NCBI GenBank assembly: GCA_012840485.1 | Contig: DULG01000004.1 | Coordinates: forward strand, 1-63,477 | Direction of reading: 5' to 3' | DNA length: 63,477 bases | DNA from: Clostridia bacterium | GTDB taxonomy: Bacteria > Bacillota > Thermoanaerobacteria > Thermoanaerobacterales > Thermoanaerobacteraceae | Shown: positions 1 through 63,477 of the stretch, piece after piece | Layout: each line of letters begins with the position of its first letter | Position numbering within the stretch: position 1 is the first letter of the stretch | Program-made: the position numbers and the translations under genes | The notes under the pieces: generated by a model | What the model was told of the DNA's origin: nothing | Database searches by the model: none | What the model saw: only the letters and a program-made list of their open reading frames with translations

Positions 1-127
1 GCCTTTGGGGGTCAATGTCATACAATGCAATTTCACTACCTTTAAGTACAGGATTTAAAATAATATCCCCTAAGACATTTTTGGCAAATACTGTACTTCC
101 TGCTCCCATGAAAGTTATTTTTGGCAT
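1..127 (-). CDS. GH4 family alpha-galactosidase/alpha-glucosidase, N-terminal part
   Basis: Only the first 42 codons are inside the window; the gene runs off the left edge. The protein begins MPKITFMGAGSTVF, with the GAGS dinucleotide-binding turn right at the N-terminus, followed by a helix and an acidic strand end (ALYDID). This is the start pattern of NAD- and metal-dependent family 4 glycosidases (MelA/AglA type), which use a redox-assisted elimination mechanism in the cytoplasm. The ATG is preceded by a purine-rich ribosome binding site (AAAGGGAGAG). It is the last visible gene of the sugar-modification operon and lies 24 bases after its upstream neighbour. The exact sugar specificity cannot be told from this fragment. 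Confidence 0.75.
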   Translation of the reverse strand, partial: MPKITFMGAGSTVFAKNVLGDIILNPVLKGSEIALYDIDPQR

Positions 128-151
128 TTTGAATTTCTCTCCCTTTCATTT

Positions 152-1240
152 TTAGATTATTCCTTCATCTAAAAACATATAGCTTAGTATACCAGCAAAA
201 GTAGCAGCTTTGCGAAAAGTAGTAGAAACAGGCGTACGGTCTGGGTCTGAAATAGCAATATGAGGTGAAAAAACTTCTATCTTTCTTTTCTCAACCTCCT
301 CCCTCAACTTGTTAAACCTTCCAAGCACCACCTCCTTTGCCTCCTTAATCTCATTGCGACAGCGCCAAAAAGCTAGGTATATTTCCCAAGTATTTTCCCA
401 ATCTCTGCTCCACCAAGTAACTTCTGTCCTTTCATTAGGTCCTTCTTTCATAGCCTTTAACATAGTTTCTACTGCTTTGTACCGTATTTTTAACCAATTA
501 TCCCGCAAAGTTTCGGATAGCAAAGGAAGACAAATATCGGCAAAGCCCACAATAGTTCCTTGATAACTTACGCTATTTCCAACCTCTATATCACCTCCCC
601 ATGTCTCTGAATAAGGCCACCAACCTTCTTCATGCTTAGAAAATCTGCTGGCAACATGTTGTATTACATCGTGAACTTTTTGCAAATATGTCTCTTTTTT
701 GCTCAGCTGATAAGCTCTACACCACGCATGGGCCGCATATATATCTCCATTTAAGACATCACTACTGGCTTGAGGCCTTTTGTACACAGCACCTGGGTTT
801 TCTTTTGCTACTTGAGTTAAAAGATAATCAGCAGCTTTAATCAAGGTATCATATGCATAAACACTTTTTGTAGCACAAAAAATATGATACAAACTATTAG
901 CAACAGCACCAATCTCTGCAATGTCAACAACCGGTGGCTCGCCTTTTTTGGCAAAGTAAGGCTGTGAAAAGCCTCCATCCTTTAACTGAATTTCATTTAC
1001 TGTTTTGACAAGACCCTTTGCTATATTTAATAGCCCATCATTTTTTTCAATTTTATTCAAAAACACATAAAAACCAGCTACTTGACCCATTGTACATCCA
1101 CTTGCAATGTCTTTCAATTCCTCGTCATAAATATAAACCTTTTCACCATCTTCTTCACGCAAAAGGCTATTAAAATAATTTTTTAATTCTGTTATAACAG
1201 GCAATACAATGTCAAGTAGTTCTCTCTCAATACTTTTCAT
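152..1240 (-). CDS. Uncharacterised alpha/alpha-barrel protein, glycan-enzyme-like
   Basis: A 362-residue soluble protein with no signal peptide. It has repeated helical hairpins rich in aromatic residues, for example a GGF motif near residue 90, a WWPYSETWGG segment near 205 and WWSRDWENTWE near 275. This pattern resembles (alpha/alpha)6 toroid enzymes such as unsaturated uronyl hydrolases or N-acylglucosamine epimerase relatives. I do not recognise a specific family, so no reaction is assigned. It lies between a DppA-like peptidase and a GH4 glycosidase in an operon of sugar-modifying enzymes, which supports a role in breaking down an imported glycan. The start ATG has an AG-rich site (GGAGGAAAC) upstream. 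Confidence 0.55.
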   Translation of the reverse strand: MKSIERELLDIVLPVITELKNYFNSLLREEDGEKVYIYDEELKDIASGCTMGQVAGFYVFLNKIEKNDGLLNIAKGLVKTVNEIQLKDGGFSQPYFAKKGEPPVVDIAEIGAVANSLYHIFCATKSVYAYDTLIKAADYLLTQVAKENPGAVYKRPQASSDVLNGDIYAAHAWCRAYQLSKKETYLQKVHDVIQHVASRFSKHEEGWWPYSETWGGDIEVGNSVSYQGTIVGFADICLPLLSETLRDNWLKIRYKAVETMLKAMKEGPNERTEVTWWSRDWENTWEIYLAFWRCRNEIKEAKEVVLGRFNKLREEVEKRKIEVFSPHIAISDPDRTPVSTTFRKAATFAGILSYMFLDEGII

Positions 1241-1279
1241 CCTCCAAAAAGTTTCCTCCTCTAACTATTTAATATTTGT

Positions 1280-2077
1280 TTACAATACATGACTTAACAA
1301 CTGCATCAAATCCTCTTCTTTATACTTTACTGTTACCCCATCAATTCGGATAACCCTTTTATTATCACAAAATAGTCTATCAACTTGCTCGGTCGACATA
1401 TATCGTACAACCATTTCATAAGGGGGATTCAGGTAAAAAGGAGAACATTTTTTGCTGTTATCGATTGCCTTTTTTACAACTTCAGCCAGTTCTTTATACA
1501 CTCTTTTAGGTGGGAGCATAATACCGGCATGGCGCCCTAATGAATATTTTGTAATATATGTCACCACATCTTCTCCCAAAAGCTCTTTTGCTTCTTTACA
1601 GGCTTTGTCATCACCCGTAACAAGCAGAATCGGTACATTATGCAAACCAAATAGCAGACTATCTAATCCAATTTCACCAATTTCTATGTCATTTAACGTA
1701 ATTGATTGCCAGCTTTGAGAACTAATAGTATGGTCTCTTATTGCCTGCATTGTACCGCCTTTTGCGTGATATCCGATTAAAAAGGCTCCTGTAAAATCTG
1801 AATCTAACAAGGGAAATCGCTGATTTACTCTCAACCCTCCCATGACATACAGAGCGTCTGGATGAAGCTCTTCTATGAGAAAATTAAAACCTGAACCGTG
1901 GGCATCTTTAACTACTATGTCCTTCACACCAATTTTTATTAGCTCTTCTACTATCGTATTGACTTCTCTTGTAACTAATTTCCTGGCCTCGTAATACAAA
2001 GCCTCTCCTTTTATTAATTGCTCAGGAAGTAAAATACCTGCAATACCTTCCATATCAACACTAATATATATTTTCAT
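1280..2077 (-). CDS. dppA: DppA-like D-aminopeptidase (M55 family)
   Basis: The 265-residue protein starts MKIYISVDMEG, the hallmark of the M55 zinc D-aminopeptidase family (Bacillus DppA), in which this Asp and Glu bind metal. Other family blocks are visible: VKDAHGSGFN (metal His), FLIGYHAKGGT (second His), EIGEIGLDS (Glu) and a TGDD segment. Length matches the family (about 270). The family forms large cytoplasmic ring complexes that remove N-terminal D-amino acids such as D-Ala. Placement among glycan enzymes behind an Opp-type importer suggests that the imported material carries D-amino acids or another amide bond, as in peptidoglycan-like polymers; this is inference. Confidence 0.85.
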   Translation of the reverse strand: MKIYISVDMEGIAGILLPEQLIKGEALYYEARKLVTREVNTIVEELIKIGVKDIVVKDAHGSGFNFLIEELHPDALYVMGGLRVNQRFPLLDSDFTGAFLIGYHAKGGTMQAIRDHTISSQSWQSITLNDIEIGEIGLDSLLFGLHNVPILLVTGDDKACKEAKELLGEDVVTYITKYSLGRHAGIMLPPKRVYKELAEVVKKAIDNSKKCSPFYLNPPYEMVVRYMSTEQVDRLFCDNKRVIRIDGVTVKYKEEDLMQLLSHVL

Positions 2078-2087
2078 TTAAATCCCC

Positions 2088-3107
2088 TTACTCTTCAGAG
2101 TATTTAAAAATTGTCCCCAAAATATTAGGCTCTTTTTTGAGAGAACTGTATACTTCTGGCGCTTTTTCAAAAGGATATTCTTTTATAAAGGGAGAAAACA
2201 CAATTTTTCTCTCTTTTAATAGCCTGATATATTCTTTCATGTTTCTACCTTCAGTCCACCTGACTAAACTTACAGGGTAGTCCACTGCATTTTTCTCATA
2301 ATTTAAATCATAACGTCCGGGTCCAGCAGCCCGTGAAATTAAAACTTCTGCTTCTTTTTGGAAAAAAGCCTCTCTATCAAATTCCATTTTTACATTTCCT
2401 ACTATTACTATTTTCCCTCCAACTCTTACCCATTTTAGGGCATTATCAATTAATTTTGTGTCAGGAGAATGAGCTGTAATAACGACCGCATCAACCCCGT
2501 TGCCTTCTGTGATTTCATCTATATACTGGAGTAGCGAATCTTCATTTTCCTCTTGTAAATTTATAACATGACCATTTTGATAATTAAATTTTTTTGCAAT
2601 TTCGGCATGCTCATTGCTATAACTTACCCCAATTACTCTGTAATTGGCATGTGCACTTATTTGGTAGGAAAGTTGCCCCAATAAGCCAAGCCCCAGTATC
2701 ACTACCGATTCTCCAAATTGCAAATTTGCCTTTCTTATGCCGTGTATAGCTATTGCACCTAAGCCTACAAAAGCTGCTTCTTTTAACGATACTCCTTGCG
2801 GTACTTTAGCACATAAAGTAATAGGTACTGATAATTTTTCTCCGTGAAATACGTAAGGAGCACCATAACAAGCCACTAAATCCCCTATTTCAAATCCTTT
2901 TACTCCATTGCCTATCTCTTCCACAACACCTACTGCGCTATAACCTAGTCGAAAGGGATTTTTTGTTTTAGAGGAAATCAAATTTAACTCTGTACCTGTG
3001 CTTATTGCAGAGTAAAGAGTCCTTACAAGTAAAGTTTTTTCACCAAGTTGAGGTTCTTCTACTTCATCTAAATAAACTTTTCCTTCGCAAGTGACAATTG
3101 CTCTCAT
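2088..3107 (-). CDS. Medium-chain (MDR) zinc-type alcohol/polyol dehydrogenase-like protein
   Basis: An MDR-fold oxidoreductase with an N-terminal GroES-like domain and a Rossmann domain carrying the GLGLLGQL dinucleotide-binding motif near residue 163. The usual catalytic zinc Cys of the first domain is absent: the stretch reads YSAISTGTE. The protein therefore belongs to the sorbitol/threonine-dehydrogenase-like branch that lacks that ligand. I place the start at an ATG preceded by GGAGGGCAAAAAG; the ATG 15 bases upstream would put the ribosome binding site inside the gene. It follows two isomerase genes and probably oxidises or reduces a sugar hydroxyl in the same pathway. The substrate is unknown. 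Confidence 0.8.
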   Translation of the reverse strand: MRAIVTCEGKVYLDEVEEPQLGEKTLLVRTLYSAISTGTELNLISSKTKNPFRLGYSAVGVVEEIGNGVKGFEIGDLVACYGAPYVFHGEKLSVPITLCAKVPQGVSLKEAAFVGLGAIAIHGIRKANLQFGESVVILGLGLLGQLSYQISAHANYRVIGVSYSNEHAEIAKKFNYQNGHVINLQEENEDSLLQYIDEITEGNGVDAVVITAHSPDTKLIDNALKWVRVGGKIVIVGNVKMEFDREAFFQKEAEVLISRAAGPGRYDLNYEKNAVDYPVSLVRWTEGRNMKEYIRLLKERKIVFSPFIKEYPFEKAPEVYSSLKKEPNILGTIFKYSEE

Positions 3108-3137
3108 CTTTTTGCCCTCCATTTGTATGTTACCCTC

Positions 3138-3986
3138 TTACTTCAACAACTCCTTCAAAAACTCTACTGCTTCTTTTATATCCTTTTCAGGATTTTCCCC
3201 TACTTCTCTTTCTATTGTGAGAAATCCATCATATCCTATATCTCTCAATGCCGCAAGATATGCTTTGAAATCTACCTGCCCTTTCCCTAATGGCACTTCT
3301 TCAAAATAGTCCTCCAGTCTTAAATCTCCAATGCCTCCCTCAGCAAAAAAGTTGTATATTATCTCAGGGTCTGTCTGTTTTTTCATTATCCCATCTTTTG
3401 CATGGGTATGCACTATGTAGTCTTTTAATGTGTATACTCCTTTTACCGGGTCATCTCCTGTCACCATCACTAAATTTGCCGGGTCATAGTTTACCGCTAC
3501 GCTTCTACTTTTGAGACTGTCTAGAAATTTCTTCAGTGTCTCTGTCTTTTCTGGACCTGTCTCTATTGCAAAATAGGCTCCTACTTTGTCTCCATATTCT
3601 CCTAATTGTTCGCAAGCTTCTTGCAATATTTTGTATCTATCATGATTAGGATCACTGGGTATTACACCAATGTGGGTTGTAACTACATTTGTCTCTAAAT
3701 CTTTTGCCAAGTCCATTATCCTCTTTGAAGCTTCTATCCTCTTTGGATTGTCTTCTTTTATAGCAAAGCCATGCCCCCCAAAGTCTCCAACTAAAGCTGA
3801 AACTACAAGCCCATTGTCTTTTATGTAATTTAATAGCTCTTTTCTTTTAGAAGGCGTCAAGTTTTCAGGTGCCATTTCCCCCGATACTGCATATATTTGT
3901 ATGCCTTCTGCCCCTACTTCTTTTGCTTTTTTTATGGCTTCTTTAAGTGGCAATCTAAATGAGTCTACTATTACACCTATTTTCAT
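3138..3986 (-). CDS. Sugar phosphate isomerase/epimerase, TIM barrel (first of an adjacent pair)
   Basis: A 282-residue xylose-isomerase-like TIM-barrel protein. Metal-site segments are visible: a TTHIGVIP strand end, AIETGPE (Glu), NYDPANL, HTHAKDG (His pair) and a final LTIERE (Glu). The family covers sugar isomerases, inosose dehydratases and epimerases, so the reaction cannot be fixed. The start ATG overlaps the stop of the upstream paralogous gene by 4 bases (ATGA), so the two are translationally coupled. Together with the two Gfo/Idh/MocA genes upstream this makes a dehydrogenase-isomerase module typical of inositol-like or 3-keto-sugar conversions. Confidence 0.85.
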
Positions 3987-4819
3987 GATTTTCTCCCTCC
4001 CAATAGTTTTTTCACATATTCTATGCTTTTTATTGTACCCTCTATCTGTGGGTCTTTACCCTCATATTCTATTGCAAGGTATCCTTTGTAGTCTACTCCG
4101 GAGAGTATTTCGATTATTTTTTTCATTTCTACATCTCCTTCTCCCAATACGCATCCTGCATAATATACGTCTCCTATTCCTTTGTATCCCTTCCCCGGTT
4201 CTGATTTTTTGAAGTCTTTAAAGTGAACATGCTGTATGTATTCTTTTATGTTTTGTACTGCTTCTTCTGGTTTTTCTCCTACAAGGAAAAAGTTACCTGT
4301 ATCTGCTGTTACTCTTAAATTTGGCGATGCTACTTTTTCTATTATCTCTTTTACCTGTTGGCTCTTTCCTGCAAAAAGGCCATGGTTTTCTAGTACAAGA
4401 ATTATATTTTTTTGTTTAGCGTATTTTACTACTTCTTTAAAACATTCTATTATCCACTTTATTCCTTCTTCATAGGTTACTCCTTCTTTTGTGTTTCCAC
4501 TGAATACTCTGAGTCTGTTTGTCCCTATTATTACAGCATCATCAATCCCCTGTTTTAAATATTCTATTTGCTTTTCTCTTTCTTTTTCGTTTGGCATTAC
4601 AAAGTCATTGCTTATTGAGTAGCAGGCAATCTCCATGTTGTATTTTTTTATTTTTTCTACTGCCCTAGGTAGTTCTCTTTCTTTGTCTTTCCAGAAGTAG
4701 TCTAAAAGTTCCACTCCTTCTACATTGTTTTGATGCATTAAGTCAATGAATTTTTCTACATCCATATTTCCTTTTTGATATTCGTGGACAATGCTCCACA
4801 TGCTAACTCCTAATTTCAT
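3983..4819 (-). CDS. Sugar phosphate isomerase/epimerase, TIM barrel (second of the pair)
   Basis: A TIM-barrel isomerase related to the adjacent downstream gene, with the family segments VLENHG (Glu), TADTGNF, HVHFKD and a final LAIEYEG (Glu). I chose the ATG preceded by AGAGGTGG at good spacing; a GTG three codons earlier overlaps that site and is less likely. It sits directly downstream of a Gfo/Idh/MocA dehydrogenase (13 bases) and overlaps the next isomerase gene by 4 bases. Two related isomerases side by side suggest two successive epimerase/isomerase steps, or a dehydration plus an isomerisation, on a keto-sugar made by the dehydrogenases; this is inferred from context. Confidence 0.85.
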
Positions 4820-4832
4820 GAATTCCACCTCT

Positions 4833-5891
4833 TTATTTTATTCTGACTTCATGACCTGTCTTTGCCGATTCGTATATGGCATCTAATATTTTCATAAGCT
4901 CTAGGCCATCTTCCCCCGGGCTTATGCAGGGTATACCATTTTGTATACAATCTATAAAGTGTTCTATTTCTTTGTCAAACATTGTTTGGAAATCTATGAA
5001 ATGAGGATCTATTATAGGTTTTTCATCTACAAGATAGTCATTCTTTTCTGTGTATATTTCAAGTTCAGGTTCCATTGATGCTCCTGCTTTACTTCCATAG
5101 AGTTCTAAATAGAGGTAGTCTTTTTTGATGTGCTGTGCCCAACTGGTTTCTACCACTAAGGTTGCTCTATTGTCAAATTTGATAAACCCTACTGCAAAGT
5201 CTTCAACATCGTTATAATCGCTGTAATCGGCTGACTTGTATTGTTGTATTCCTTTTATGTTAGACCTTGCTCCTACAAGGTCATAGGTTGAACCCATTAC
5301 TGAAACGGTTTTTGGCTTGCCCATAAGATATCTTGCTAAGTCTATCATGTGAACCCCTAAGTCTATTAAAGGGCCTCCTCCTGACCTTTTTTTGTCTGAA
5401 AACCAACCGCCAGGATTTCCTACTCTTCTTATGCATCCCGTTTTAGCATAGTATATTTGGCCTAATTCTCCCTGGTCAATTCTATCTTTTAATACTTTTG
5501 TATTAAGGCCAAATCTTCTAACAAACCCTACCATAAGCAATTTGTCGTTTTTCTTTGCCGTTTGCACCACTTTTTCTGCCTCTTTTGCGTTTAAAGCCAA
5601 TGGTTTTTCACATAAGACATTTACACCAGCATTCAAAGCTGCAATAGTTGCAGGTGCATGAACGTTATTCCATGTACATATGCTTACTCCATCTAATTCT
5701 TCTTTTTCAAGCATTTCATTGTAATCAGTGTAATAATGGGGAATTTCATACTTTTGTGCAAATTCTTTTGCCCTTTCTTCATTTATGTCACAATTTGCCA
5801 CTACTTCTACATTAGATAGTTTCTTGTATGCTGCCACGTGAACATGGCTAATACTTCCATTCCCTATAATGGCTATTTTTGTTTTTCCCAC
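4833..5891 (-). CDS. Gfo/Idh/MocA family NAD(P)-dependent oxidoreductase (copy 1)
   Basis: A Rossmann N-terminus (KIAIIGNGSIS), the family EKP motif in NVLCEKPLAL near residue 95, and a C-terminal mixed sheet domain with GGPLIDLGVHMIDLARYL, which carries the Asp and His expected in the active site. The family oxidises or reduces sugars and cyclitols in the cytoplasm. The best start is a GTG preceded by AAGAGGGG; another GTG three codons upstream is possible but overlaps the site. It is paired with a second copy immediately upstream in the operon. Substrate unknown; the neighbours (NanE, isomerases) suggest an amino sugar, uronate or cyclitol. Confidence 0.88.
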   Translation of the reverse strand: MGKTKIAIIGNGSISHVHVAAYKKLSNVEVVANCDINEERAKEFAQKYEIPHYYTDYNEMLEKEELDGVSICTWNNVHAPATIAALNAGVNVLCEKPLALNAKEAEKVVQTAKKNDKLLMVGFVRRFGLNTKVLKDRIDQGELGQIYYAKTGCIRRVGNPGGWFSDKKRSGGGPLIDLGVHMIDLARYLMGKPKTVSVMGSTYDLVGARSNIKGIQQYKSADYSDYNDVEDFAVGFIKFDNRATLVVETSWAQHIKKDYLYLELYGSKAGASMEPELEIYTEKNDYLVDEKPIIDPHFIDFQTMFDKEIEHFIDCIQNGIPCISPGEDGLELMKILDAIYESAKTGHEVRIK

Positions 5892-5907
5892 GATGAACAC
5901 CCCTCTT

Positions 5908-6963
5908 TTATATAAATTTAATTTCTTCTTTTGATTCAGATGATTTTATAATAGCTTCTAACATTTTTACTACTTGAACTCCATCTTCAATAGGACTGTA
6001 AGGTGTCATATTGTTTAGTACTGACTCAATAAAGTGATTGATTTCTTCTTCAAATGGATTGTTTTTGTCAACTATTAACCATGCTTCATTGAATAAATTG
6101 TTTTTGTCAGAATAAAAAACTAATGGCTCTAGAGTTAAACCTCCTCTTGTACCATATAATTCTACTTTCAATCCTTCATCTTGAGGCCCATTGATTGCCC
6201 AACTTACTTCTAAATGAAGGACAAGATCGTTTTTAAATCTAATAAAAGCAGTAGCAAAGTCTTCTACATCAAATTTACCCCAATCCTTATTTTCTTCAAC
6301 TGCTGATTTCCATCCAGAAAGAAATTCTCTAAAATATGCTCCTATCCCTTTTACTAAATGTCCAGACACACTTATGGGAAGGGGTCTGCCCGCCAGCCAC
6401 CATACCAGGTCTAAGGCATGAACCCCTATATCCATAAGCGCTCCTCCCCCTGACCTCCCTTTATCTGTAAACCATCCGCGAGGAGTACCTCTCCTTCTCA
6501 AAATTTTAGCTTTTGCATAATATATATCACCTAATTCCCCTGTTTCCACATATTTCTTTAAAGCCTTTACATCATTTCTAAAGCGATGTGTCATGCCTAC
6601 CATAGCTACGCATTTTTTCTCTATAGCTATTTTTTGTAATTTTAAGGCTTCTTCATATGTTGTAGTCAATGGTTTTTCTACAAGAATATGAATTCCTCTA
6701 TTTAGCGCCTCCCAAGCAATTGGAAAGTGGTCAACATTTGGGGTACATATGCTTACCGCATCTACTTTTATATCATTTACCATTTCTTCAAAAGAGGAAT
6801 AAATTTTAGAAATAGAATATTTTTCTCGCATGTATTGAACACGTTTTAAATTTTTATCAACTATAGCTACCAACTCAACCTGGGGATGTTTTTGGTAATA
6901 AGGGAGATGCCCCATCTCCGCAATAGAACCTGCCCCAATTATCGCGACTTTTAGTTTTTCCAT
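5908..6963 (-). CDS. Gfo/Idh/MocA family NAD(P)-dependent oxidoreductase (copy 2)
   Basis: A 351-residue paralogue of the following gene: KVAIIGAGSIAEMGHLP at the N-terminus, HILVEKPLTT (EKP motif), and GGGALMDIGVHALDLVWWL with the conserved Asp and His of the catalytic domain. The two copies share the downstream stretch reading RRxGxPxGWF(T/S)DKxRSGGG, so they arose from one ancestor but are clearly diverged. It lies 21 bases after nanE. Paired dehydrogenases plus two isomerases recall oxidation-isomerisation-reduction schemes, in which one enzyme oxidises and its partner re-reduces the sugar; this is an inference. Confidence 0.88.
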   Translation of the reverse strand: MEKLKVAIIGAGSIAEMGHLPYYQKHPQVELVAIVDKNLKRVQYMREKYSISKIYSSFEEMVNDIKVDAVSICTPNVDHFPIAWEALNRGIHILVEKPLTTTYEEALKLQKIAIEKKCVAMVGMTHRFRNDVKALKKYVETGELGDIYYAKAKILRRRGTPRGWFTDKGRSGGGALMDIGVHALDLVWWLAGRPLPISVSGHLVKGIGAYFREFLSGWKSAVEENKDWGKFDVEDFATAFIRFKNDLVLHLEVSWAINGPQDEGLKVELYGTRGGLTLEPLVFYSDKNNLFNEAWLIVDKNNPFEEEINHFIESVLNNMTPYSPIEDGVQVVKMLEAIIKSSESKEEIKFI

Positions 6964-6984
6964 TATGGTACACCTCTTCTAATT

Positions 6985-7710
6985 TTAATAGGATTCCTTT
7001 TGATCTTTTTCGTAATCGTAAACAACATCTTTTCCTTTTATAAAATTCACAAATCTTCTCGTAATTTCGTGAGGTCTAGTTATAGCTGTTCCAACAACAA
7101 CTGCATATGCCCCTTTTTCTAAAGCTTTTAACGCTTGCTCCGGTGTCCATATTCTACCCTCTGCAATTAAGGGCACTTTTACCTCTTTCGCTAATCTTTC
7201 TATCAATTCATAATCCGGTTCTTCTAAATCAGGACTATACTCTGTATACCCAGATAGCGTCGTTGAAATTAGGTCAAAACCTGCTTTGTACGCTTCTATT
7301 CCCTCCTCATAGGTGGATATGTCCGCCATCACAATTGCTCTGGGGTATTTTTTTCTTATCATCTCTAAAAATTGCTCAGTCGTGATGTTACCTGGCTTAT
7401 AGGACTTTGTCGCATCAATTGCAACAATATCAGCTCCTGCCTCTATTACCTTATCCACCTCTTCCATTGTTGGCGTTATATAAGGCGCATATCCTTTATA
7501 CTTTTTCTTTATAAGACCTATTACTGGAAGATTTACTTCTTTTTTTATCTCTATAATGTCTTCATAGCCATTTGCCCTTATTGCCACAGCACCGCCCATT
7601 TCTGCCGCTTTTGCCATTTTTGTCATTATAAAAGGGCTATGAAGAGGTTCCCCTTCTAATGCCTGGCAGGATACAATTAATCCATTTTCTAGTTGCTGTA
7701 TTATATCCAT
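6985..7710 (-). CDS. nanE: N-acetylmannosamine-6-phosphate 2-epimerase
   Basis: A phosphate-binding TIM barrel with the NanE signatures: GLIVSCQALEGEPLH at the N-terminus, MAKAAEMGGAVAIRANG, PVIGLIKKKY (catalytic Lys) and a C-terminal LIAEGRIWTPEQA ... VVVGTAITRP phosphate site. It converts ManNAc-6-P to GlcNAc-6-P. I prefer the second ATG (GAGGAGATGAAC before it); the first ATG directly abuts the ribosome binding site. It is the first gene of the downstream unit, and a copy of the repeated AAGGAGGA...TCGAAT element lies in its leader. It implies that ManNAc or a related N-acetyl sugar occurs in the substrate. No NanA or NanK homologue is visible here. Confidence 0.92.
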   Translation of the reverse strand: MDIIQQLENGLIVSCQALEGEPLHSPFIMTKMAKAAEMGGAVAIRANGYEDIIEIKKEVNLPVIGLIKKKYKGYAPYITPTMEEVDKVIEAGADIVAIDATKSYKPGNITTEQFLEMIRKKYPRAIVMADISTYEEGIEAYKAGFDLISTTLSGYTEYSPDLEEPDYELIERLAKEVKVPLIAEGRIWTPEQALKALEKGAYAVVVGTAITRPHEITRRFVNFIKGKDVVYDYEKDQKESY

Positions 7711-7739
7711 GTTCATCTCCTCAACTTGTTTTATTTCCC

Positions 7740-7796
7740 TATAATATATATTCGACTATAAACGAAAAATTCCTCCCTAAAATTTATAAAAAGAAA
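7740..7796 (-). promoter_or_regulatory. Repeated upstream element, copy A (before nanE)
   Basis: On the minus strand the sequence reads GGGAGGAATTTTT, nine bases, then TCGAATATATATTAT. It matches three other copies in this window in the same orientation relative to the downstream gene. The GGAGG here is not followed by a start codon, so it is not a plain ribosome binding site. The TCGAAT half is close to a Spo0A box (TGTCGAA), but this copy has A instead of the first T. Confidence 0.55.
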
Positions 7797-7805
7797 AATA
7801 TTTTT

Positions 7806-10800
7806 TTATATATTGAAAAAGCGCGAAGTCGAAATTGTCACTTCATTTTCAACACTTAGAGTTTCTTCTTGTATTCTAATTTCTTGCATCTTCCTGCTCC
7901 AAATCCTCAACTGTTCCAATCCATTTTCTATTTTATTCCATATAATATCAATGGGGTTTTCTGAACGTAAAAGTAGCCGTTTATCCTGGTATAAGTAAGT
8001 TCCCTGAATTATGAGCAGGCTGCTTAATTTTCCTTCCTTTGAAGATTGAACAAATACTTTCCCATCAGTCCTAAAATTTTCATATGCCAGTTCTTTATAA
8101 GAATCTCCAAAAGCAACAAAATGTGAATATACACCTTTTTCTATTAACACTGCAGATTCGTTAACAAAATTGACATAAGCAGATTGTGATGCAATTTTGT
8201 TCAAATCAAAAACGCTTAAAAAAGTTGTTTCAGCGGTTTTGTTCTCTGTAGTAAAATCAATATGATATTCCTTTAACGAATTATTTGATGGCGCTATATC
8301 CTGTGCATAACCTTTTCTCACCATATATATAAGAGGCGATTTGCTTTTAATATAAAAACTAAGATTTGCATTTTCTCCCTTAGCAGACACAGAATGCACA
8401 GTTCTATCAATTGTTTCAATCACAACATTTGGTTCAATAGCTGTATGGATAAGGGAAGAAATATTCCTTTGCTTTTGTGAAACAATATGGTCAAACATAA
8501 TCAGCAGTCCTAAATCACCACTATCCTCCTGGCTGCTGGGACGAAGGAATAGTATCTTCCGCACAAAACTATCGATAAGTCCTTTGTATGAAGGTGCAGC
8601 ATTACCCTCAAAATAGTCTATCGTGTCACTGTGCAGAAAATGTAATATCTCCCCATCAGCTCCAGGTTTTTGGCAAATTTGCCCTTCACCATCAACTAAA
8701 ATTGTATTGTGAGCCACAGTTCGTACATACCAGCCATAATAATGAGGACTTCCATAATAATCATACACCCCAGAGTCTACAATAATTGGCTCTCCAGCCG
8801 CATATAACATGAAGCTGTTTTGGTCTGCATGTTCATGTCCTGCCATTATGCCGTGATACGGTCCACTTTTAAACGCAAAATGTGTGCCTCTTTGATGTTC
8901 TAATGTTGTATGAGCTACAATAATACCGCTTTCGCGAAAATGCTTTGTCAAAGGCAAATCCGATGGTGATTTTAATGGCACAGAAGTGTCCCACCAATTC
9001 ATCAATCGAATTAATAAAGCAGGACGAATTAGACTGTCATTCTTTAATGCTTCAACTCCATACCATTGAGCATATGGATTGTTCTGTGTCCGAGCCAGAT
9101 AAAACATAATTGCCGCATCTTCACCGTTAGGTGGACGTTTGTGAGTATCCCCAAAACTGAGGCCCGCCCCTCCTGGTGGTGCAACATAAAGCTTAAAAGC
9201 AGCAGTTTTTTTGAGCCACGGATGGTCACTCAAATTTATACCTGTCACAGCATAAATTGCCTCAATAAATTCTATGACAAATCCCATGGTATACGTCCAG
9301 TAATCACTTCCTTCATGCCAGTCTCCATCAACTCCTCCGAGCGGCAAAAAGCGACCAATGTAAAGCTGTATAGCAAAATCAATCCATTCCTTCGCTTCTT
9401 CAACTTCATCCCAAATAGTGAGAGCCCCTATTGCCAAAGCATTTGTTTGAAACCATGGATGATTATTGGTTTCATCAAGAACAAACGGGTTTAAATAACG
9501 CCACAGTGCCCGGCAGCGAGCCTCAATAGCATTTTTTACAAGCTCCCGTTCTTCTTTAGAAAGTTCGCGATATAAAATATCATAACCAATTGATAGCCCT
9601 ACAAGAACATCATGAGCCGCATGATCAACGCTATCAATTCCAGTCGACCCCATAGGATCCCATTTCGCCGCGTGCAAAAGCCAGGTCTTAGCACGCTCAC
9701 TGTATTTTTTGTCTCTTGTAACAGCATACATATAACTATACAAAGTAAGAGCTTCCAAAACCTTTGCTGCTGCACCAACAATTTCACGCCAACGCTGGAT
9801 GTTCCATACTCCATTTTCAAACGATGGCGGCTCCTCCGGCAATTCCTCTTCTTCTTTTTCAGTAGATTGCATGTTTTTTAGCTGTGCTACATGTCTTATT
9901 TTGTCTTGTGCTAATCTTTCGATTGCCTCCCATATGTGTTTTTTGGGTCCTTTTATTTCTTCTAAAATTTTTTCCCTATCAATCAATGTCCAAGGCAATC
10001 GAGGATGAGTAGTTTTCCACGGTCCACCCCAATGAGGAATATAATTAATTTCCCCTACTTCAATAGCCATGGGATTAGACCATTCTCCTATTCCAGACTT
10101 AAGTATAGGGGCAACACGGCAATACCACCTACCCGGCTGTAAATAATGGGTCGGCATGAAATAATTTTGCTTCACCTTAACAGTTTCTACATCTTCACCG
10201 ACAAAATTTTTATCTCTGCTATATTGAACCACATAACCGCTGGCTTGCGGTATCGGCTCCCAGTTAATCCAAAAAGGATTGGCTCTGGACTTTAAGCTGG
10301 ATTGTAATACAATCACAGAGGACGGTTGCCCTTTATGGGGAGATGAGCTGTAAACTTCAATTTCTGCTACACCAAGAACGTTAACCATCTCACCCGGTTT
10401 TCCCCCACCTGCAGGCATGAAAAGGCGAATTCTATCAACTTCCAAAGGCGAAAAGGCAATATGAGTATATTTGCCATCCTTAGCTTCTTCACGGGAGATT
10501 TCCTCAATTTTTTTCCACTCATTTTCTTCCCAATACTCTAACCAATATCTTTTCGGTTTTAAAAAGCTGCCCTGGTCTCTTGCCCAAAAAATGGATACCG
10601 ATTCTATAAGTTGTTTGCCGGGAAAAAGAAGAACAACCCAATGAGGTTCAAAGGTAGGTTGCGAAAACCACCGCATTTGACTTAAGCGTCCTGTTTCATC
10701 TTCATCATTTCTTATGCCGTCGTTTACAGGGTATATTCGGTACCACGGCGCAAAACTATCTGCCCAAGCTCTTGTACCAAAAGTCGCTGATGCGATGTTA

Positions 10801-10808
10801 ACAGTCAT
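7806..10808 (-). CDS. Heparinase II/III-like polysaccharide lyase, cytoplasmic, multidomain
   Basis: A 1000-residue protein without a signal peptide. Residues 1-160 look like a discoidin/F5-8C-type carbohydrate-binding sheet (RIRLFMPAG, VAEIEVYSSS). Residues about 165-260 resemble a fibronectin-III-like module (ASGYVVQYSRD, RWYCRVAPI). The middle (about 265-620) is an alpha/alpha toroid with NNHPWFQTNALAIGAL and DGDWHEGSDYWTYTMG. The C-terminal part is the heparinase II/III sheet domain with the His-rich block HGIMAGHEHADQNSF followed by SGVYDYYGSPHYY and VAHNTILVDG. These lyases cleave uronic-acid glycosides by beta-elimination. It follows the importer genes by 34 bases, so it probably acts on imported oligosaccharides. 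The exact glycan is unknown. Confidence 0.85.
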   Translation of the reverse strand: MTVNIASATFGTRAWADSFAPWYRIYPVNDGIRNDEDETGRLSQMRWFSQPTFEPHWVVLLFPGKQLIESVSIFWARDQGSFLKPKRYWLEYWEENEWKKIEEISREEAKDGKYTHIAFSPLEVDRIRLFMPAGGGKPGEMVNVLGVAEIEVYSSSPHKGQPSSVIVLQSSLKSRANPFWINWEPIPQASGYVVQYSRDKNFVGEDVETVKVKQNYFMPTHYLQPGRWYCRVAPILKSGIGEWSNPMAIEVGEINYIPHWGGPWKTTHPRLPWTLIDREKILEEIKGPKKHIWEAIERLAQDKIRHVAQLKNMQSTEKEEEELPEEPPSFENGVWNIQRWREIVGAAAKVLEALTLYSYMYAVTRDKKYSERAKTWLLHAAKWDPMGSTGIDSVDHAAHDVLVGLSIGYDILYRELSKEERELVKNAIEARCRALWRYLNPFVLDETNNHPWFQTNALAIGALTIWDEVEEAKEWIDFAIQLYIGRFLPLGGVDGDWHEGSDYWTYTMGFVIEFIEAIYAVTGINLSDHPWLKKTAAFKLYVAPPGGAGLSFGDTHKRPPNGEDAAIMFYLARTQNNPYAQWYGVEALKNDSLIRPALLIRLMNWWDTSVPLKSPSDLPLTKHFRESGIIVAHTTLEHQRGTHFAFKSGPYHGIMAGHEHADQNSFMLYAAGEPIIVDSGVYDYYGSPHYYGWYVRTVAHNTILVDGEGQICQKPGADGEILHFLHSDTIDYFEGNAAPSYKGLIDSFVRKILFLRPSSQEDSGDLGLLIMFDHIVSQKQRNISSLIHTAIEPNVVIETIDRTVHSVSAKGENANLSFYIKSKSPLIYMVRKGYAQDIAPSNNSLKEYHIDFTTENKTAETTFLSVFDLNKIASQSAYVNFVNESAVLIEKGVYSHFVAFGDSYKELAYENFRTDGKVFVQSSKEGKLSSLLIIQGTYLYQDKRLLLRSENPIDIIWNKIENGLEQLRIWSRKMQEIRIQEETLSVENEVTISTSRFFNI

Positions 10809-10842
10809 TCATTTCCACCCCTTTATTGATGTTAATATAGTG

Positions 10843-11781
10843 CTAATATAGATGACAAGCCACATAATGCTGTTGCTTTAACTCTTTTAAAATAGGTTTT
10901 TCCATTTCGCATATTTCTTTCTTATAAGGGCAACGTGGATGAAAAGGACAGCCCGAAGGCGGATTGATAGGTGATGGAATCTCTCCACTAATCGTGATAT
11001 CGCGAATTTCTCCACCAATTACCGGAACAGATTTTAGTAATGTCTGTGTGTAAGGATGCAGTGGCTCATTTAATAATTCTTCTGTGGAGGCAAACTCAAC
11101 AAAAACTCCTAAATACATTACTGCAATCAGATCACTGACATATTCTACTACAGCCAAATCATGAGCTATAAGTATATATGATAAATCTGTTTTTCTTTTC
11201 AATTCCAAGAGCAAATTTAAAATCTGTGCTTGAATAGATACATCCAAACTGGAAACTGGTTCGTCAAATACAATCAATTGTGGTTTTAAAGCTAATGCTC
11301 TTGCGATTGCCACTCTTTGTTGTTGCCCCCCACTCAGTTCATGAGGAAAGGAATTATAATATTGAGGAGGTACTCCAACTTGTTCCATCAAGTTAAGTAT
11401 TACTGATTTACGAGTTTTTTTAGTACCTATATTATGCAATCGTAAAGGCTCTTCAATATTGCTACCTATTGTCATATGGGGAAACAGTGACAAATATGGA
11501 TTCTGAAACACCATTTGAATTTCCCGCCTTAATTGTTTAACTTCATTTTTGGAGGCCTTAAAAATTGATTTGCCCAATAAATACACATCTCCTTCTGTAG
11601 GTGGAATAAGTCCTAAAATAAGGCGAGCAAGAGTTGATTTGCCACTTCCGCTTTCCCCTACTATACCTAAAGATTTGTGTTTCTCTAAAGTAAAAGAAAC
11701 GCCATCCACTGCTTTTAAATCCTTTTTACCCACTTTAAAATATTTCTTTACATTTTCAACTTGGAGAATATTTTGTGCCAT
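10843..11781 (-). CDS. oppF: Oligopeptide/oligosaccharide ABC transporter ATP-binding protein (OppF-like)
   Basis: A 312-residue ATPase with Walker A GESGSGKST near residue 42, signature LSGGQQQR, Walker B LIVFDEP and an H-loop (LIAHDL). The C-terminal extension carries the Opp/Dpp Cys cluster (CPFHPRCPYKKEIC) that characterises this transporter class. With OppD it energises the DppB/DppC channel. Opp-type importers also handle oligosaccharides, for example in Thermotoga relatives, and the adjacent lyase supports that here. Confidence 0.9.
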   Translation of the reverse strand: MAQNILQVENVKKYFKVGKKDLKAVDGVSFTLEKHKSLGIVGESGSGKSTLARLILGLIPPTEGDVYLLGKSIFKASKNEVKQLRREIQMVFQNPYLSLFPHMTIGSNIEEPLRLHNIGTKKTRKSVILNLMEQVGVPPQYYNSFPHELSGGQQQRVAIARALALKPQLIVFDEPVSSLDVSIQAQILNLLLELKRKTDLSYILIAHDLAVVEYVSDLIAVMYLGVFVEFASTEELLNEPLHPYTQTLLKSVPVIGGEIRDITISGEIPSPINPPSGCPFHPRCPYKKEICEMEKPILKELKQQHYVACHLY

Positions 11782-11827
11782 ATTTTAACCTCCTAATTAA
11801 CACTATTAGCTAATAAGAAATTCTAAT

Positions 11828-12787
11828 TTATACATAAAGCCAGCAATATACATTATGGGTATTTGACACTTTAATTTCAGGTGGATTTTCCACTTCACAT
11901 CTTGGCATCTTTTTTGAACATCTCTTAGCAAAGGGACATCCTACATCCTTCAATTTCCTTAAATCTGGCGGTTGTCCTGGGATAGGATTTAGAGATTTTC
12001 TGCTTTTAAGTATAGGAGTAGAATTTAATAAACCTAAGGTGTAAGGATGTAGAGGATTTTTTAAAAATTCCTTCGTAGTAGCCTTTTCTACTATCCGACC
12101 GCCATACATAACTACAATATAATCGGAAACCATTGTAGCAACTGCTAAATTATGAGTAATTAATATAACTGAAGTCCCTCTTCTCTCTTGAATTTTTCTG
12201 ATAAGCTGCAAAATTTGCGCTTGTACGGTCACATCAAGTGAAGTAGTAGGTTCATCGGCTATTAACAATTCTGGCTCACTAATAAGAGCCATTGCAATCA
12301 TAACCCTTTGTCTCATTCCTCCACTAAACTCAAAGGGATACTGGTCAAATCTTTCTTTTGCCGAAGGTATTCCTACCTCCGTTAACATCTGTATGGCTTT
12401 TTGACGCGCTTCTCTTTTGGAAGCTTTATGGTGCCACAGAAGCGGTTCCATTATTTGCTGACCAATTTTCACGGTGGGGTTTAGAGAACTCATAGGGTCC
12501 TGAAAAATCATAGAAATGTGATTTCCTCTAATTTTTTTCATTTTTCTATCGTCGTAATTTAGCAAATTATTCCCTTCAAATATAATCTCTCCGTCAACTT
12601 TCGCATAAGTTGGAAGAAGCCTCATAATACTCAGGACTGAAACACTCTTGCCACTTCCCGATTCTCCTACTATAGAAAGTGTTTGCCCTCTTTTAAGCCC
12701 ATAAGAAATGCCATTTACAGATTTAATTACCCCTTTTTTCGTATAAAAGTGAGTCTTTAAATCCTTAACTTCAAGCAAATATTCCAA
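11828..12787 (-). CDS. oppD: Oligopeptide/oligosaccharide ABC transporter ATP-binding protein (OppD-like)
   Basis: Partner ATPase of OppF: Walker A GESGSGKS, signature FSGGMRQR, Walker B LLIADEP, and a C-terminal CPFAKRC...C motif. The likely start is a TTG (reading MEYLLEVKDLKTH) placed six bases after GGAGGTG. An ATG five codons upstream contains that ribosome binding site within its own codons (ATGGAGGTG) and is therefore less likely. The gene lies between dppC (21 bases) and oppF. Confidence 0.9.
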   Translation of the reverse strand: MEYLLEVKDLKTHFYTKKGVIKSVNGISYGLKRGQTLSIVGESGSGKSVSVLSIMRLLPTYAKVDGEIIFEGNNLLNYDDRKMKKIRGNHISMIFQDPMSSLNPTVKIGQQIMEPLLWHHKASKREARQKAIQMLTEVGIPSAKERFDQYPFEFSGGMRQRVMIAMALISEPELLIADEPTTSLDVTVQAQILQLIRKIQERRGTSVILITHNLAVATMVSDYIVVMYGGRIVEKATTKEFLKNPLHPYTLGLLNSTPILKSRKSLNPIPGQPPDLRKLKDVGCPFAKRCSKKMPRCEVENPPEIKVSNTHNVYCWLYV

Positions 12788-12808
12788 AGAAAGCACCTCC
12801 ATTGTAAA

Positions 12809-13702
12809 TTAATCACTTTGTTTTGGATCAAATGCATCTCTTAAACCATCGCCAACGAAAGTAAAAGCTAATATAGTCAAAGCAAAAGCACCAGCCGGAA
12901 ATAAAACCATGTGAGGATAAGAGAGCATCCATCTACTTCCTTGCGCAATAAGGCCTCCCCAGCTTGGCATTGGCGGCATAACTCCTAATCCTATAAGGCT
13001 AAGACCAGATTCCATCATCATTGCTCCCGGAATATTAAAAGATAATGCAACAGCTATGGGTCCAACTGAATTAGGAATTACATATCGCAATATAATAGTT
13101 AAATTAGAAGCCCCTAATGCTTTTGCTGCTTCAATATATTCTAGCTGTTTAACTGTTAAAACTTGACCACGTACCAATCTTGCCATACCAGCCCATGAAG
13201 TCAGTCCAATAGCTAAGAGAATTGTAAAAAGACTTCTTCCCAAAACGACAACCAAGACTAAATTTAGCAGAAACGAAGGTAAAGCAAACATAATATCCAC
13301 AAATCGCATCAATATATTGTCAACCTGTCCACCAAGATATCCGGCTATAGCTCCAATCAATATGCCTATAAAAACTTCTACTAAACCAGCTCCAAATCCT
13401 ACAATTAAAGCATTACGCAACCCGTATATAATTAATGTGGCTAAATCTCTCCCTCCATCATCTGTACCCATCCAATGTTTTGCATTTGGAGTTTGGTACA
13501 AAGCTGTATAATCCATCATTGTGTAATGATAAGGAGAAACTAAAGGCCCTACAATTGCAACTACTATCAAAAAAATAATAAAATACAAGCTGATTACTGC
13601 CATTTTATTTTTTTTGAACCTGCCCCACAAAATGCTGAAATAGCTTCGCTCCTTTATTTCAAAAGTATTTACCGTTTTTACATCATTGTAATTTTCAACC
13701 AT
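12809..13702 (-). CDS. dppC: ABC transporter permease, DppC/OppC type
   Basis: A 297-residue membrane protein with an N-terminal cytoplasmic stretch followed by six hydrophobic segments, the first near residues 35-58. The ATPase-docking EAA loop is EYIEAAKALGASNLTIILRY, followed by the expected PNSVGPIAV. The N-terminal region has the family segment GTDDGGRDLATLIIYGLRNAL. It pairs with DppB, seven bases upstream, to form the channel. Confidence 0.92.
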   Translation of the reverse strand: MVENYNDVKTVNTFEIKERSYFSILWGRFKKNKMAVISLYFIIFLIVVAIVGPLVSPYHYTMMDYTALYQTPNAKHWMGTDDGGRDLATLIIYGLRNALIVGFGAGLVEVFIGILIGAIAGYLGGQVDNILMRFVDIMFALPSFLLNLVLVVVLGRSLFTILLAIGLTSWAGMARLVRGQVLTVKQLEYIEAAKALGASNLTIILRYVIPNSVGPIAVALSFNIPGAMMMESGLSLIGLGVMPPMPSWGGLIAQGSRWMLSYPHMVLFPAGAFALTILAFTFVGDGLRDAFDPKQSD

Positions 13703-13708
13703 AAAACA

Positions 13709-14671
13709 TTACCCCTCCATCATGCTGCGTTTTCTTATACGCGGATCCAATATCCCATAGATTATATCCACTATAAAATTAGTAAGCATCACAATAGTGG
13801 CAAAAAATACAGTTGTGCCCATCACCATAGGATAATCACGATATATTGCCGCAGTTGCATAAAACTTACCTAATCCTGGTATATTAAAAAGATTTTCTAC
13901 AAAAACAGTGCCAACAGTTAAATAAGCCAATTGGGGTCCCACTACAGTTATCAAAGGAATTAAAGAATTTCTCAGGGCATGTTTCAATACTACTTCGCGA
14001 AAACCTCCACCCTTAGCCCATGCGACTCTTATATATTCTCTATTGAGGGTTTCTACAAGACTTGCTCTCATATAGCGGGTTATTGACCCTATAGGACCAA
14101 TAGCTAATGATAATACTGGTAATACATAATGTTTAGGTTCTCCCCATCCAATAGAAGGGACTAAATGAAGTTCTAAAGCCAAAATATAGATTAAAAATAC
14201 CGCCATTACGTAATTTGGCAGACTTGTTCCAATCATGGACAAAAGTATAGCTATCCTGTCAACAATGGTATCCTTTTTAAATGCCGCTATTATTCCTAAT
14301 GGAATACCAATAATAAGCGCCAATCCTATAGCCATAACAGCCAGTCTAAATGATATAGGAAATGTGCGCATAATAATTTTTTCTATGGTTGTACTCGGGT
14401 ACTGGAAAGAAGGTCCAAATTCAAAGCGGGCAGCATTGGCTATAAATATTAAAAATTGCTGCCATGCCGGCTTATCCAGATGATAAGCTTTTTCCCATGC
14501 CGCTTTAACTTCTGGCGGCACTGTGACATCTGTGACATTTTGTGACAGTAATCGCTCTGTCTCTACATAATTTCCCGGAGCACTTTTTATCAAAATGAAA
14601 GTAATCAAAGATACAAAAAATAAGGCAATAATTATAAAACCTATCCTTTTAACCACGTATTTTAACATCAT
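13709..14671 (-). CDS. dppB: ABC transporter permease, DppB/OppB type
   Basis: A 320-residue membrane protein beginning with the family pattern of one hydrophobic segment (GFIIIALFFVSLITFIL), a periplasmic-type loop with LDKPAWQQF, and then five membrane segments. The EAA loop is EYIRVAWAKGGGFREVVLKH followed by ALRNSLIPLI. It begins 84 bases after the solute-binding-protein gene, the gap being occupied by a strong hairpin. Confidence 0.92.
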   Translation of the reverse strand: MMLKYVVKRIGFIIIALFFVSLITFILIKSAPGNYVETERLLSQNVTDVTVPPEVKAAWEKAYHLDKPAWQQFLIFIANAARFEFGPSFQYPSTTIEKIIMRTFPISFRLAVMAIGLALIIGIPLGIIAAFKKDTIVDRIAILLSMIGTSLPNYVMAVFLIYILALELHLVPSIGWGEPKHYVLPVLSLAIGPIGSITRYMRASLVETLNREYIRVAWAKGGGFREVVLKHALRNSLIPLITVVGPQLAYLTVGTVFVENLFNIPGLGKFYATAAIYRDYPMVMGTTVFFATIVMLTNFIVDIIYGILDPRIRKRSMMEG

Positions 14672-14710
14672 TTACCACCTTACATTTAATATTTTTTAGC
14701 ATATCTCATG

Positions 14711-14748
14711 ATGGTAATTAGCTGGCCCTACAGCCAGCTAATTACCAT
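14711..14748 (-). terminator. Intercistronic hairpin between binding-protein and permease genes
   Basis: A perfect 16-base-pair inverted repeat with a six-base loop (arms 14711-14726 and 14733-14748) starts seven bases after the stop codon of the solute-binding protein gene. It has no T-run on the minus strand. It is therefore more likely an mRNA-stabilising or partial-attenuation element that keeps the binding-protein message in excess, as known for malE-malF in Escherichia coli. One of five such elements in the window. Confidence 0.75.
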
Positions 14749-14754
14749 TTAAAT

Positions 14755-16515
14755 TTATTCCTGGATTGTTATATCATTAAAGTATAATGGTGGAGCACCT
14801 AACCTTATAGGATCACCTACATAACCCTTAATATAAGGTTTCATAAGCTTTACAGCATTTTCCCAATCAATTGGTATATACACTGCTAATTCTTCTCTCA
14901 AGGCTCCTGCTTCTTTGAGTATCCTTTCTTGTTCTGCTGGATCACTTGCATCAAGTCCTGCTTTTCTTAACTCAAGATACCTCTTAGCTTCGGGTGTAGT
15001 ATTTTGTTCAATAAAATCAGTAAGCATTTTGCTCTTTTTCTGAGGATCGATTGACTTATCATCTTTAATCTTTAGATATTCTTTATATTTTTCCGGAGAA
15101 AGTAATTCTTTCCCTAAAACACCTATAGTTCTAAAATATCCAGAATAATGATAAACTGGAGTTGCTGCACCAGAAATCCAATATCCAATTTGATCTTTAG
15201 GCCATATCTTGTTGTCACGCTCATCAACGAATTTAGCCCAATCATAATTCACAATCTTCGTCTTTATGCCTGTACCTTTTTCAATCATGTCAGCTATTGC
15301 TAATTCACGGGCTCCAGGATTTCCAGCTACCATTATAGTCAATTCCGGAAAACCTTTTCCATCTGGGAAACCTGCTTCTTTCATCAATTCTCTTGCTTTT
15401 TCAGGATTGTATTTAAGGCCTATTTCGGTTCCCCAGGGAGCAAATATCTCTGGAACCATTGACAGTCCTGGCCTTACTGTTCCTTTCATTATGTCGTTGG
15501 CAATAATATCTTTATTAATGGACATTGCAATAGCTTGACGCACTTTTGGATTTTTCTGTAATATATCATTTTCACTTTGCATAAGCGCCATGAAGTAGAC
15601 TACCCCTGTTTTGTAAAACTGCATCTGCGATTTTAGTTCAGAATCTTTTTCTATCATTTCCATATCCGCCTGGTTTGCTGTTGCAACATTAATATCTCCA
15701 TTTTTGTAAGGCAATATTTCAGAATCTAACTTGATTACTTCTACTTTATCTAAATTTACTTTGCCATAGTAGTAAGGATTGGGTTCTAACACTAAATTCA
15801 CACCTAATTCATAACTTTTTACTTTATATGGCCCGTTAGAAACAATCTTATCTTGTGCTACCCATTCTTTCCCATATTTTTCGATTATATGTTTAGGCAC
15901 AGGTACAGCCCAGGGGTCAGCAGCAGAAACATCCATCATAGGCCAAGGTTTAGCTAATCTAACCTCTAATGTTCTCTCATCTAAAGCTTTAACACCTAAT
16001 GTATCGGGACCTTTTTCTCCTCTGAGAATTTCCTCAGCATTTAACAGTGGAACACCTGTAATAAAAGACGTTCCTTTGCCGTATTCCGCTGCTGTTGCTG
16101 GATTGACAGCTCTCTTCCATGAATATTCATAATCATAAGCAGTTAAAGGTGTACCGTCTGACCATTTCAAGTCATCCCTTAAATGGAATGTCCATACTGT
16201 ATAATCTGCATTATGTTCCCAACTCTTTGCATTTGCAGGCACTGCTTTAAAATCTTTGTCCAGTTTTGTCAAACCTTCAAATATTCCCATTTTTCCATAT
16301 ATTGTTCCCCATGTCCAAACATGAGGTTCTAAAATTTCAGTAGTTGACCATGGCAAAGACAACTTTATCTCTTTAGGTATTTGCTGCTTAGGTGTTTCTT
16401 TTGGCTGTTCTGTTTGAGATGTATCGGTAGATTTTTGGCCGCATCCTGATAATGCAATAGACAACACAAATACAATAAGCACTATCAAGGAAAGATATTT
16501 TTTCATTTTACTCAC
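14755..16515 (-). CDS. Family 5 solute-binding lipoprotein of the Opp-type importer
   Basis: A 586-residue lipoprotein: lysine-rich start (MSKMKKYL), hydrophobic stretch, and lipobox LSGC followed by a Ser/Thr/Gln-rich linker. The mature part has family 5 signatures: WTFHLRDDLKWSDGTPLTAYDYEYSWKR in the first lobe, then DERTLEVRLAKPWP, SNGPYKV and KNPKVRQAIAMSINKD. The GTG start lies about eight bases after AAGGGGG. It is the first gene of an importer-lyase operon. The genomic context points to a glycan oligosaccharide rather than a peptide ligand, but the protein family alone cannot decide. Confidence 0.9.
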   Translation of the reverse strand: MSKMKKYLSLIVLIVFVLSIALSGCGQKSTDTSQTEQPKETPKQQIPKEIKLSLPWSTTEILEPHVWTWGTIYGKMGIFEGLTKLDKDFKAVPANAKSWEHNADYTVWTFHLRDDLKWSDGTPLTAYDYEYSWKRAVNPATAAEYGKGTSFITGVPLLNAEEILRGEKGPDTLGVKALDERTLEVRLAKPWPMMDVSAADPWAVPVPKHIIEKYGKEWVAQDKIVSNGPYKVKSYELGVNLVLEPNPYYYGKVNLDKVEVIKLDSEILPYKNGDINVATANQADMEMIEKDSELKSQMQFYKTGVVYFMALMQSENDILQKNPKVRQAIAMSINKDIIANDIMKGTVRPGLSMVPEIFAPWGTEIGLKYNPEKARELMKEAGFPDGKGFPELTIMVAGNPGARELAIADMIEKGTGIKTKIVNYDWAKFVDERDNKIWPKDQIGYWISGAATPVYHYSGYFRTIGVLGKELLSPEKYKEYLKIKDDKSIDPQKKSKMLTDFIEQNTTPEAKRYLELRKAGLDASDPAEQERILKEAGALREELAVYIPIDWENAVKLMKPYIKGYVGDPIRLGAPPLYFNDITIQE

Positions 16516-16781
16516 TTTAACATCCCCCTTAATTTTATAAATTTATTCTTTTTAATATTTTAAGTTAAAAGATGCTTCCTTTCACCCCCCTGTAATCCAT
16601 CTTTTCCTTTCCCCGAAATATAACGCAAGATATGTTGATATAAATTGGGATCTTTACAAAGAATTTTAATATGGTTTTACGTTGTAATATATATATTCGA
16701 CACATTTTAAAAAATTCCTCCTTTTAAAACGTAAAAAAAGAAAAAATTTTTTATTGGAAATATATATCCTACCAGCACAAC
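16516..16781. other. Intergenic control region of the importer operon
   Basis: About 270 bases separate the importer operon from the terminator of the gene to its right. The stretch holds the second copy of the repeated AAGGAGGA...TGTCGAAT element (16688-16740) and otherwise AT-rich leader sequence about 170 bases long before the GTG start. I see no open frame of interest and no clear riboswitch. Confidence 0.5.
16688..16740 (-). promoter_or_regulatory. Repeated upstream element, copy B (before the importer operon)
   Basis: On the minus strand: AAAAGGAGGAATTTTTT, then AAAATG, then TGTCGAATATATATAT. This is the cleanest of four copies and contains an exact Spo0A box (TGTCGAA). It lies about 175 bases upstream of the binding-protein start codon, in the same orientation as the gene. 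Confidence 0.6.
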
Positions 16782-16816
16782 AAAAAAGAGCCCATACACT
16801 TATGTACAGGCTCTTT
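16782..16816 (-). terminator. Rho-independent terminator after the DUF4914 gene
   Basis: On the minus strand AAAGAGCC (16816-16809) pairs with GGCTCTTT (16792-16785) around a 16-base loop and is followed by a T-run. It begins four bases after the stop codon of the DUF4914 gene. Confidence 0.85.
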
Positions 16817-16819
16817 CAA

Positions 16820-18721
16820 TTATCTATAATCCCCTAAAAGTCTTATATAATCCTCTAAACTTCCATCCTCTAAACATGTTTCAATAATCTTCTTACCAAG
16901 AGGGTCAAGTTCAGGTACTAAGAATTGCTTTAATTCTCTTTTGAAGAATTCATTTAACATCTCAGCACCTTTGTCATATCCATCATCCCCTACTTCGGGC
17001 TGCTTGTTAACTTGCAGCAATTCGCGAGGAATAAAACTTCCGTTTATTTTTAATGTATTTAAAGCATAACCGAGGAGGCTGCTTCTCGCTGGTGTAACTT
17101 GATCTGGTCTAAATCTTACACTTCCTCTTCTTGCAAGATATTCACGAGCTATCCATTCGGGCATAAATCCTACTTTCCACACCCCTATATATTGGTTTGG
17201 AACGAGAATATACCTTGTGCCAGGAGTGTTTATAATCTGTTCTAACAAAAGATTTGCGTGAGTAACCATCTTTCCCGTAGCAAAGGGCCAGTAAGACCCT
17301 ACCCCTTCACTCTCCAATCCTTCTGCACCAACAATGCTCGGGTTTGCGTGACCTCTCGGTGCAACTAATCTCCACAGCCAAGCAAGAGCAGGTGGTAGTA
17401 AATGCAACATCCCTACTATGCCATATGAAGGTTTTTCTTTCGATGTTGGTGGCGTTCTTACGCCAAAACTCCTTATATCGACTTCTACAGGTTCATCAAC
17501 CACATTGGGCATAAATCGTCTTGGCATTATAACTCTAGGATTAGGACAAGGTTTGCTAGGAGCGTCCATAATATGTTCCCATATAAGACAGGTGGATTTG
17601 GGAACTCCTTCTATATTCAAAAAGATTAAGGGTTCTGGTGGATAAATACACAACTTTTCAAAGTGAGGATCGGTACCATATTCGTTTATATGGTCAACCC
17701 TTATAAACCATCCTTTTTCTGCATCTTTTATCACTAATTTCTTTCCTTGTTGCAAATCAGGATGGCACAATGCCATATCATCTGTCACTGGTTGCAACTC
17801 ACAAGCTTCCTTCAAATCTACATAAATTTCTTCACCTGTGACTGTGTTCTTAGCTACCTTTATGCGACCATCTGGCTCTCTGCGAATTTGCTCCAGCATT
17901 TCACTCTTTCCACCGCCACTGGCACCTTCATGCATAATAGTCAAAATATTATCATACGGGGTAATTACTCTTACTGCTGAGGCATGAGCAGTAATCCATC
18001 CTTCTTTTTCACCTATTGTGAGAAGTACCCCATATATCCCTTTTTTCGCACTGGGCCCAAGATATAAATTGTAAGAAAAAAGCTCGTGTAAATTCTCTAA
18101 GCGATTATGAACGACTACCTGTTTGCCATTAAAGTGAGTATGCCTAAAAGGAGGTGCTAAGTATACAATTGCCCTGGGAGTAAAACCCTTTGGGATTTCA
18201 TCTCCTGGAATAAATCCCTGAATATCCGCAAGAGCTGTAGCAAAAAAGCCTGCATTATCCGGTGCCAGCAAAAGAGATGGATATCCATACTCTTCTCCTC
18301 CAGACATAAAGGGCATAATAATTAAGCTTTGTTCTTTTAGCCACTCTAAAGTTTGTTTTCTTAACTTGGCAAAGTCATATCCATATCTATCTATAAAACG
18401 AGGCTTATCCGTCTCTTCTTTGTCAGCAACAACTAAACAATCTGGTTCTCTTCTTCTCATATAAGGTTCTGGAAAATTTACAGCTAAACCGTTCTTACAT
18501 TTCGCCACTGTTCCTTCCAAAGCCTCTCCTTTGCCTGGCACATCATAAACAATTTCAAATAAGTCTTCTTTTCCGCCCATAGAAATTTCTAAAAGGTGTT
18601 GACGACTTTTTGGTATCACAATCTTAGAGGCTCCCTTTATTATTTCTATTACCTCTTCTGGTAATTCCATTTTATTTACATACTCTATTGTTTGCTTGTT
18701 TTCTGTAAGCAAAATATCCAC
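16820..18721 (-). CDS. DUF4914 family protein with PEP-carboxykinase-like P-loop
   Basis: A 633-residue soluble protein that I recognise as the uncharacterised DUF4914 family. Near residue 265 it has a P-loop in a PEPCK-like setting (HEGASGGGKSEM), preceded by a strand with AHASAVRV; later segments include STCLIWEHIMD, PRRFMPNVVDEPVEVDIRSFGVRTPP and YILVPNQYIGVWKVGFMPEW. The family resembles nucleotide-dependent phosphotransferases of the PEPCK/HprK fold, but no reaction is established. The start is GTG, seven bases after GAGGTGG. It stands alone, with its own terminator and about 250 bases of upstream sequence, so it is probably monocistronic. Confidence 0.75.
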   Translation of the reverse strand: MDILLTENKQTIEYVNKMELPEEVIEIIKGASKIVIPKSRQHLLEISMGGKEDLFEIVYDVPGKGEALEGTVAKCKNGLAVNFPEPYMRRREPDCLVVADKEETDKPRFIDRYGYDFAKLRKQTLEWLKEQSLIIMPFMSGGEEYGYPSLLLAPDNAGFFATALADIQGFIPGDEIPKGFTPRAIVYLAPPFRHTHFNGKQVVVHNRLENLHELFSYNLYLGPSAKKGIYGVLLTIGEKEGWITAHASAVRVITPYDNILTIMHEGASGGGKSEMLEQIRREPDGRIKVAKNTVTGEEIYVDLKEACELQPVTDDMALCHPDLQQGKKLVIKDAEKGWFIRVDHINEYGTDPHFEKLCIYPPEPLIFLNIEGVPKSTCLIWEHIMDAPSKPCPNPRVIMPRRFMPNVVDEPVEVDIRSFGVRTPPTSKEKPSYGIVGMLHLLPPALAWLWRLVAPRGHANPSIVGAEGLESEGVGSYWPFATGKMVTHANLLLEQIINTPGTRYILVPNQYIGVWKVGFMPEWIAREYLARRGSVRFRPDQVTPARSSLLGYALNTLKINGSFIPRELLQVNKQPEVGDDGYDKGAEMLNEFFKRELKQFLVPELDPLGKKIIETCLEDGSLEDYIRLLGDYR

Positions 18722-18944
18722 TTATACCACCTCACAATTACGTATAAGAATATTATACAAAAAAAATTACATATTTGCAATTCAAAAAATAAAATCTGCA
18801 AAAATATTTTATATGTGTTTGTGTAATATCAATTTTTGCTCAGAATGTCGCTATTTTAAAAACACTCTTCTTGTAATCTTTTACATTGATGAAATTTATG
18901 ATATGTAAACTTGCAATTTTATTAGTAGTAGCTACTAAAAACAA

Positions 18945-18967
18945 AAGCACCCCTTTTTGGAGTGCTA
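18945..18967 (-). terminator. Rho-independent terminator after the holin gene
   Basis: On the minus strand AGCACTCC pairs with GGGGTGCT around a five-base A-rich loop and is followed by a short T-rich stretch (TTTTGTTTTT). It lies a few bases after the holin stop codon. Confidence 0.85.
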
Positions 18968-18972
18968 ATAGT

Positions 18973-19323
18973 TCAATTACTTGCTTCATTTGCTTTTAAC
19001 TTTTGTTGTTCTAAACCCTTCAAATTCAACACATAATTCATTTCAAAAACTGCTGCTTCAATTAATTTATCTATCTCTTCATCTGTTAGCTTGTTTCCAA
19101 TCACCTTTTTCAATAAGTTAAAAACTTGAGCTTTTTTATCAGCTCCATTACCTGGTCCCATCTGCTGTTCAACAGCCTGCACAAAAGTTTTGACAATTTC
19201 ATAATACCTCTTTAATTTTTCCATCCCAATTTTTGTGCTTAAATAATCGATTAGATATCCCAAAGCTACCATTATAATAAGCTGCACACCCGCCGTCAAA
19301 ATAGTCATAATTAAATCTCTCAT
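18973..19323 (-). CDS. LLH-family phage holin-like protein
   Basis: A 116-residue protein with one N-terminal membrane segment (LIMTILTAGVQLIIMVALGYLI) and a charged helical cytoplasmic tail with KVIGNKLTDEEIDKLIEAAV, the pattern of the LL-H phage holin family. Holins let an endolysin reach the cell wall. The start ATG overlaps the stop of the amidase gene by 4 bases, so the two genes form a coupled lysis cassette. No capsid, tail or integrase gene lies nearby, so this is an orphan cassette. Confidence 0.8.
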   Translation of the reverse strand: MRDLIMTILTAGVQLIIMVALGYLIDYLSTKIGMEKLKRYYEIVKTFVQAVEQQMGPGNGADKKAQVFNLLKKVIGNKLTDEEIDKLIEAAVFEMNYVLNLKGLEQQKLKANEASN

Positions 19324-19979
19324 TTAACTCCCTCCAATATTTTTATTATCACAGATGCAAATTCTCCCCAAGTGACATAACTTTTAGGGTCATAATGTTT
19401 ATCTATAATTCCTTTCATCTGTAATTTTTCAATGTCATCCACCTGTTTGTAATCTACACTTCGTAAAAATTTTATCAACCCATCTGCAATCGCCTGAGCA
19501 AAATCTTCGGGTTTTTGTAAAAGCAACTCCAAATTCTGAGGATTTGACATAAAAGCCGTTTCAACAAGTATTGCAGGCATAACTGTGTATTTTAGCACAT
19601 AAAATTTCTCATATTTGACTCCTCTATCTTTTGTCTTTAGTATCTCTACTATTTCATTTTGTACATATTGGGCCAAGTTTCTCCCATCAACACTTCCAGG
19701 ATATGCATAAGTTTCTGTACCATTTGCCGAAGAATCTGTAAAACTATTGCAATGAATAGAGATAAAATAATTTGCTTTGCTTTTGTTAGCTCTATCACAC
19801 CTTTGCTGCAAGTCCACTGTTTCGTCTTTATCTCTTGTCATTATTACACTTATGTTTTTATTAATTAAAATATCCCTTAACTTTAAACCTATATTTAGAT
19901 TTATATCTTTTTCTTTATAATCCCCAACAACAGCTCCTGGATCTTTTCCTCCATGACCAGGGTCAATAGCTATTAACAT
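19320..19979 (-). CDS. N-acetylmuramoyl-L-alanine amidase (Amidase_3)
   Basis: The catalytic domain is complete: IAIDPGHGGKDPGA (zinc His), SIHCNSF (second zinc His) and ILVETAFMSNPQN (catalytic Glu). The enzyme cleaves the bond between N-acetylmuramic acid and the stem peptide. I place the start at the ATG directly before LIAIDPGHGG, preceded by GGTGGTGA; the frame is open 22 codons further upstream, but that extension looks non-native. There is no signal peptide, so export would depend on the downstream holin. The last 30 residues (KGIIDKHYDPKSYVTWGEFA) resemble part of an S-layer-homology repeat and may bind the wall. Confidence 0.88.
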   Translation of the reverse strand: MLIAIDPGHGGKDPGAVVGDYKEKDINLNIGLKLRDILINKNISVIMTRDKDETVDLQQRCDRANKSKANYFISIHCNSFTDSSANGTETYAYPGSVDGRNLAQYVQNEIVEILKTKDRGVKYEKFYVLKYTVMPAILVETAFMSNPQNLELLLQKPEDFAQAIADGLIKFLRSVDYKQVDDIEKLQMKGIIDKHYDPKSYVTWGEFASVIIKILEGVK

Positions 19980-20047
19980 ACCAATCACCACCATTGAAAA
20001 ATTTTTAACCTTTTTTATCATATAATATGCAGAAAAAATTAACAAGT

Positions 20048-21013
20048 TTATGAAAAATTATCTTCTACTTTCTCCTTCAGCCACACTAAAATATCTTCAA
20101 AAACCTCCTCACGATTAATTTCATTTAAAATTTCATGCCTCTTACTAGGATAAATTTTTATATCGACTAATATATTGCCTGAATCCTTATAAATTTCATA
20201 AAGTCTCCTTACTAAAACCCCATATTCCCCTACAGGATCCTCCTCCCCTGAAATTATTAAAATAGGCAAATCTTTTGGTATGTTTTGTAGCCTTTCTTTT
20301 TTATATAAATTTAAAAGTGCCCTGAAAAAATAATAATAAAAGCCTGTTGTGAAAACCCCACCACAAAATGGATCTTCTTCGTATTTATGGACCTCTTCCA
20401 TATCTGTAGTGAGCCAAGCAAATTTACTCAAATTTTCTCCTTTTATTCTCTTGTTATAGCTTCCAAAAGTCAATTTGTCTAAAAGATAACTCCTCTTCTT
20501 TTCTCCCCAAATAAATCTCTCTATAGCTGCCAGTGTGTAACCCAGCCTAACTAAAAATCCTTCTATTGCAGCAGAACCTGACAATATCACTCCATTTATT
20601 TCATTACCGTATCTTATCATATATTCTTGTGCTACAAATGATCCAAAACTATGTCCTAATATAACCAGCGGTAATTCTGGATTTTTTTCTCTTATAAGTC
20701 CACCTACAATATGTTCATCCTCAACAATATTGTTAAATCCATCCTTCCCTATGTACCCTACATTTTCAATGCCCCCTGCAGTCTGTCCATGCCCTCTGTG
20801 GTCATCAGCATAAACCACAAAACCATAACTATTCATATATTTAGCAAATCTTTCATACCTTTTCCCATGTTCAGCCATACCATGAAATATCTGTATAATG
20901 CCTTTAGGATTATTAACATTTTCCCAACAATGAAGATATATTTTCTCCCCATCTTTACCCTCTATAAAAAATCCTCCATAATTCTCCTCCAACGTTATTT
21001 CCCCCTCTCCCAT
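20048..21013 (-). CDS. Alpha/beta hydrolase, monoacylglycerol lipase-like
   Basis: A 321-residue Hydrolase_4/S33-type enzyme. An oxyanion-hole stretch QIFHGMAEHGKRY is followed by YADDHRGHGQT, the nucleophile elbow LGHSFGSFV (Ser), an acid in IISGEEDPVG and a catalytic His in PSKRHEILNE. The order and spacing match bacterial monoglyceride lipases and lysophospholipases. There is no signal peptide, so it is cytoplasmic. It ends two bases before the farthest possible start of the amidase gene, so co-transcription with the lysis pair is possible. Upstream, TTTATAATGATATAATG contains a good -10 element (TATAAT). Confidence 0.85.
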   Translation of the reverse strand: MGEGEITLEENYGGFFIEGKDGEKIYLHCWENVNNPKGIIQIFHGMAEHGKRYERFAKYMNSYGFVVYADDHRGHGQTAGGIENVGYIGKDGFNNIVEDEHIVGGLIREKNPELPLVILGHSFGSFVAQEYMIRYGNEINGVILSGSAAIEGFLVRLGYTLAAIERFIWGEKKRSYLLDKLTFGSYNKRIKGENLSKFAWLTTDMEEVHKYEEDPFCGGVFTTGFYYYFFRALLNLYKKERLQNIPKDLPILIISGEEDPVGEYGVLVRRLYEIYKDSGNILVDIKIYPSKRHEILNEINREEVFEDILVWLKEKVEDNFS

Positions 21014-21152
21014 ATTTTTTGTATTTTAAATAATTACTAAAACTAACCAAATAATATTCCGTTTATATTTCTTAACAACATTATATCATTATAAATAAAA
21101 TATAAAAACTTCCCTTTGAAAAATTTAGAATTTTCTGGAACCATAAATTATA

Positions 21153-21182
21153 CAAAAAATGCTCACCTTTTATAGTGAGCAT
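21153..21182 (-). terminator. Rho-independent terminator after the aconitase X operon
   Basis: On the minus strand ATGCTCAC pairs with GTGAGCAT around an eight-base loop, followed by a six-T run. It ends the aconitase X / reductase unit, about 47 bases after the small-subunit stop. Confidence 0.85.
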
Positions 21183-21228
21183 CTATTCATAAAATTGACA
21201 ATAAATCAAAATTTCCCTTATTAACACA

Positions 21229-21669
21229 TTAGCATAAAATAACAGTTCCATCATTTTTTATTTCTACCACGTCCCCTTCTCTCACAACTTCAAGAAATTC
21301 TTTACCTAGTGAATCCACTGTTATTATCTTTTTATTTAACCATACATCAGTTAAAATAATTCCTGCTGCAGCAAGAGAATCAATCCTATCAGCAAACAAA
21401 AATGCTTTTGGTTCAATATTCATTTTTGCAATTGTCAAAATGACAAGCCCACCCGTTCTTGAACCAATAGTTTGAGGAATGCACAAAATTTTCTGAGTCA
21501 TAATTTTTTTAAAAAGTTCTTTATTATCTTGATCAGAACATATTGCTTTTTTGGCTCTCATAATAATACTCTTTTGAAAAGAGGCAAGTGTATTGAATCC
21601 TTTAGTACTAACTAATGCTTCTCCTTTTACATTTCCAGATATTATGGGTTTTCCTTTAAATACTTTCAC
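21229..21669 (-). CDS. Aconitase X small (swivel) subunit, DUF126 type
   Basis: A 146-residue protein with the swivelling-domain pattern of AcnX: GKPIISGNVKGEALVSTKGFN at the N-terminus, the conserved PQTIGSRTGGLVIL segment that closes the active site, then FADRIDSLAAAGIILTDVW and a terminal KNDGTVILC. It acts together with the large subunit encoded 27 bases upstream. In known cases AcnX dehydrates cis-3-hydroxyproline or mevalonate 5-phosphate; the substrate here is not known. Confidence 0.85.
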   Translation of the reverse strand: MKVFKGKPIISGNVKGEALVSTKGFNTLASFQKSIIMRAKKAICSDQDNKELFKKIMTQKILCIPQTIGSRTGGLVILTIAKMNIEPKAFLFADRIDSLAAAGIILTDVWLNKKIITVDSLGKEFLEVVREGDVVEIKNDGTVILC

Positions 21670-21696
21670 CGATAATCTCCCCTTTAAACAAAGATA

Positions 21697-22959
21697 TTAG
21701 TCTTTCGTCAAAATCTCTAATAATTCTTCATCAGGATAAAAACGAGCTGTAGAATAAGTTCTGAGTTTATTTGAATTAGTAATTACTCTTTTTTTAGAGC
21801 ATATCGGATTATTCATATACATAAGTGGGCAAATTGACGTCAATTTGATCCCAATTTTCTTCATTTCCTCAAAAGTTTTTTTATCATTTTTAACTTTATC
21901 AATTACAGGAAGAGCAGCACAAATATAGGTTATAATATTTAATTTTCCTTTTTCTTTTATTCGAATTTTTATATTTTCAAACCACCAGTATATTTGATTC
22001 AAACTGCAATGGGGACATCCAATAAAACATATCTGTGGCTTACCATTTTCTTTTTTCCACAACAGGGGATAGGAACTATAAACTTTTTCTAATTCTTTTT
22101 CATCTATTACATAAGTAGAATAATCATTTCTCAACAATTCTCTCCCGTGTTCTTTTGCTTCAGGAGTAAGATTTTCAATATGATATAAACCTACCGCACC
22201 ATTTGATGCAGCGGCTGCTCCCAAGTCTTTTAAATAATCTTTTACATCTTCATTAAGTTCTGTTCCAATCAAATCAGAAAGTCCAACAATATAAGGAACA
22301 TCTTCCATAACCGTTAAGCCTATTGCGCTACCTAAAAGCTGTGGATTCGGAAGTTTTTTCACTTGTATTTTAATTAACCAATTTGCTTTTCTCCCCTCTT
22401 CTGTCAAAAAACCAAAATATGGTGCTTTACCCAACACATTGCACAATACATCTATTCCCGCTGAATTTCTATTTGTTCGCGCACCTATCACTGAATTTAC
22501 ATAAACTACTGCAGAAGATTCAGACCACGCCAAAATTTGCCCTTTTTCAGGGATATTCCCAATTTCCTCTAAATAACAGGTACAACTATACGCTTTCTCA
22601 TTTAATATACCTAATTTTTGTAATTGCTCTTCGCACTTTTTCTGTTTACCATATATAAAATTAAAAATAATCCTTTCTAATAAAGAATATTTAACATTTA
22701 TTGGATCAAAAGGCCTTGGGTCAACCGTAAATGGTTTTGGATTTTTTATTCCTGCATTGATTAACTCATCTAGTATATCAAAATAAGGCTTAATCATATT
22801 TGCACCAAAAGAAGTCACAAAATGAGCTGTGCCTTCTATAGGTACTAATTTTTCTGCTCCAAAAATTTCTCCATAAAGTATCACAGATTTTATTATTTTT
22901 TGCCATAATGCTCCCCTTTTCCCTTCCAGCAATTCAATTTCATCCTTCTCCAATTTCAT
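21697..22959 (-). CDS. Aconitase X large (catalytic) subunit, DUF521 type
   Basis: Catalytic domain of an AcnX dehydratase. Visible blocks are PIEGTAHFVTSFGANM near residue 40, TVDPRPFD, a CTCYLEEIGNIPEKG segment with two Cys, SESSAVVYVNSVIGARTNRN, IGCPHCSLNQI and SICPLMYMNNP near the C-terminus; the Cys residues are candidates for the iron-sulfur cluster. I prefer the ATG after AGAAGGTGGAG; a GTG four codons upstream lies within that ribosome binding site. The large and small subunits are separate genes. The upstream enoate-type reductase in the same operon suggests dehydration to an unsaturated acid followed by reduction; this is inference. Confidence 0.85.
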   Translation of the reverse strand: MKLEKDEIELLEGKRGALWQKIIKSVILYGEIFGAEKLVPIEGTAHFVTSFGANMIKPYFDILDELINAGIKNPKPFTVDPRPFDPINVKYSLLERIIFNFIYGKQKKCEEQLQKLGILNEKAYSCTCYLEEIGNIPEKGQILAWSESSAVVYVNSVIGARTNRNSAGIDVLCNVLGKAPYFGFLTEEGRKANWLIKIQVKKLPNPQLLGSAIGLTVMEDVPYIVGLSDLIGTELNEDVKDYLKDLGAAAASNGAVGLYHIENLTPEAKEHGRELLRNDYSTYVIDEKELEKVYSSYPLLWKKENGKPQICFIGCPHCSLNQIYWWFENIKIRIKEKGKLNIITYICAALPVIDKVKNDKKTFEEMKKIGIKLTSICPLMYMNNPICSKKRVITNSNKLRTYSTARFYPDEELLEILTKD

Positions 22960-22987
22960 CGTAATCTCCACCTTCTTAATATCAATT

Positions 22988-25252
22988 TTATAGGCTTCTT
23001 CCTAATAAATATCCCGCTTTAACAGCCTCAAAAACCTTACCAGGAGTAAAGGAGTCTCCAATGTTATATATTGTTTCAGCAACCCTTTCTTTAACGCATT
23101 CATAATATAAATTATTATTTGGAACAAACCCTATCGCTACTACAACAAGGTCCGCCTCAATAGTTATTTCTTCTTCTTTACCACCTATTTTTTTCTCAAA
23201 AGGATTTTTAACATTTGCAGGTAATATAGGTTGCCAAACAGCATAAGGATTAGGGACATTTTTTATTTTTCTTAATACTATCACACTTTTTTCTTTTATA
23301 GATTTAATTTGAGCACAATTAAGAAGCTTTACATTTTTACGCTCTAAATAGTGTATTAAATGCCCTCTATTTGCTGTACAAACACCATTCATAAAATAAG
23401 GAAGCATTTCTATCACTGTAACATTTCTTTTGGCTTTTTCATAAGCTAAATAATAAGCTAATTCGCACCCTACAGCTCCTCCGCCTATTATTACTATCTT
23501 TTCTTTGCCATCAATCATCATAGAATTTTTTAGCAAATCAATAGCTCCTATTACATGAGGTAAATTTGCTCCTTCAACCTTTATCTTTTTTTCTGTTGCG
23601 CCTGTCGCACATATTACCACATTGTATTCTTTGCCTTTTAAATACTCCGTATTAATCTCTTTATTTAATTCCACTTTTAATGAGGACTTCTCAATAGCTT
23701 TATTTACAAGATCGTTTAAATAGTCAAGGTAATTAGCTACATCAAATTTTATTTTCGGGATCGCACCTAACCTTAATATGCCTCCTATTGATGAATCCTT
23801 CTCATAAAGAGTAACCTCATGACCTCTTTTTGCTAAAGTAACGGCACACATTACCCCTGCAGGTCCTGCACCAACAACGGCTATTCTCTTTTTTTCTTTT
23901 ACTGGTAACTCTTCATAATAGAGATCCTCATTTCCTGTTTTTGGATTAACTGCACATTGCGGATGACCACCCTCAATAAACTCATTTATACACCCTTCTT
24001 GATCTCCGATGCATGGAATTACCTCTTCCACCTTCCCAGCATAAACTTTGTTGCACCATTGCGGATCTGCTAAAAGTGGTCTTGCAAGCATTATCATATC
24101 ACACATTTCATCTCGAAGAGCCTTTTCTGCAAGATCTGGATAACCTAACTTTCCTACTGCCACAACAGGTACGTCGAGCCCCACATTTGTTTTAATATTA
24201 TTTTCCTTAAAATAATCCTTCACTATTTTGGAAATTACTAAAAAGCATCCTGGTGGCATGGACCCAGGTGGATGAGGTAACCACCAATTGTCATAACATC
24301 CTAGATCTACATCAAATATATCTATCCCTGCCTTTACAAGATTTTTCATATATTCTAATGTTTGTTCCACAGTTCGTTCGTTTTTAAATTTGCAAAGCGA
24401 TCTAACTTCAGACATTTTTTCCTTGTATGTCTCATTTAATGCCAAAGATAAGTCAATTCTATACATTATCGGATAGAGAGGTCCTACTCTTTTTCTTATT
24501 TCTTTTACAAGTTCAATACCAAAAGCCTGCCAATCTGAAAATTTACCTATCCTCCTCCTATTAAAAGCTGGATTTGTAAGCTGCTCTAACAGGTATCCTT
24601 CATGTCCATGTAAATATACCCCATCAAAAAGGGCAGACTTTGCGTCAGCAGCAGCCTGTCCAGCATTTTTAATGATTTTGTAAAGTTCTTTATTTTTTAA
24701 AGGCCTACAAGGAATTGCAGGAATGTAAAAATTGGGATTCCAAGATGCTGAGACAGGTAATTTGAATTTTTTCAATACGCATTCGGGTGACCCTACTCGT
24801 CCAAGTCCTGGAGTTAATTGGATGAAAATTTTTGATCCGTAAGCGTGGACCGCTTGTGTTATATCACGCCACCCTGATAAAACAGTTCGTGATTTATCAA
24901 TACGCGGAAAATAACTTCTATCTCCACTCTCTGTTACTGAAGGATCAATATCATGACTTACAGGTACTAAACCTGTTGTTATTAATCCTACACCACCTTT
25001 TGCTCTCTCAACAAAGTACTTAATCATTTTCTCACTAGGTCTTCCCATTTCTTCAGCCATAGAAATATTGCCCATAGGTCCCATTACAATACGATTTTTA
25101 ACAGTAATAGAATTTATGCGAATAGGAGAAAAAAGCTTTTCATATGGATAAAGGTTTTTTGTCATTTTGCCCCATTTTAATATTTCTTCATTTAAAAACC
25201 AATCACCTAAGTTATCAATTAATTCTTTGATTGTATCCTGATATTTATTCAT
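22988..25252 (-). CDS. Old-yellow-enzyme / 2-enoate (dienoyl-CoA) reductase family flavoprotein
   Basis: A 754-residue three-domain protein. An FMN TIM barrel (about 35-400) has NRIVMGPMGNISMAEEMG, HGHEGYLLEQ and a MIMLARPLLADP phosphate loop. An iron-sulfur segment (414-433) follows, then an FAD/NAD domain with RIAVVGAGPAGVMCAVTLAKRG and KIVIIGGGAVGCELAYYLA. Family members reduce activated C=C bonds using electrons passed from NAD(P)H through FAD and a [4Fe-4S] cluster. Here the cluster motif reads C414-x2-Asp417-x3-C421-x11-C433: the second Cys is replaced by Asp. It is the first gene of the aconitase X operon. Confidence 0.88.
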   Translation of the reverse strand: MNKYQDTIKELIDNLGDWFLNEEILKWGKMTKNLYPYEKLFSPIRINSITVKNRIVMGPMGNISMAEEMGRPSEKMIKYFVERAKGGVGLITTGLVPVSHDIDPSVTESGDRSYFPRIDKSRTVLSGWRDITQAVHAYGSKIFIQLTPGLGRVGSPECVLKKFKLPVSASWNPNFYIPAIPCRPLKNKELYKIIKNAGQAAADAKSALFDGVYLHGHEGYLLEQLTNPAFNRRRIGKFSDWQAFGIELVKEIRKRVGPLYPIMYRIDLSLALNETYKEKMSEVRSLCKFKNERTVEQTLEYMKNLVKAGIDIFDVDLGCYDNWWLPHPPGSMPPGCFLVISKIVKDYFKENNIKTNVGLDVPVVAVGKLGYPDLAEKALRDEMCDMIMLARPLLADPQWCNKVYAGKVEEVIPCIGDQEGCINEFIEGGHPQCAVNPKTGNEDLYYEELPVKEKKRIAVVGAGPAGVMCAVTLAKRGHEVTLYEKDSSIGGILRLGAIPKIKFDVANYLDYLNDLVNKAIEKSSLKVELNKEINTEYLKGKEYNVVICATGATEKKIKVEGANLPHVIGAIDLLKNSMMIDGKEKIVIIGGGAVGCELAYYLAYEKAKRNVTVIEMLPYFMNGVCTANRGHLIHYLERKNVKLLNCAQIKSIKEKSVIVLRKIKNVPNPYAVWQPILPANVKNPFEKKIGGKEEEITIEADLVVVAIGFVPNNNLYYECVKERVAETIYNIGDSFTPGKVFEAVKAGYLLGRSL

Positions 25253-25469
25253 AAAAACACCCCTTTTAGTTTTGTTTTTTTATAAACTATTAAATTAAAT
25301 AGTGGTATCCTTTCTCCTTTTTATTTTCCAAATCAAAAATTAGTTAATGTAATGAACTTTTATAATAAAAATAAAATCACATTACTGGGCAAAGAATTCA
25401 TAAAGAATATATCTTTAAAACGTGTAATTTTTTTAATTAACAGGAGATTTTAGATAAATTTTTCACAAT

Positions 25470-25520
25470 ATATTTATTCTACACATTATCTCAAAATCCC
25501 TTCTTTTATATTGATAAATT
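25470..25520 (-). promoter_or_regulatory. Repeated upstream element, copy C (before the reductase/aconitase X operon)
   Basis: Minus strand: AAAAGAAGGGATTTTGAGAT, then AATG, then TGTAGAATAAATATATT. It aligns with copy B over about 30 bases with one base of extra spacing and a C-to-A change in the TGTCGAA core. It lies about 220 bases upstream of the reductase start. Confidence 0.45.
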
Positions 25521-25666
25521 TCAATTTATCATTTAAATACTTTAGGTCTTCCTTCTCCTGTCCATGAAATACAAAAGGGCATACAACTTATCTTTTAAAA
25601 TTATTTTCCTGTAAAAATTTATCATTATCTTTATTAATCCTCCTCCTAGAATTCTAGAAAACATGA

Positions 25667-25672
25667 TATAAT
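25667..25672 (+). promoter_or_regulatory. Probable -10 element for folT
   Basis: A perfect TATAAT lies about 16 bases upstream of the first riboswitch stem, the right distance for transcription to begin just before it. No clear -35 hexamer is seen at 17 bases. Confidence 0.5.
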
Positions 25673-25687
25673 AAAAAAAGTAATTCT

Positions 25688-25795
25688 TGGCAGAGTAGGT
25701 GTCTCGCGTAAAGTGACGGAGGATCGGACGTTGCCTTCGTACGAAAAGTCTACTATAAAAGTTAGACTTGCGGTGGGTCATCGCGTCTGCTGCCA
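25688..25795 (+). ncRNA. THF (tetrahydrofolate) riboswitch
   Basis: The folT-type riboswitch core is recognisable. The closing stem is TGGCAG (25688-25693) with CTGCCA (25790-25795). Inside are the conserved AGAGTAGGTG, GCGTAAAGTG, GGATCGGACGTTG and ACGAAAAGTCT blocks and the late GCGGTGGGTCATCGCGTCTG block. An extra internal hairpin (AAGTCTA with TAGACTT) extends one arm. It binds reduced folates and controls the folate transporter gene 72 bases downstream. Mutually exclusive pairing is possible: the 3' strand CTGCCAC (25789-25796) can also pair with GTGGCAG downstream, and a GAGCC...CTCCTT stretch (25802-25815) is complementary to the folT ribosome binding site AAGGAGGCTC. This suggests translational control. 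Confidence 0.92.
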
Positions 25796-25867
25796 CTCCG
25801 GGAGCCTTTTCTCCTTTGGTGTGGCAGTGCTGCCATAACCAAATAAAAAGAAGGAGGCTCTAATTTT

Positions 25868-26401
25868 ATGAAAAAATTTAACACTAGAGAACTTGTATTT
25901 TTAGCTTTGCTGGTAAGTCTCAATATAGTCCTGACTAGAATAGCCAGCATCAGAATTTCTATTGGAGGTATTGAAGGAATAAGAATAGGTTTTGGCGCTT
26001 TCCCAATAATTCTGGGAGGGATTATGTTTGGACCTACAGCTGGTGGAATTGTAGGGACTTTGGGAGACATAGTTGGATATTTCATCAATCCTATGGGACC
26101 CTATATGCCTCATTTTACATTCACGGCAGCTTTAATTGGGATTATACCCCCCATAATTTTAAAACCAATAAAAACCCTTATACCCTCATTTTGGCAACTG
26201 GTCATAGCTATTGGAATAGGTCAGCTTGTATCTTCTGTAATACTGGTACCTTATTTCATCCAATTGCTTTTCCATTTGTCCATGAAAGTTACATTACCCC
26301 CGCGAATTATTACTCAGATTATTCAAGTTCCTTTGTACGCATTATTTACGCGAATAATTTTGGATAAATTACATCTAGCCTTAAAATTTAAAGCAAACTA
26401 G
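25868..26401 (+). CDS. folT: Folate ECF transporter S component FolT
   Basis: A 177-residue membrane protein with about six hydrophobic segments. The ECF S-component pattern is clear: ELVFLALLVSLNIVLTRIASIRI at the start, then IRIGFGAFPIILGGIMFGPTAGGIVGTLGDIVGYFINPMGPYMPHF, typical of FolT. It binds folate outside the cell and delivers it to the shared EcfA/A'/T energising module, which is not encoded here. The ribosome binding site AAGGAGGCTC lies ten bases before the ATG. Control by the upstream THF riboswitch confirms the ligand class. Confidence 0.93.
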   Translation: MKKFNTRELVFLALLVSLNIVLTRIASIRISIGGIEGIRIGFGAFPIILGGIMFGPTAGGIVGTLGDIVGYFINPMGPYMPHFTFTAALIGIIPPIILKPIKTLIPSFWQLVIAIGIGQLVSSVILVPYFIQLLFHLSMKVTLPPRIITQIIQVPLYALFTRIILDKLHLALKFKAN

Positions 26402-26454
26402 AAAATAACTATTTTTATTTTTTAATTGAATGTGATAAAAGATAGTTAAATACT

Positions 26455-26571
26455 ATGAAAGAATTGTTTTTCCACGGTGATTACAGTGATATTGAAGTCG
26501 AAATTGTTTACTCACCTCGATGGGAGAGGGAACGTTTATCATATTTTGCAATGATGGAACTTGGTATATAA
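26455..26571 (+). CDS. Small open frame of unknown function, possibly a remnant
   Basis: A 38-codon frame starting MKELFFHGDYSDIEVEIVY and ending MMELGI. No good ribosome binding site precedes the ATG. It lies between folT and a terminator in a region full of decayed elements, so it may be the tail of a lost gene. I do not recognise it. Confidence 0.25.
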   Translation: MKELFFHGDYSDIEVEIVYSPRWERERLSYFAMMELGI

Positions 26572-26597
26572 AAAGGCGGTTTAAAACCGTCTTTTTA
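26571..26597 (+). terminator. Rho-independent terminator downstream of folT
   Basis: AAAAGGCGGTTT pairs with AAACCGTCTTTTT around a two-to-four-base loop and ends in a T-run. It closes the folT transcription unit about 170 bases after the folT stop; A- and T-runs on both sides could let it work in both directions. Confidence 0.8.
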
Positions 26598-26861
26598 TAT
26601 AGCCTAAAAAATCAATAGTTAAAATTTTAAAAAAGAATTGAACACTATTTATTCTTCGGTTAGGATAAAAGTAGAAACAATTGAAAAACTATCTCAGACA
26701 ACAAAATAAGATTTTATGAACAGATATAACTTAATTATCTACTCTCTAAAGAAACCTTTATTCTTTCTGAAGGAAGGGAATTTATTCGAGTTTTAAGCAT
26801 TTTATATGGTATTGATCTATCTGAAAAGAAGGATTATCTCGATGTAGAAAAATTATCAAAA
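26598..26861. other. Region upstream of the 361-codon gene with a broken coding frame
   Basis: From about 26730 the frame of the downstream gene is open and reads like protein (SEGREFIRVLSILYGIDLSE), but it contains no start codon. A second frame starts MNRYNLIIY at 26716 and stops within 80 bases. This pattern suggests a frameshift or other decay in the true 5' end of the gene. Nothing else is recognised. Confidence 0.5.
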
Positions 26862-27947
26862 TTGATTAATGATACATGGACAAAAGAAGAAAATTTTTCA
26901 CAAGAGGATATAAGTAGAAAGTTAGAAGAAATTGCACTATTTATATTTAAAGATGAAAGATTAAAAGATCTGAGAATACGTGGTGATATGCTTATAGGAA
27001 TAAATTTTGAAGATGATGCAGAAGTGGAGGAAAAAATTGATAAATTAATATCATCTATGATTGATGACCAATTTTTAATAGAAAATTATCTCCTGGAAAT
27101 TTCATATGCATTGCAAAATTACGACTTTGCTGAAAAAGATCTGCAAAACCTATTCCATTTGATAGGATTAGCTATATCAGATAAATATGAATCTCTATTA
27201 CGGGTTATCACAGTAGCTACAATGCTTGAAGTATCTGAAGCTTTAGAAGAAATAAAAAATATCAGCGAAAATGATAATGAAAGAGAAAATAAATTTTTAA
27301 AAATAACTGCTAAATATCCTTCTTTTAATGAATATTTAACCAGCAAAATGCTTGATACTATTCAAGAGGACTTAAATAAAGTATTTAAAGAACAATTAGA
27401 CATTCCCTTTTTAATAGTTTATTTGTTTTTCCTCAGATTTTATTTAATAATATTTAAACTATCCTCTTTAGAAAAATTGCCAATAGATTTTGCTAAGAAA
27501 TTTTCAAATTACTTTTTAGACGAAATATTGAGTGAACCTTCAATTCTCAAAAAAGCTTACGAAGGCATTTTAGACAGTTTATATGTTAAAATAGAAAAAG
27601 TTGACGACGAAAATATGAAAGAAAGTTTTGAAAAAATATTAGCTTTTTTAGACATGCCTCCCACTGAAAAAAGAATACAAATATTCAAAAAGTTACTTTT
27701 AGTAAATATTTTTAGATATTTCCGTACCTTCCCAAAGCAAATCGAAGAAATTGGTGAAACAGTAGAAATTGAAACGTTAGTTTCTGAAGAATTTTTTAAT
27801 AAATACACTTCCTATTTAGAGAACAACCACTTGATTAAAGAAAGTAACTTATTAAAGGAGTTTTATAATGATTTCCATAATAAAATAAACAATTTGAATG
27901 AAATATCCTCATCTGTTTTAGAAAAGATTAAAACATTAAAACCTTAA
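26862..27947 (+). CDS. Uncharacterised helical acidic protein, probable 5' damage
   Basis: A 361-codon frame starting at TTG with no ribosome binding site. The product is charged, all-helical in appearance and unlike any family I know, with one weakly hydrophobic stretch (FLIVYLFFLRFYLIIF near residue 185) and a coiled-coil-like end. Coding-like sequence continues 130 bases upstream without a start codon, so the annotated start is probably not native and the gene may be truncated or frameshifted. It is one of the few plus-strand genes and lies beside mobile-element remnants. Confidence 0.6.
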   Translation: MINDTWTKEENFSQEDISRKLEEIALFIFKDERLKDLRIRGDMLIGINFEDDAEVEEKIDKLISSMIDDQFLIENYLLEISYALQNYDFAEKDLQNLFHLIGLAISDKYESLLRVITVATMLEVSEALEEIKNISENDNERENKFLKITAKYPSFNEYLTSKMLDTIQEDLNKVFKEQLDIPFLIVYLFFLRFYLIIFKLSSLEKLPIDFAKKFSNYFLDEILSEPSILKKAYEGILDSLYVKIEKVDDENMKESFEKILAFLDMPPTEKRIQIFKKLLLVNIFRYFRTFPKQIEEIGETVEIETLVSEEFFNKYTSYLENNHLIKESNLLKEFYNDFHNKINNLNEISSSVLEKIKTLKP

Positions 27948-27972
27948 TTTCAGCATTTTTTATCGAGTCATA

Positions 27973-28095
27973 TCAAATCAAGTAGGAGCTATATAATTAT
28001 TTAGCTCCTACTTACACTATGGTACATATCATCTGGTAGGCAGAAGTTTAATAGGAATTAATTTACTATAAGATATACTCTTCACTCTTTCTGCT
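27973..28095 (-). mobile_element. Decayed 3' end of a group II intron (domains V-VI and maturase tail)
   Basis: Base-by-base comparison with the 3' end of the intact intron at 43417 onward shows clear similarity: AATCAAGTAGGAGCT against AATCGAGTAGGAGCT, then ATAATTATT, ACAC, GGTAC/CGTAC, a shared AATAGGAATT/CATTAGGAATT block, and AGATAT and ACTCTT blocks, with several gaps and many substitutions. The domain V pairing is destroyed, so it cannot splice. The 5' part of the intron is missing. The orientation is the same as that of the intact intron. Confidence 0.65.
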
Positions 28096-28216
28096 GTTTT
28101 ATTTTTATGTGAAACTATACTCCATCATCATTTTCTAATTTTCCCATAGATTTTGGTTACGAATTTGCTAACAGTTTTTAAATATACTCCAAGTATATTT
28201 ACATTTTTCAGTTAGT

Positions 28217-28653
28217 TTGTTTTTATTTTACCTCACAAAGAAAATAAAAAAATAATTCCAGAAAAAATGAAGAAACATACTCGCAAAAAATATGAAAATG
28301 CCGTAAAAGGTATAAATACAATTGTGGACGTAATAGCAAGAGATTATTTTCATCCCAGTCTCCACGATAAACTAACAGAACTTGAACAGCAAAAAGTTGA
28401 AATAGAAATAAGATTAAAAGAAATAAACAGTTCACCCCACACTTCTTTTGTGACAGAAGCCAAAATAAGGGAATATCTTTTAAAAGACAAAGAGGTGTTG
28501 GAAGCGGGTGACCCTCAAAAAATCAAACAAATTTTACTAACACGTATAAATAAAATAACCGTCTACCCTGATAGAATTGAAGCCCATTTCAGGCTTTCGA
28601 TAGACGATACAGTTTGCGCATGGATGGTAGCGGCGAATCGCTCTCAATTATGA
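28217..28653 (+). pseudogene. C-terminal remnant of a large serine recombinase
   Basis: The frame is open from 28217; the first ATG is at 28267 and gives 128 residues. It holds the coiled-coil and C-terminal region typical of large serine recombinases (LTELEQQKVEIEIRLKEI, AKIREYLLKDKEVLEAGDP, ILLTRINKITVYPDRIEAHF). The catalytic domain and zinc ribbon are absent, so it is a decayed fragment of an integrative element, next to a decayed group II intron. The nearby holin/amidase pair may or may not have the same origin. Confidence 0.7.
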
Positions 28654-29060
28654 ACGTACTAAATTTTAAATTCTATAGTATTGTATTCTCATAACTTAGT
28701 AGAATCTTGACCAAAGTCAAGAGAGAATGAATAAAAAACCAAGAGAGTTTTCTTAATAAATTTTACTTTTTTCATCGTTTTTAAAATGTTTGTGAAAATA
28801 ATTCCAATAAAACAACATTCCTCATTACCTATGTCCTGGATAACTACTTAAAACTCCAATGTCAAGGGCGACCAAAAGTTGGTGATAACGTATCCCTGAC
28901 ATCAAAATGGCCGGAGGCAATATAATAAGTTAAGCAGTAGCGATGTAAAATATTTGATTCCAAGCAGAAGGATTTTACACAAAAATTTGAAGTTGACAAC
29001 GAAATTTAAAAAGCATACTTTTCCTTAGCATAAATCTTTCTATATCCTTTTAATTCCCCT
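28654..29060. other. Gene-free stretch with an IS-end-like inverted repeat
   Basis: About 400 bases without a gene. At 28859-28902 an imperfect inverted repeat (ATGTCAAGGG and CCCTGACAT) encloses a smaller hairpin (ACCAA and TTGGT). It is followed by a slightly GC-richer stretch (ATGGCCGGAGGCAA) that looks foreign to the AT-rich surroundings. It may be the end of a lost insertion sequence. No terminator for the adjacent HAD gene is obvious. Confidence 0.3.
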
Positions 29061-29861
29061 TTAACTATCGTCTAGAAAAATTTTTTCTAGCATACGTGCA
29101 ACACCTAATTTATCATTTGAGCTGGTAATAAAATCTACTTTTTCCTTTAATAAAGGAATTGCATTTTCAACTGCAATTCCGACTCCTACAGATTCAACCA
29201 TCTCAACGTCATTTACTCCATCCCCAAATGCCATAACTTGATCCATTGAAATACCCAAATAGTTACAAAGTAATTCTACAGCCACAGCTTTAGTTATATT
29301 TTTAGAATTAACTTCAAAATTATCATTTTCTATAATAAAGGTAAATTCATCTTTCAAAGGTTTAAACATTTCTAATGCGCTCTTAATACGTTCGGGAGTA
29401 TCATATACCACAATTTTTAAAGGATCTTTATTTAGATGAGAAAGTTTACCTTTCCCCACTTCTATAAAAGGAACCTTATGTATTTTTGAGAAAAGATATG
29501 TCTCCTCTATAGCCTCTTGAACATATAAACAATCATCCGCATAAAATTTTATATAATAATTATTTTCTTCTAAAATTTTAATAATCGGCTTAATTTTTCC
29601 TCTTGAAATTGGAAACGTGTAAAGTGGAGGTTGCCCTATACTTGATATATAAGCTCCATTATAGCAAATCACAGGAATTTTAATTCCCAACAATTTTGCA
29701 ATTGTACAGGTAGAACGAAATGTCCTACCTGTAGCTAATGTAACAAGGATTCCTTTCTTTTGTACTTTCTTTATTGTTGCTATTGTCTTCGGATGAAGAT
29801 TACTATTTGAATCTAATAAAGTCCCGTCAATATCAACTACCACAAGGCGAATATCCCGCAT
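29061..29861 (-). CDS. Cof-type HAD-superfamily phosphatase
   Basis: A 266-residue HAD hydrolase of the Cof subfamily: motif I VVDIDGTLLDS (nucleophile Asp and acid Asp), motif II TLATGRTF, motif III Lys in the second half, and motif IV MAFGDGVNDVEMVE. The C2-type cap lies between motifs II and III. Such enzymes dephosphorylate sugar phosphates in the cytoplasm. The start overlaps the stop of the aldolase gene by one base (TAATG), so the genes are coupled. It is the last gene of the glucosaminate-type operon and may relieve sugar-phosphate stress. Confidence 0.9.
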   Translation of the reverse strand: MRDIRLVVVDIDGTLLDSNSNLHPKTIATIKKVQKKGILVTLATGRTFRSTCTIAKLLGIKIPVICYNGAYISSIGQPPLYTFPISRGKIKPIIKILEENNYYIKFYADDCLYVQEAIEETYLFSKIHKVPFIEVGKGKLSHLNKDPLKIVVYDTPERIKSALEMFKPLKDEFTFIIENDNFEVNSKNITKAVAVELLCNYLGISMDQVMAFGDGVNDVEMVESVGVGIAVENAIPLLKEKVDFITSSNDKLGVARMLEKIFLDDS

Positions 29862-30580
29862 TATTCAACAACCCTTTTTATAATTGTCGTTAACTCTTCC
29901 ACATCCTCTATTCTTGTTAAACCTGTTGTTTTATCAATAATTGAAGTATAAACGTGAGGGATCACAGTTTGAATACCATTTTTCAAGCAAACTTCTAGAA
30001 CAGAAGGTAATGATTTTTTGTCAATTCCACCTGTTGGTTCAAAAATAGTTATACTGTGGTTGATACATGCTTTAACCATTTCCTCTACTTCTGCAAGCCG
30101 TTTATTTCCTTCTATTGGGAAAAACTTTACTGAAGGAACACCTATCTCCGCCAACATCGCTACTGCTAAATCACATGACACCATTTCTAAGTATTTTTCA
30201 CTAGTTGGTCCTGTTGAAATAAATACTTTTCCTGGTATACCAGAAGGTCTAATTAGAGCATTTACTATGGTATGTTCACTTTTAACTGCTTTTAATGCTC
30301 CCAAAGTATACCCTGCTGCCGTGAAAACTTGATTTACATGTGCGGGCTTAGTGGCAATAGCAACCTCCACTACCTTTTGCCATTGTTGTGGATCACCTGC
30401 ACCAAGTCCAATGGAAACAGGTATTCCTGCATTTTGAAATTCGAAAACCTTTTTAATCGCTTCTTCTGTAGAATTGAACTCTTTTGTCAAAATCCCAATA
30501 AATACTTTTCCTTCTGTTACCTCTACAATTTCTTTAGCATTCTTTAAATTCTTTGCTAATACATTTAATCTAACTTCCAT
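29861..30580 (-). CDS. dgaF: KDGP aldolase, DgaF family
   Basis: A 239-residue TIM-barrel protein of the DgaF family (2-dehydro-3-deoxyphosphogluconate aldolase of the D-glucosaminate pathway): GKVFIGILTKEFNS, PVSIGLGAGDPQQWQ, ALIRPSGIPGKVFISTGPTSE, SVKFFPIEGN (likely Schiff-base Lys) and IFEPTGGIDKKSL. It splits 2-keto-3-deoxy-6-phosphogluconate to pyruvate and glyceraldehyde 3-phosphate. It follows dgaE by 13 bases, the same order as in the Salmonella dga operon. Confidence 0.87.
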   Translation of the reverse strand: MEVRLNVLAKNLKNAKEIVEVTEGKVFIGILTKEFNSTEEAIKKVFEFQNAGIPVSIGLGAGDPQQWQKVVEVAIATKPAHVNQVFTAAGYTLGALKAVKSEHTIVNALIRPSGIPGKVFISTGPTSEKYLEMVSCDLAVAMLAEIGVPSVKFFPIEGNKRLAEVEEMVKACINHSITIFEPTGGIDKKSLPSVLEVCLKNGIQTVIPHVYTSIIDKTTGLTRIEDVEELTTIIKRVVE

Positions 30581-30593
30581 TTTTCACACCTCA

Positions 30594-31694
30594 TTATACT
30601 CTTAAAATTTCTTTTATTCGATTAACAATTATTTTTTCTTGCCCTGGAAGCAAAGGACGAGGATCAATACTTATAATGCCTAAATTTGCATAATGATTCC
30701 TAGTAAAAATTGCAGGTTCCCCTCTTTCTAATTGTTGTATAATTTCATGCGTTGAAATGTTTAATTTCTCTTCGTCAAATTTTAATTGAGCACGATAAAT
30801 TTTTCTTCCCGCTTCATCCTGCACAACCGAAGCAGTTATTCCATCGATATTTTGAAACTGATCAACTATCCATTGAACTTGCTGTAATTGTTTTTCAATG
30901 TTTTCTACTTTATTTTTATAAATCTCTAATGCAGAAATTAAACCCATAATTTGTTCTTTCCCAACTTTCATTGCCCTTCCAATACCCTTGTACTGCAAAC
31001 GACAAGCTTCAATTAGTTCTTTTTTTCCACAAATAAAACCTGAAGTAGGACCTTCTATAGCCTTACCGCCACTATATATTACAAGATCCGCGCCCATTTG
31101 AATATATTTCTGTATATCTTCTTCTGCAGCTGCATCTACAATTATTGGAATATTATTTTCTTTGCTAATTTCAATTATTTCAGGAAGAGATAACATACCT
31201 TTTTGAACAGCATGATGTGATTTTACATAGAAAATTGCAACAGTTTTTTCTGAAATTGCATCTATAATATGACTTTTTTCAACATAGTTTGTCTGGCCTA
31301 CTTCAACTATTTTACCTCCACCTAATCTAATCATTTGTAGTATAGAAGCTCCAAAATTAATCGAATGTCCTTTTTGGATGATAACCTCATTTCTCAAACC
31401 TTCACTATACGGTAACTGCTCAATAAGAGTTAAATTCTTCCCTGCAATTAAAGCAGCTACAGAAATTGCGATACCAGCAGCAGCACCTACTGTCGGGCAT
31501 GCATCTTCCGCCGTCGTAATTTCAGCAATTATTCTACCTGCTTTTAACATTAATTCTTGAACATCAACGTAATCTTGCGCAGCTTCAAACATTGCTTGTG
31601 CTACTTTCGTATCTACAGCACTGCCTCCCAAAGCAGTCATTTTACCGCTTGCATTTATAATCTGTTTTAAACCGTATTTTTGGTAAATACTCAT
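30594..31694 (-). CDS. dgaE: D-glucosaminate-6-phosphate ammonia-lyase, DgaE family (PLP)
   Basis: A SelA-like fold-type I PLP enzyme: YGLKQIINASGKMTALGGSA at the start, an ACPTVGAAAGIAISVAAL segment, AAAEEDI with the cofactor-binding Asp region (VDAAAEED) and the PLP Lys in YSGGKAIEGPTSGF. DgaE converts D-glucosaminate 6-phosphate to 2-keto-3-deoxy-6-phosphogluconate and ammonia. The chosen ATG has GGAGG eight bases upstream; the ATG five codons earlier contains that site. A hairpin separates it from the upstream membrane gene. In this locus the usual mannose-type PTS is missing, so the route by which its substrate becomes phosphorylated is unclear. Confidence 0.87.
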   Translation of the reverse strand: MSIYQKYGLKQIINASGKMTALGGSAVDTKVAQAMFEAAQDYVDVQELMLKAGRIIAEITTAEDACPTVGAAAGIAISVAALIAGKNLTLIEQLPYSEGLRNEVIIQKGHSINFGASILQMIRLGGGKIVEVGQTNYVEKSHIIDAISEKTVAIFYVKSHHAVQKGMLSLPEIIEISKENNIPIIVDAAAEEDIQKYIQMGADLVIYSGGKAIEGPTSGFICGKKELIEACRLQYKGIGRAMKVGKEQIMGLISALEIYKNKVENIEKQLQQVQWIVDQFQNIDGITASVVQDEAGRKIYRAQLKFDEEKLNISTHEIIQQLERGEPAIFTRNHYANLGIISIDPRPLLPGQEKIIVNRIKEILRV

Positions 31695-31713
31695 CACCAC
31701 AACCTCCATAAAA

Positions 31714-31735
31714 GCAGGCAGGTTAACCTGCCTGC
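31714..31735 (-). terminator. Intercistronic palindrome between the DUF4310 gene and dgaE
   Basis: A perfect 22-base palindrome built from GCAGGCAGG and its complement begins six bases after the DUF4310 stop and is followed by TTTT and then the dgaE ribosome binding site. It may partly terminate transcription or stabilise the upstream membrane-protein message. Confidence 0.7.
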
Positions 31736-31741
31736 AAATTA

Positions 31742-32398
31742 TTATTGAATTGGAAAGAAAACTCCCATTAACATCGCTCCAAGTATAGCTCCCCCTGCAA
31801 TTGGCTTTTTGTACGCATAAAAAACTGCAGCTCCAATAATAGCCCCTAAGCCTACTGGAATAGAAGCCATGACAGCAGAAATTACAATCAAAGGCCCTAA
31901 ATATCGTCCAGCAGCATTACCTGCTCCCATCATAATATCTGCTCCAAATGTAGAGTCTATCTTATCAACTGTAAATTTTCGAATAGAAATTATTACAGCT
32001 CCAATTATAGCTCCAAGAATAGCACCCGTTAGTAAGGCTAAAGGAAACGATTCAAGCGGGGCAGTAAAGCCTGCTCCAAGCATCAACGCTGGTATTCCAA
32101 TTCCTACTCCTGTTTGTAAAGAACCACCAATATCTAAAATTCCTACCAATGGACCTTCTATAACACGTGCGAATAAAAAAGCTCCTCCAAAGGCAGCTGC
32201 GGCGCCAAATCCGCCTCCCTTAAGTCCAGCTTCTAGTAAAGCAACAACAGCCAAGTCATTGAATGCCCCAACATGATATGTGTAATATAAATGAGTTCCA
32301 CCAAAAATACCAGAAGCAAGAGCCATCACAAATACAATAAATCCCCATTCTGAATACCAGAAACCAAGCTTTTTATCTTCTATTTTTATATCTTCCAT
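31742..32398 (-). CDS. DUF4310 family membrane protein
   Basis: A 218-residue integral membrane protein with about six Gly/Ala-rich hydrophobic segments, including a GLKGGGFGAAAAFGGAFLFARVIEGP region and DIMMGAGNAAGRYLGP. The family is uncharacterised. It is always found with DUF4311, DUF4312 and the SFCGS protein, as here. Two Gly-rich multi-pass proteins plus two small soluble partners resemble the component count of a PTS or other substrate-specific carrier. Substrate inferred: a sugar acid or amino-sugar acid processed by the DgaE and DgaF enzymes encoded next to it. The start is 2 bases after the DUF4311 stop. Confidence 0.8.
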   Translation of the reverse strand: MEDIKIEDKKLGFWYSEWGFIVFVMALASGIFGGTHLYYTYHVGAFNDLAVVALLEAGLKGGGFGAAAAFGGAFLFARVIEGPLVGILDIGGSLQTGVGIGIPALMLGAGFTAPLESFPLALLTGAILGAIIGAVIISIRKFTVDKIDSTFGADIMMGAGNAAGRYLGPLIVISAVMASIPVGLGAIIGAAVFYAYKKPIAGGAILGAMLMGVFFPIQ

Positions 32399-32400
32399 TT

Positions 32401-33183
32401 TTATTTCACCACCATTCCAAAGAATTTATGGAGATTAATTAACCATTGGGGTATTCCAATATTCATGCTTTTCAGTAATGCTACATCGAAACCCCGGAAA
32501 AATCCACTTAATACAAACAAAAGAATAACAGTAGTTACTAAAGTTTTTGTAATTTTATTCCAACCAGAATCATCTACACCCTTTCCTATCAAAATTCCCA
32601 AAACAATACCTGGTACAGCATTCCCCATTATCAAATGTGCTAATCCACCTAAAATTGTTCCCCAAATACCTGTCCGTTTTCCTGCATCAAGTGCTGCCAA
32701 CCAGAATATGATGGGCATAACAGGATTGATTAGCCAATTGGCGGCCGGTACTAAAACTTTTGTCGCAACATTTTGTAACGATTGTGGAACTGCCGCTGCT
32801 GTTGAATTTAAAAGAGGTATTAATATCACTCCTACGATAGCACCAGCTACTGCCATTTTTTTAGGATCGTGTAAGGTTTCTTTCACGTTTCTATTTTTTG
32901 TTAAAAGTAATGCCGTAGCCCAGTTTGGAATAATTCTATGTTCAACATCTTGTGTTAATGCACCAGCTCCTATGACCGTTGCCCATGAGTTAAATAAAAA
33001 TCCCAAACCAAAAGAAAAATGCGAAATTGGATCACCTTGACAAGCATTTAATTCTCCTAATGTTCGAAATGCTCCCATCGCCTGAACTGTAGGAGCATGA
33101 AACATTCTTGCAGCACCTGCTCCCACTCCAAAGCCTACCAAAGCCCCAATAATTATTGATTTTAAGATTATCACGATAGTCAT
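32401..33183 (-). CDS. DUF4311 family membrane protein
   Basis: A membrane protein of about 260 residues with roughly seven hydrophobic segments (IIIGALVGFGVGAGAARMF first) and conserved polar stretches such as GELNACQGDPISHFSFGLGF and QDVEHRIIPNWATALLLTKN that may line a substrate path. I prefer the ATG eight bases after GGGAG; a GTG three codons upstream overlaps that site. Its presumed partner DUF4310 is encoded directly downstream. Function unknown; probably the second membrane subunit of an unrecognised carrier. Confidence 0.8.
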   Translation of the reverse strand: MTIVIILKSIIIGALVGFGVGAGAARMFHAPTVQAMGAFRTLGELNACQGDPISHFSFGLGFLFNSWATVIGAGALTQDVEHRIIPNWATALLLTKNRNVKETLHDPKKMAVAGAIVGVILIPLLNSTAAAVPQSLQNVATKVLVPAANWLINPVMPIIFWLAALDAGKRTGIWGTILGGLAHLIMGNAVPGIVLGILIGKGVDDSGWNKITKTLVTTVILLFVLSGFFRGFDVALLKSMNIGIPQWLINLHKFFGMVVK

Positions 33184-33211
33184 CCCAAACACTCCCTTCT
33201 ATTCCTTTACT

Positions 33212-33547
33212 CTAAATTTTTAAAAATTGTTTTAGTAACGTAGGCGTATCATCTATTTCTTCAAATTTTATTTGCGAAATTTCTATCACTCCTACCCTCA
33301 CTGTTATCATAGCTTTAACCTTATACAAATTACGCTTTCGCGGGAAAAACAGCCCTAAAAATCTTTCAGTAAATACGATCTTCTTTGCCTCTACAACCTC
33401 AATATCTTTTGGTTCAATTCTAATTATTAAATCTTTAATCTCATATGAAAGTTTATTCCTTATTTGTGAAAACATCTTATTAAATACTTCTTCAATAGTT
33501 TCACCTTTTTCTTCAAATCTTAATGTACGATCAAACTCTTTATACAT
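33212..33547 (-). CDS. DUF4312 family small protein
   Basis: A 111-residue soluble protein, two strand-helix-strand units by appearance (RTLRFEEKGETIEEVFNKMFSQI ... KAMITVRVGVIEISQI). It overlaps the SFCGS gene by 8 bases and precedes the two membrane proteins, so the four are co-produced. The family has no known activity; it could be a soluble subunit of the carrier. Confidence 0.78.
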   Translation of the reverse strand: MYKEFDRTLRFEEKGETIEEVFNKMFSQIRNKLSYEIKDLIIRIEPKDIEVVEAKKIVFTERFLGLFFPRKRNLYKVKAMITVRVGVIEISQIKFEEIDDTPTLLKQFLKI

Positions 33548-33920
33548 CTTTATTCTCTCTCTTAATTAATTTTATATATTCTTCTGTTAATCTCCTGCCA
33601 AGTTCCTCAATGTCCATAAAGCCGAAACCAAGGACTCTTTTACCTTCTCTTAACGCAGTAATACCTGCTTCAATAGAACGAAGTCCATACTCTACTGGAT
33701 AGCCATATTTTGTTTGAGCAGTTAAAGCACCAGCCCCTCCACTTCCGCAAAAAGCAATTCCAAAATCAGCATTTTCCTTATTCATTACATCACCAACTTT
33801 CATATCTGCGCCTACACCTGGAATCACAATTGCAATTCCACCTGCTTCTTCAACACCTTTTGCCACTTTTTGTCCTTTCCCGAGTCGGTCACCAATTACC
33901 ACCTTCACTTTATCATGCAT
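33540..33920 (-). CDS. Glycine-rich SFCGS-family protein
   Basis: A 126-residue alpha/beta protein. A strand and Gly turn (VVIGDRLGKGQKVAKGVEEAGG) is followed by PGVGADMKVGDV and the family-defining FCGSGGAGALTAQTKYG, with a single Cys in a Gly-rich loop. The size, one-Cys loop and position beside membrane subunits recall PTS EIIB proteins, whose Cys is phosphorylated. That is an analogy from appearance, not an established relation. It overlaps both neighbours by 8 bases. Confidence 0.8.
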   Translation of the reverse strand: MHDKVKVVIGDRLGKGQKVAKGVEEAGGIAIVIPGVGADMKVGDVMNKENADFGIAFCGSGGAGALTAQTKYGYPVEYGLRSIEAGITALREGKRVLGFGFMDIEELGRRLTEEYIKLIKRENKDV

Positions 33921-34311
33921 TATTTTTTCCTCCTACACATTTAATTTTAGACGCTTCAAAATGAACCGCTAATAAAAATATTTCTGTTTCGTCTAATTCT
34001 TTCTTAAACCTTTGCACATATTTTTGCAAAACTTCAATACTCAATTTTTTTACCTCTGGTGAAATTTCATTCCACAACCCTGGTTCAACAGGTGGTAATT
34101 TTTCATTTGTTTCTAATCTCTTAATAAAAGCCAATAAATGATATCCTATTAACACCAAACGATTAAACGAAAAAGAAAATTTACCATCTTTTTCATTTAA
34201 TTTAACTAATCTTAATAACTCAAATAGTTCCTCTCTCTCTTTTTCTGTTATCTTTTCTTTCTTAGAAATCTCTTCTATTACTTCTTTTAATGTTTCCTTA
34301 ACTTCATCCAT
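33913..34311 (-). CDS. Stand-alone PRD-like protein
   Basis: A 132-residue helical protein resembling a single PTS-regulation domain: SFSFNRLVLIGYHLLAFIKRLE with a His in the first helix pair and ETEIFLLAVHFEASKI with a second His. No DNA- or RNA-binding domain is attached. Such an isolated PRD could accept phosphate from HPr or EIIB-type proteins and act as a signal or a carrier subunit. It overlaps its neighbours on both sides by 8 bases. Confidence 0.65.
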   Translation of the reverse strand: MDEVKETLKEVIEEISKKEKITEKEREELFELLRLVKLNEKDGKFSFSFNRLVLIGYHLLAFIKRLETNEKLPPVEPGLWNEISPEVKKLSIEVLQKYVQRFKKELDETEIFLLAVHFEASKIKCVGGKNNA

Positions 34312-35440
34312 TGCACTTCAAAACCTTTCCAGATTTGATTGTATATAATGGTAACAAGAACTTCTCTGCAACTATTTCTTCACCTTCAGAATCAACAAGC
34401 TTAATAGGAGATTGGTTCCATTTTAAAATAGAAATATCTGCTATGTTTCCTTCTTTAATACTGCCAATTTCATGTTCCATACGAAGTACCTTAGCTGGCA
34501 TACTTGTAGTAGCTTTTATTACTTCTTCTAAAGAATATCCTAAGGCAATGAATTTAGTCATGGTAGTAACTAAACTATAAACAGGCCCAGTTATATTATC
34601 CAGATAAATGTCTGTGCTAATAGTATGAGGAACAATTCCTAAATCTCTAGCACGTTTCATTACCTTAAAACTAAAACTCGAAGTACCATGCCCTACATCA
34701 AATAGAACCCCTCTTTTTAAAGCCTTCTCTGCTTCCAATATTAACTTTCCATCCTCATCTAATATCCCTCCTTTCTTTCCGTGGAAAGCGTGAGTAACTA
34801 CATCGCCTGCTTCTAATAAACTTAAAATATCATTAAGATCTGGTGGTGGATTGCCAATATGGACCATAAGAGGAAGCTTAACTTTTTGAGCAAATTTTTT
34901 AGCAATTTCAAGTGGTTTGATTCCATTGTTTTTTACAACTGAAGAACTCATCCTAACTTTTATCCCACGAATTACTTGACCATGCTCTTTAATTACTTCT
35001 TCTAGTTTTTCTAATTCTATGTTTTTTAAATCAGCTAATTCTGAAAGCCCTTCACATAACCCAGGACTAGCAACATTAATCCATAGTAAAACACGAGTAA
35101 TATTTTTTTTAACTACTTCATCAATAAAAGAGTTAATACAACTAACTCCTGTACTTCCGGCATCTACTACAGTTGTAACTCCTTTATTAACTCCAACATG
35201 ATCTGCAGAAATTCCCAATACGGTTTTAATTGGAAATACATGTACATGAAGGTCAATTAATCCTGGTACTACTATGCAATCGGAAACATCTAACACGTTC
35301 TCTGTGGAATATTCCGAAAAAGTATTAGGCTGGTAAATACCTAAAATTTTCCCGTTATCTATGGCTATATCAAACTTGCCTTTCATTTTATTACCAGGAT
35401 CTATTACATAACCGTTCTTAACAAGTAAATCAATCTTCAT
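34304..35440 (-). CDS. Amidohydrolase/deacetylase family metalloenzyme
   Basis: A 378-residue dihydroorotase/adenine-deaminase-like amidohydrolase: VVPGLIDLHVHVF (first metal His pair), RGIKVRMS (Lys that is usually carbamylated), LMVHIGNPP (His), THAFHG (His), FDVGHG and STDIY (Asp). Members of this subgroup are annotated as amidohydrolase/deacetylase and often sit beside DgaE. A likely task is removal of an acyl or amide group from an imported amino-sugar acid before the ammonia-lyase step; this is inferred from context. Confidence 0.85.
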   Translation of the reverse strand: MKIDLLVKNGYVIDPGNKMKGKFDIAIDNGKILGIYQPNTFSEYSTENVLDVSDCIVVPGLIDLHVHVFPIKTVLGISADHVGVNKGVTTVVDAGSTGVSCINSFIDEVVKKNITRVLLWINVASPGLCEGLSELADLKNIELEKLEEVIKEHGQVIRGIKVRMSSSVVKNNGIKPLEIAKKFAQKVKLPLMVHIGNPPPDLNDILSLLEAGDVVTHAFHGKKGGILDEDGKLILEAEKALKRGVLFDVGHGTSSFSFKVMKRARDLGIVPHTISTDIYLDNITGPVYSLVTTMTKFIALGYSLEEVIKATTSMPAKVLRMEHEIGSIKEGNIADISILKWNQSPIKLVDSEGEEIVAEKFLLPLYTIKSGKVLKCNG

Positions 35441-35456
35441 TTACTATTTTCTCCTC

Positions 35457-37370
35457 TCATTTAAAATATTGCAAAATAGCTATTATTTCGCTTTCTGGAA
35501 TATTAATTTCATTTTCTTTTAATATTTTCTCTAGTCGTTCACGCATTTCAGAAGAATAATTAAATTTATAATTGTAATCCGTATATTCAAAATCATAAAA
35601 TGAATTAAAAGCAATTCTACCAGCTAAAAGTAAAATATGGAGTTTTAAACCTTCTGCTCGTTCTTCAGTAAGATTATCCTTAAATTCTTGAATAATTTTT
35701 TGGCTTAATACATACCCTTTAAAAATAATATTTTGTACAAATTGTTCAGCAATCACTGGTTCAAAATAATTTTCTCCCTCAACCGAGGAACAAAACAACT
35801 CTGTTGAGGAATTTTTTTGTAATTTATTAGTTATTTTATGAATCCGTAGTATATCATCTTCTGTAGGTATATTATGAACTTTTATAAAAGGAATGGTTAT
35901 ATCTTCTATCGGAACTACACTAATAATCAAGTCTGGCTTTTTTAATTCTATCTGTCTTTTTAAAGTAAATATTGAACTTGTTCCAATGATTTTTAATTCA
36001 GGAATTTCATTTTCAAGCATTGTTTTTAGTAATTGAGCTGTCCCTCTACCTGTATTGCACACAATTAATGCCTTAAATAAATAGTTTTTTTTCTGTCTCT
36101 CATAAGCAGCTTGAAAATGCAATACAATATAGGCTAAATCAGCATCCGTGAAATAAATATCCTCCTCCTTAAATACCTCATAAACACATTCTTTAATCAA
36201 GTGAAACATAGTAGAAAAAGAGCTAATAACTGCACCTAGTATAGGATTAGGGTCTATAATACCAAATCTAAATTTCACAACTTTATCTTTTAGATGAACC
36301 AATAGCGCATTTAATAATTGATCATCTTTTTCGAAGTTAATTTTTGTTTTTATTGTCATCCTTTTAATTAACTCTATTGTTTTTTCATATACATCAATTT
36401 CTCTATACTCGGAATTTTTTATATCATCCAATAGAGGCTGTACTATTTCTATCGTAGGAAGACTTATATATATGAGTTCAGATTCGGTAAAAATAAAATT
36501 CAAAAAAGGAGTCCCATTTAATACTTCTTTAAAAATTTGATATAATTTTTGCATTTTTAATTGTTGAATATTAATCGTTGTCATAAAATCTAAGTTTTCA
36601 TTTTTCTTCCTTTTTAAACGTTGAATTGTAATTATAAGACGAATAAATATATTAATGATTATTCTATCGGAAAGCATTATTTCCAACTCATTTTCTATTC
36701 TGGAAATAATCAAACGTATCTTAGAAAAAACATATTCCAGTTCCTGTTTAGATAAAAAAGACACACTTTGGATTAATAAAAATTTTTCTTCCTTTCCAAC
36801 TCTTTCCTTAATTACATTCATAATAATTTTGTTCATTTCTTTTTCTTCCATAGTACTCTGAACAAGATATTCTAGAGCAAGCCTCCGATAAAATTCAGAA
36901 CCTCTTATTCTTATCCCTTGTCGAGTCCTTTCTATCACAAGATGCCTTTGTTTTAAATCTTTTTCTATTATGTTTAAATCTCTCACAATTGTATTTCGAC
37001 TAACTTCAAACTTTTCAGCTAAATCGCTAATTTTGTAAAATGAATCATTCACTAACAATTCTAAAGTAAGCCGTCTAATTCTCTCTGGACGCTCAAAAAA
37101 ACCATATAATCCCTCATTTAAACTTAAATCTCTTTTTAACTCATTACTAACTCGAGTATTTTTATCTCTTTCATCTATCCATATTCCTACATTGGGTTTT
37201 GAATAAAGATTAATATCATACTTTTTTAACCAATCTCTGAGTAAATCAAGGTCATATTTTACTGTACGTTCACTTACTTGAAACTCACGTGCAATATCTT
37301 TAATCCGCAGGGGTTTTGATGACTCTAATAACATACTAAAAATTTTATTTACACGGCCAGGAAGTAACAA
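35457..37370 (-). CDS. BglG/LicR-type transcriptional activator with PRDs and EIIB domain
   Basis: A 637-residue regulator. An N-terminal HTH (IKDIAREFQVSERTVKYDLDLL) and a second HTH (ISDLAEKFEVSRNTIVRDLNII) occupy the first 160 residues. Two PRDs follow, with His in LLVHLKDKV and YIVLHFQAA. An EIIB-like domain begins at about 420 (ALIVCNTGRGTAQLL, phosphorylatable Cys). The C-terminus carries a third PRD-like region (EERAEGLKLHILLLAGRIAFN ... EIIAILQYF) where EIIA is more common. The TTG start is preceded by GGAGGG. It heads the glucosaminate-type operon and likely activates it in response to PTS phosphorylation. Confidence 0.88.
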   Translation of the reverse strand: MLLPGRVNKIFSMLLESSKPLRIKDIAREFQVSERTVKYDLDLLRDWLKKYDINLYSKPNVGIWIDERDKNTRVSNELKRDLSLNEGLYGFFERPERIRRLTLELLVNDSFYKISDLAEKFEVSRNTIVRDLNIIEKDLKQRHLVIERTRQGIRIRGSEFYRRLALEYLVQSTMEEKEMNKIIMNVIKERVGKEEKFLLIQSVSFLSKQELEYVFSKIRLIISRIENELEIMLSDRIIINIFIRLIITIQRLKRKKNENLDFMTTINIQQLKMQKLYQIFKEVLNGTPFLNFIFTESELIYISLPTIEIVQPLLDDIKNSEYREIDVYEKTIELIKRMTIKTKINFEKDDQLLNALLVHLKDKVVKFRFGIIDPNPILGAVISSFSTMFHLIKECVYEVFKEEDIYFTDADLAYIVLHFQAAYERQKKNYLFKALIVCNTGRGTAQLLKTMLENEIPELKIIGTSSIFTLKRQIELKKPDLIISVVPIEDITIPFIKVHNIPTEDDILRIHKITNKLQKNSSTELFCSSVEGENYFEPVIAEQFVQNIIFKGYVLSQKIIQEFKDNLTEERAEGLKLHILLLAGRIAFNSFYDFEYTDYNYKFNYSSEMRERLEKILKENEINIPESEIIAILQYFK

Positions 37371-37786
37371 ACTATTTTCCCTCCTAACCTTTTCTGTTTG
37401 TAATTAATTATACTTAAACTTTAATTAGTTAACAAGAATCATTTCTTTCATCAACAATAGTGCAATTTTTGAAACTCGTTATATTCTATTTAAATCGTCC
37501 TTAATGCCCTTCTCCATTTATCTAATAGCAATCGGCACCTCGCTGTCAGAGATATTATGTTCTCTAATTTTTATAAATTGTATTTAATACAAAAAATTTT
37601 GTAGTTAGTTTTTTCTGCCTTCTTATACTTATACTTAATACGGCAAATAATTTAGAAAGTTTTTATAAAATTTATAATATACCTTTCATAGCTCTATTTC
37701 ATCAACTTTTTTCAAATAAACCATTAATAAAACTATTTTTATCGTTATAATTACTTAACTTCTATAGCATTCGGAATTTAAATGAC
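37371..37786. other. Intergenic region upstream of the PRD activator gene
   Basis: About 415 bases of AT-rich sequence without a credible gene. It must contain the promoter of the regulator/DUF4310 operon. A slightly GC-richer patch at 37495-37560 (minus strand TCTGACAGCGAGGTGCCG) reads like the arginine-rich end of a lost transposase, but it is too short to assign. Confidence 0.35.
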
Positions 37787-37825
37787 AAAAAGCTTGCCCA
37801 TAATATATTAAAAGACAAGCTTTTT
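37787..37825 (-). terminator. Rho-independent terminator after pdxA2
   Basis: AAAAAGCTTG and CAAGCTTTTT form a ten-base-pair stem with a 19-base loop and a T-run on the minus strand. It lies about 50 bases after the pdxA2 stop codon and ends the four-carbon acid-sugar operon. Confidence 0.8.
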
Positions 37826-37875
37826 ATAAGTAAAATTTTACATTGTTACATTTAATACATTTAAATCCTTAAAAA

Positions 37876-38865
37876 TCATTTAGGTGTCAATTCAGCCGCT
37901 TGACATATAGCTTCTTTCATACTTTTCTCATCTGCAATTCCTTTCCCTGCAATATCAAACGCTGTACCATGATCAACACTTGTTCTAATAAAAGGAAGCC
38001 CTACAGTAATATTTACCCCCGTCTCAAATCCTAAAACTTTTATAGGAATGTGCCCTTGGTCATGATACATAGCTACAACAATATCAAATTCACCACGAAT
38101 AGCTCTAAAAAATACTGTATCTGCAGGTAACGGGCCTGTCACTTTGATGTTTTCTGTTTGTGCTTTCTGAATAGCGGGAACAATTTTTTCCTCTTCTTCT
38201 CCATATCCGAATAATCCATTTTCCCCTGCGTGAGGATTTATTCCACAAACTGCTATTCTTGGATTAGAATAACCTGCTTTTTTCAATGTGTTATATGCTA
38301 GTTTTATAACTGTATATACCCTTTCAGGATTAATCATTTTTACAGCATCTACTAATCCAACATGCGTTGTCACATGAATAACTTTTAACCTTGGCGCACT
38401 CAACATCATTGCAAAATCTGTTGTATTCGTAAGTTTTGCTAAAATCTCTGTTTGACCAGGATACATATAACCAGCTTTATGTAATGCTTCTTTGTTAAGA
38501 GGTGCTGTACTTATTGCATCAATTTTTTTGTCTTTCGCAAGTTCAATTGCTTTTTTAAGATATTTAAAGGCAGCATCACCTGCTTTTTCTGATAATCGTC
38601 CATATGGTAAATCTATTGGAAGTAAATTCAGATCTATGCAATTAACTACTCCAAATTTAAATTCTGCTTCTTCGACGTTTTGAATTGCCTTGATAAGAAG
38701 TCCCGTCTTTAGAAAAGATTCAGCACGTTGTAACATTTTTACATCACCAATTACAACTGGTTTGCTAATTTCGTAAATTTGGGTGTCACTTAGCGCTTTC
38801 ATTATTATCTCTGGTCCTACGCCGGCTGCATCTCCCATTGTAATTCCAATCAGTGGTTTTACCAT
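37876..38865 (-). CDS. pdxA2: PdxA2: D-threonate/D-erythronate 4-phosphate dehydrogenase
   Basis: A 329-residue PdxA-family dehydrogenase: PLIGITMGDAAGVGPEI at the start, STAPLNKEALHKAG, HVTTHVGLVDA (metal His), CGINPHAGENGLFG (metal His) and AMYHDQGHIPIKVL (third metal His). PdxA2 proteins paired with the DUF1537 kinase oxidise and decarboxylate the 4-phosphate of D-threonate or D-erythronate to dihydroxyacetone phosphate and CO2. It lies one base after the kinase gene. True PdxA (vitamin B6) is less likely in this context. Confidence 0.9.
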   Translation of the reverse strand: MVKPLIGITMGDAAGVGPEIIMKALSDTQIYEISKPVVIGDVKMLQRAESFLKTGLLIKAIQNVEEAEFKFGVVNCIDLNLLPIDLPYGRLSEKAGDAAFKYLKKAIELAKDKKIDAISTAPLNKEALHKAGYMYPGQTEILAKLTNTTDFAMMLSAPRLKVIHVTTHVGLVDAVKMINPERVYTVIKLAYNTLKKAGYSNPRIAVCGINPHAGENGLFGYGEEEEKIVPAIQKAQTENIKVTGPLPADTVFFRAIRGEFDIVVAMYHDQGHIPIKVLGFETGVNITVGLPFIRTSVDHGTAFDIAGKGIADEKSMKEAICQAAELTPK

Positions 38866-38866
38866 A

Positions 38867-40165
38867 TTAATTCTCTCCTTTCAAAAAACGGATTATATTA
38901 ATAAGAGTCTCTTCTGTTCCGAAGGCACCTGCTTTTGTGATTGTTAATAAATTTCTAAAACCTATAAGCTTGCCTATTGGAATACCAGTTTCTAATTCTT
39001 TAATTAACTTTATACCTCTTGCACCAAGATATTTACATACAGCTTTTGCTGTATCACCACCTGTTAAAATTACACCACCTAATTGAACTTCATTTATAAT
39101 TCGGTTTGAAATATAACCAAGCGCGTCTACCATTCGATGTGAGACTTCTTCTGATGAAATTTTGAGTAGTTCTCCCACTTCTTTTGTTTTTTGAACTATT
39201 TCAGGCGATGAATCAACAAAAAATGCTACATCTTTATTCCTTTTTAATGCTTTTATAATTTCATCATAACAACGATCAATTTCTTCTTTATTTTCTTCTT
39301 CATTTAAAATTTTTAATGGATTCATTTCAATACCAATTATATTTGGTTGTGTAACAAGTAATGAAATTTGTTGCCTTGTTATTTTGGAAATACTACCTGA
39401 CACAACTAAAATAGGATTTTCAGTCAAAACCAAATTCTCAGAAATTATAGTTGAAGAGAGAAAAGAAATTTTATTTGCTAACAAATTAGCTAAACCTGCA
39501 GAGCCAACCCATAAAATTCTATAATTGCTTGTGGTAAGATAATTTAATATAATTTCCAAATCATCGTCTGTTTCAGAATCAAATACAATTAGCTGAACAT
39601 TTTTCTTTAACAGTTTAACAATTTCACTTTTTATATCATTCTCTCCGGAACGAATTGTATTTATAGTTATTAAACTCGATTTTCTTTTTGTTTGATAAGA
39701 CAAAAGAGATAAAATATTTGACTCTTTCACAGGACTTTTTGGATCTTCTGAAATTTCTGTTTGGTCAATTGGTTTTCCATATAAAAAGTGTCTTCCCTCG
39801 ACAGTAGTTCTTCCCATTTGCGGAAAAGCCGGTGCTATAACAGCAAAATCAAAATCAAAAACATCCATGATTGCATCAATTTCAATTCCTAAGTTCCCTC
39901 TAAGTGTAGAATCTATTTTTTTATAAATCTGAGTATATCCTATATTTTTTAATTTTTGAGATGTTTCCTTTACTTTTTGATACGCTTCAAATGGTGAAAT
40001 AGCACGGCTGTCGGTATCAATAACAATTATATCAGTATCTTTTGAATCTTCATATAAGTTATCAATATCAAATATAACAGAGGTCTTTAAACCTTTTTTC
40101 GCAAATTGAACACCTGTATCAGAAGCACCAGTAAGATCATCTGCGATAATTGCTATTTTATCCAT
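38867..40165 (-). CDS. Four-carbon acid sugar kinase (DUF1537; D-threonate/D-erythronate kinase)
   Basis: Begins MDKIAIIADDLTGASDTGVQFAK, the hallmark of the DUF1537 kinases, with IVIDTDSRAI following. The C-terminal nucleotide-binding half has LVVSGSISKITRQQ and GVILTGGDTAKAVCKYLGA. It phosphorylates a four-carbon acid sugar at O4; D-threonate and D-erythronate cannot be told apart here. I use the ATG preceded by AGGGAGTGG; the upstream 14 codons have no family counterpart. It works with PdxA2 immediately downstream and the permease upstream. Confidence 0.9.
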   Translation of the reverse strand: MDKIAIIADDLTGASDTGVQFAKKGLKTSVIFDIDNLYEDSKDTDIIVIDTDSRAISPFEAYQKVKETSQKLKNIGYTQIYKKIDSTLRGNLGIEIDAIMDVFDFDFAVIAPAFPQMGRTTVEGRHFLYGKPIDQTEISEDPKSPVKESNILSLLSYQTKRKSSLITINTIRSGENDIKSEIVKLLKKNVQLIVFDSETDDDLEIILNYLTTSNYRILWVGSAGLANLLANKISFLSSTIISENLVLTENPILVVSGSISKITRQQISLLVTQPNIIGIEMNPLKILNEEENKEEIDRCYDEIIKALKRNKDVAFFVDSSPEIVQKTKEVGELLKISSEEVSHRMVDALGYISNRIINEVQLGGVILTGGDTAKAVCKYLGARGIKLIKELETGIPIGKLIGFRNLLTITKAGAFGTEETLINIIRFLKGEN

Positions 40166-40209
40166 AATTTTACCACTCCCTGTTGGAATTTTTACATTTA
40201 CACCCATTT

Positions 40210-40250
40210 TATGTAACCTCTCAAGTTAAAGAAACTTGAGAGGTTACATA
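40210..40250 (-). terminator. Intercistronic hairpin between kdgT and the acid-sugar kinase
   Basis: A perfect 18-base-pair inverted repeat (arms 40210-40227 and 40233-40250) with a five-base loop, 17 bases after the permease stop and about 45 bases before the kinase start. There is no T-run, so a role in message stability or unequal expression is more likely than full termination. Confidence 0.75.
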
Positions 40251-40267
40251 ACTAATTGCATAATAAA

Positions 40268-41230
40268 CTAGACCGTTTTATTGTTTAATATACCAACTCG
40301 TTTTGCCCACCAAGAAGTTACAATAGGTACCAAAATTGCCGTTACTACTACAGAAGAGGCTACTATAGCTGTAGCAGCAGGAGCTACGGGTGCATAAACG
40401 GAATTAGCTGCTGCTACTATAGCTGGTACTGCCGCAGCATTCCCAGCAGTTGATGCTGCAGCTAAACCTGCTATTCCATTGCCTCCTGTTAAAACATCGG
40501 CAGCAAATAATGCTATTCCAGTAACGATAACTACTGCTATGCCTACTAAAATACCAACCAATCCGGCTTTCCAAACATTTAATAAATTTAGTCCAGCTCC
40601 AAGTGCAAAAGCAAAAAATGGTATTAATACAGGTACTGCTCTTCCTAAAAATTCTCGAAGGTCTTTATCTAAATTTCCTAAAATCATACCTATTATAAGG
40701 GGCAAAATTGCTCCTACTAGCATTTGCCAAGGAAAAGCCGACAGACCTACAACTCCTAGTGTTACCATCGTAAAGAATGGACCAGATTCCAAACTCATGA
40801 TAGAATAAGCAGCTACATCTTCTTTTTTACCAAACTGTCCCATTAAAGCCATGTATAAACCACCGTTTGTATCATTCATAGAAGCTACAATTGCAAGTAC
40901 AGAAAGGCCCGCAAATAGTCCTGAATCAATCATCCCTTCTTTCAGGAATCTGGCAGCTATAAAGCCAACAAGAGCAGCTATCGTTATTTTTGTTATCCAT
41001 AGGGCTCCGCCTTTTTTGAGTATATAAGGGGTAGATTTAAAATCAATTGTAGCACCCATGCATACATAAAAAACTGCTAAAATAGGCAAAGCACCAGTTA
41101 ATAAAGCACCTGTAAACGATCCAAATGTTTTTGCAGCATTTGGGAAAAGAGTATTAATAATTGCACCTAAAAAGAGAGGGATGATCATCATACCTCCGGG
41201 AACACGTTCCATAGATGCTTTGATCTTCAT
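40268..41230 (-). CDS. kdgT: 2-keto-3-deoxygluconate permease family transporter KdgT
   Basis: A 320-residue membrane protein with about ten hydrophobic segments and the KdgT signatures: [27 protein letters not shown] at the start, [35 protein letters not shown] and a Gly/Ala-rich C-terminal region. KdgT is a proton symporter for 2-keto-3-deoxygluconate. Here it precedes a four-carbon acid-sugar kinase, so the actual substrate may be D-threonate, D-erythronate or a related acid. A sigma-54 promoter lies 45 bases upstream. Confidence 0.88.
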
Positions 41231-41274
41231 TTAAACTCCTCCTTCTCAAATATCTAATTTCACTAAAGAAATAA

Positions 41275-41291
41275 AGCAAATCTTATGCCAA
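41275..41291 (-). promoter_or_regulatory. Sigma-54 promoter of the kdgT operon
   Basis: On the minus strand TTGGCATAAGATTTGCT matches the -24/-12 consensus (TTGGCAC, five bases, TTGC) with the invariant GG and GC separated by exactly ten bases. It lies upstream of kdgT and directly downstream of the gene for a sigma-54 activator, which supports function. Confidence 0.85.
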
Positions 41292-41359
41292 CCTAAAAAC
41301 GCATTATTTTCAATATTATTTCTCTATCATTTTTTATTTTGCAACACTTATATAAAGTA

Positions 41360-41400
41360 AAATAAGCATATTGATGCATATTGCAACAATATGCTTATTT
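41360..41400 (-). terminator. Terminator hairpin overlapping the activator stop codon, possible activator site
   Basis: AAATAAGCATATTG and its complement CAATATGCTTATTT form a 14-base-pair stem that includes the TAA stop of the sigma-54 activator gene and ends in a T-rich stretch. The loop repeats the theme (ATGCATATTGCAA). At 80-125 bases upstream of the -24 element, the same palindromes could serve as the enhancer site for the activator. Another TTGCAACA lies at 41338-41345. Confidence 0.65.
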
Positions 41401-43275
41401 TCTTTTTAATTTTCTCCACAAAGTGCTCCTATTTATACCAAGTATCTTAGCAGCTTTAGTTAAATTTCCATTACATTTACTAACTATGTTATCTATATAA
41501 ATAGTCTCAATTTCTTTTAAACTCATAAACGATGATAGTAGCTCAACGTGTTTGTGCGCTCTATTGTATTCTGTTTCTTCAATTTTTACATCTTTCAATT
41601 CAATTATATTCCCTGTACTTAAAATTACAGCTCTTTCAATTATTCCTTTTAATTCTCGTACATTACCCTTATAATAATACTCATTTAAATATTCAATAGC
41701 CATGTCATATATATCTTCTATGTTCTTACCGTATTTCTGAGAATATTTTTTGGCAAAATATCTTGCAAGTAAAGCTATATCTTCTCGCCGTTGATTTAGA
41801 TCAGGGATAGTCAAGGTTAGTATATTTATTCTATAATACAAATCTTCTCTAAATTTACCTTCATCAACCATTTTCTTAATGTTTTTGTTTGTTGCAGAAA
41901 TTATCCTAACATTAACAGGTATTACTTTATCGTCGCCAATCCTCATCACTTCTCCTTCTTCTATTACTCTTAAAAGCCTTGCTTGATACTCAAGGGGAAT
42001 TTCACCAATTTCATCGAGAAAAATAGTTCCCCCGTGAGCCAACTCAAACAATCCAGGTTTACCATTTTTACGAGCCCCAGTAAAAGCTCCTTCCGCATAT
42101 CCGAATAATTCACTCTCGAGTAGATTTGGAGGTATAGCCGCACAATTTATTGCTACAAACGGACCACTTGCTCTATTACTCGCATTATGGATACTTTGAG
42201 CAAAAAGTTCTTTACCTACTCCCGATTTACCAAGAATTAGCACAGGAGAATCAACAAGCGCATATTTTTTTGCTCTCCTAATACATTCTTCCATTTGAGT
42301 ACTTTTATATAAGATATCTTTGAAGGTATATTTTGCTATAAAACCTTTTTTTGTCAATTCATATCTTATCTTTTTTTCTAATTCCTGAATTTGTGTTACA
42401 TCTTGAAATGTTGCTACAACACCTTCTACTTTATTGTCTACGATTATTGGTACTCTATTTGTAACTATTTTTTGATTTTTTATATCTTGCAACTCACCTA
42501 TTTCAGCATAACCACTTTTTAAGACTTCCAACATTCTGGTATTTGGTATAATTTCCTCTACCCTTTTCCCTAATACATCTTTAGCTGCTAAATTAAATAT
42601 TTTTTCAGCCATTGTATTAAATGTTGTTATATACCCTTCTTTATCAATTGAGATAATTCCATCATGTACAAAGTCCATTATTATCCTTATTTTTTCACTT
42701 TTCATTTTTTCTAACTTCGATACTTCCAAAATTCTTTGTGTTTCTTGAATAGCATCTATTATTGCTTCCTTCCCTGATGTTATAAAATAGCTTTTATACC
42801 CATATTTTTTTGCGCTTTTATGTCCTATAGCATCTCCTACAATAACAGTAGCCCCTTTTTTAATTAATTCCAATACTAATTCTGGAGCTCTTTTTTCCGA
42901 ATCAAAAACCACTTTTTCAATATTAAGCTTTAATAACTCTGCAATCGTTTCACTTCTATCAACAATATTTTCATAACCAGCTATACCAATCTTACCTTTG
43001 TAATCTATTAAATCTTTGAATGCCCTCAGTATATCAAATGAGCTAATTTTAATTTCAACAACAGGAATATTTACTGCTTCTTTTATCATTTTATATGTAC
43101 CACCACGAGATATAATAATTTGGGCCCCATTCTTGACACATTCTTTTGCAACCTCTACACCTTCACTTAAATCTCCCATTAGTATGTCAACATTAGTAAA
43201 TTTATTCTCATTAACAACTTTTTTTGCTACTTCAGCTAAATCTTCAAAAGGTGCAATTAAAACTATATCTTTCAT
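41395..43275 (-). CDS. Sigma-54-dependent activator with PrpR-type sensor domain
   Basis: A 626-residue regulator. A PrpR-N-like domain (about 1-190; MGDLSEGVEVAKECVKNGAQIIISRGGT) is followed by a PAS domain (about 200-310; HDGIISIDKEGYITTFN). The AAA+ domain has Walker A GKSGVGKELFAQSIH and the sigma-54 contact GAFTGA (as EGAFTGARK), with Walker B GGTIFLDEIGE. The C-terminus is a Fis-type HTH (GNLTKAAKILGINRSTLWRKLKRK). It should activate the sigma-54 promoter just downstream, probably in response to a small metabolite bound by the N-terminal domain. Confidence 0.92.
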   Translation of the reverse strand: MKDIVLIAPFEDLAEVAKKVVNENKFTNVDILMGDLSEGVEVAKECVKNGAQIIISRGGTYKMIKEAVNIPVVEIKISSFDILRAFKDLIDYKGKIGIAGYENIVDRSETIAELLKLNIEKVVFDSEKRAPELVLELIKKGATVIVGDAIGHKSAKKYGYKSYFITSGKEAIIDAIQETQRILEVSKLEKMKSEKIRIIMDFVHDGIISIDKEGYITTFNTMAEKIFNLAAKDVLGKRVEEIIPNTRMLEVLKSGYAEIGELQDIKNQKIVTNRVPIIVDNKVEGVVATFQDVTQIQELEKKIRYELTKKGFIAKYTFKDILYKSTQMEECIRRAKKYALVDSPVLILGKSGVGKELFAQSIHNASNRASGPFVAINCAAIPPNLLESELFGYAEGAFTGARKNGKPGLFELAHGGTIFLDEIGEIPLEYQARLLRVIEEGEVMRIGDDKVIPVNVRIISATNKNIKKMVDEGKFREDLYYRINILTLTIPDLNQRREDIALLARYFAKKYSQKYGKNIEDIYDMAIEYLNEYYYKGNVRELKGIIERAVILSTGNIIELKDVKIEETEYNRAHKHVELLSSFMSLKEIETIYIDNIVSKCNGNLTKAAKILGINRSTLWRKLKRK

Positions 43276-43495
43276 AAAGATCCTCCTTTTATAATTTTAG
43301 AAAATTCTCAAAAAAATTATTTTTTGTTATTCTTTATTGCTTGTAGTTAATTATAAATCCTATATAGTAATAATACAAGCATAAGTCATATAAAAAGTAT
43401 CTTCTAAAGTTTCTTAATCGAGTAGGAGCTGAATAATTATTTTATTCAGCGTCCTCTCACACCACCGTACGTACCGTTCGGTATACGGCGGTTCA

Positions 43496-44900
43496 TTAGG
43501 AATTGTGTACAATTAGATATCTTTGGGATAAACTCTTATAACCTATGCTTTCAAAGTATTTATTTGTAAGAGTCTTATTTAGGATTGGGCTATTGGATAT
43601 TCTCCAGTAGCCTTTCCTTGTATTGGCGTATTCCCAGGCTTTTTGTTCGGAGTTTTACTAAGTTATCATGCTTCGTTTTTATCTTCTTCCATTGTTTCCA
43701 TATACATGCCCTTAGTCTTCGCCTTATCCATTCGTCAAGGGTTTTCATTATGCTTTTCGCGTCTGCTAATCCAAAATAGTTGACCCATCCTGTTGTTATT
43801 TGATTTAGTCTTTTTATTCTGTTTTCCATGCTTATTCCCTTGTTCCGATTGGTTATTTCTCTTACTTTTTCCTTAAACCTTTTGATGGATTTTTCATGGA
43901 TTCTTATTCTTACTTCGTTTTCTTTTGTATAGAATGAAAATCCAAGAAATTTTCTTCTCCATGGTCTATCTACAGCACTTTTTGCTTCGTTGACTTTTAG
44001 TTTTAATTTGCTTTCTATGAATTTCTTTATGCTCTTCATTACTCTGTTTCCTGCAGACCTGCTTTTTACATATATGTTGCAGTCATCTGCATATCGGCAG
44101 AATTTATGCCCTCGTTTCTCAAGTTCTTTGTCTAGTTCGTCCAACATTATGTTTGCTAATAGTGGACTTAATGGCCCTCCTTGGGGTGTCCCTTCTTCTG
44201 TTGATACTTTGATTCCGTTTATCATTACTCCTGATTCTAGGTATCTTCGTATTAACTTTAGTACCCTTTTATCTCCTATCCGCTTTTCTAGTTTGGACAT
44301 TATTATGTCGTGGTTTACTCTGTCAAAGAACTTTTCTAAGTCCATATCTACAACCCATGTGTATCCTTCATTTATGTATGCTTCTGCGGCTTTTATTGCG
44401 TCTTTTGCACTGCGTCCTGGTCTGAATCCATAACTGCTATCTGAAAATGTATGGTTGTAGACTCTATTTAGTATTTGGGCTATTGCTTGTTGTATTAGTC
44501 TGTCTAGTACTGTAGGTATTCCTAGTAGTCTTACTCCTCCATCTGGTTTGGGAATTTCTACTCTTCGCACTGGTTGTGGTTTGTATTTCCCCTCCAGCAG
44601 TTGTTGTTTTATGGTTGCCCAGTTTTCTTTGAGATACGGTAGAAGTTCATCTACTCCCATCCCATCGACTCCATGGCTTCCTTTATTTGCAACAACGCGC
44701 TTGTATGCTGCTTCCATGTTCCCTCGTTCTACTATCATTTCAAGCATCTTGCCGGTATATCTTTGTACCTCGTTTCTTCCATCTTCCGACGCCGATGATA
44801 TACTATGCACTTCCGTTGTCTTTTGAAATTCCATTTCTCTATTCAACGGATAGCCTCTTTGTTGAGTTGTCTGCAGTCTCTGCATATCTTTCGAGTCCAT
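43496..44900 (-). pseudogene. ltrA: Group II intron reverse transcriptase/maturase, frameshifted near the C-terminus
   Basis: The main frame (436 codons, 43590-44900) contains the RT domains: GVDGMGVDELLPYL, PKPDGGVRLLGIPTVLDR, SYGFRPGRSAKDAI, the catalytic FCRYADDCNIY (YADD) and the maturase domain X (ITTGWVNYFGLADAKS). At about 43651-43655 the frame breaks: the family's conserved tail continues in another frame as SEQKAWEYANTRKGYWRIS followed by NSPILNKTL and ends at a TAA at 43496-43498. The frame actually read instead ends abnormally (RQYKERLLENIQ). The junction suggests a small deletion, perhaps 8 bases, in the linker after NLVKL. The start ATG has AGGAGG 13 bases upstream. Confidence 0.88.
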
Positions 44901-45319
44901 AAGATTTCCAAAACCTCCTAACGTTCGGTCCTTCCTTATCTATTCATGTCTAGATAAGTACTATGACCTCTGCTGACTTCTCAAGGTTCAGCCATACATC
45001 ACTGCATGGGTTGTCACTTCAGATTTTACTCCCATGACTTATCCTTGAGACCTCCCCGGGTAAGAACGATAACTTTCATCTCATATATCTGCCAGATTTA
45101 CTATATGGGATTCGGGTAGTGTTGGACTTCGTTTTGTTACGCAAACTCATCCATCCCAATTCAGCCTCTTATCTGGTTCTTGTTCATCAGACCGAGATTT
45201 TGCCTTAAGCTTCCTTCAGATTCCACCTCACGATGGACACCCTTGCTCTTGGCTAGTGGTTCCCACTACCAAGCCCACAGCGGACTTTCACCGCCTAGTT
45301 ATCGCCCATGCCGGGCGCA
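44901..45319 (-). other. Structured 5' region of the group II intron (domains I-III)
   Basis: These 419 bases precede the maturase start and contain no gene of their own. The GC-richer, pairing-rich sequence (AGGCGGTGAAAGTCCGC near the 5' end, and CCTCACGATGG/CCATCGTGAGG-type blocks) is expected of the intron RNA core. Confidence 0.7.
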
Positions 45320-45325
45320 CATAAA

Positions 45326-45365
45326 TAAAAAGCACCCTTATAATCGAAAAAGGATGCTTTTTTAT
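45326..45365 (-). terminator. Rho-independent terminator of the HPS/PHI operon and group II intron target
   Basis: On the minus strand AAAAAAGCATCC pairs with GGGTGCTTTTT (one G-U) around a 14-base loop, followed by ATTTAT and then the first base of the group II intron. It lies just after the stop of the HExxH protein gene. Confidence 0.85.
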
Positions 45366-45372
45366 TTTTTAT

Positions 45373-45906
45373 TTACCATATATCATAAAATTCTTTCACA
45401 AAAGCATGAGCTGCTATTTCACTAAAAGCTTTCAATTTTACCTTAACTTTAAAAAAACCTAATGTGGTATAAGTTTTTATTTTTTCATTTGTTAATCCAA
45501 TATAATTAATCTCTAAATAATGAAAATATTCATGGCACAAAAATAATTTTACAACTTTGTTATAATTGCACCAATCGAAAAATTTTTCAGGTATCGATGG
45601 AATAAATATTTCTTTTATTGGCTTTTCATATAAAATAATTTTATTTTTCTCTTTGTTATATTCGCTAAAGACTATATAATTAAAGATATAATTCTTTTTA
45701 CTGATTTCAACCATAATATTTTCTTCCGAAATCAAATTTATTATGTCATTTGTTTTCAACTTTTTGGCTTCTTTAATTCCTCTTTCCCAAACTATCTCTA
45801 ATACTTTGTCACTTTCATCAGATGAAAATACTTTCTTGCTATAATTACCAAATTTTAATTCCTGTTCTATTAACTGTTGTTTATCTAAAAAAACAGATGG
45901 TATCAC
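45373..45906 (-). CDS. Putative zinc metallopeptidase-like protein (HExxH)
   Basis: A 177-residue soluble protein of no family I recognise. It has one HExxH motif, HEYFH at residues 125-129 in a hydrophobic helix (LFLCHEYFHYLE), and a downstream Glu in AFSEIAAHAF that could be the third ligand, the layout of small zinc proteases. It is the last gene of the permease/HyuA/kinase/HPS/PHI operon, 24 bases after hxlB. A proteolytic role in a sugar operon is unexpected; it could also be a metal-dependent hydrolase of another kind. Confidence 0.65.
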   Translation of the reverse strand: MIPSVFLDKQQLIEQELKFGNYSKKVFSSDESDKVLEIVWERGIKEAKKLKTNDIINLISEENIMVEISKKNYIFNYIVFSEYNKEKNKIILYEKPIKEIFIPSIPEKFFDWCNYNKVVKLFLCHEYFHYLEINYIGLTNEKIKTYTTLGFFKVKVKLKAFSEIAAHAFVKEFYDIW

Positions 45907-45929
45907 TTTATTTCCCTCACTTTATATAC

Positions 45930-46478
45930 TTACTCTAAATTTAAGTGTTGCTTAAATGCCATGTCATTCGTAATACTATTTTTCATACTTAACATCAGAC
46001 AAAGACCATCTAAAACTATATGAACACTTTGATCAAATAATGAACTTAAAAGCTGAACAGATTTTCTTTTTTCTCCTGTATCATATTTAGTTGTAGCTGG
46101 TACAATAAGTACCTCATCTGAAATTTTTGCTAATAGCGAATCAGCTTTACTTGTTACAGATAAAACTTTGCAATTCAGTCCTTTTGCCACTTTTGCATTC
46201 TCTACTACAAATTTTGTACTTCCTGAACCAGAAATCGCAAAAAATATGTCACCATTTTGTAAAGATGGTGTTACAGTCTCTCCAATAACATACACCTCAT
46301 ATCCTAAATGTTTAAGTCTCATAGCAAAAGCTTTGCCCATTAATCCTGATCTACCTTCACCATCAACAAAAATTCGCTTATTCATGTCAAAATAATTAGA
46401 TATTTCTTTCATCTGATTTTCATCAACCTCACTAACTACAGATTCTATTTCTCTTAAAATTGTAACTAAAATTCCCAT
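45930..46478 (-). CDS. hxlB: 6-phospho-3-hexuloisomerase
   Basis: A 182-residue SIS-domain protein: KRIFVDGEGRSGLMGKAFAMRLKHLGYEVYVIGE at the phosphosugar site, IFFAISGSGSTKFVVENAKVAK, VLSVTSKADSLLAKISDEVL. The length and the VDGEGRSG and SGSGST blocks match PHI enzymes, which convert hexulose 6-phosphate to fructose 6-phosphate in the ribulose monophosphate pathway. It follows hxlA by 27 bases. Confidence 0.9.
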   Translation of the reverse strand: MGILVTILREIESVVSEVDENQMKEISNYFDMNKRIFVDGEGRSGLMGKAFAMRLKHLGYEVYVIGETVTPSLQNGDIFFAISGSGSTKFVVENAKVAKGLNCKVLSVTSKADSLLAKISDEVLIVPATTKYDTGEKRKSVQLLSSLFDQSVHIVLDGLCLMLSMKNSITNDMAFKQHLNLE

Positions 46479-46505
46479 ACTGATCCTCTCTTTTCTAATA
46501 ATTTG

Positions 46506-47150
46506 TTAGTTTATTTTTTTTATATTCTGCATTAAAGAATAAAATTCCTTCGCTGCTTTTTGCATATCAAAAGCTTTCGTAATGGCAGAACCAATTACAA
46601 CAATTTCTGGTTTTATTATTCTGGTTTTATTTAATTTATTTAGTAACTCTATATTTATTCCCCCCGCAATCGCTAAATGAGGTAACTCACTAATATATAG
46701 CTTCATTTTCTGAAAATAACTTTCAAAGTCCTTTTCAATTTCATCTTTAGCAATATGAATACAAAATATAGCTTCTTTAAATTTCTTCAAATTTGTAATA
46801 CGGCTCTCATTTGTTTCCATTAAATCTATCATAATAGATTTTTTATATTTTTGTGCCACATCATAACACAAAGAAATAGTATTCAATGGAGCAACCCCCA
46901 TTACCGTTGCTATATCTGCCCCTGCACTATAAGCAGCTTTAAATTCATACTCTCCTTCATCCATAGTTTTTAAATCCGCCAATATTAGCTTATCAGGAAA
47001 TTGTTTTCTCATTTTCCCCACAGAACTCATTCCATAATCTTTTATAAGTGAAGTTCCAACTTCTATTATATCAATATAATCATATACCTTTTCAACTATT
47101 TTTATAGCACTTTCTATATTTATCCTATCTAATGCAAGTTGTATTTTCAT
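46506..47150 (-). CDS. hxlA: 3-hexulose-6-phosphate synthase
   Basis: A 214-residue orotidine-decarboxylase-fold protein: IQLALDRINIESAI, IEVGTSLIKDYG, ILADLKTMDEGEYEFKAAYSAGAD (metal and catalytic Asp/Lys block) and LAIAGGINIELLNKL with a C-terminal VVIGSAIT phosphate loop. HPS condenses formaldehyde and ribulose 5-phosphate, or runs in reverse to make ribulose 5-phosphate. 3-Keto-L-gulonate-6-phosphate decarboxylase shares the fold; the adjacent PHI gene favours HPS. It begins seven bases after the sugar kinase gene. Confidence 0.85.
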   Translation of the reverse strand: MKIQLALDRINIESAIKIVEKVYDYIDIIEVGTSLIKDYGMSSVGKMRKQFPDKLILADLKTMDEGEYEFKAAYSAGADIATVMGVAPLNTISLCYDVAQKYKKSIMIDLMETNESRITNLKKFKEAIFCIHIAKDEIEKDFESYFQKMKLYISELPHLAIAGGINIELLNKLNKTRIIKPEIVVIGSAITKAFDMQKAAKEFYSLMQNIKKIN

Positions 47151-47157
47151 AAAATTC

Positions 47158-48111
47158 TCACCCTTCTCTTATACTATGAGTCATTATGAACTTTTCTAGA
47201 TTTTCTCTATTGGGTAATCCATCATTATCGCCTGGAAACATTATAACTCGCGCTCCAATAGCATTACCTCTTTTTACAGCTTCACGCAATGATAAATTTT
47301 CTAATAAGCCACTTATAACTCCAACGGCAAATCCATCACCAGCCCCTACAGTATCCACTATTTGTTCAACTTTAAATCCACTCACTGTATATTCTTCAGT
47401 AGGAGTTTTAACAAAAGCCCCTTTTTCTCCTGTTTTAATTATTACGATTTTCGTCCCCTTTTCTAAATAAAATGAAGCTATATCATTTAGTTCATTATAA
47501 CCTGTAAGAATTTTCCCCTCTTCATATCCGGGTAAAACTATATCGCATCTAAAAGCAATATCATTTAATATACTCCTCATTTCCTCTTCGCTTTTCCATA
47601 ATTGCTTACGAATATTAGGGTCAAACGAAATAAGTATATTCTTTGTTTTAGCTATCTCAACAATGTTATATATGGTTTTTCTGAAACTTAAAGATAAAGC
47701 AGGAGGAATGCCAGTCAAATGAATGTGATTTACATCATCAAAATTAATTTCTTTTAAATCATTTTCCTGTATGTGAGAAGCAGCAGACCATTTCCTAAAG
47801 TATACAACTTCAGGGTCTCCAATACGTGTTTTAGATTTAAGTTGAAAACCTGTTGGATATTCATTATCAAATTTTATATAAGAAACATCAATATTTTCAT
47901 TTACTAAAAATTTATATATATATTTGCCAAAAGGGTCATCTCCAAGACGTGTTATATAACTCACTTTATGACCGAGTCTTGCAAGTCCTATTGCGACATT
48001 AACTTCTGATCCTGCCAAAGCCTTGGTAAAATTATATACTTCCTCTAAAGGTCCCTCTTCGTTTGCTATAAACATAACCATTGGTTCTCCAATAGTAATT
48101 ATCCTTCCCAT
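47158..48111 (-). CDS. PfkB-family sugar kinase, KdgK-like
   Basis: A 317-residue ribokinase-type enzyme: ITIGEPMVMFIANEEGPLE, AGSEVNVAIGLARLGHKVSYITRLGDDPFG (PfkB signature 1), ISFDPNIRKQLWKS and DTVGAGDGFAVGVISGLLE (signature 2 with catalytic Asp). DPNIR is typical of 2-keto-3-deoxygluconate kinases. The KDPG aldolase gene upstream in the same region supports that role, but HPS/PHI neighbours leave other sugar substrates open. It lies 19 bases after the HyuA-like gene. Confidence 0.87.
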   Translation of the reverse strand: MGRIITIGEPMVMFIANEEGPLEEVYNFTKALAGSEVNVAIGLARLGHKVSYITRLGDDPFGKYIYKFLVNENIDVSYIKFDNEYPTGFQLKSKTRIGDPEVVYFRKWSAASHIQENDLKEINFDDVNHIHLTGIPPALSLSFRKTIYNIVEIAKTKNILISFDPNIRKQLWKSEEEMRSILNDIAFRCDIVLPGYEEGKILTGYNELNDIASFYLEKGTKIVIIKTGEKGAFVKTPTEEYTVSGFKVEQIVDTVGAGDGFAVGVISGLLENLSLREAVKRGNAIGARVIMFPGDNDGLPNRENLEKFIMTHSIREG

Positions 48112-48130
48112 TTATATCACTCCTCAATTT

Positions 48131-50260
48131 TTATATATCATTTTTAGCTCCTACAATAATAATTTCTTCTTTTTCATCAAGCAAATCAATTTCCGTTGCA
48201 ACTACTTTTATTAATTGATCTTTGCTGTTCATACCAGAATAATCAATTAAACGCCCTCCTATACATATGTAAATATCGGGATATAATATCGTATCGCTCT
48301 TATATAAACTTGCGCTATCCCATACCTCATTTAAATCTTCGTAAAATGTAGTTTTGTTAGACTTTTTAACAATTCCATCTCCCCTTTGGACTTTGATAAA
48401 TCCCTTTTTATCTATAATTCTTATTTGTTTTTTACCTTTATCATTGTTTTTATCAGAAAAAACAAATAATCCGAAAGTTTTTGTTTCTAAATTAACATCG
48501 TCTATTGCAACATTCATAGATTTTGCCGCAATATCTTTTGCTTCTTCTTCAGTACACTCTTTTAACAAATCTGTTGTTTTTACTTCAGTAGATCCTAATG
48601 CAATAGCTGTAACTTTTTGCGTTTGTGAATCTATTTCAATAAAGACTTCTACACTTTCCGGAACAGCTCCACTATTTATTGCCGCCTGTTTTGCTTCATT
48701 TTTAATAGCCGCTATATCTTCTTTAGAAGGATTAGGAATTACTCGTTCTACTACATCTCGTACCATCGCTAAAGCTACTCCTATTGATGAAATTACCTCT
48801 GCATTTTCTGGTATTTTATATTCTAACTTCATTTTATTGGAAACATATGGAATTAGAGCCGCAGCACCACCTCCAACTCCTACTAAAATTAATTGATCTT
48901 TTTCAAGCTTATATCTTAACGCAAGTTCTTCTATAACAGGTAATATTTTTTGTGATGATTTTTCTAAAATTTGCTTCGCAGTTTCTTCTACAGAAAGTCC
49001 TAATATCTTTGCCAATGGTTCAATTGCTTTATAACTTGATGTATAATTTCCATATGCAAAATGTTCAGGTTTTACAAGTCCTAATACATTTGCAGCACAC
49101 GTATTAGTTATTGCTATTCTCTTCCCATTTTTTAGTTTTACTGCAACATAATCTGCAGGATCCCCTTCTCTTGGACTAAAAAATTCTATTTCTGGATCTT
49201 CAATCTCCTCCTCTGGAGTAAAAGCTGCATAAGGCAATCCTGCTATATGAGCACTTCTTGGCCCAACATCTACAATTTTATTTTTAGAAACCCTAACCAT
49301 ACTTCCTCCTGCCACACCTAAAACACGAACATCTAAAGAATTTATATAAGTTCTATGCCCACCAACAATAGCATAATCAATCGCTGGTCTTCCATTTTTT
49401 ATAACACCAATATTAGTACTTGTCCCTCCGACTTCAAAATATATACCATTAGATGCCCGTAAATACATTAAAGCTCCTATAACACTTGCAGCAGGTCCAG
49501 ACAGCATAGTCAACACCGGCCTCTTTTTCATTTCATTTATATCCATTACCCCACCATCACCGCGCATTATCATTAAAGGTACTTTTATTCCAGCTTTTTT
49601 TACACTTTCTTCTGTACTATTCGCTGTATCAAGCATCTTGGGTAAAATACTTGCATTTATAGCTGCAGTCCTCGTCCTTATTGTTAACCCATACAATTTA
49701 CTAATATCTGACGCTACAGTAGCCGGTACACCCATTTCTAAAGCAACCTGTTGAACCATTTTTTCTTCTTTAATACTATCAACTCCAAAAGCTTTACTTG
49801 CAACAATTACTTTAGCACCCATTTTTAATAATTCAGTTATTGCTTGAACAATATTTTCACGGGAAAGGTTTTTTGATTTTTCATACGTATGATAAATTTT
49901 TATAAATTTGCCTGTTCCTAGTGGAATGTCTCCAATATTTGTTTGTCGTTTAGCCAAAAAGCCTTCAATTCCTCCACCGCCTATTCCCAAAATCCCGACA
50001 GATGATACATCTCCTTCCAACAATGCATTGGTAGCTTGAGTTGTGCTATGAGCTATGAAAATAACATTTTCAGGATTAATATTGTTTTCTGTTAAGCATT
50101 TCTGGAAAGCTTGTATTACTCCCGCAGAAACTCCCATAGGATGAGAATGAGTAGTCATTACAGAAGCTTTGCCTATTATTTCATGGGTTTCATTATCAAT
50201 AGCTACAGCTTTTGTATGCGTCCCTCCAACATCAATTCCCATTCGTATCATACTTTCTCT
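48131..50260 (-). CDS. Hydantoinase A / 5-oxoprolinase family ATPase, without a HyuB partner
   Basis: An ASKHA-fold enzyme: MGIDVGGTHTKAVAID (phosphate 1), IAHSTTQATNALLEGDVSSVGILG, MRGDGGVMDI, LSGPAASVIGALMYL, YFEVGGTSTNIGVI and VGVGGGAAALIPY. The last 200 residues form an extension with no clear match. HyuA subunits normally act with a HyuB subunit in ATP-dependent opening of hydantoins or lactams; no HyuB is encoded here. I chose a TTG start nine bases after AAAGGAG; the frame extends 11 codons upstream across that site. A hairpin separates it from the permease gene. Confidence 0.82.
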   Translation of the reverse strand, partial: RESMIRMGIDVGGTHTKAVAIDNETHEIIGKASVMTTHSHPMGVSAGVIQAFQKCLTENNINPENVIFIAHSTTQATNALLEGDVSSVGILGIGGGGIEGFLAKRQTNIGDIPLGTGKFIKIYHTYEKSKNLSRENIVQAITELLKMGAKVIVASKAFGVDSIKEEKMVQQVALEMGVPATVASDISKLYGLTIRTRTAAINASILPKMLDTANSTEESVKKAGIKVPLMIMRGDGGVMDINEMKKRPVLTMLSGPAASVIGALMYLRASNGIYFEVGGTSTNIGVIKNGRPAIDYAIVGGHRTYINSLDVRVLGVAGGSMVRVSKNKIVDVGPRSAHIAGLPYAAFTPEEEIEDPEIEFFSPREGDPADYVAVKLKNGKRIAITNTCAANVLGLVKPEHFAYGNYTSSYKAIEPLAKILGLSVEETAKQILEKSSQKILPVIEELALRYKLEKDQLILVGVGGGAAALIPYVSNKMKLEYKIPENAEVISSIGVALAMVRDVVERVIPNPSKEDIAAIKNEAKQAAINSGAVPESVEVFIEIDSQTQKVTAIALGSTEVKTTDLLKECTEEEAKDIAAKSMNVAIDDVNLETKTFGLFVFSDKNNDKGKKQIRIIDKKGFIKVQRGDGIVKKSNKTTFYEDLNEVWDSASLYKSDTILYPDIYICIGGRLIDYSGMNSKDQLIKVVATEIDLLDEKEEIIIVGAKNDI

Positions 50261-50292
50261 CAACTTGCAACACTCCTTTAAAAATTGTATCA

Positions 50293-50336
50293 TATGGCTA
50301 CAGCCTTTCGAATAATTTCAAAAGGCTGTAGCCATA
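50293..50336 (-). terminator. Intercistronic hairpin between the permease and HyuA-like genes
   Basis: A perfect 16-base-pair inverted repeat (arms 50293-50308 and 50321-50336) with a 12-base loop starts four bases after the permease stop. There is no clear T-run. It is one of five similar elements following first transport genes. Confidence 0.75.
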
Positions 50337-50340
50337 GTAT

Positions 50341-51615
50341 TTATTTAAACATATTAACTGCAATGATTTCATTTATAATTACCACAAGCCAAGCCCATAC
50401 AACACCCGTTTTTAAGAAATCCTTTATGCTTAATTTCGTATAGTTTATCGCCCATAAGTTCCATGATTGAGTAGGACATGTAGAAATAGCCATTGATATG
50501 GTAGGCACGTAAATCAAAGGCAAAAGTAGTTGCGGTGAAAACAAGTTTAAACCTGTTAATATTGCTATTGTAGCGCTACCAGCGCCCCATGCCATAAGAG
50601 GTCCTCTAAATAATGCAAGTGGTGCAAGCATACCTATCGCAATGGCAATTATAAGCGCATTTTTAGGCATTATAGGTGAAAGCATGGTCTGGAAAATATG
50701 TGCATTTTTACCGGCTGCTGAACCAAACATAGCTAGTGTAAACAACATACCAAGCAACAAACCGACATCTGCTACACCATCATACAGTGTTTTTTGTATC
50801 AAGCTCTCTGCAGTTTTCCAAGAAGAAAACTTCTTTGTCACCAGTAATGCTAAAAATATAGCTAATAACATTGCAGGAATAGGTTGCCATTTAAAAGCTA
50901 TTGCCATGATAACAGGAATAATAGGTATTATAAAACTAATAGCTGGAACATTAGTAGTGTCAATTTGTGGTTCTGTAGGCTGAGCCCATGCATAATTCAC
51001 TTTACCTTTTCGTAAATTAAATGTTAACATTAACATTATAAATAAGATCTGTATTGCCATCGCAATGAAGCCAAATTTAATATACGGGCCATTATAAGCA
51101 ACATCAGGGAAGAACAATTGTATTTGTTTAAACAAAACTATGTTTACATACATACCTGCACCAACTGATAGCGTAAATGAGGATACTGCTACATTTTTTG
51201 GAACACCAATCGAAAGTAATATCGGTAATACAATTACACCAATTGCTATTACTGCTCCAACTCCAAAAGTACTTGTAAATATAAAAGTTGTAACCAACGA
51301 AACTAAGATAGTTGTTAATAATGGACGATCGCCGCCAAGTTCTACTGTCCTTCTTATAATAGCTCCAGCAATACCCGTTTCAACTAATACACGTCCAAAC
51401 CAACTACCAAATATAACTACCGTAGCTGTCATTCCGTATGTCTCTGCAGATTTCTCAAAGACTTCACTGATTGCTATATCATATGGTATTCTTCCTATTA
51501 AAACCCACAAAAAAGCCATTACTAAGAAACCTATCATTAAATTTCCGCCGCGAGTAGCATAATAAATAAGCAAGAAATAGGTGATTAGCAACAAAATACC
51601 TACCCACATATCCAT
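50341..51615 (-). CDS. Multi-pass permease of the ion-transporter type, organic-anion/hydantoin candidate
   Basis: A 424-residue membrane protein with about eleven or twelve hydrophobic segments: GILLLITYFLLIYYATRGGN at the start, a TAT...FGSWFGRVLVETGIAGAIIRRTVEL region, and a second repeat with LLGMLFTLAMFGSAAGKN and FRGPLMAWGAGSATIAIL. The inverted-repeat appearance is like the GntP/CitMHS/NhaC ion-transporter superfamily. No substrate is established. Position before a HyuA-like enzyme suggests a small cyclic amide or organic acid. The ribosome binding site AGAGGGGGAG is preceded directly by a 17-codon open frame. Confidence 0.75.
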   Translation of the reverse strand: MDMWVGILLLITYFLLIYYATRGGNLMIGFLVMAFLWVLIGRIPYDIAISEVFEKSAETYGMTATVVIFGSWFGRVLVETGIAGAIIRRTVELGGDRPLLTTILVSLVTTFIFTSTFGVGAVIAIGVIVLPILLSIGVPKNVAVSSFTLSVGAGMYVNIVLFKQIQLFFPDVAYNGPYIKFGFIAMAIQILFIMLMLTFNLRKGKVNYAWAQPTEPQIDTTNVPAISFIIPIIPVIMAIAFKWQPIPAMLLAIFLALLVTKKFSSWKTAESLIQKTLYDGVADVGLLLGMLFTLAMFGSAAGKNAHIFQTMLSPIMPKNALIIAIAIGMLAPLALFRGPLMAWGAGSATIAILTGLNLFSPQLLLPLIYVPTISMAISTCPTQSWNLWAINYTKLSIKDFLKTGVVWAWLVVIINEIIAVNMFK

Positions 51616-51630
51616 GTTTTTCTCCCCCTC

Positions 51631-51684
51631 TTAAAAGATTGATAAATTTGAAAAACTTTGAAAACCTTGAATTTGGCTGTTCAT
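51631..51684 (-). CDS. 17-residue leader-type open frame with a strong ribosome binding site
   Basis: An ATG six bases after AAAGGAGGTGAG, the best ribosome binding site of the neighbourhood, opens a 17-codon frame (MNSQIQGFQSFSNLSIF) that stops 15 bases before the permease ATG and within two bases of the permease ribosome binding site. The layout is that of a leader peptide or a translationally coupling small frame. The sequence has three Gln, four Ser and four Phe; no runs of regulatory amino acids are evident. Confidence 0.5.
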   Translation of the reverse strand: MNSQIQGFQSFSNLSIF

Positions 51685-51765
51685 CTCTCACCTCCTTTTC
51701 GCAAAATTAGAAATTAATTTTATGTCAATTCTTTTTTGGTACTTTATTAAATTGAACTGATTCCT

Positions 51766-52518
51766 TTATACAGCTGATAATTTTTCTATAGATTCTTTTA
51801 TCACATCAATGGGAGAAGTTCCCCCTGGAAATTCAAGTCCAATAAGAATGTGTGATGGAAACATTTTAAGTACTTGATCCCATGGCACAATACCCTTGGA
51901 CAGTGAAACTGTTTTAGGTCCAAAATTTTCTAAAATCACGTCCTTTAAATGAATATAGTTGATAAATCTACCTATTTTCTTAGCATTATCAATGGGATTT
52001 TCTCCAACCCAGTACCAATTGCCTATATCGAAAGTTCCTTTTATATTCAGTTCATATTTATTGCACCACTCGAAAAATTCTATCAAATTAACAACTTTTC
52101 CACTTAATTCAGTTTGATCGTTTTCAATTGTTATTTGAATATTATATTGAGCCAACAATTTTTTAAGCTGAATAACGAGATTCAAATTATTTTTATCAAA
52201 TTCCCCCAATGAAAACTTAATCATCTTTGCATCTATACACATAGCTTCATTGATATATTGTTCTATTATCGCCATGGGTAGTGTTTTATTAACAAATAGA
52301 TACGCAGGAACAGAATAAATTAAGTGAAAATTATATTCCTTAGCTAACTCTTTAATCTCCTTTAATTCTTCTTTTTTTTCTTTCAAAAATTCTTCTCTTA
52401 TTTCCACGTTTACTATACCTAACTTACTAATATCCTTTAAATATTCGTACTGTTTTTTACCTTCAATTAATTGTTCCTCAAAAAGCTTCATTGTTACCAC
52501 AATTCTATTCTTGTTCAT
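51766..52518 (-). CDS. Sugar phosphate isomerase/epimerase, TIM barrel
   Basis: A 250-residue xylose-isomerase-like protein: NVEIREEF near the start, IKFSLGEF, ITIENDQTE (Glu), GTFDIGNWYWVGEN (Asp), YIHLKDV (His, Asp) and a final IGLEFPGGT (Glu). It follows the KDPG aldolase gene by 16 bases, in the unit whose leader holds the LacI-type operator. It may epimerise or dehydrate a sugar acid feeding the aldolase. Confidence 0.83.
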   Translation of the reverse strand: MNKNRIVVTMKLFEEQLIEGKKQYEYLKDISKLGIVNVEIREEFLKEKKEELKEIKELAKEYNFHLIYSVPAYLFVNKTLPMAIIEQYINEAMCIDAKMIKFSLGEFDKNNLNLVIQLKKLLAQYNIQITIENDQTELSGKVVNLIEFFEWCNKYELNIKGTFDIGNWYWVGENPIDNAKKIGRFINYIHLKDVILENFGPKTVSLSKGIVPWDQVLKMFPSHILIGLEFPGGTSPIDVIKESIEKLSAV

Positions 52519-52534
52519 TCTTTAAATCCCCCAA

Positions 52535-53164
52535 TTATTTAAAATTTTTTACTGCTTCAATTAACTTTTCTATCCTTTCTTCTAACAAATATAAATTATT
52601 TAAATTAATTCCTCTTGTTAAATATCCTCCTACTCCCACAGCATAAGCTCCATTTCTAAACCATTCTGCTATATTTGAATTATCAACACCACCTGTAGGC
52701 ATAAATTCAACAAAAGGAAATGGTCCCTTTAAGGATTTAATAAAAGCTGGTTTTAAAAATTCACCCGGAAACAACTTTATTATATCCGCTCCCATTTGAT
52801 ATGCATTATATATTTCAGTCGGTGTTGATGCTCCCATAGAAAAAAATATATTATTCTCTTTACAATAAGTAGCAACCTCTTCTATAAGGCAGGGAGTTAC
52901 TATAAAATCAGCTCCTTGTTCTATTGCTTCCTTTGCTTGAGATAGATCTAATACAGTACCTGCACCTACTATTGAATCTGGTAAAGATTTTTTTAATTCA
53001 TGTATTAATAAACGTGCATTTTCAACTGTATAAGTTATCTCAATAATGTCTATTCCTTTTTGAAAAATCGTTGTTGATATTTCTTTTGCTAATTCTTTAT
53101 TTTCAATTCTTATCACTGCAACAATTTGGTTTTTGAACATTTCTTTTAAAAGTATTTTATCCAT
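52535..53164 (-). CDS. eda: KDPG / 4-hydroxy-2-oxoglutarate aldolase
   Basis: A 209-residue class I aldolase: IVAVIRIENKELA, IIEITYTVENA (catalytic Glu), IVGAGTVLDLSQAKEAIEQGADFIVTPCL, ADIIKLFPGEFLKPAF (Schiff-base Lys) and PTGGVDNSNIAEWF. It cleaves 2-keto-3-deoxy-6-phosphogluconate to pyruvate and glyceraldehyde 3-phosphate. It is the first gene after the lacI-type gene, with an operator-like palindrome 20 bases before its start. Confidence 0.92.
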   Translation of the reverse strand: MDKILLKEMFKNQIVAVIRIENKELAKEISTTIFQKGIDIIEITYTVENARLLIHELKKSLPDSIVGAGTVLDLSQAKEAIEQGADFIVTPCLIEEVATYCKENNIFFSMGASTPTEIYNAYQMGADIIKLFPGEFLKPAFIKSLKGPFPFVEFMPTGGVDNSNIAEWFRNGAYAVGVGGYLTRGINLNNLYLLEERIEKLIEAVKNFK

Positions 53165-53183
53165 ATTTTCGCCTCCTTTATAT

Positions 53184-53205
53184 ACCGATTTACTAAATCG
53201 ATTAA
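53184..53205 (+). promoter_or_regulatory. LacI-type operator O1 upstream of eda
   Basis: ACCGATTTACTAAATCGATTAA is an imperfect palindrome around CGATTTACTAAATCG, 20 bases upstream of the eda start codon. It matches the second site upstream of the regulator gene at 18 of 22 positions. Confidence 0.75.
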
Positions 53206-53240
53206 CAAAAATCTAAAAGAAAAATTGCCATCAAAAAACT

Positions 53241-54278
53241 TTATATTGTTAATACTGTAGAACCCCTTATAACTAAATTTGCGGATAAAGTTATTAATTT
53301 GGGCTTTGAATTTCGTTTTTGCTTTATTCTCGATATCAGACGCTTTGCTGATTCTACTCCTACTTGATAAGATGGCTGTGATATCGTTGTAATTCCAGGA
53401 GGTATTAAAGCTGCCCAGCCCCAATCGTCATATCCACAAACTCCAATATCTTGAGGTATTTTTAAATTTAATTTGCTAATTCCCTGCAGCAAGCTTAATA
53501 ACACTACTCCATTAACTCCAAAAGCTGCTACTTTTTCTTTTTCGCTTTTTTCAAGTAATTGTCTTAGTCCTTCTATAACAGAAGTTTCTCTTTCTGTATC
53601 AATAACAATTATCATATCATTAACATCTCTATTTAAATATTTCAAACAAGTATCCAAAAAAGCTCTTTTTCTTTCTAAACGGGTACTAATATTTTTTATT
53701 TCTTCAGTAAAAAAACCTATTTTCATAAAGCCATTGTCAATCAAATGTTTAATTAATTCGGAAGTTACTTCATAATTATTGACTACTACCGTATCAAATT
53801 TAAATGTTTTAATGCTTCTATCAGCTAAAACTATAGGCATCCCATTATTTCCAACTTCTAATAAGAATTCATCAATTTCACCTGTGGTATTTATTATTAA
53901 ACCTTCTACTCTTTGGTCAATCATAGAGAGAATATATTCTTTTTCTTTTTTAGGATCATTGTCAGTATTTGCAATAATGATATTGTAATCGTGTTGTTTG
54001 CATACATCTCCAATTCCACGCACTAATATAGATGAAAAAGGATTACTTATATCAGCTACTAATACCCCAATTAAATGGCTTTTATTAGATTTAAGACTTC
54101 TAGCTAATTTATTAGGACGATAATCAAGTTCTTCAATTACTTTTTTAATACGTTCTCTTGTTTCACTAGACATATATTCATAATGTCCATTAATATAACG
54201 TGATATTGTTGTTTTAGAAACACCAGCTTTTTGAGCTACATAGTCTATTGTAATACTAAACCTTTTAGTATTGCTCAT
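53241..54278 (-). CDS. LacI-family transcriptional regulator
   Basis: A 345-residue repressor. The N-terminal HTH and hinge read TIDYVAQKAGVSKTTISRYIN ... RPNKLARSLKSNKSHLIGVLV, followed by a sugar-binding-type effector domain (IGVLVADISNPFSSILVRGIG, INTTGEIDEF, VCGYDDWGWAALIPPGITTI). It likely represses eda and the isomerase gene and also itself through the two matching operator sites. The effector is probably a sugar acid or its phosphate. Confidence 0.93.
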   Translation of the reverse strand: MSNTKRFSITIDYVAQKAGVSKTTISRYINGHYEYMSSETRERIKKVIEELDYRPNKLARSLKSNKSHLIGVLVADISNPFSSILVRGIGDVCKQHDYNIIIANTDNDPKKEKEYILSMIDQRVEGLIINTTGEIDEFLLEVGNNGMPIVLADRSIKTFKFDTVVVNNYEVTSELIKHLIDNGFMKIGFFTEEIKNISTRLERKRAFLDTCLKYLNRDVNDMIIVIDTERETSVIEGLRQLLEKSEKEKVAAFGVNGVVLLSLLQGISKLNLKIPQDIGVCGYDDWGWAALIPPGITTISQPSYQVGVESAKRLISRIKQKRNSKPKLITLSANLVIRGSTVLTI

Positions 54279-54314
54279 TTTCTTCTCCCATCTGTTTTTA
54301 ATATTTTTATTTTT

Positions 54315-54336
54315 GAAATCAATTAACTAAATCGGT
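54315..54336 (-). promoter_or_regulatory. LacI-type operator O2 upstream of the regulator gene
   Basis: Minus strand ACCGATTTAGTTAATTGATTTC, about 37 bases upstream of the regulator start codon. It shares the ACCGATTTA block, the AAT core and the GATT end with the site before eda, which suggests autoregulation. Confidence 0.7.
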
Positions 54337-54347
54337 TTATAAAGTTT

Positions 54348-54400
54348 GTTATTATATATATTCTCCATAACTCGAAAAATTCCTTCTTGTATTTAAAAAA
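54348..54400 (-). promoter_or_regulatory. Repeated upstream element, copy D (before the LacI-type gene)
   Basis: Minus strand: AAGAAGGAATTTTTCGAG, then TTATG, then GAGAATATATATAATA. It has the same spacing as copy B, with TGGAGAA in place of TGTCGAA. It lies just upstream of operator O2. Confidence 0.45.
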
Positions 54401-54437
54401 AATTTTTATTTTTATCATTCTAGCAATGATATGAAAA

Positions 54438-54488
54438 GTAAAATCGAGTAGGAAAGAGATAACTCTTCTCCCTCCTACTCGATTTTAC
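54438..54488 (-). terminator. Strong terminator hairpin after the dehydrogenase remnant
   Basis: GTAAAATCGAGTAGGA (54438-54453) and its complement (54473-54488) form a 16-base-pair stem with further inner pairing (AAGAG with CTCTT). A TTTTAC stretch follows on the minus strand. It includes the stop codon of the dehydrogenase remnant. Confidence 0.7.
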
Positions 54489-54633
54489 TCAATTACAACC
54501 CACTTATTTTCTTTTGCAGATTTCACTATTTGTTCACATAAGAATAATTTGCAACGTCCATCTTCAAAAATTGGAAAATCAGGAGTTTGACCTTCGATAT
54601 CTTCATCTTGAAGTATATGTTTGTATACTTCTT
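54485..54633 (-). pseudogene. C-terminal remnant of a Gfo/Idh/MocA oxidoreductase
   Basis: The minus-strand frame reads TPDFPIFEDGRCKLFLCEQI followed by VKSAKENKWVVIE and a stop. This is the typical end of Gfo/Idh/MocA dehydrogenases (aspartate-phenylalanine-proline block, EDG, then a helix with SAK). A stop codon interrupts the frame immediately upstream (54634), and no further family sequence is recognised, so the gene is truncated. Confidence 0.65.
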
Positions 54634-55390
54634 AAACATCTTTTTAGAAGTATTAAGAAAGCCTTAATTTGTCCTCCGGGAAATTAATTATTTTCCTAGT
54701 ATACTAATTTATTCATTAAAATCTTATTAGTTCCATTTTTCTGCAAATCTAAAGTTCGTTGTGTCTCTCAGAATCCCAATTTATAAACTTTCTAGAAACA
54801 TAAACTTTAAAAGATAATCTATTTTTACGCCCTGTCGCAATCTGGAGTTAATACAATAGGTACAAAAATGTGTTATGTTCAATCAAGTTTTTATATTGTT
54901 ATAGAGTGATGTGATTTATGACACTTTTTATTTTATCCATATATTCCTAGTGTTTCTTGCCATACATTCCAAAGGAATTTATATTTACAATTGGAATTCC
55001 TTTATATTTTTATAGGGCATGCTTTTCGTCATTTTTTCTTTTTAATAAGAAATTTTCTTAAATTAAAAAGCCTATTTTCCATGGAATACTTTATATAGAC
55101 ATAAATTTAGGTGCAAACCCAGCTTCTAATTTAGCGTCCAACTTTAAGATGTACTAATAGCTACATAATTTTGATCCTGAAATATTCTATATATTCCTAT
55201 TTTTCAAACATAATAACTAAATGTGATTTACTATTTATTAGTTAACTTTATATAATTGTGTAAAAATGGATTAAACCTTTCCCTACCCTGCAGTTAAAAC
55301 TAAAGTAATTAAAGCTAAAAAACTAACTATAAAGGTGGTAAATAGCTCAATATATCATATTTATCTATTTTTAAACAATATTACATTAGT

Positions 55391-57091
55391 TTAACTCTCA
55401 CAAACTATATAAACCATATCCCAAACTATTAATTGTGGTATAACAAATCTAATAGCTTTCCCATGTTCATGAGGTACATATTCATAATCCAGTTTCTTCG
55501 GTTTACCAGAATCGATGTCTGGTGATGCTAAATATATACCTTTTACATTTTCTACTACAAGAGCAATAACTTCGATATTATTTATAATTTTGGATCTCTT
55601 TTTTTTCCCTTCATTCCACTTTGTGCTTTCTAGTCCAGTAAAGTTAATAAAATGTATTATTTTATATCCCGGTTTTTCTTTTATTAAAGTCCATACGCTA
55701 TCCTTTTCAGCTTTTGGTGAAAACTTTGTACCTTTAAATACATACTCACCATTTATTCCTCCTGTATGTGTCATAGTATTATCAACAATATTAAAATCAT
55801 ATAAAAGTTCTTCATATCTTACAATGAAATCATAATAATTTCTTAGCTCTCTAACGAATCTCTCATTGTCTATCATTGTATAATTAGGATAATAGGCCTC
55901 TGTTAATATGCCGTTTAATTCACCAAGCAAAAGATGAAAGCCGCCACTTGCAAATATTGTAGCCATCATCATAATTGTCGCATTTTCTGCATATTCTACT
56001 GGGACATTTGATCTTTTTGAAAAAGGCTCCATGTATGCTGCAAGAATAACCTGCTTATCAGGAGCATATTTTTTCGCATTTGTAATTAAATTATATAAAT
56101 CCTGATATGTATCATTTGGAGGCCATACTTCTATATATACAACATCCTGTTTCGCACTTGCTACTGTATCAATAGGCCAGTTATTTACAGCATTAAAAAT
56201 TAAAGCAGGTTTATATCCATTTTTTTCGATATACTCCATTGTGTCATTAATTAACACAGGAAATTCATTCCTTAGTCTTCTTATCTTTTTCACACCACCA
56301 GCAATACTTAAAGCCTCTTTGGGGAAACCGTACTGGTCCATGTGTATACCATCAAATCCAAATTTAATAGCCTTTAAAAATTCAGATATTATGTGATTAT
56401 GCCATCCAGATTCCTTTGATATATCCATAATGTAAATCAAATTTATAAGGTCAAAAACAGTTCCATCATTTTTATACAGTGCCCAATCTTTATGTTTATC
56501 ATAAAATTCTTTTTCACAACCGTAAACAGCACCATAAGCAATAGCTGTCATACCAAATTTATGCGCATAATTAATTTTTTGCTTTACTACATCAATTAAT
56601 AGGTTTCTACCAAGAGGATCAGCAAAACTATTAGTCGGGGGTAACAGTTCATGATGTCTATACATCCAGTCATAAAACTGTACTACATTTATATGATATT
56701 TGTTCAACTGTACTAAATCTTTATCATCGTTTTTATCTCTATCAAAAAAATCCGATAGAAAACCGTATCTCGGTGCTAATTTCCATGACTCGGTAATATC
56801 AAACGATGTTGATAAACTGTTAATCTTTTTATTATTCCTGTACAAATCCACTTCAACCCCAAAGCCCATCATCTCTTTTTCGTTTTTTTCTATATTAAAC
56901 TCAAAAACAACTTTTTCGTCATGCAATTTTAATTCTTTTTCTGTTTTATAAAGTATGTCATGAAAATTTAAAACAGTACACGATACAGTATAGTTACCTA
57001 AATCATCCGTTACCTCAAATGTTGCAATAATTTCAACTTTTTCACCAGGCCTATATTGTGATTTTGACGGATACACATCTTTAATCCTCAA
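55391..57091 (-). CDS. GH66 dextranase / cycloisomaltooligosaccharide enzyme, cytoplasmic
   Basis: A GH66 protein of about 566 residues without a signal peptide. N-terminal Ig-like sheet (KVEIIATFEV ... GFGVEVDLYRN), then the catalytic barrel: RYGFLSDF, NVVQFYDWMYRHHELLPP, GFDGIHMDQYG (nucleophile Asp) and VVYIEVWPP (acid/base Glu). GH66 enzymes cut or cyclise alpha-1,6-glucans. The TTG start (reading MRIKDVYPSKSQ) seven bases after AGGCAGGTG gives only an 11-base overlap with the GH15 gene; the farthest ATG would overlap it by 44. It probably degrades imported isomaltooligosaccharides or cyclic forms. Confidence 0.88.
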   Translation of the reverse strand: MRIKDVYPSKSQYRPGEKVEIIATFEVTDDLGNYTVSCTVLNFHDILYKTEKELKLHDEKVVFEFNIEKNEKEMMGFGVEVDLYRNNKKINSLSTSFDITESWKLAPRYGFLSDFFDRDKNDDKDLVQLNKYHINVVQFYDWMYRHHELLPPTNSFADPLGRNLLIDVVKQKINYAHKFGMTAIAYGAVYGCEKEFYDKHKDWALYKNDGTVFDLINLIYIMDISKESGWHNHIISEFLKAIKFGFDGIHMDQYGFPKEALSIAGGVKKIRRLRNEFPVLINDTMEYIEKNGYKPALIFNAVNNWPIDTVASAKQDVVYIEVWPPNDTYQDLYNLITNAKKYAPDKQVILAAYMEPFSKRSNVPVEYAENATIMMMATIFASGGFHLLLGELNGILTEAYYPNYTMIDNERFVRELRNYYDFIVRYEELLYDFNIVDNTMTHTGGINGEYVFKGTKFSPKAEKDSVWTLIKEKPGYKIIHFINFTGLESTKWNEGKKKRSKIINNIEVIALVVENVKGIYLASPDIDSGKPKKLDYEYVPHEHGKAIRFVIPQLIVWDMVYIVCES

Positions 57092-58172
57092 GTTGTACAC
57101 CTGCCTTTTTAAGTTCATAGTCAAGTACTAAATACATAGCGTGTGACCACAATAATGGCTTTGCAATATTACCCCACTTATTAACCCAATAGGGATAATA
57201 AACTTCATTATTTAAATGATAAGGTACCTGTTCTGGCAGATATCCATTTTCATCCGCTTGCTCTTCTATCCATTTTTTTACTTCTTCCGCTTTTTTATAA
57301 TCACCTGATTTGCAATAGTAAAGCCCCATCCATGCAGATAATAATATCCATTGGCCGCCACCATAATAAGTATCTTTTCTATAGCGGTGCATTCCCCCAT
57401 TGTGTAAAAGTTCTTTTTCTATTCTTTTAATTGTATTTAGAAATATCTCATCATTTACATCAACTACTTCAAAAGGTATTGCCAGCCATATCAAACTACT
57501 GTCAACACTATTGCTTCCTACGTATTTTACAAAACTATTTTCAACAACACAGTTTGTCAAAATATAGGTCTTTATTTTATTCGCTAATTCTTTAACTTTA
57601 TCATCATTTAAATACTTGTTTATAGAATTAAGTCCCCCATAAAGGCATGCTAGCGTAGAGGTATGTATTTTATCACTATTTTCTTCCCATACATCAAAAT
57701 TAGGATAATACCATAAATTATCAATGTATTTAATTGTAATATCTATGCTTTTGAAAAAATCATTTATGAGTTCCGTCTTACCTGTAATTTTTATATGTTC
57801 TGATAATCCCCAAAGCCATGTGCCATATCCATCAAGTTGAAAATTACCCCATCCACTATCTTTCTCTTCATAACCTTCCAGCGTATATCGCGCATAAAGA
57901 AAGTCATTCGGTTCAAGTTTATTGCCATTTTTTATTTTCTCTATAATTTTATCCACTTTATAACTATATCTTATTATCACTTCATTTACCCAACGATAAA
58001 ATTTCTTTGCTTCAGCATACTGCTCCACTAAATCCATAGAATACGCAATGAAACTGCCATCTCTCAACCAACTGAAATGATATGTTGGGAATGAAGGTGA
58101 TGCTATAAATGAACCATATTCTGATTGATTATTTTTAATAATTTTAATACTCTTTTCTACCAAATTCTCCAT
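57081..58172 (-). CDS. GH15 glucoamylase-family enzyme, isomaltose glucohydrolase-like
   Basis: A 363-residue (alpha/alpha)6-barrel enzyme with the GH15 blocks FSWLRDGSF near residue 35, the catalytic acid in FDVWEE (Glu163/164) and the catalytic base in YLPEQ (Glu314). It lacks the N-terminal sheet domain and signal peptide of secreted glucoamylases, so it is cytoplasmic and minimal. Between two GH66 genes, its most likely task is releasing glucose from isomaltose and other alpha-1,6-linked oligosaccharides. Confidence 0.88.
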   Translation of the reverse strand: MENLVEKSIKIIKNNQSEYGSFIASPSFPTYHFSWLRDGSFIAYSMDLVEQYAEAKKFYRWVNEVIIRYSYKVDKIIEKIKNGNKLEPNDFLYARYTLEGYEEKDSGWGNFQLDGYGTWLWGLSEHIKITGKTELINDFFKSIDITIKYIDNLWYYPNFDVWEENSDKIHTSTLACLYGGLNSINKYLNDDKVKELANKIKTYILTNCVVENSFVKYVGSNSVDSSLIWLAIPFEVVDVNDEIFLNTIKRIEKELLHNGGMHRYRKDTYYGGGQWILLSAWMGLYYCKSGDYKKAEEVKKWIEEQADENGYLPEQVPYHLNNEVYYPYWVNKWGNIAKPLLWSHAMYLVLDYELKKAGVQLED

Positions 58173-58189
58173 TTCAATTCCTCCAAAAA

Positions 58190-60022
58190 TTATTTTTTAA
58201 TAAATATCATGTCCCAGTATTGCAGTTCAGGAACAGATATTTCCAGATATTTACCTTTACTATCTTCCTTCTTTTTAAATTGAAGTTTCATAACCTTACC
58301 ATCATTAATATCTGGTGAAGCAAGATAAACATTTTTAATATTATCATCTTTTAAGTAATACTTCACCTTAAAATCTTTTATTATAGGTGGCGCACTATAA
58401 TTCCCTAGATCATCTCTCCAATTCGAAACCTCAATACCAAGTAAATTTATCATGTGTATAACATCATACCCTTCTTTTTGTTTCGCATATGTCCATACTG
58501 TTCGTGCTGAACCATTGTTACTTATCTCAATTCCAGGTATCTCTATTTTGTTATCTGATTCTTTAAGCCCATCTCTTAACAGATTTTCATATGCTGTTAA
58601 AAAGTCATAGTAATTTCTCATAGCTTTTACAAGTGATTCCGACATTTTTAAATTTGCTGACGGAAAATACTCTTTTGAAAGCATTCCCGTATCACCAAGC
58701 TCAATATGGTCGCCACCAGCAGCAAATATTGCAGCATCAGTAAGTCTTACACTATGTTTATTAAATTCAGCACTTCTATCTGCAATGCCATAATTCATAT
58801 ACGCAGCTACAACAGTAGCTTTCTTGCCATCAGAATAATTATATCCATTATCGACAGTTTGTTTTAAAAAGTTATAATGAGCTCTTGCCGGCGGCCAAAT
58901 TTCCACATATAAAAAGTCTACGTCAGCACCAGACGCAACATTAATAAGACCATATTCATTTACAGTATTGCATACTATTCTTTTCCCTAATGCCTTTTTC
59001 GCATTGTTTAAAAAATCTGCATATGTCATAGATAGTTCTACCAGATTCCCTTTGTAGTCATAAACTGTGCCTCTTGGCCCTAATGTATCGACATGCCATA
59101 CATCAAAGTTATACACTCCAAAAGCATCCTTTTCAGCATTAAAAATGTAGTTTTGCCAGTCTTTATTTGCAGGATTAAAAAGGTACAATCTATCTGTCGC
59201 CCATGTATGTGGAAGTGGATGGTTATCTTGTTCTTCATGATTGGGATCTTTATAAAGACCCCACTCTGGTTTCGCCCCGTCTTTTACATAATCGAAATAT
59301 CCTCCATACATAAGATTATAATTTGCAGCCATTATGTTTTTAGAGTGAGCAAGTTCAATGTAGTCCTTAACTGTCTGGCCATAGATATCCCTGTTTGCTA
59401 TGTCTTTCCATTTTGGATCTGGGTTTTCAACTGTCCCGGCTAACGGCTTGTTATGTTTGTATTGCCAGTCATAAAACAATAATCCGTTTAAATGATATTT
59501 ATTAAGGACTTCAATAATAAGGGCAGATTTTTCCTTACTCTGTTCAGGAAAATTAGCTAAATATCCGTATCTTGGGAATTTTGACCAATCAGAAGAAACA
59601 TCCACAGCAGTATTCTTGTTATCTATTGCTTTATTTCCTTTTACGGCATAGACTTCCACTAAATATCCTTTAAAATCATCTTTTGGAGCTTCCCAAAATA
59701 TATTCAATTGTTTTTTCTGACCACTTTTTATATTTACTTGTATTTTTGCCTTCCCCACAATACTCTCAAGATGTTTATAAAAAATATAAATCGTTCCACG
59801 AAAATCTTCTTGTAGTTCATTATTCAATTCTATCTTTATGGTTACTTTATCACTTGGATAATATCTTGCTTTATCTGTATATACATCGCTTATTAGTTTG
59901 CCTTTTGTTAAAGCTAGTATATTATTGTCATCTTTAAAACTAAAAATATTTCTATACATGTAGAGTGCTCCAAATATAGCAGTTGATATTATTAATATTA
60001 ACGCAATAATCTTTTTACTCAA
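58190..60022 (-). CDS. GH66 dextranase, membrane-anchored or secreted
   Basis: A 610-residue paralogue of the other GH66 protein with an N-terminal signal/anchor (MSKKIIALILIISTAIFGAL) lacking a clear cleavage site. Ig-like sheet, then RYGYLANF, LNGLLFYDWQYKHNKPLAG, FDVWHVDTLGPRG (nucleophile Asp) and FLYVEIWPPARA (acid/base Glu). It would cut dextran at the cell surface into oligosaccharides that the adjacent ABC importer takes up. It lies 39 bases after the permease gene and 17 bases before the GH15 gene. Confidence 0.9.
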   Translation of the reverse strand: MSKKIIALILIISTAIFGALYMYRNIFSFKDDNNILALTKGKLISDVYTDKARYYPSDKVTIKIELNNELQEDFRGTIYIFYKHLESIVGKAKIQVNIKSGQKKQLNIFWEAPKDDFKGYLVEVYAVKGNKAIDNKNTAVDVSSDWSKFPRYGYLANFPEQSKEKSALIIEVLNKYHLNGLLFYDWQYKHNKPLAGTVENPDPKWKDIANRDIYGQTVKDYIELAHSKNIMAANYNLMYGGYFDYVKDGAKPEWGLYKDPNHEEQDNHPLPHTWATDRLYLFNPANKDWQNYIFNAEKDAFGVYNFDVWHVDTLGPRGTVYDYKGNLVELSMTYADFLNNAKKALGKRIVCNTVNEYGLINVASGADVDFLYVEIWPPARAHYNFLKQTVDNGYNYSDGKKATVVAAYMNYGIADRSAEFNKHSVRLTDAAIFAAGGDHIELGDTGMLSKEYFPSANLKMSESLVKAMRNYYDFLTAYENLLRDGLKESDNKIEIPGIEISNNGSARTVWTYAKQKEGYDVIHMINLLGIEVSNWRDDLGNYSAPPIIKDFKVKYYLKDDNIKNVYLASPDINDGKVMKLQFKKKEDSKGKYLEISVPELQYWDMIFIKK

Positions 60023-60061
60023 TTTTTAATCCTCTCCCATATTTATGAAACTCTATTATGC

Positions 60062-60895
60062 TCAACCTTTCAAAGCTCCTTCTTGGATACCTCCCCTTAT
60101 GAAATACTTTTGGAATATGATAAATATTAAAATTATTGGTATAACAGCTATCAATGATGCTGCAAATACAAGTCCCCATTTTGTTGCAAACTGTCCCTGA
60201 AACATTCTTATCGCAATGGGCAATGTTCTTTTTATTGGGGTCTTTATTAATGTCAATGCAGTGAAAAACTCATCCCATGTACCTGAAAAAGCAAAAATTG
60301 CAAAAGTTGCTAATGCAGGTTTTGAAAGTGGCAGTATTATGTGTCTGTATATAGTCCACCTAGAACCTCCATCAATAATAATTGACTCTTCCAATTCTCT
60401 TGGTATCTGTTCAAAAAAGCCCTTCAAAAAAAATGTATTTCCTGCAATTCCTCCTCCTACATATAGGAGTAAAAGTCCTGTATATGTGTCAACAAGATGC
60501 ATTCCATTAATAACCGTATATTGTGCTACAATGTTTAAAACTCCTGGTACCATCATTGTAAAAAGATAGATGTTAAAAATTAAATTTTTGCCAGGAAAAT
60601 TGAACCTTGCAAACCCATATGCTGATAAGGTAGAAATAAAGAGAGACAATATTGTATTCGTTATTGCGAGAAATAAGCTATTTAAAAAGTATCTTTCGAA
60701 ATTGTTAGCATTCCACGCCTCTATAAAATTGCCTAAGTATAAAGATTTTGGTATTAAAATAGGAGGATATGGCATAACATACGTATCTTGTGTCAAAGCT
60801 GTAGCTACCATGTACATAAAAGGAATAACCATGGCAGCAGAACAAATCAATAGCAAAATATGAATAATAAGTTGACCAAATTTGCTTTTAACCAT
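60062..60895 (-). CDS. Sugar ABC transporter permease, MalG type
   Basis: A 277-residue permease with six membrane segments (IIHILLLICSAAMVIPFMYMVATA first). The EAA loop is ELEESIIIDGGSRWTIYRHI followed by ILPLSKPALATF, the usual MalG/CUT1 pattern. No ATPase gene is in the window, so the transporter probably uses a shared MsmK-type ATPase. Confidence 0.92.
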   Translation of the reverse strand: MVKSKFGQLIIHILLLICSAAMVIPFMYMVATALTQDTYVMPYPPILIPKSLYLGNFIEAWNANNFERYFLNSLFLAITNTILSLFISTLSAYGFARFNFPGKNLIFNIYLFTMMVPGVLNIVAQYTVINGMHLVDTYTGLLLLYVGGGIAGNTFFLKGFFEQIPRELEESIIIDGGSRWTIYRHIILPLSKPALATFAIFAFSGTWDEFFTALTLIKTPIKRTLPIAIRMFQGQFATKWGLVFAASLIAVIPIILIFIIFQKYFIRGGIQEGALKG

Positions 60896-60910
60896 AAATA
60901 TTGCCCCTTT

Positions 60911-61867
60911 TTAATAATTAAACTCATCATACTTCAAGAGTCTTTTTTGTAACAAAGTTATAGCCATAATTACTATACCAATTATTACACTAATTGCAGA
61001 TGCATATCCGAATTCAAAATCTGAAAATGCCCTATTATACATATAATTCAAAAGCACATCCGTTGTACCAAGTGGAGCACCATTTGTTATCATCATAACT
61101 TGTATAAATACTCCAAATGCACCTATAATTAGATTTATCAATATAAAAAAAGTGGTAGGTTTTATTAACGGTATAATAATCTTAAAAAACGTTTGAACAG
61201 GGTTAGCCCCGTCTACTTCAGCAGCTTCGTACAGCTCATTTGGTATACCTTGAAGTGCTGCCAAGTATATAACCATTACCCATCCTATACCCTTCCATAT
61301 GCCAAGAACCCAGATTACAAAGTTAGCTGTCCATGTATTCTGAAGCCAGGAAATAGGATTAGAAATTAAATGTAGCTTCAACAATGCATAATTAATTAGA
61401 CCTTCTTTACCATCTGTAAATAAATATTTAAAAATTAATGAAACAACTATCCAGGAAGTAATTACAGGTATATATATCATAACTTTATATAAATTTTTCC
61501 CTTTGATTACATTGTTAATTAAAACTGCAACAATAAGCCCTATCGCCATTTGACCAGGTACTGTAACAACTCCATATAAAACCGTATTTCTAAAAGCTAA
61601 CCAAAATTTTTCACTGTGAAACGCTCTCATAAAATTTGCAAACCCTACAAACTCACTGGGTTGCCCTGGCATTATATTGTAATTTGTAAAAGCCATATAA
61701 ATATTTTTTATTTGTGGATAAACAACAAATACAGATAATAAAACTAACCCTAATCCTATAAAAGGCAAAACCTCAAACCATTCTTTAAATTTTTGCTTAA
61801 AATGGCTATTCTTTTTGTTATTTTTACTTTTATTTTCTAATATAGACTGTGATAACATTGAATCCAA
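60911..61867 (-). CDS. Sugar ABC transporter permease, MalF type
   Basis: A 318-residue permease with six membrane segments after a basic N-terminus. The EAA loop is ELYEAAEVDGANPVQTFFKI followed by IIPLIKPTTFF. A CUT1-type partner of the MalG-like protein, 15 bases upstream of it. A hairpin separates it from the binding-protein gene. Confidence 0.92.
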   Translation of the reverse strand: MDSMLSQSILENKSKNNKKNSHFKQKFKEWFEVLPFIGLGLVLLSVFVVYPQIKNIYMAFTNYNIMPGQPSEFVGFANFMRAFHSEKFWLAFRNTVLYGVVTVPGQMAIGLIVAVLINNVIKGKNLYKVMIYIPVITSWIVVSLIFKYLFTDGKEGLINYALLKLHLISNPISWLQNTWTANFVIWVLGIWKGIGWVMVIYLAALQGIPNELYEAAEVDGANPVQTFFKIIIPLIKPTTFFILINLIIGAFGVFIQVMMITNGAPLGTTDVLLNYMYNRAFSDFEFGYASAISVIIGIVIMAITLLQKRLLKYDEFNY

Positions 61868-61873
61868 CTCCTT

Positions 61874-61917
61874 TTTGTAAGAAGGATTAAGAGTACACTC
61901 CTAATCCTTCTTACAAA
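61874..61917 (-). terminator. Intercistronic hairpin between binding-protein and MalF-type genes
   Basis: A perfect 16-base-pair inverted repeat (arms 61874-61889 and 61902-61917), seven bases after the binding-protein stop. The downstream ribosome binding site (AAAAAGGAG) starts directly after the stem, so there is no terminator T-run. This is the same position as the stabilising element known between malE and malF. Confidence 0.78.
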
Positions 61918-61924
61918 ACTAATT

Positions 61925-63214
61925 TTAATTATTTTGCAAAAATTCATCTATTTGTTTTGCAGCTTCATCCAATGCCTGTTGAGGTGTTGCTTTACCTCTA
62001 AATACTTTTTCAAAAGCTTGATTTAAAGTCTCATCTATCTTACCCCAATTTGGACTTGGTGTTCTTGGCCATGCAGTTTTTAATTGTTGAACATAAAGGC
62101 TAATAATCGGATCACCGCTGACATCTGATGAATTAGCTACATCCATATTTGTCGGTATAAGCCCTGCTTGTTGCGCTAACAATTTTTGAGGTGTTTCAGA
62201 AAACATATATTGCATAAAAATCCATGCCTCTTTAGGATGTTTAGTAGTTTTAAATAAAACAAGGTCTTCACCGCCTACAACTGATATGCTTCCTCCAGGT
62301 CCTTGCGGAAATAAAGCAGGTACTGTAGATTGCTTTGCAGCATCTCCTTGTATGCTGTAAAACCATGGACCATCGTCAATCATGAGATAATTATTACCTT
62401 TCATACCACCCCATGTATCTGGCTGTCCTCCCAAAATACATGGTCCAATTAATTTTTCATTATACAAATCTATTAATTTCTGCAATGCTGCTACACTTTC
62501 TGGACTGTTTAAATATCCAGTTGCTTTAGTATACTTATCATCTGTAACTTTACCTCCTAATGAGAGGAAATAGGGAGCAATTCCCCAAGGTCCTGTTCCA
62601 CTGATTGCTATACCCCATCTATCTTTTCCCTTTATTTTTTCCGCAGCTGCAACAAGTTCATCAAAAGTCTTTGGCGGTTCTGTTAATCCTGCTTGTTGTA
62701 ATAACGTTTTATTATATATTGCTATCTTAGTATTTGTATCTTGAGGAATTCCATAATAATGACCATTGAAATAGTTAGTTTCCATAGGTCCTTTAAATGC
62801 TTTTTCTTTTATAGCATCAAAACCCTCAAGGTTATCCACCGGTTGTAGTGCACCCAATTTCGCAAATTCTGGTACCCAAATTATATCCATCCTCATTACA
62901 TCTGGAGTTGCATTACCTGCAACTGCTGATATTACTTGTTGTTTTAATCCATCATAAGGCATGCGCGTAGCTTTTACTTTAATATTGGGATATTTCTGCT
63001 CAAAATCAGGGATAATTTGCTCATTTAGAATCTTATCTTCCGTATCACTGAAAGTATGCCAAAATTCAATTGTAACAGGTTCTACTTTCTGGGTATCGTT
63101 TACAGAACTATTGTCAGTTGTCTTTTTTGTGCCACTATTTGAACTACATCCCGCCATTACAAATGTCAAAGCCAAAATAGCTGCTACTAAAACACTTATC
63201 ACCTTTTTACTCAT
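61925..63214 (-). CDS. Sugar-binding lipoprotein, CUT1 ABC importer
   Basis: Signal peptide and lipobox at the start (MSKKVISVLVAAILALTFVM, then AGC), followed by a Ser/Thr/Asn linker. The mature part has family 1 binding-protein features: TIEFWHTFSD, ATPDVMRMDIIWVPEFAKLGAL, GHYYGIPQDTNTKIAIYNKTLL and EAWIFMQYMFSE. The ATG after AAAGGGGG is preferred over a TTG nine codons upstream that precedes that site. Ligand inferred from the GH66/GH15 genes in the operon: isomaltooligosaccharides or cyclic dextrins. Confidence 0.92.
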   Translation of the reverse strand: MSKKVISVLVAAILALTFVMAGCSSNSGTKKTTDNSSVNDTQKVEPVTIEFWHTFSDTEDKILNEQIIPDFEQKYPNIKVKATRMPYDGLKQQVISAVAGNATPDVMRMDIIWVPEFAKLGALQPVDNLEGFDAIKEKAFKGPMETNYFNGHYYGIPQDTNTKIAIYNKTLLQQAGLTEPPKTFDELVAAAEKIKGKDRWGIAISGTGPWGIAPYFLSLGGKVTDDKYTKATGYLNSPESVAALQKLIDLYNEKLIGPCILGGQPDTWGGMKGNNYLMIDDGPWFYSIQGDAAKQSTVPALFPQGPGGSISVVGGEDLVLFKTTKHPKEAWIFMQYMFSETPQKLLAQQAGLIPTNMDVANSSDVSGDPIISLYVQQLKTAWPRTPSPNWGKIDETLNQAFEKVFRGKATPQQALDEAAKQIDEFLQNN

Positions 63215-63329
63215 TCTAAATTTCCCCCTTTTATTAATCAAATTTATAAGTCAAATATTTATTTAATTTGTTCCCTTTACCCCTCCCTTCAACTTTTTTC
63301 AGTGAATGAAGTATTAAAAATAAACTCAC

Positions 63330-63477
63330 TTAAAATACTGTTAATGCATTATCTTGCCCTTCATACAAAGGTATTTCAAAAAGTTTGCTAATCGCTAATG
63401 TTGAAGCACCAATCACCCATCCTTCATCTCCAAGTTCAGATACTTTTATCTGTACTTTTTTTTCATGCATTTTGAAA
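63330..63477 (-). CDS. ROK-family protein, C-terminal end
   Basis: Only the last 48 codons are in the window; the gene starts beyond the right edge. The sequence (VSELGDEGWVIGASTLAISK, then LFEIPLYEG) is the typical end of ROK-family regulators and sugar kinases, in which LG(D/E)xxxxxGA marks the last strand-helix unit. Its position directly upstream of the dextran operon suggests a NagC/XylR-type local regulator, but a glucokinase cannot be excluded. Confidence 0.75.
   Translation of the reverse strand, partial: FKMHEKKVQIKVSELGDEGWVIGASTLAISKLFEIPLYEGQDNALTVF

Follow-up and report, generated by a model that had tools for sequence, protein, structure and literature searches.

How might an amino-sugar acid be taken up where the genes for its breakdown stand beside no Enzyme II of the phosphotransferase system (PTS)? 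The question is raised by a 10-gene minus-strand operon on a contig of Thermoanaerobacter, a heat-loving bacterium; we analyzed it within a window of 63,477 nucleotides (the whole stretch of DNA under study). The open reading frames were assigned with Pfam and NCBIfam profiles (Table 1), and all ten were confirmed in place, as the initial annotation had listed them. They run in the order regulator, amidohydrolase, PRD, SFCGS, DUF4312, DUF4311, DUF4310, DgaE-type lyase, DgaF-type aldolase, and HAD phosphatase and are overlapping or closely spaced, with 8-bp overlaps at the amidohydrolase/PRD, PRD/SFCGS, and SFCGS/DUF4312 junctions and a 2-bp gap between DUF4311 and DUF4310. We count the HAD phosphatase as a member because a HAD gene also lies behind DgaF in three other cases (L012, L013, and G159). 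The reported absence of a PTS from the operon was borne out: neither the open reading frames nor a Pfam scan of the operon proteins yielded an EII gene, mannose type included. The stem-loop between DUF4310 and DgaE is a possible mRNA-level boundary between transport genes and enzyme genes, with similar sites no more numerous than in shuffled sequence, and no catabolite-repression (cre) sites above chance were found near the operon. A KdgT-like gene lies at 40268-41230, among other permeases near the operon.

Table 1. Features of the operon and the profile matches behind their assignment
Feature	Position	Strand	Evidence
Regulator: two HTH, two PRDs, EIIB-like domain, C-terminal PRD-like region	35457..37370	-	Pfam
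Amidohydrolase/deacetylase, EF_0837 type	34304..35440	-	Pfam, NCBIfam; PRK09237/EF_0837 type
Stand-alone PRD	33913..34311	-	Pfam PRD, E = 4e-6
SFCGS protein	33540..33920	-	Gly_rich_SFCGS, E = 3e-61
DUF4312, small soluble subunit	33212..33547	-	Pfam, E = 7e-24
DUF4311, integral membrane protein	32401..33192	-	Pfam, E = 9e-121
DUF4310, integral membrane protein, about six predicted helices	31742..32398	-	Pfam, E = 1e-98
Perfect 9-bp stem-loop, DUF4310-DgaE intergenic	31714..31735	-	
DgaE-family PLP ammonia lyase	30594..31709	-	TIGR01437, E = 4e-150
DgaF-family KDGP aldolase	29861..30580	-	PF07071, E = 3e-80
Cof-type HAD phosphatase	29061..29861	-	Pfam

The set had been called undescribed, which is right for its function; the genes themselves are already catalogued as the NCBI hypothetical families TIGR03577-03583 (EF_0829-EF_0839 / AHA_3910-3917) and are therefore uncharacterized rather than unseen. 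Operon proteins scored above the curated cutoffs of TIGR03577, 03579, 03580, and 03581 and matched TIGR03578, 03582, and 03583 with scores below cutoff. We found no functional studies of the cassette families or of the yhf genes in the literature. What is new here for the cassette is its PTS coupling, the RpiB fold, the HPr/EI linkage, and the anti-association with a kinase.

Next, we compared the operon with 79 fetched loci, which are the best-scoring matches and not a random sample. The block PRD-SFCGS-DUF4312-DUF4311-DUF4310 was found in almost all of them, across Bacilli, Enterobacterales, Negativicutes, and Streptomyces, and this recurrence is far beyond chance. The five genes are nearly invariant, while the enzyme genes shuffle around them, and in four loci (L022, L042, L064, and L073) the block stands without adjacent DgaE/F. 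Natural fusions occur once each for PRD-SFCGS (L006) and regulator-PRD (L073; PRD E = 1e-36). No other transporter is conserved alongside the cassette in the 79 loci.

Two soluble members of the block carry invariant candidate phosphorylation residues. His58 and His117 of the stand-alone PRD are kept in 78/78, Arg65 and Glu110 are invariant too, and both histidines persist even though the relatives' PRDs are only 17 to 39% identical to ours; we propose that this protein is a phosphocarrier loaded by HPr~P. In the regulator, His359 and His418 of the PRDs are conserved, and Cys438 of the EIIB-like domain (PTS_IIB, E = 1.5e-4; the sole EIIB-like match in the operon by Pfam) is present in 57 of the 77 ungapped relatives. 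Cys58 of SFCGS, in its Gly-rich loop, is invariant (80/80), and DUF4312 has invariant Pro46, Glu61, and Arg70.

The initial annotation had looked to EIIB as a possible fold for SFCGS. The SFCGS model (pLDDT 92.8) instead has the RpiB/LacAB fold: the top 27 Foldseek matches are all isomerases of this type, and no EIIB appears among the 50 matches listed. An hhalign comparison with EIIB was not significant either, which together with the fold rules out SFCGS as an EIIB. An enzyme fold unrelated to transport, in SFCGS or DUF4312, had been named as grounds for abandoning a transport role; for SFCGS such a fold is formally what we found, although RpiB folds bind phosphosugars. We propose that SFCGS is a second phosphocarrier or a phosphosugar-binding subunit; given its modeled structure, Cys58 could also be catalytic and not phosphorylated.

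For the membrane proteins, resemblance was likewise sought to EIIC and EIID. DUF4310 and DUF4311 have no matches among the Pfam PTS families, and the DUF4311 model (pLDDT 77, pTM 0.61) has no PDB match below E = 2, solved EIIC/EIID included. Profile searches gave no credible solved relatives by sequence for DUF4310, DUF4311, DUF4312, or SFCGS. Because Pfam, profile searches, and the DUF4311 model detect no relation of the two membrane proteins to EIIC/EIID or a known transporter, their transport role, which we propose to be that of channel subunits, rests on membrane prediction and context. An N-terminal alignment by eye had suggested kinship among DUF4311, DUF4310, and YhfT; profiles did not bear it out, showing no similarity that would make the two proteins halves of YhfT or related to one another. 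A subthreshold E. coli match to DUF4311 was also noted.

We then asked how the block is tied to the general PTS proteins. An extra HPr gene is present in 20/79 loci and an extra EI gene in 8 of 79; in addition to these, G159 has both (DgaF-HAD-HPr-EI). The placement differs by lineage: HPr-(EI)-Reg upstream in Paenibacillaceae, HPr 14 to 24 bp behind DgaF in Brevibacillus, and HPr at −4 bp behind DgaE in Streptomyces. On the DUF4311 tree at least four changes are needed for this linkage, so HPr, often with EI, has become part of the operon independently in no fewer than four lineages. These are additional copies, since the genomes hold 4 to 6 HPr genes in Bacilli and 2 in Streptomyces, and EI-bearing Paenibacillus have 3 to 4 EI genes. 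Most cassettes, including that of Thermoanaerobacter, have no dedicated HPr/EI. EI is encoded in 53/54 cassette genomes (the exception is a MAG) versus 33/101 in a phylum sample, a difference confounded by taxonomy. The operon HPr could serve the regulator only, which it directly adjoins in L022 and L042.

The nearest solved chains to the amidohydrolase are 8wzy and 2ics, and we propose that it is an N-acyl amino-sugar-acid (phosphate) deacylase. The nearest solved protein to DgaE is the D-glucosaminate-6-P ammonia lyase 7lc0, to which block-linked DgaE proteins show about 44% median identity. The labels DgaE and DgaF had been assigned outright; family membership stands, but both proteins fall below the NCBI equivalog cutoffs (442 versus 600 bits and 289.6 versus 300 bits, respectively), and "DgaE-DgaF family" is therefore the safer label. 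In each of the five amidohydrolase-DgaE-DgaF operons that lack the block, DgaF is followed by a PfkB kinase. The same holds for L034/L035, whose block is equipped with a separate regulator and HPr, and for none of the other 62 block-linked runs. One DgaE/F locus with a sodium symporter (L170) carries an FGGY kinase. Block-linked and kinase-linked DgaE differ merely at Thr/Ser25 and minor residues, as if the enzymes of both contexts acted on the phosphorylated acid, and DgaE therefore offers no direct read-out of a phosphorylated substrate. A KDG kinase could also be encoded elsewhere in the genome.

We lean toward the view that the block is a PTS-coupled sugar-acid uptake system doing the job of an Enzyme II with nonhomologous parts. 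Its PTS coupling is well supported by gene context and conservation; group translocation we infer. Phosphate would pass from PEP through EI and HPr to a histidine of the stand-alone PRD, standing in for EIIA, then to Cys58 of the RpiB-fold SFCGS, standing in for EIIB, and on to the substrate, which would be phosphorylated while passing through DUF4311/DUF4310, with DUF4312 as an accessory. The substrate is probably N-acetyl-D-glucosaminate or a relative. Uptake would yield a 6-phosphorylated N-acyl-2-amino-2-deoxy-aldonate, N-acetyl-D-glucosaminate-6-phosphate being the likeliest. Its acyl group would be taken off by the amidohydrolase, the DgaE-type lyase would remove ammonia to give KDG-6-P, and DgaF would cleave this to pyruvate and glyceraldehyde-3-P, while the PRD/EIIB regulator would sense the phosphorylation state of the relay. 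The earlier suggestion of a PTS-like carrier of new architecture thus gains from the HPr/EI genes, the invariant His and Cys, the fusions, and the missing kinase and loses from the lack of an EIIB fold or a PTS permease match. A broader reading, on which we are close to undecided and slightly skeptical, makes this a new Enzyme II class (PRD as EIIA, the RpiB-fold Cys protein as EIIB, new-fold DUF4311/DUF4310 as EIIC/EIID), with E. coli yhfT-yhfU-yhfY as a second branch having another membrane part.

A different account, which we consider unlikely, is that the DUF4310/DUF4311 pair makes up a transporter, secondary or of another kind, that is only regulated by the PTS: HPr would phosphorylate the PRD and the regulator, and the acid would enter unphosphorylated and meet a housekeeping kinase. 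Regulation through HPr and EIIB is known to act on PRDs, two of which sit in the operon regulator beside an EIIB-like domain; in addition, a regulator-PRD fusion exists, and SFCGS is unlike EIIB. This account fits poorly, however, with a kinase that is present without the block and absent when the block is linked, with the invariant cysteine and basic residues of SFCGS, with the PRD-SFCGS fusion, and with the dedication of EI in addition to HPr.

The fold of SFCGS, with its Cys at the position of the catalytic-cysteine loop of RpiB, would also suit a sugar-phosphate isomerase-like pathway enzyme, the block then being an enzyme set plus membrane proteins with no relay. We regard this as improbable: the conversion of glucosaminate to KDG-6-P needs no ketol-isomerization, a PRD-SFCGS fusion exists, and the SFCGS-like YhfU recurs with a PRD beside the unrelated YhfT among other enzymes, so that the pair goes with membrane proteins and not with one pathway. 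SFCGS also differs from the RpiB/LacAB isomerases in being shorter and in its tie to a PRD and membrane proteins. Least credible to us is a ligand sensor or regulatory complex of PRD, SFCGS, and membrane proteins, with uptake by another carrier. PRD and EIIB domains are signaling modules and other permeases, such as the KdgT-like gene, lie nearby, but none is conserved with the cassette, two conserved membrane proteins with three soluble ones would be unusual for a sensor, and the missing kinase would go unexplained.

Known PTS permeases make up a small set of EII families, and a permease fed by EI/HPr without any of them would add an EII class. If the PTS-coupled uptake system is real, PRDs act as phosphocarriers in uptake, beyond gene control, and seven "conserved hypothetical" families gain a function in hundreds of genomes, including those of gut and environmental bacteria. 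The orphan E. coli yhf cluster becomes testable, and a phosphorylating route is indicated for N-acetylglucosaminate derived from oxidized chitin.

Finally, we compared the operon with known systems. It shares gene families and order with the EF_0829-EF_0839 / AHA_3910-3917 cassette, so far a set of conserved hypotheticals, and is a member of it. Compared with a classical PTS Enzyme II, it has neither the homologous EIIA/EIIB/EIIC(/EIID) domains nor an EIIB fold in its Cys protein, and it shares the tie to EI and HPr on genomic evidence. In E. coli, yhfS-yhfZ likewise places a stand-alone PRD with conserved histidines (hhalign 97%, E = 7e-11) and the SFCGS homolog YhfU/DUF2620 (hhalign 92.6%, E = 5e-7, Cys aligned) beside a membrane protein, and the order PRD-YhfU-YhfT recurs in Bacillota; however, YhfT has no sequence relation to DUF4310/DUF4311, the enzymes and regulator differ, and in E. 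coli YhfY the second PRD histidine is missing. The ong cluster of Pseudoalteromonas prydzensis, in the oxidative chitin pathway, uses a sodium-solute symporter, the KdgK kinase, and unphosphorylated intermediates (PMC9537276); N-acetylglucosaminate is deacetylated and then deaminated toward KDG-6-P there, as in the proposed route, whereas our operon has a PTS-linked block and no kinase. Salmonella, in the account of Miller et al. (2013) given in PMC9529869, uses D-glucosaminate through the DgaABCD mannose-family PTS with DgaE and DgaF. Our operon also has a lyase and an aldolase of these families, both below the equivalog cutoffs, no kinase, and an uptake proposed to yield the 6-phosphate; it adds an amidohydrolase and a PRD/EIIB regulator, and the mannose-type EIIA/B/C/D is replaced by PRD-SFCGS-DUF4312-DUF4311-DUF4310.

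All ten ORFs lie where the initial annotation had placed them (29061-37370), on the minus strand of the window, and family searches upheld every gene name given to them. Read 5' to 3', the operon encodes a regulator (HTH-HTH-PRD-PRD-EIIB-like), an amidohydrolase of the EF_0837 type, a block of five proteins (PRD, SFCGS, DUF4312, DUF4311 and DUF4310), a DgaE-family ammonia lyase, a DgaF-family aldolase and a HAD phosphatase; the phosphatase aside, we refer to these genes as the cassette. DgaE and DgaF of the window fit their families, but with scores under the equivalog cut-offs. The PTS had been described as missing beside DgaE-DgaF, and indeed no PTS EII gene is among the operon's genes. The contig is Thermoanaerobacter, with two relatives (L012 and L013) at 98% identity. 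Models TIGR03577-TIGR03583, named after EF_0829-EF_0839 and AHA_3910-3917, represent the cassette's conserved proteins and annotate them only as hypothetical; a literature search found no work on DUF4310, DUF4311, DUF4312, SFCGS or the Escherichia coli yhf genes. Phosphatases are recurrent companions of the cassette: a small HAD gene lies near it in the Bacillus-type loci L048 (family-checked), L051, L041, L039, L080 and L037, mostly 3' of DgaF, where the window has its Cof-type HAD. Other features are collected in the table.

Features observed in the window and in related loci
Location	Coordinates	Strand	Feature
Window	25689-25794	+	THF riboswitch (Rfam), just 5' of the next ORF
Window	25868-26401		177-aa membrane protein; probably a folate uptake component
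Window	28267-28653	+	128-aa ORF similar to a serine recombinase C-terminal region (by eye only); perhaps a remnant
Window	31714-31735	-	GC-rich perfect 9-bp stem-loop within the 32-bp DUF4310/DgaE gap
Window	37876-43275	-	Look-alikes of PdxA2-like dehydrogenase, DUF1537-type kinase, KdgT-like permease and sigma-54 activator (named from sequence alone); probably a separate sugar-acid pathway
Window	41395-43275		Sigma-54-type activator gene
Window	43417-45237	-	Several Rfam matches to group II intron, upstream of the activator gene
L015 (Brevibacillus daliensis)	1820-13305		Block in two tandem copies; DgaE-DgaF after the second only
L071	11603-14345		PTS EIIC and MupG 5' of amidohydrolase-DgaE-DgaF (family-checked)
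L164	2213-4904		As L071 (by length and position)
L167	9137-13677		MupG and PTS EIIBC (both family-confirmed) and SIS-domain protein beside amidohydrolase-DgaE-DgaF
L102 (window's own genome, contig C85)	2511-3770		PRD-YhfU-YhfT run; YhfT match with internal TAA stop

At least 490 relatives of DUF4311 turned up when 84,980 species genomes were scanned, and the best 79 loci were read. The protein is uncommon (above cut-off in 6 of the 398 genomes of a phylum sample). In nearly all of the 79 loci, the five block genes were adjacent and in the same order, while the amidohydrolase, DgaE, DgaF and regulator flanked them on either side in variable order. The exceptions had the amidohydrolase (L049) or enzymes (L054 and L057) inserted 3' of PRD, no separate PRD (L073) or no detected DUF4312 (L090). 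Regulator and block also occurred together with DgaE/F not adjacent (L022, L042, L064 and L073). Since the five genes stay together while the enzymes vary and may be absent from the vicinity, the block is a unit that can be separated from them. DUF4311 and DUF4310, the membrane proteins of the block, have several hydrophobic segments.

An HPr gene adjoined the cassette in 20 of the best 79 loci, eight of them also with Enzyme I, and Pfam verified examples. HPr, often with Enzyme I, lies 5' of the regulator in Paenibacillaceae, 14 to 24 bp 3' of DgaF in Brevibacillus and one Anoxybacillus-labelled genome, and shares 4 bp with the 3' end of DgaE in Streptomyces; a fourth lineage (genome G159) has the order DgaF-HAD-HPr-EI. 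These are extra copies, other HPr and Enzyme I genes being present in the same genomes. On the DUF4311 tree, some branches of which are poorly supported, the HPr states required at least four changes; by our own arithmetic (about five HPr genes, 6-Mb genome), an HPr gene would be expected no more than 7 kb away from any one locus in about 1% of cases. Of 54 cassette genomes, 53 had Enzyme I (all but a metagenome bin), versus 33 of 101 in a phylum sample, a comparison confounded by taxonomy. The only invariant residues in the PRD alignment (n = 48) were His58, Arg65, Glu110 and His117, and both histidines were kept in every ungapped sequence of the full set. Cys58 of SFCGS was present in 80 of 80 sequences, and conserved residues of the regulator were His359, His418 and, to a lesser degree, Cys438. 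Genome G274 (L006) has a PRD-SFCGS fusion, and in Vagococcus allomyrinae (L073) PRD is joined to the C terminus of the regulator. In G274, a TAG breaks DUF4311 (L006/L175), through decay or sequencing error. Dedicated HPr and Enzyme I genes beside cassettes in several lineages bear out the link to the PTS drawn in the initial annotation, and we regard coupling of the block to the PTS as well supported.

In Salmonella, a mannose-family PTS yields D-glucosaminate-6-phosphate, which then passes to ammonia lyase and aldolase (DgaE/DgaF; PMC9529869). Because an EF_0837-type amidohydrolase sits with DgaE/DgaF, the expected substrate here is an N-acyl-2-amino-2-deoxy-aldonate, N-acetyl-D-glucosaminate from oxidized chitin being the obvious natural candidate; MupG and PTS genes adjoining amidohydrolase-DgaE-DgaF in L071, L164 and L167 hint at wall-derived (peptidoglycan) amino sugars in some species. 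The phylum sample held 16 DgaE-family genes, and flanks were fetched for those without the block. Where the block was missing, all five amidohydrolase-DgaE-DgaF operons (L164-L168) had a PfkB-family kinase directly 3' of DgaF. The same held for L034 and L035, two loci in which the block stands apart and has a regulator and HPr to itself; the kinase occurred in none of the 62 other block-linked runs (63 in the scripted count, which included L035). A Fisher test of this anti-association gave a P value of about 1e-7, relatedness ignored. As the kinase accompanies DgaE-DgaF only where the block is absent or separate, the most economical interpretation is that the block delivers the acid already phosphorylated. 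DgaE residues were nearly the same in block-linked and kinase-linked contexts, which is consistent with, but not proof of, a lyase that would always meet the 6-phosphate.

SFCGS had been thought EIIB-like; its model (pLDDT 92.8, pTM 0.87) has leading PDB matches that are all RpiB/LacAB isomerases (E down to 1e-4, probability 1.00, TM 0.6 to 0.7), with no EIIB among the 50 listed, and therefore EIIB homology is wrong. SFCGS resembles these isomerases in predicted fold and in cysteine position: the RpiB Pfam model picks up the SFCGS gene of genome G055 (E = 7e-5), and Cys58 aligned, weakly, with the RpiB catalytic cysteine in a profile alignment. A phosphocysteine role on this predicted non-EIIB fold is possible. 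The DUF4311 model was moderate (pLDDT 77, pTM 0.61) with no PDB match under E = 2, so either this fold is novel or the prediction is poor. The best explanation, and a somewhat probable one, is that transport and phosphorylation are both the work of the block itself; that it makes up a full-fledged new class of Enzyme II is plausible and is proposed tentatively.

Among known systems, DgaE-DgaF alongside a sodium-solute symporter and an FGGY kinase (L170) resembles the chitin-oxidation pathway, in which a symporter imports N-acetylglucosaminate and KdgK provides the phosphate (PMC9537276). The block has two components in common with the yhf genes of E. coli: YhfU is a homologue of SFCGS (hhalign, E = 5e-7, cysteines aligned) and YhfY one of the block's PRD, and PRD-YhfU-YhfT runs are repeated in Bacillota. 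The membrane part differs, YhfT having no detectable relation to DUF4311 or DUF4310. That the pair of PRD and cysteine protein accompanies two different membrane parts argues for a portable module that would energize or phosphorylate.

Follow-up and report, generated by a model that had tools for sequence, protein, structure and literature searches.

What substrate is served by an operon in which genes annotated as hexulose-6-phosphate synthase (HPS) and 6-phospho-3-hexuloisomerase (PHI) stand beside a sugar kinase, a HyuA-like ATPase and an HExxH protein? The question was raised by a locus of a Clostridia bacterium (assembly GCA_012840485.1, contig DULG01000004.1), which we analysed within a window, i.e., the whole stretch of DNA examined, of 63,477 nucleotides.

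Gene order and limits of the operon

All six genes noticed in a first-pass annotation of this DNA (permease, HyuA-like, PfkB kinase, HPS, PHI, and HExxH) were confirmed on the minus strand, with intergenic gaps of 7–47 nt. The unit itself proved longer than these six genes. It begins with a LacI-family regulator (53241–54278, minus strand; Pfam LacI and Peripla_BP), as is also the case for kgu-type relatives, which are likewise accompanied by LacI genes, and continues with an Eda-like KDPG/KHG aldolase (52535–53164, minus strand; PF01081, 153.9 bits; above the TIGR01182 cut-off) and a KguE-like TIM barrel of the xylose isomerase type (51766–52518, minus strand). These are followed by the permease, HyuA-like ATPase, kinase, HPS-like, PHI-like, and HExxH genes and, at the operon end, by a terminator-like hairpin and T-run (45332–45357, minus strand) read by eye from the sequence. 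A 20-bp palindrome was common to the fronts of lacI and eda, with two sites in the window compared to 0.05 expected. On this pattern, ACCGATTTAGTTAATTGATT upstream of lacI (54317–54336, minus strand) and ACCGATTTACTAAATCGATT between lacI and eda (53184–53203, plus strand) are putative operators. Position 51684, earlier taken as the edge of the unit, marks the ATG of a short ORF of 17 codons (51631–51684, minus strand) that is separate from the permease gene, which starts at 51615. This ORF, read from the sequence within the 150 nt ahead of the permease, is a possible leader with a Shine-Dalgarno sequence. A KdgT-type permease gene was observed 4 kb downstream of the operon.

HPS-like and PHI-like proteins in kgu-type operons

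The kinase (47158–48111, minus strand) had been described as KdgK-like. It was 51% identical to a sugar kinase of the kgu operon and fell inside the KguK clade with a support of 99/99, while solved KDG kinases and the genome's own uronate-cluster paralogue were placed outside; the KdgK assignment was therefore replaced by a KguK-like, 2-ketogluconate-type one. Its substrate may also be other 2-keto acids. According to one report, KguK of C. necator also phosphorylates 2-keto-3-deoxygluconate (PMC6651773), by which Eda would gain a role. The KguE-like TIM barrel had Pseudomonas PA2260 (KguE; 1yx1) as its best solved sequence match (E 5e-22) and was 29% identical to the kgu-operon epimerase of Enterobacter (KguE). 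The CitMHS/IT-superfamily-like permease (50341–51615, minus strand), a putative sugar-acid importer, was named through its homologues because the protein itself matched nothing in Pfam, NCBIfam, or the PDB sequences; it was 47–50% identical to permeases of HyuA-free kgu-type operons, and the Tetragenococcus homologue reached 31.5 bits to PF03600, below the cut-off of 31.9. Neither the KguD reductase nor a KguT-type MFS carrier was found in the window operon, where the CitMHS-like permease is present.

A scan of contigs gave only five relatives, and a genome search was used instead. HPS–PHI genes lay in kgu-type operons with KguK and KguT (62–68%) at 14 of the 16 Bacilli loci and beside KguK and KguT at two further loci; none of the HPS–PHI kgu-type operons of Bacilli contained KguD. 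The same set with a permease of the window type, again without KguD, was located on plasmids of the lactic acid bacteria Tetragenococcus, L. paracasei, and Loigolactobacillus. Eda was missing from several kgu-type operons, and HPS/PHI were constant.

Both the HPS-like HUMPS protein (46506–47150, minus strand; TIGR03128, 214.3 bits at a cut-off of 200) and the PHI-like SIS isomerase (45930–46478, minus strand; TIGR03127, 198.5 bits at a cut-off of 160) scored over the NCBIfam cut-offs for the formaldehyde enzymes. In the trees, the operon HPS proteins formed one clade (100/100) apart from formaldehyde HPS, and the operon PHI proteins formed another (99/98) apart from formaldehyde PHI, with charge-changing substitutions in both. 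In the PHI-like protein, SGSGE was changed to SGSGS, this glutamate being lost in all 25 operon PHI and kept in all six PHI references. The same distribution was found for the change of LFE to LFD (E to D in 25/25, E kept in 6/6). The HPS-like protein retained the Asp/Lys/His active-site set. A lysine occupied the position of R139 of 3-keto-L-gulonate-6-phosphate decarboxylase (KGPDC) in 23 of the 25 operon HPS compared to none of the seven HPS references. At KGPDC positions 112, 139, 169, and 192, the window protein had D, K, A, and S vs. E, R, T, and R in UlaD, the sequence of which was checked over its first half. Membership of the HPS-like protein in KGPDC was rejected on these four residues, and its nearest tree neighbours were HPS, not UlaD. 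D112, A169, and S192 agree with HPS rather than with E, T, and R of KGPDC, which counts against reading the protein as an acid decarboxylase.

HyuA-like protein and its HExxH partner

The HyuA-like ASKHA protein (48131–50293, minus strand) matched PF01968 (225.9 bits) and PF05378 and, in structure, acetone carboxylase beta, N-methylhydantoinase, and CapA, the HyuA fold spanning residues 12–579. It belonged to a clade of its own. By the ATP-site motif definitions of PMC8453981, this clade has GPRSAHIAG where canonical HyuA carries the adenosine motif GxxPGP, and DxGGTxTD and D(V/I/M)GGT are partly kept (D to K, D to E, and D to N changes). The lack of GxxPGP and the variation of the P1/P2 residues within the clade weigh against the ring-opening mechanism considered below for module 2. 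The 40 aligned members were 709–876 aa long, nearly all 709–751 aa, the usual size of HyuA, and a clade-specific look was limited to the last ~140 residues; the novel C-terminal extension of 200 residues proposed earlier was thus not upheld. The view of a HyuA standing alone was borne out: HyuB (PF02538) gave no match anywhere in the 100% complete genome, and control genomes gave matches.

The last gene encodes a putative IrrE-like gluzincin (45373–45906, minus strand). H125, E126, H129, and E163, i.e., HExxH plus a distal Glu, were invariant in 23 HExxH homologues. The AF2 model, for which plasmid rows were left out of the structure-prediction inputs, had a pLDDT of 90 and aligned with IrrE/PprI by VIA-align with Z 10.1 and 2.5 Å over 109 residues at 13% identity. 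With Foldseek alone, nothing matched the model significantly, and no Pfam match or DNA-binding domain was found in the protein. Of the 37 HyuA-clade loci that could be assessed, 34 had an HExxH gene nearby, which makes the formerly proposed metalloprotease of the unit a conserved partner of HyuA.

A module of permease, HyuA, and HExxH genes was present in Bacillota and haloarchaea, including haloarchaeal megaplasmids. A transporter gene adjoined nearly all HyuA loci, other HyuA loci carried KDG kinase and Eda, and their regulators varied (LacI, ROK, GntR-like, IclR, and PrpR). Almost every other kgu-type operon found was devoid of HyuA, and most HyuA loci were without kgu genes. Because of this mutual separation, the operon is, as judged by gene content, a merger of two conserved modules, kgu-type (module 1) and permease–HyuA–HExxH (module 2), rather than one single unit as first described; gene order in other genomes showed each module to recur, but HyuA was seldom joined to kgu genes. 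No function was found for the HyuA–zincin–permease module, and the literature search yielded nothing on DUF4127 or on an operon of hydantoinase, HPS, and permease. Its conservation from the family of the window to haloarchaeal megaplasmids marks a large annotation blank.

Candidate pathway, alternatives, and known systems

From the gene content, clades, conservation, and lack of HyuB read in the sequence, we infer all reactions and substrates given here. Module 1 is fairly likely to serve the reductase-free catabolism of 2-keto-D-gluconate or of a closely related 2-keto-hexonate. The permease would import the sugar acid, and the KguK-like kinase would phosphorylate 2-ketogluconate to 2-keto-6-phosphogluconate. 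The latter is fructose-6-phosphate with C1 oxidised. The PHI-like protein, a candidate 2-keto/3-keto-6-phosphogluconate isomerase, would carry the keto group over from C2 to C3 by the chemistry that PHI performs on fructose-6-phosphate, and the HPS-like protein would decarboxylate the resulting beta-keto acid, 3-keto-6-phosphogluconate, to D-ribulose-5-phosphate and CO2 via a Mg-stabilised enediolate, the same one that HPS makes. Ribulose-5-phosphate would then enter the non-oxidative pentose phosphate pathway, of which transaldolase is encoded in this genome. Since this isomerisation and decarboxylation reach ribulose-5-phosphate, HPS and PHI would stand in for KguD, one NAD(P)H would be saved, and the route would be redox-neutral. 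Eda probably clears KDPG produced by the same kinase. Points that count against the route are that Eda and KguE are not needed in it, that the operon is without KguT, and that a member of the KguD-like reductase family (46–47%) is encoded elsewhere in the genome. No link of 2-ketogluconate to HPS/PHI or ribulose-5-phosphate was found in the openly accessible literature.

Module 2, with permease, HyuA-like ATPase, and IrrE-like zinc enzyme, may prepare a masked substrate after import. One of several options is that a cyclic amide or similar compound is opened at the expense of ATP, the zincin taking the place of the metal-bearing HyuB subunit. IrrE-like zincins are usually peptidases, not small-molecule amidases, which weighs against this idea, and we regard such a two-part hydrolase as possible but doubtful. 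For CapB, the metal site has been proposed as the place of ring opening of the phosphorylated lactam (PMC8453981). That both proposals hold jointly, i.e., a redox-neutral PHI/HPS-type 2-ketogluconate pathway replacing the NAD(P)H-dependent reductase together with HyuA–zincin as a new two-part ATP-dependent hydrolase of Bacillota and haloarchaea, is unlikely.

Could HPS and PHI be true formaldehyde enzymes, fixing it onto ribulose-5-phosphate or releasing it from fructose-6-phosphate for pentoses, with incidental sugar-acid neighbours? Their scores over the NCBIfam RuMP cut-offs and the retained active-site set agree with this, but the separate, charge-altered clades and the tie to kgu genes in many families do not, and no annotated formaldehyde-producing enzyme adjoined them in the loci read. 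Pentose supply would, moreover, be independent of HPS/PHI because 6-phosphogluconate dehydrogenase and transaldolase are encoded in the genome. On the clades, residues, and kgu gene context, we rejected this reading as improbable, and with it the earlier idea of formaldehyde enzymes acting by way of a hexulose phosphate. A similarly small chance is given to degradation of 2-keto-3-deoxygluconate or uronate, in which the kinase would form KDPG, Eda would cleave it, and HPS/PHI would act on a side product. The Eda gene in the operon, the KdgT-type gene downstream, KDG kinase and Eda at other HyuA loci, and the reported action of KguK on 2-keto-3-deoxygluconate (PMC6651773) fit such a pathway; the KguK clade of the kinase, the loss of Eda from several kgu-type operons in which HPS/PHI persist, and the uronate-type cluster with its own kinase elsewhere in the genome argue against it.

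The first-pass pathway, in which HyuA would open an imported cyclic amide or lactone, with phosphorylation and a hexulose phosphate as the next stages, draws on the position of the HyuA-fold protein beside permease and kinase without HyuB. It appears very unlikely, as nearly all other kgu-type operons are without HyuA and the HPS/PHI relatives point to keto-acid chemistry. For module 2 alone, and compatibly with the 2-ketogluconate explanation of module 1, the HyuA–HExxH pair might be regulatory, the zincin peptidase cleaving a repressor or transporter and HyuA acting as an ATP-dependent sensor or chaperone. The closest fold, IrrE/PprI, and the transporter gene adjoining the pair in nearly all loci would suit this role, but no helix-turn-helix partner was found, and the differing regulators at HyuA loci leave no constant cleavage target; we consider it a low-probability explanation. 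What stands of the first proposal is that of an unusual catabolic operon with a lone HyuA and a conserved HExxH partner, which by its predicted proteins would import, phosphorylate, and degrade a sugar-like acid. If the 2-ketogluconate route is true, many Bacillota genes annotated as 'hexulose-6-phosphate synthase' and '6-phospho-3-hexuloisomerase', including those on plasmids of food bacteria, are misannotated and encode enzymes for sugar acids rather than for formaldehyde. Such a route would mirror the ribulose monophosphate pathway with C1-oxidised compounds, saving reducing power and yielding ribulose-5-phosphate directly.

Among known systems, the kgu operon of Pseudomonas and Enterobacteria (ptxS-kguE-kguK-kguT-kguD) for 2-ketogluconate use shares the LacI-type regulator, KguE-like TIM barrel, and KguK-clade kinase with the window operon and the KguT-like MFS carrier with its relatives. 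In contrast to it, the window has HPS-like and PHI-like proteins instead of KguD and a CitMHS-like permease instead of the MFS carrier, and Eda, HyuA, and HExxH are extra. HxlA–HxlB of the ribulose monophosphate pathway are of the same two families, adjacent and over the NCBIfam cut-offs, whereas the two window proteins, which adjoin kgu genes, each fall in a clade apart and have changes among their active-site residues. UlaD/SgbH belong to the same superfamily as the HPS-like protein, which agrees with them in its putative reaction type and in a basic residue at 139 but differs in having D112/A169/S192, as in HPS, and in tree position. The ATP-dependent lactam hydrolases HyuAB, CapAB, and OplA have the HyuA fold in common with the window protein, which differs in GPRSAHIAG, the C-terminal ~140 residues, the lack of HyuB, and the zincin partner. 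The IrrE/ImmA (PprI) gluzincins share the HExxH...E signature and fold with the window zincin, which is distinguished by its low identity, the lack of a Pfam match or DNA-binding domain, and its linkage to HyuA and permease genes.

Layout of the operon and its surroundings

The source genome of the window is a 2.65 Mb draft, 100% complete, in 91 contigs. Six genes that the first-pass annotation had placed at 45373-51684 (permease, HyuA-like protein, kinase, HPS-like protein, PHI-like protein and HExxH protein) were indeed found there on the minus strand. The unit was not confined to this interval; it extended upstream as far as a LacI gene, with genes for a KguE-like TIM barrel and an Eda-like aldolase in between, and 51684 turned out to be the ATG of a possible 17-codon leader ORF (51631-51684, minus strand). 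This ORF, preceded by a good Shine-Dalgarno sequence, lies in the 150-nt gap ahead of the permease gene, all other gaps in the operon being 7-76 nt. A terminator-like hairpin (45357-45332, minus strand) is located directly past the HExxH gene. The 20-bp palindrome ACCGATTTANTNAATNGATT (expected number of matches in the window, 0.05) is present in one copy ahead of lacI and one between lacI and eda. This layout and the paired palindromes support a single, putatively LacI-controlled operon starting at eda.

The neighbouring genes are likewise on the minus strand. A group II intron (43417-45320, the 45320 end read by eye) with an RT/maturase ORF (43590-44900) is inserted directly behind the hairpin and splits the operon from a PrpR-like regulator gene. 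This sigma-54 activator, a KdgT-type permease, a D-threonate-kinase-like DUF1537 protein and a PdxA-type dehydrogenase (37876-43275) form a probable cluster for D-threonate or a related four-carbon acid. A glucosaminate-type cluster (29861-35440) encodes a DgaE-type ammonia lyase, a DgaF-type aldolase and an amidohydrolase/deacetylase. Upstream of the operon, two GH66 proteins, a GH15-like protein and an ABC sugar importer (55391-63241) suggest the use of dextran or isomalto-oligosaccharides.

Modular composition of the operon

Judging by the gene content of its relatives, the operon is a merger of two modules. The kgu-type set (LacI, KguE-like, transporter, kinase, HPS-like, PHI-like, Eda), with neither HyuA nor HExxH, is carried by plasmids of Tetragenococcus halophilus, Lacticaseibacillus paracasei and Loigolactobacillus coryniformis, whose permeases are 48-50% identical to that of the window, and, minus Eda, by one more Bacillota genome. 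In Bacilli, 14 of 16 loci have the set with a carrier that shares 62-68% identity with the MFS carrier from the kgu operon of Enterobacter, as do two further loci. The permease-HyuA-HExxH module without kgu genes was found across Bacillota and on haloarchaeal plasmids. Both modules occur together in the window, in its congener G012 (a decayed copy) and in Candidatus Bariatricus faecipullorum; therefore, the merger is not a one-off.

In the decaying G012 copy, the permease is truncated, the front genes are gone and the HExxH gene is frameshifted; HyuA, kinase, HPS and PHI are still 96-99% identical to those of the window. On the mobilizable T. halophilus plasmid pHDC, the kgu-type operon lies a few kb from histidine decarboxylase (histamine) genes, separated from them by transposases.

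The HyuA-zincin pair

By our own tally, which excludes the frameshifted G012 copy, an HExxH gene lies near a HyuA-clade gene in 34 of the 37 loci with enough sequence (exceptions L021, L069 and L077). Residues H125, E126, H129 and E163 were invariant in 23 aligned HExxH homologues, haloarchaea included, and the protein model (pLDDT 90) matched the metallopeptidase core of IrrE/PprI (Z 10.1). Residues 12-579 of the HyuA model (pLDDT 84.7) have the fold of acetone carboxylase beta, N-methylhydantoinase and CapA. The GxxPGP motif no longer occurs in the HyuA clade, and in many members the last D of DxGGTxTD is replaced by K or H.

The two subunits of caprolactamase divide the work: CapA binds ATP and acts as the phosphorylation subunit, and CapB bears the metal site at which the activated lactam is proposed to be hydrolysed (PMC8453981). 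The window's genome has no HyuB. Given this division of labour and the absence of HyuB, it is an attractive idea, by analogy, that the zincin may replace the metal subunit of a HyuA-type hydrolase.

Other neighbours of HyuA differ by clade: an FAD-oxidoreductase (PF12831), a NanE-like barrel, DUF4127 and ROK regulators in one group, and KDG kinase, Eda, RraA-like and Ldh2-type genes in further groups. The substrate of the module is thus probably sugar-related, and probably not uniform across the loci. Three haloarchaeal plasmids (L078, L079, L080) combine HyuA with a citrate-transporter-like gene, a small metallopeptidase gene and an FAD-dependent oxidoreductase; sulfatase and AGE-type epimerase genes are nearby in two of them. 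Two further HyuA paralogues at the ends of contigs C4 and C87 of the window's genome are both cut at residue 343, and hence the two are probably almost identical copies at which the assembly was interrupted.

Proposed assignment to 2-ketogluconate and proposed chemistry

The closest solved relative of the TIM barrel is PA2260, the KguE protein encoded in the kgu operon of Pseudomonas aeruginosa; identity to the annotated-type KguE of Enterobacteria is 29%. The kinase shares 51% identity with its sugar-kinase counterpart in the Enterobacter kgu operon and was placed in the KguK clade (support 99/99). This clade excludes solved KDG kinases, KdgK-type kinases from the other HyuA loci and the uronate-cluster paralogue in the window's genome (44% identity). 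In Pseudomonas, KguK yields 2-keto-6-phosphogluconate, KguD reduces it to 6-phosphogluconate, and KguE participates without an assigned reaction (PMC11678583). KguD is missing from the kgu-type operons studied, as far as the operons themselves are concerned, and the HPS-PHI pair stands in its stead; a KguD-family member is encoded elsewhere in the window's genome. No open-access paper tying 2-ketogluconate to HPS/PHI was found.

The operon HPS and PHI proteins each formed a single clade (support 100/100 and 99/98, respectively). In comparison with references of which some, including 3F4W, are themselves of putative function, and with a provisional UlaD row, 23 of 25 operon HPS proteins have Lys at the position of UlaD Arg139, which is Tyr, Leu, Thr or Ile in seven HPS references; in all 25 operon PHI proteins the Glu of SGSGE is gone and LFE has become LFD, both Glu residues being kept in six PHI references. 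Both changes, an acidic side chain lost and a basic one acquired, are in keeping with a substrate that carries an additional carboxylate. This is suggestive, not proof, since residues 112, 169 and 192 of the HPS-like protein are still HPS-type.

PHI ordinarily interconverts the C2 and C3 keto forms of a hexulose-6-P, HPS acts via the enediolate of ribulose-5-P, and decarboxylation of 3-keto-L-gulonate-6-P by UlaD is established for the family. 2-Keto-6-phosphogluconate is the C1-oxidised form of fructose-6-P. The PHI-like protein would convert it to 3-keto-6-phosphogluconate, a beta-keto acid, from which the HPS-like protein, by analogy with its cousin UlaD, would release CO2 to give ribulose-5-P.

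We file the operon as a putative variant of the kgu system that also carries a HyuA-zincin module. Whereas the kgu system of Pseudomonas and Enterobacteria has the KguD reductase, the operons described here have the HPS-like and PHI-like pair instead.
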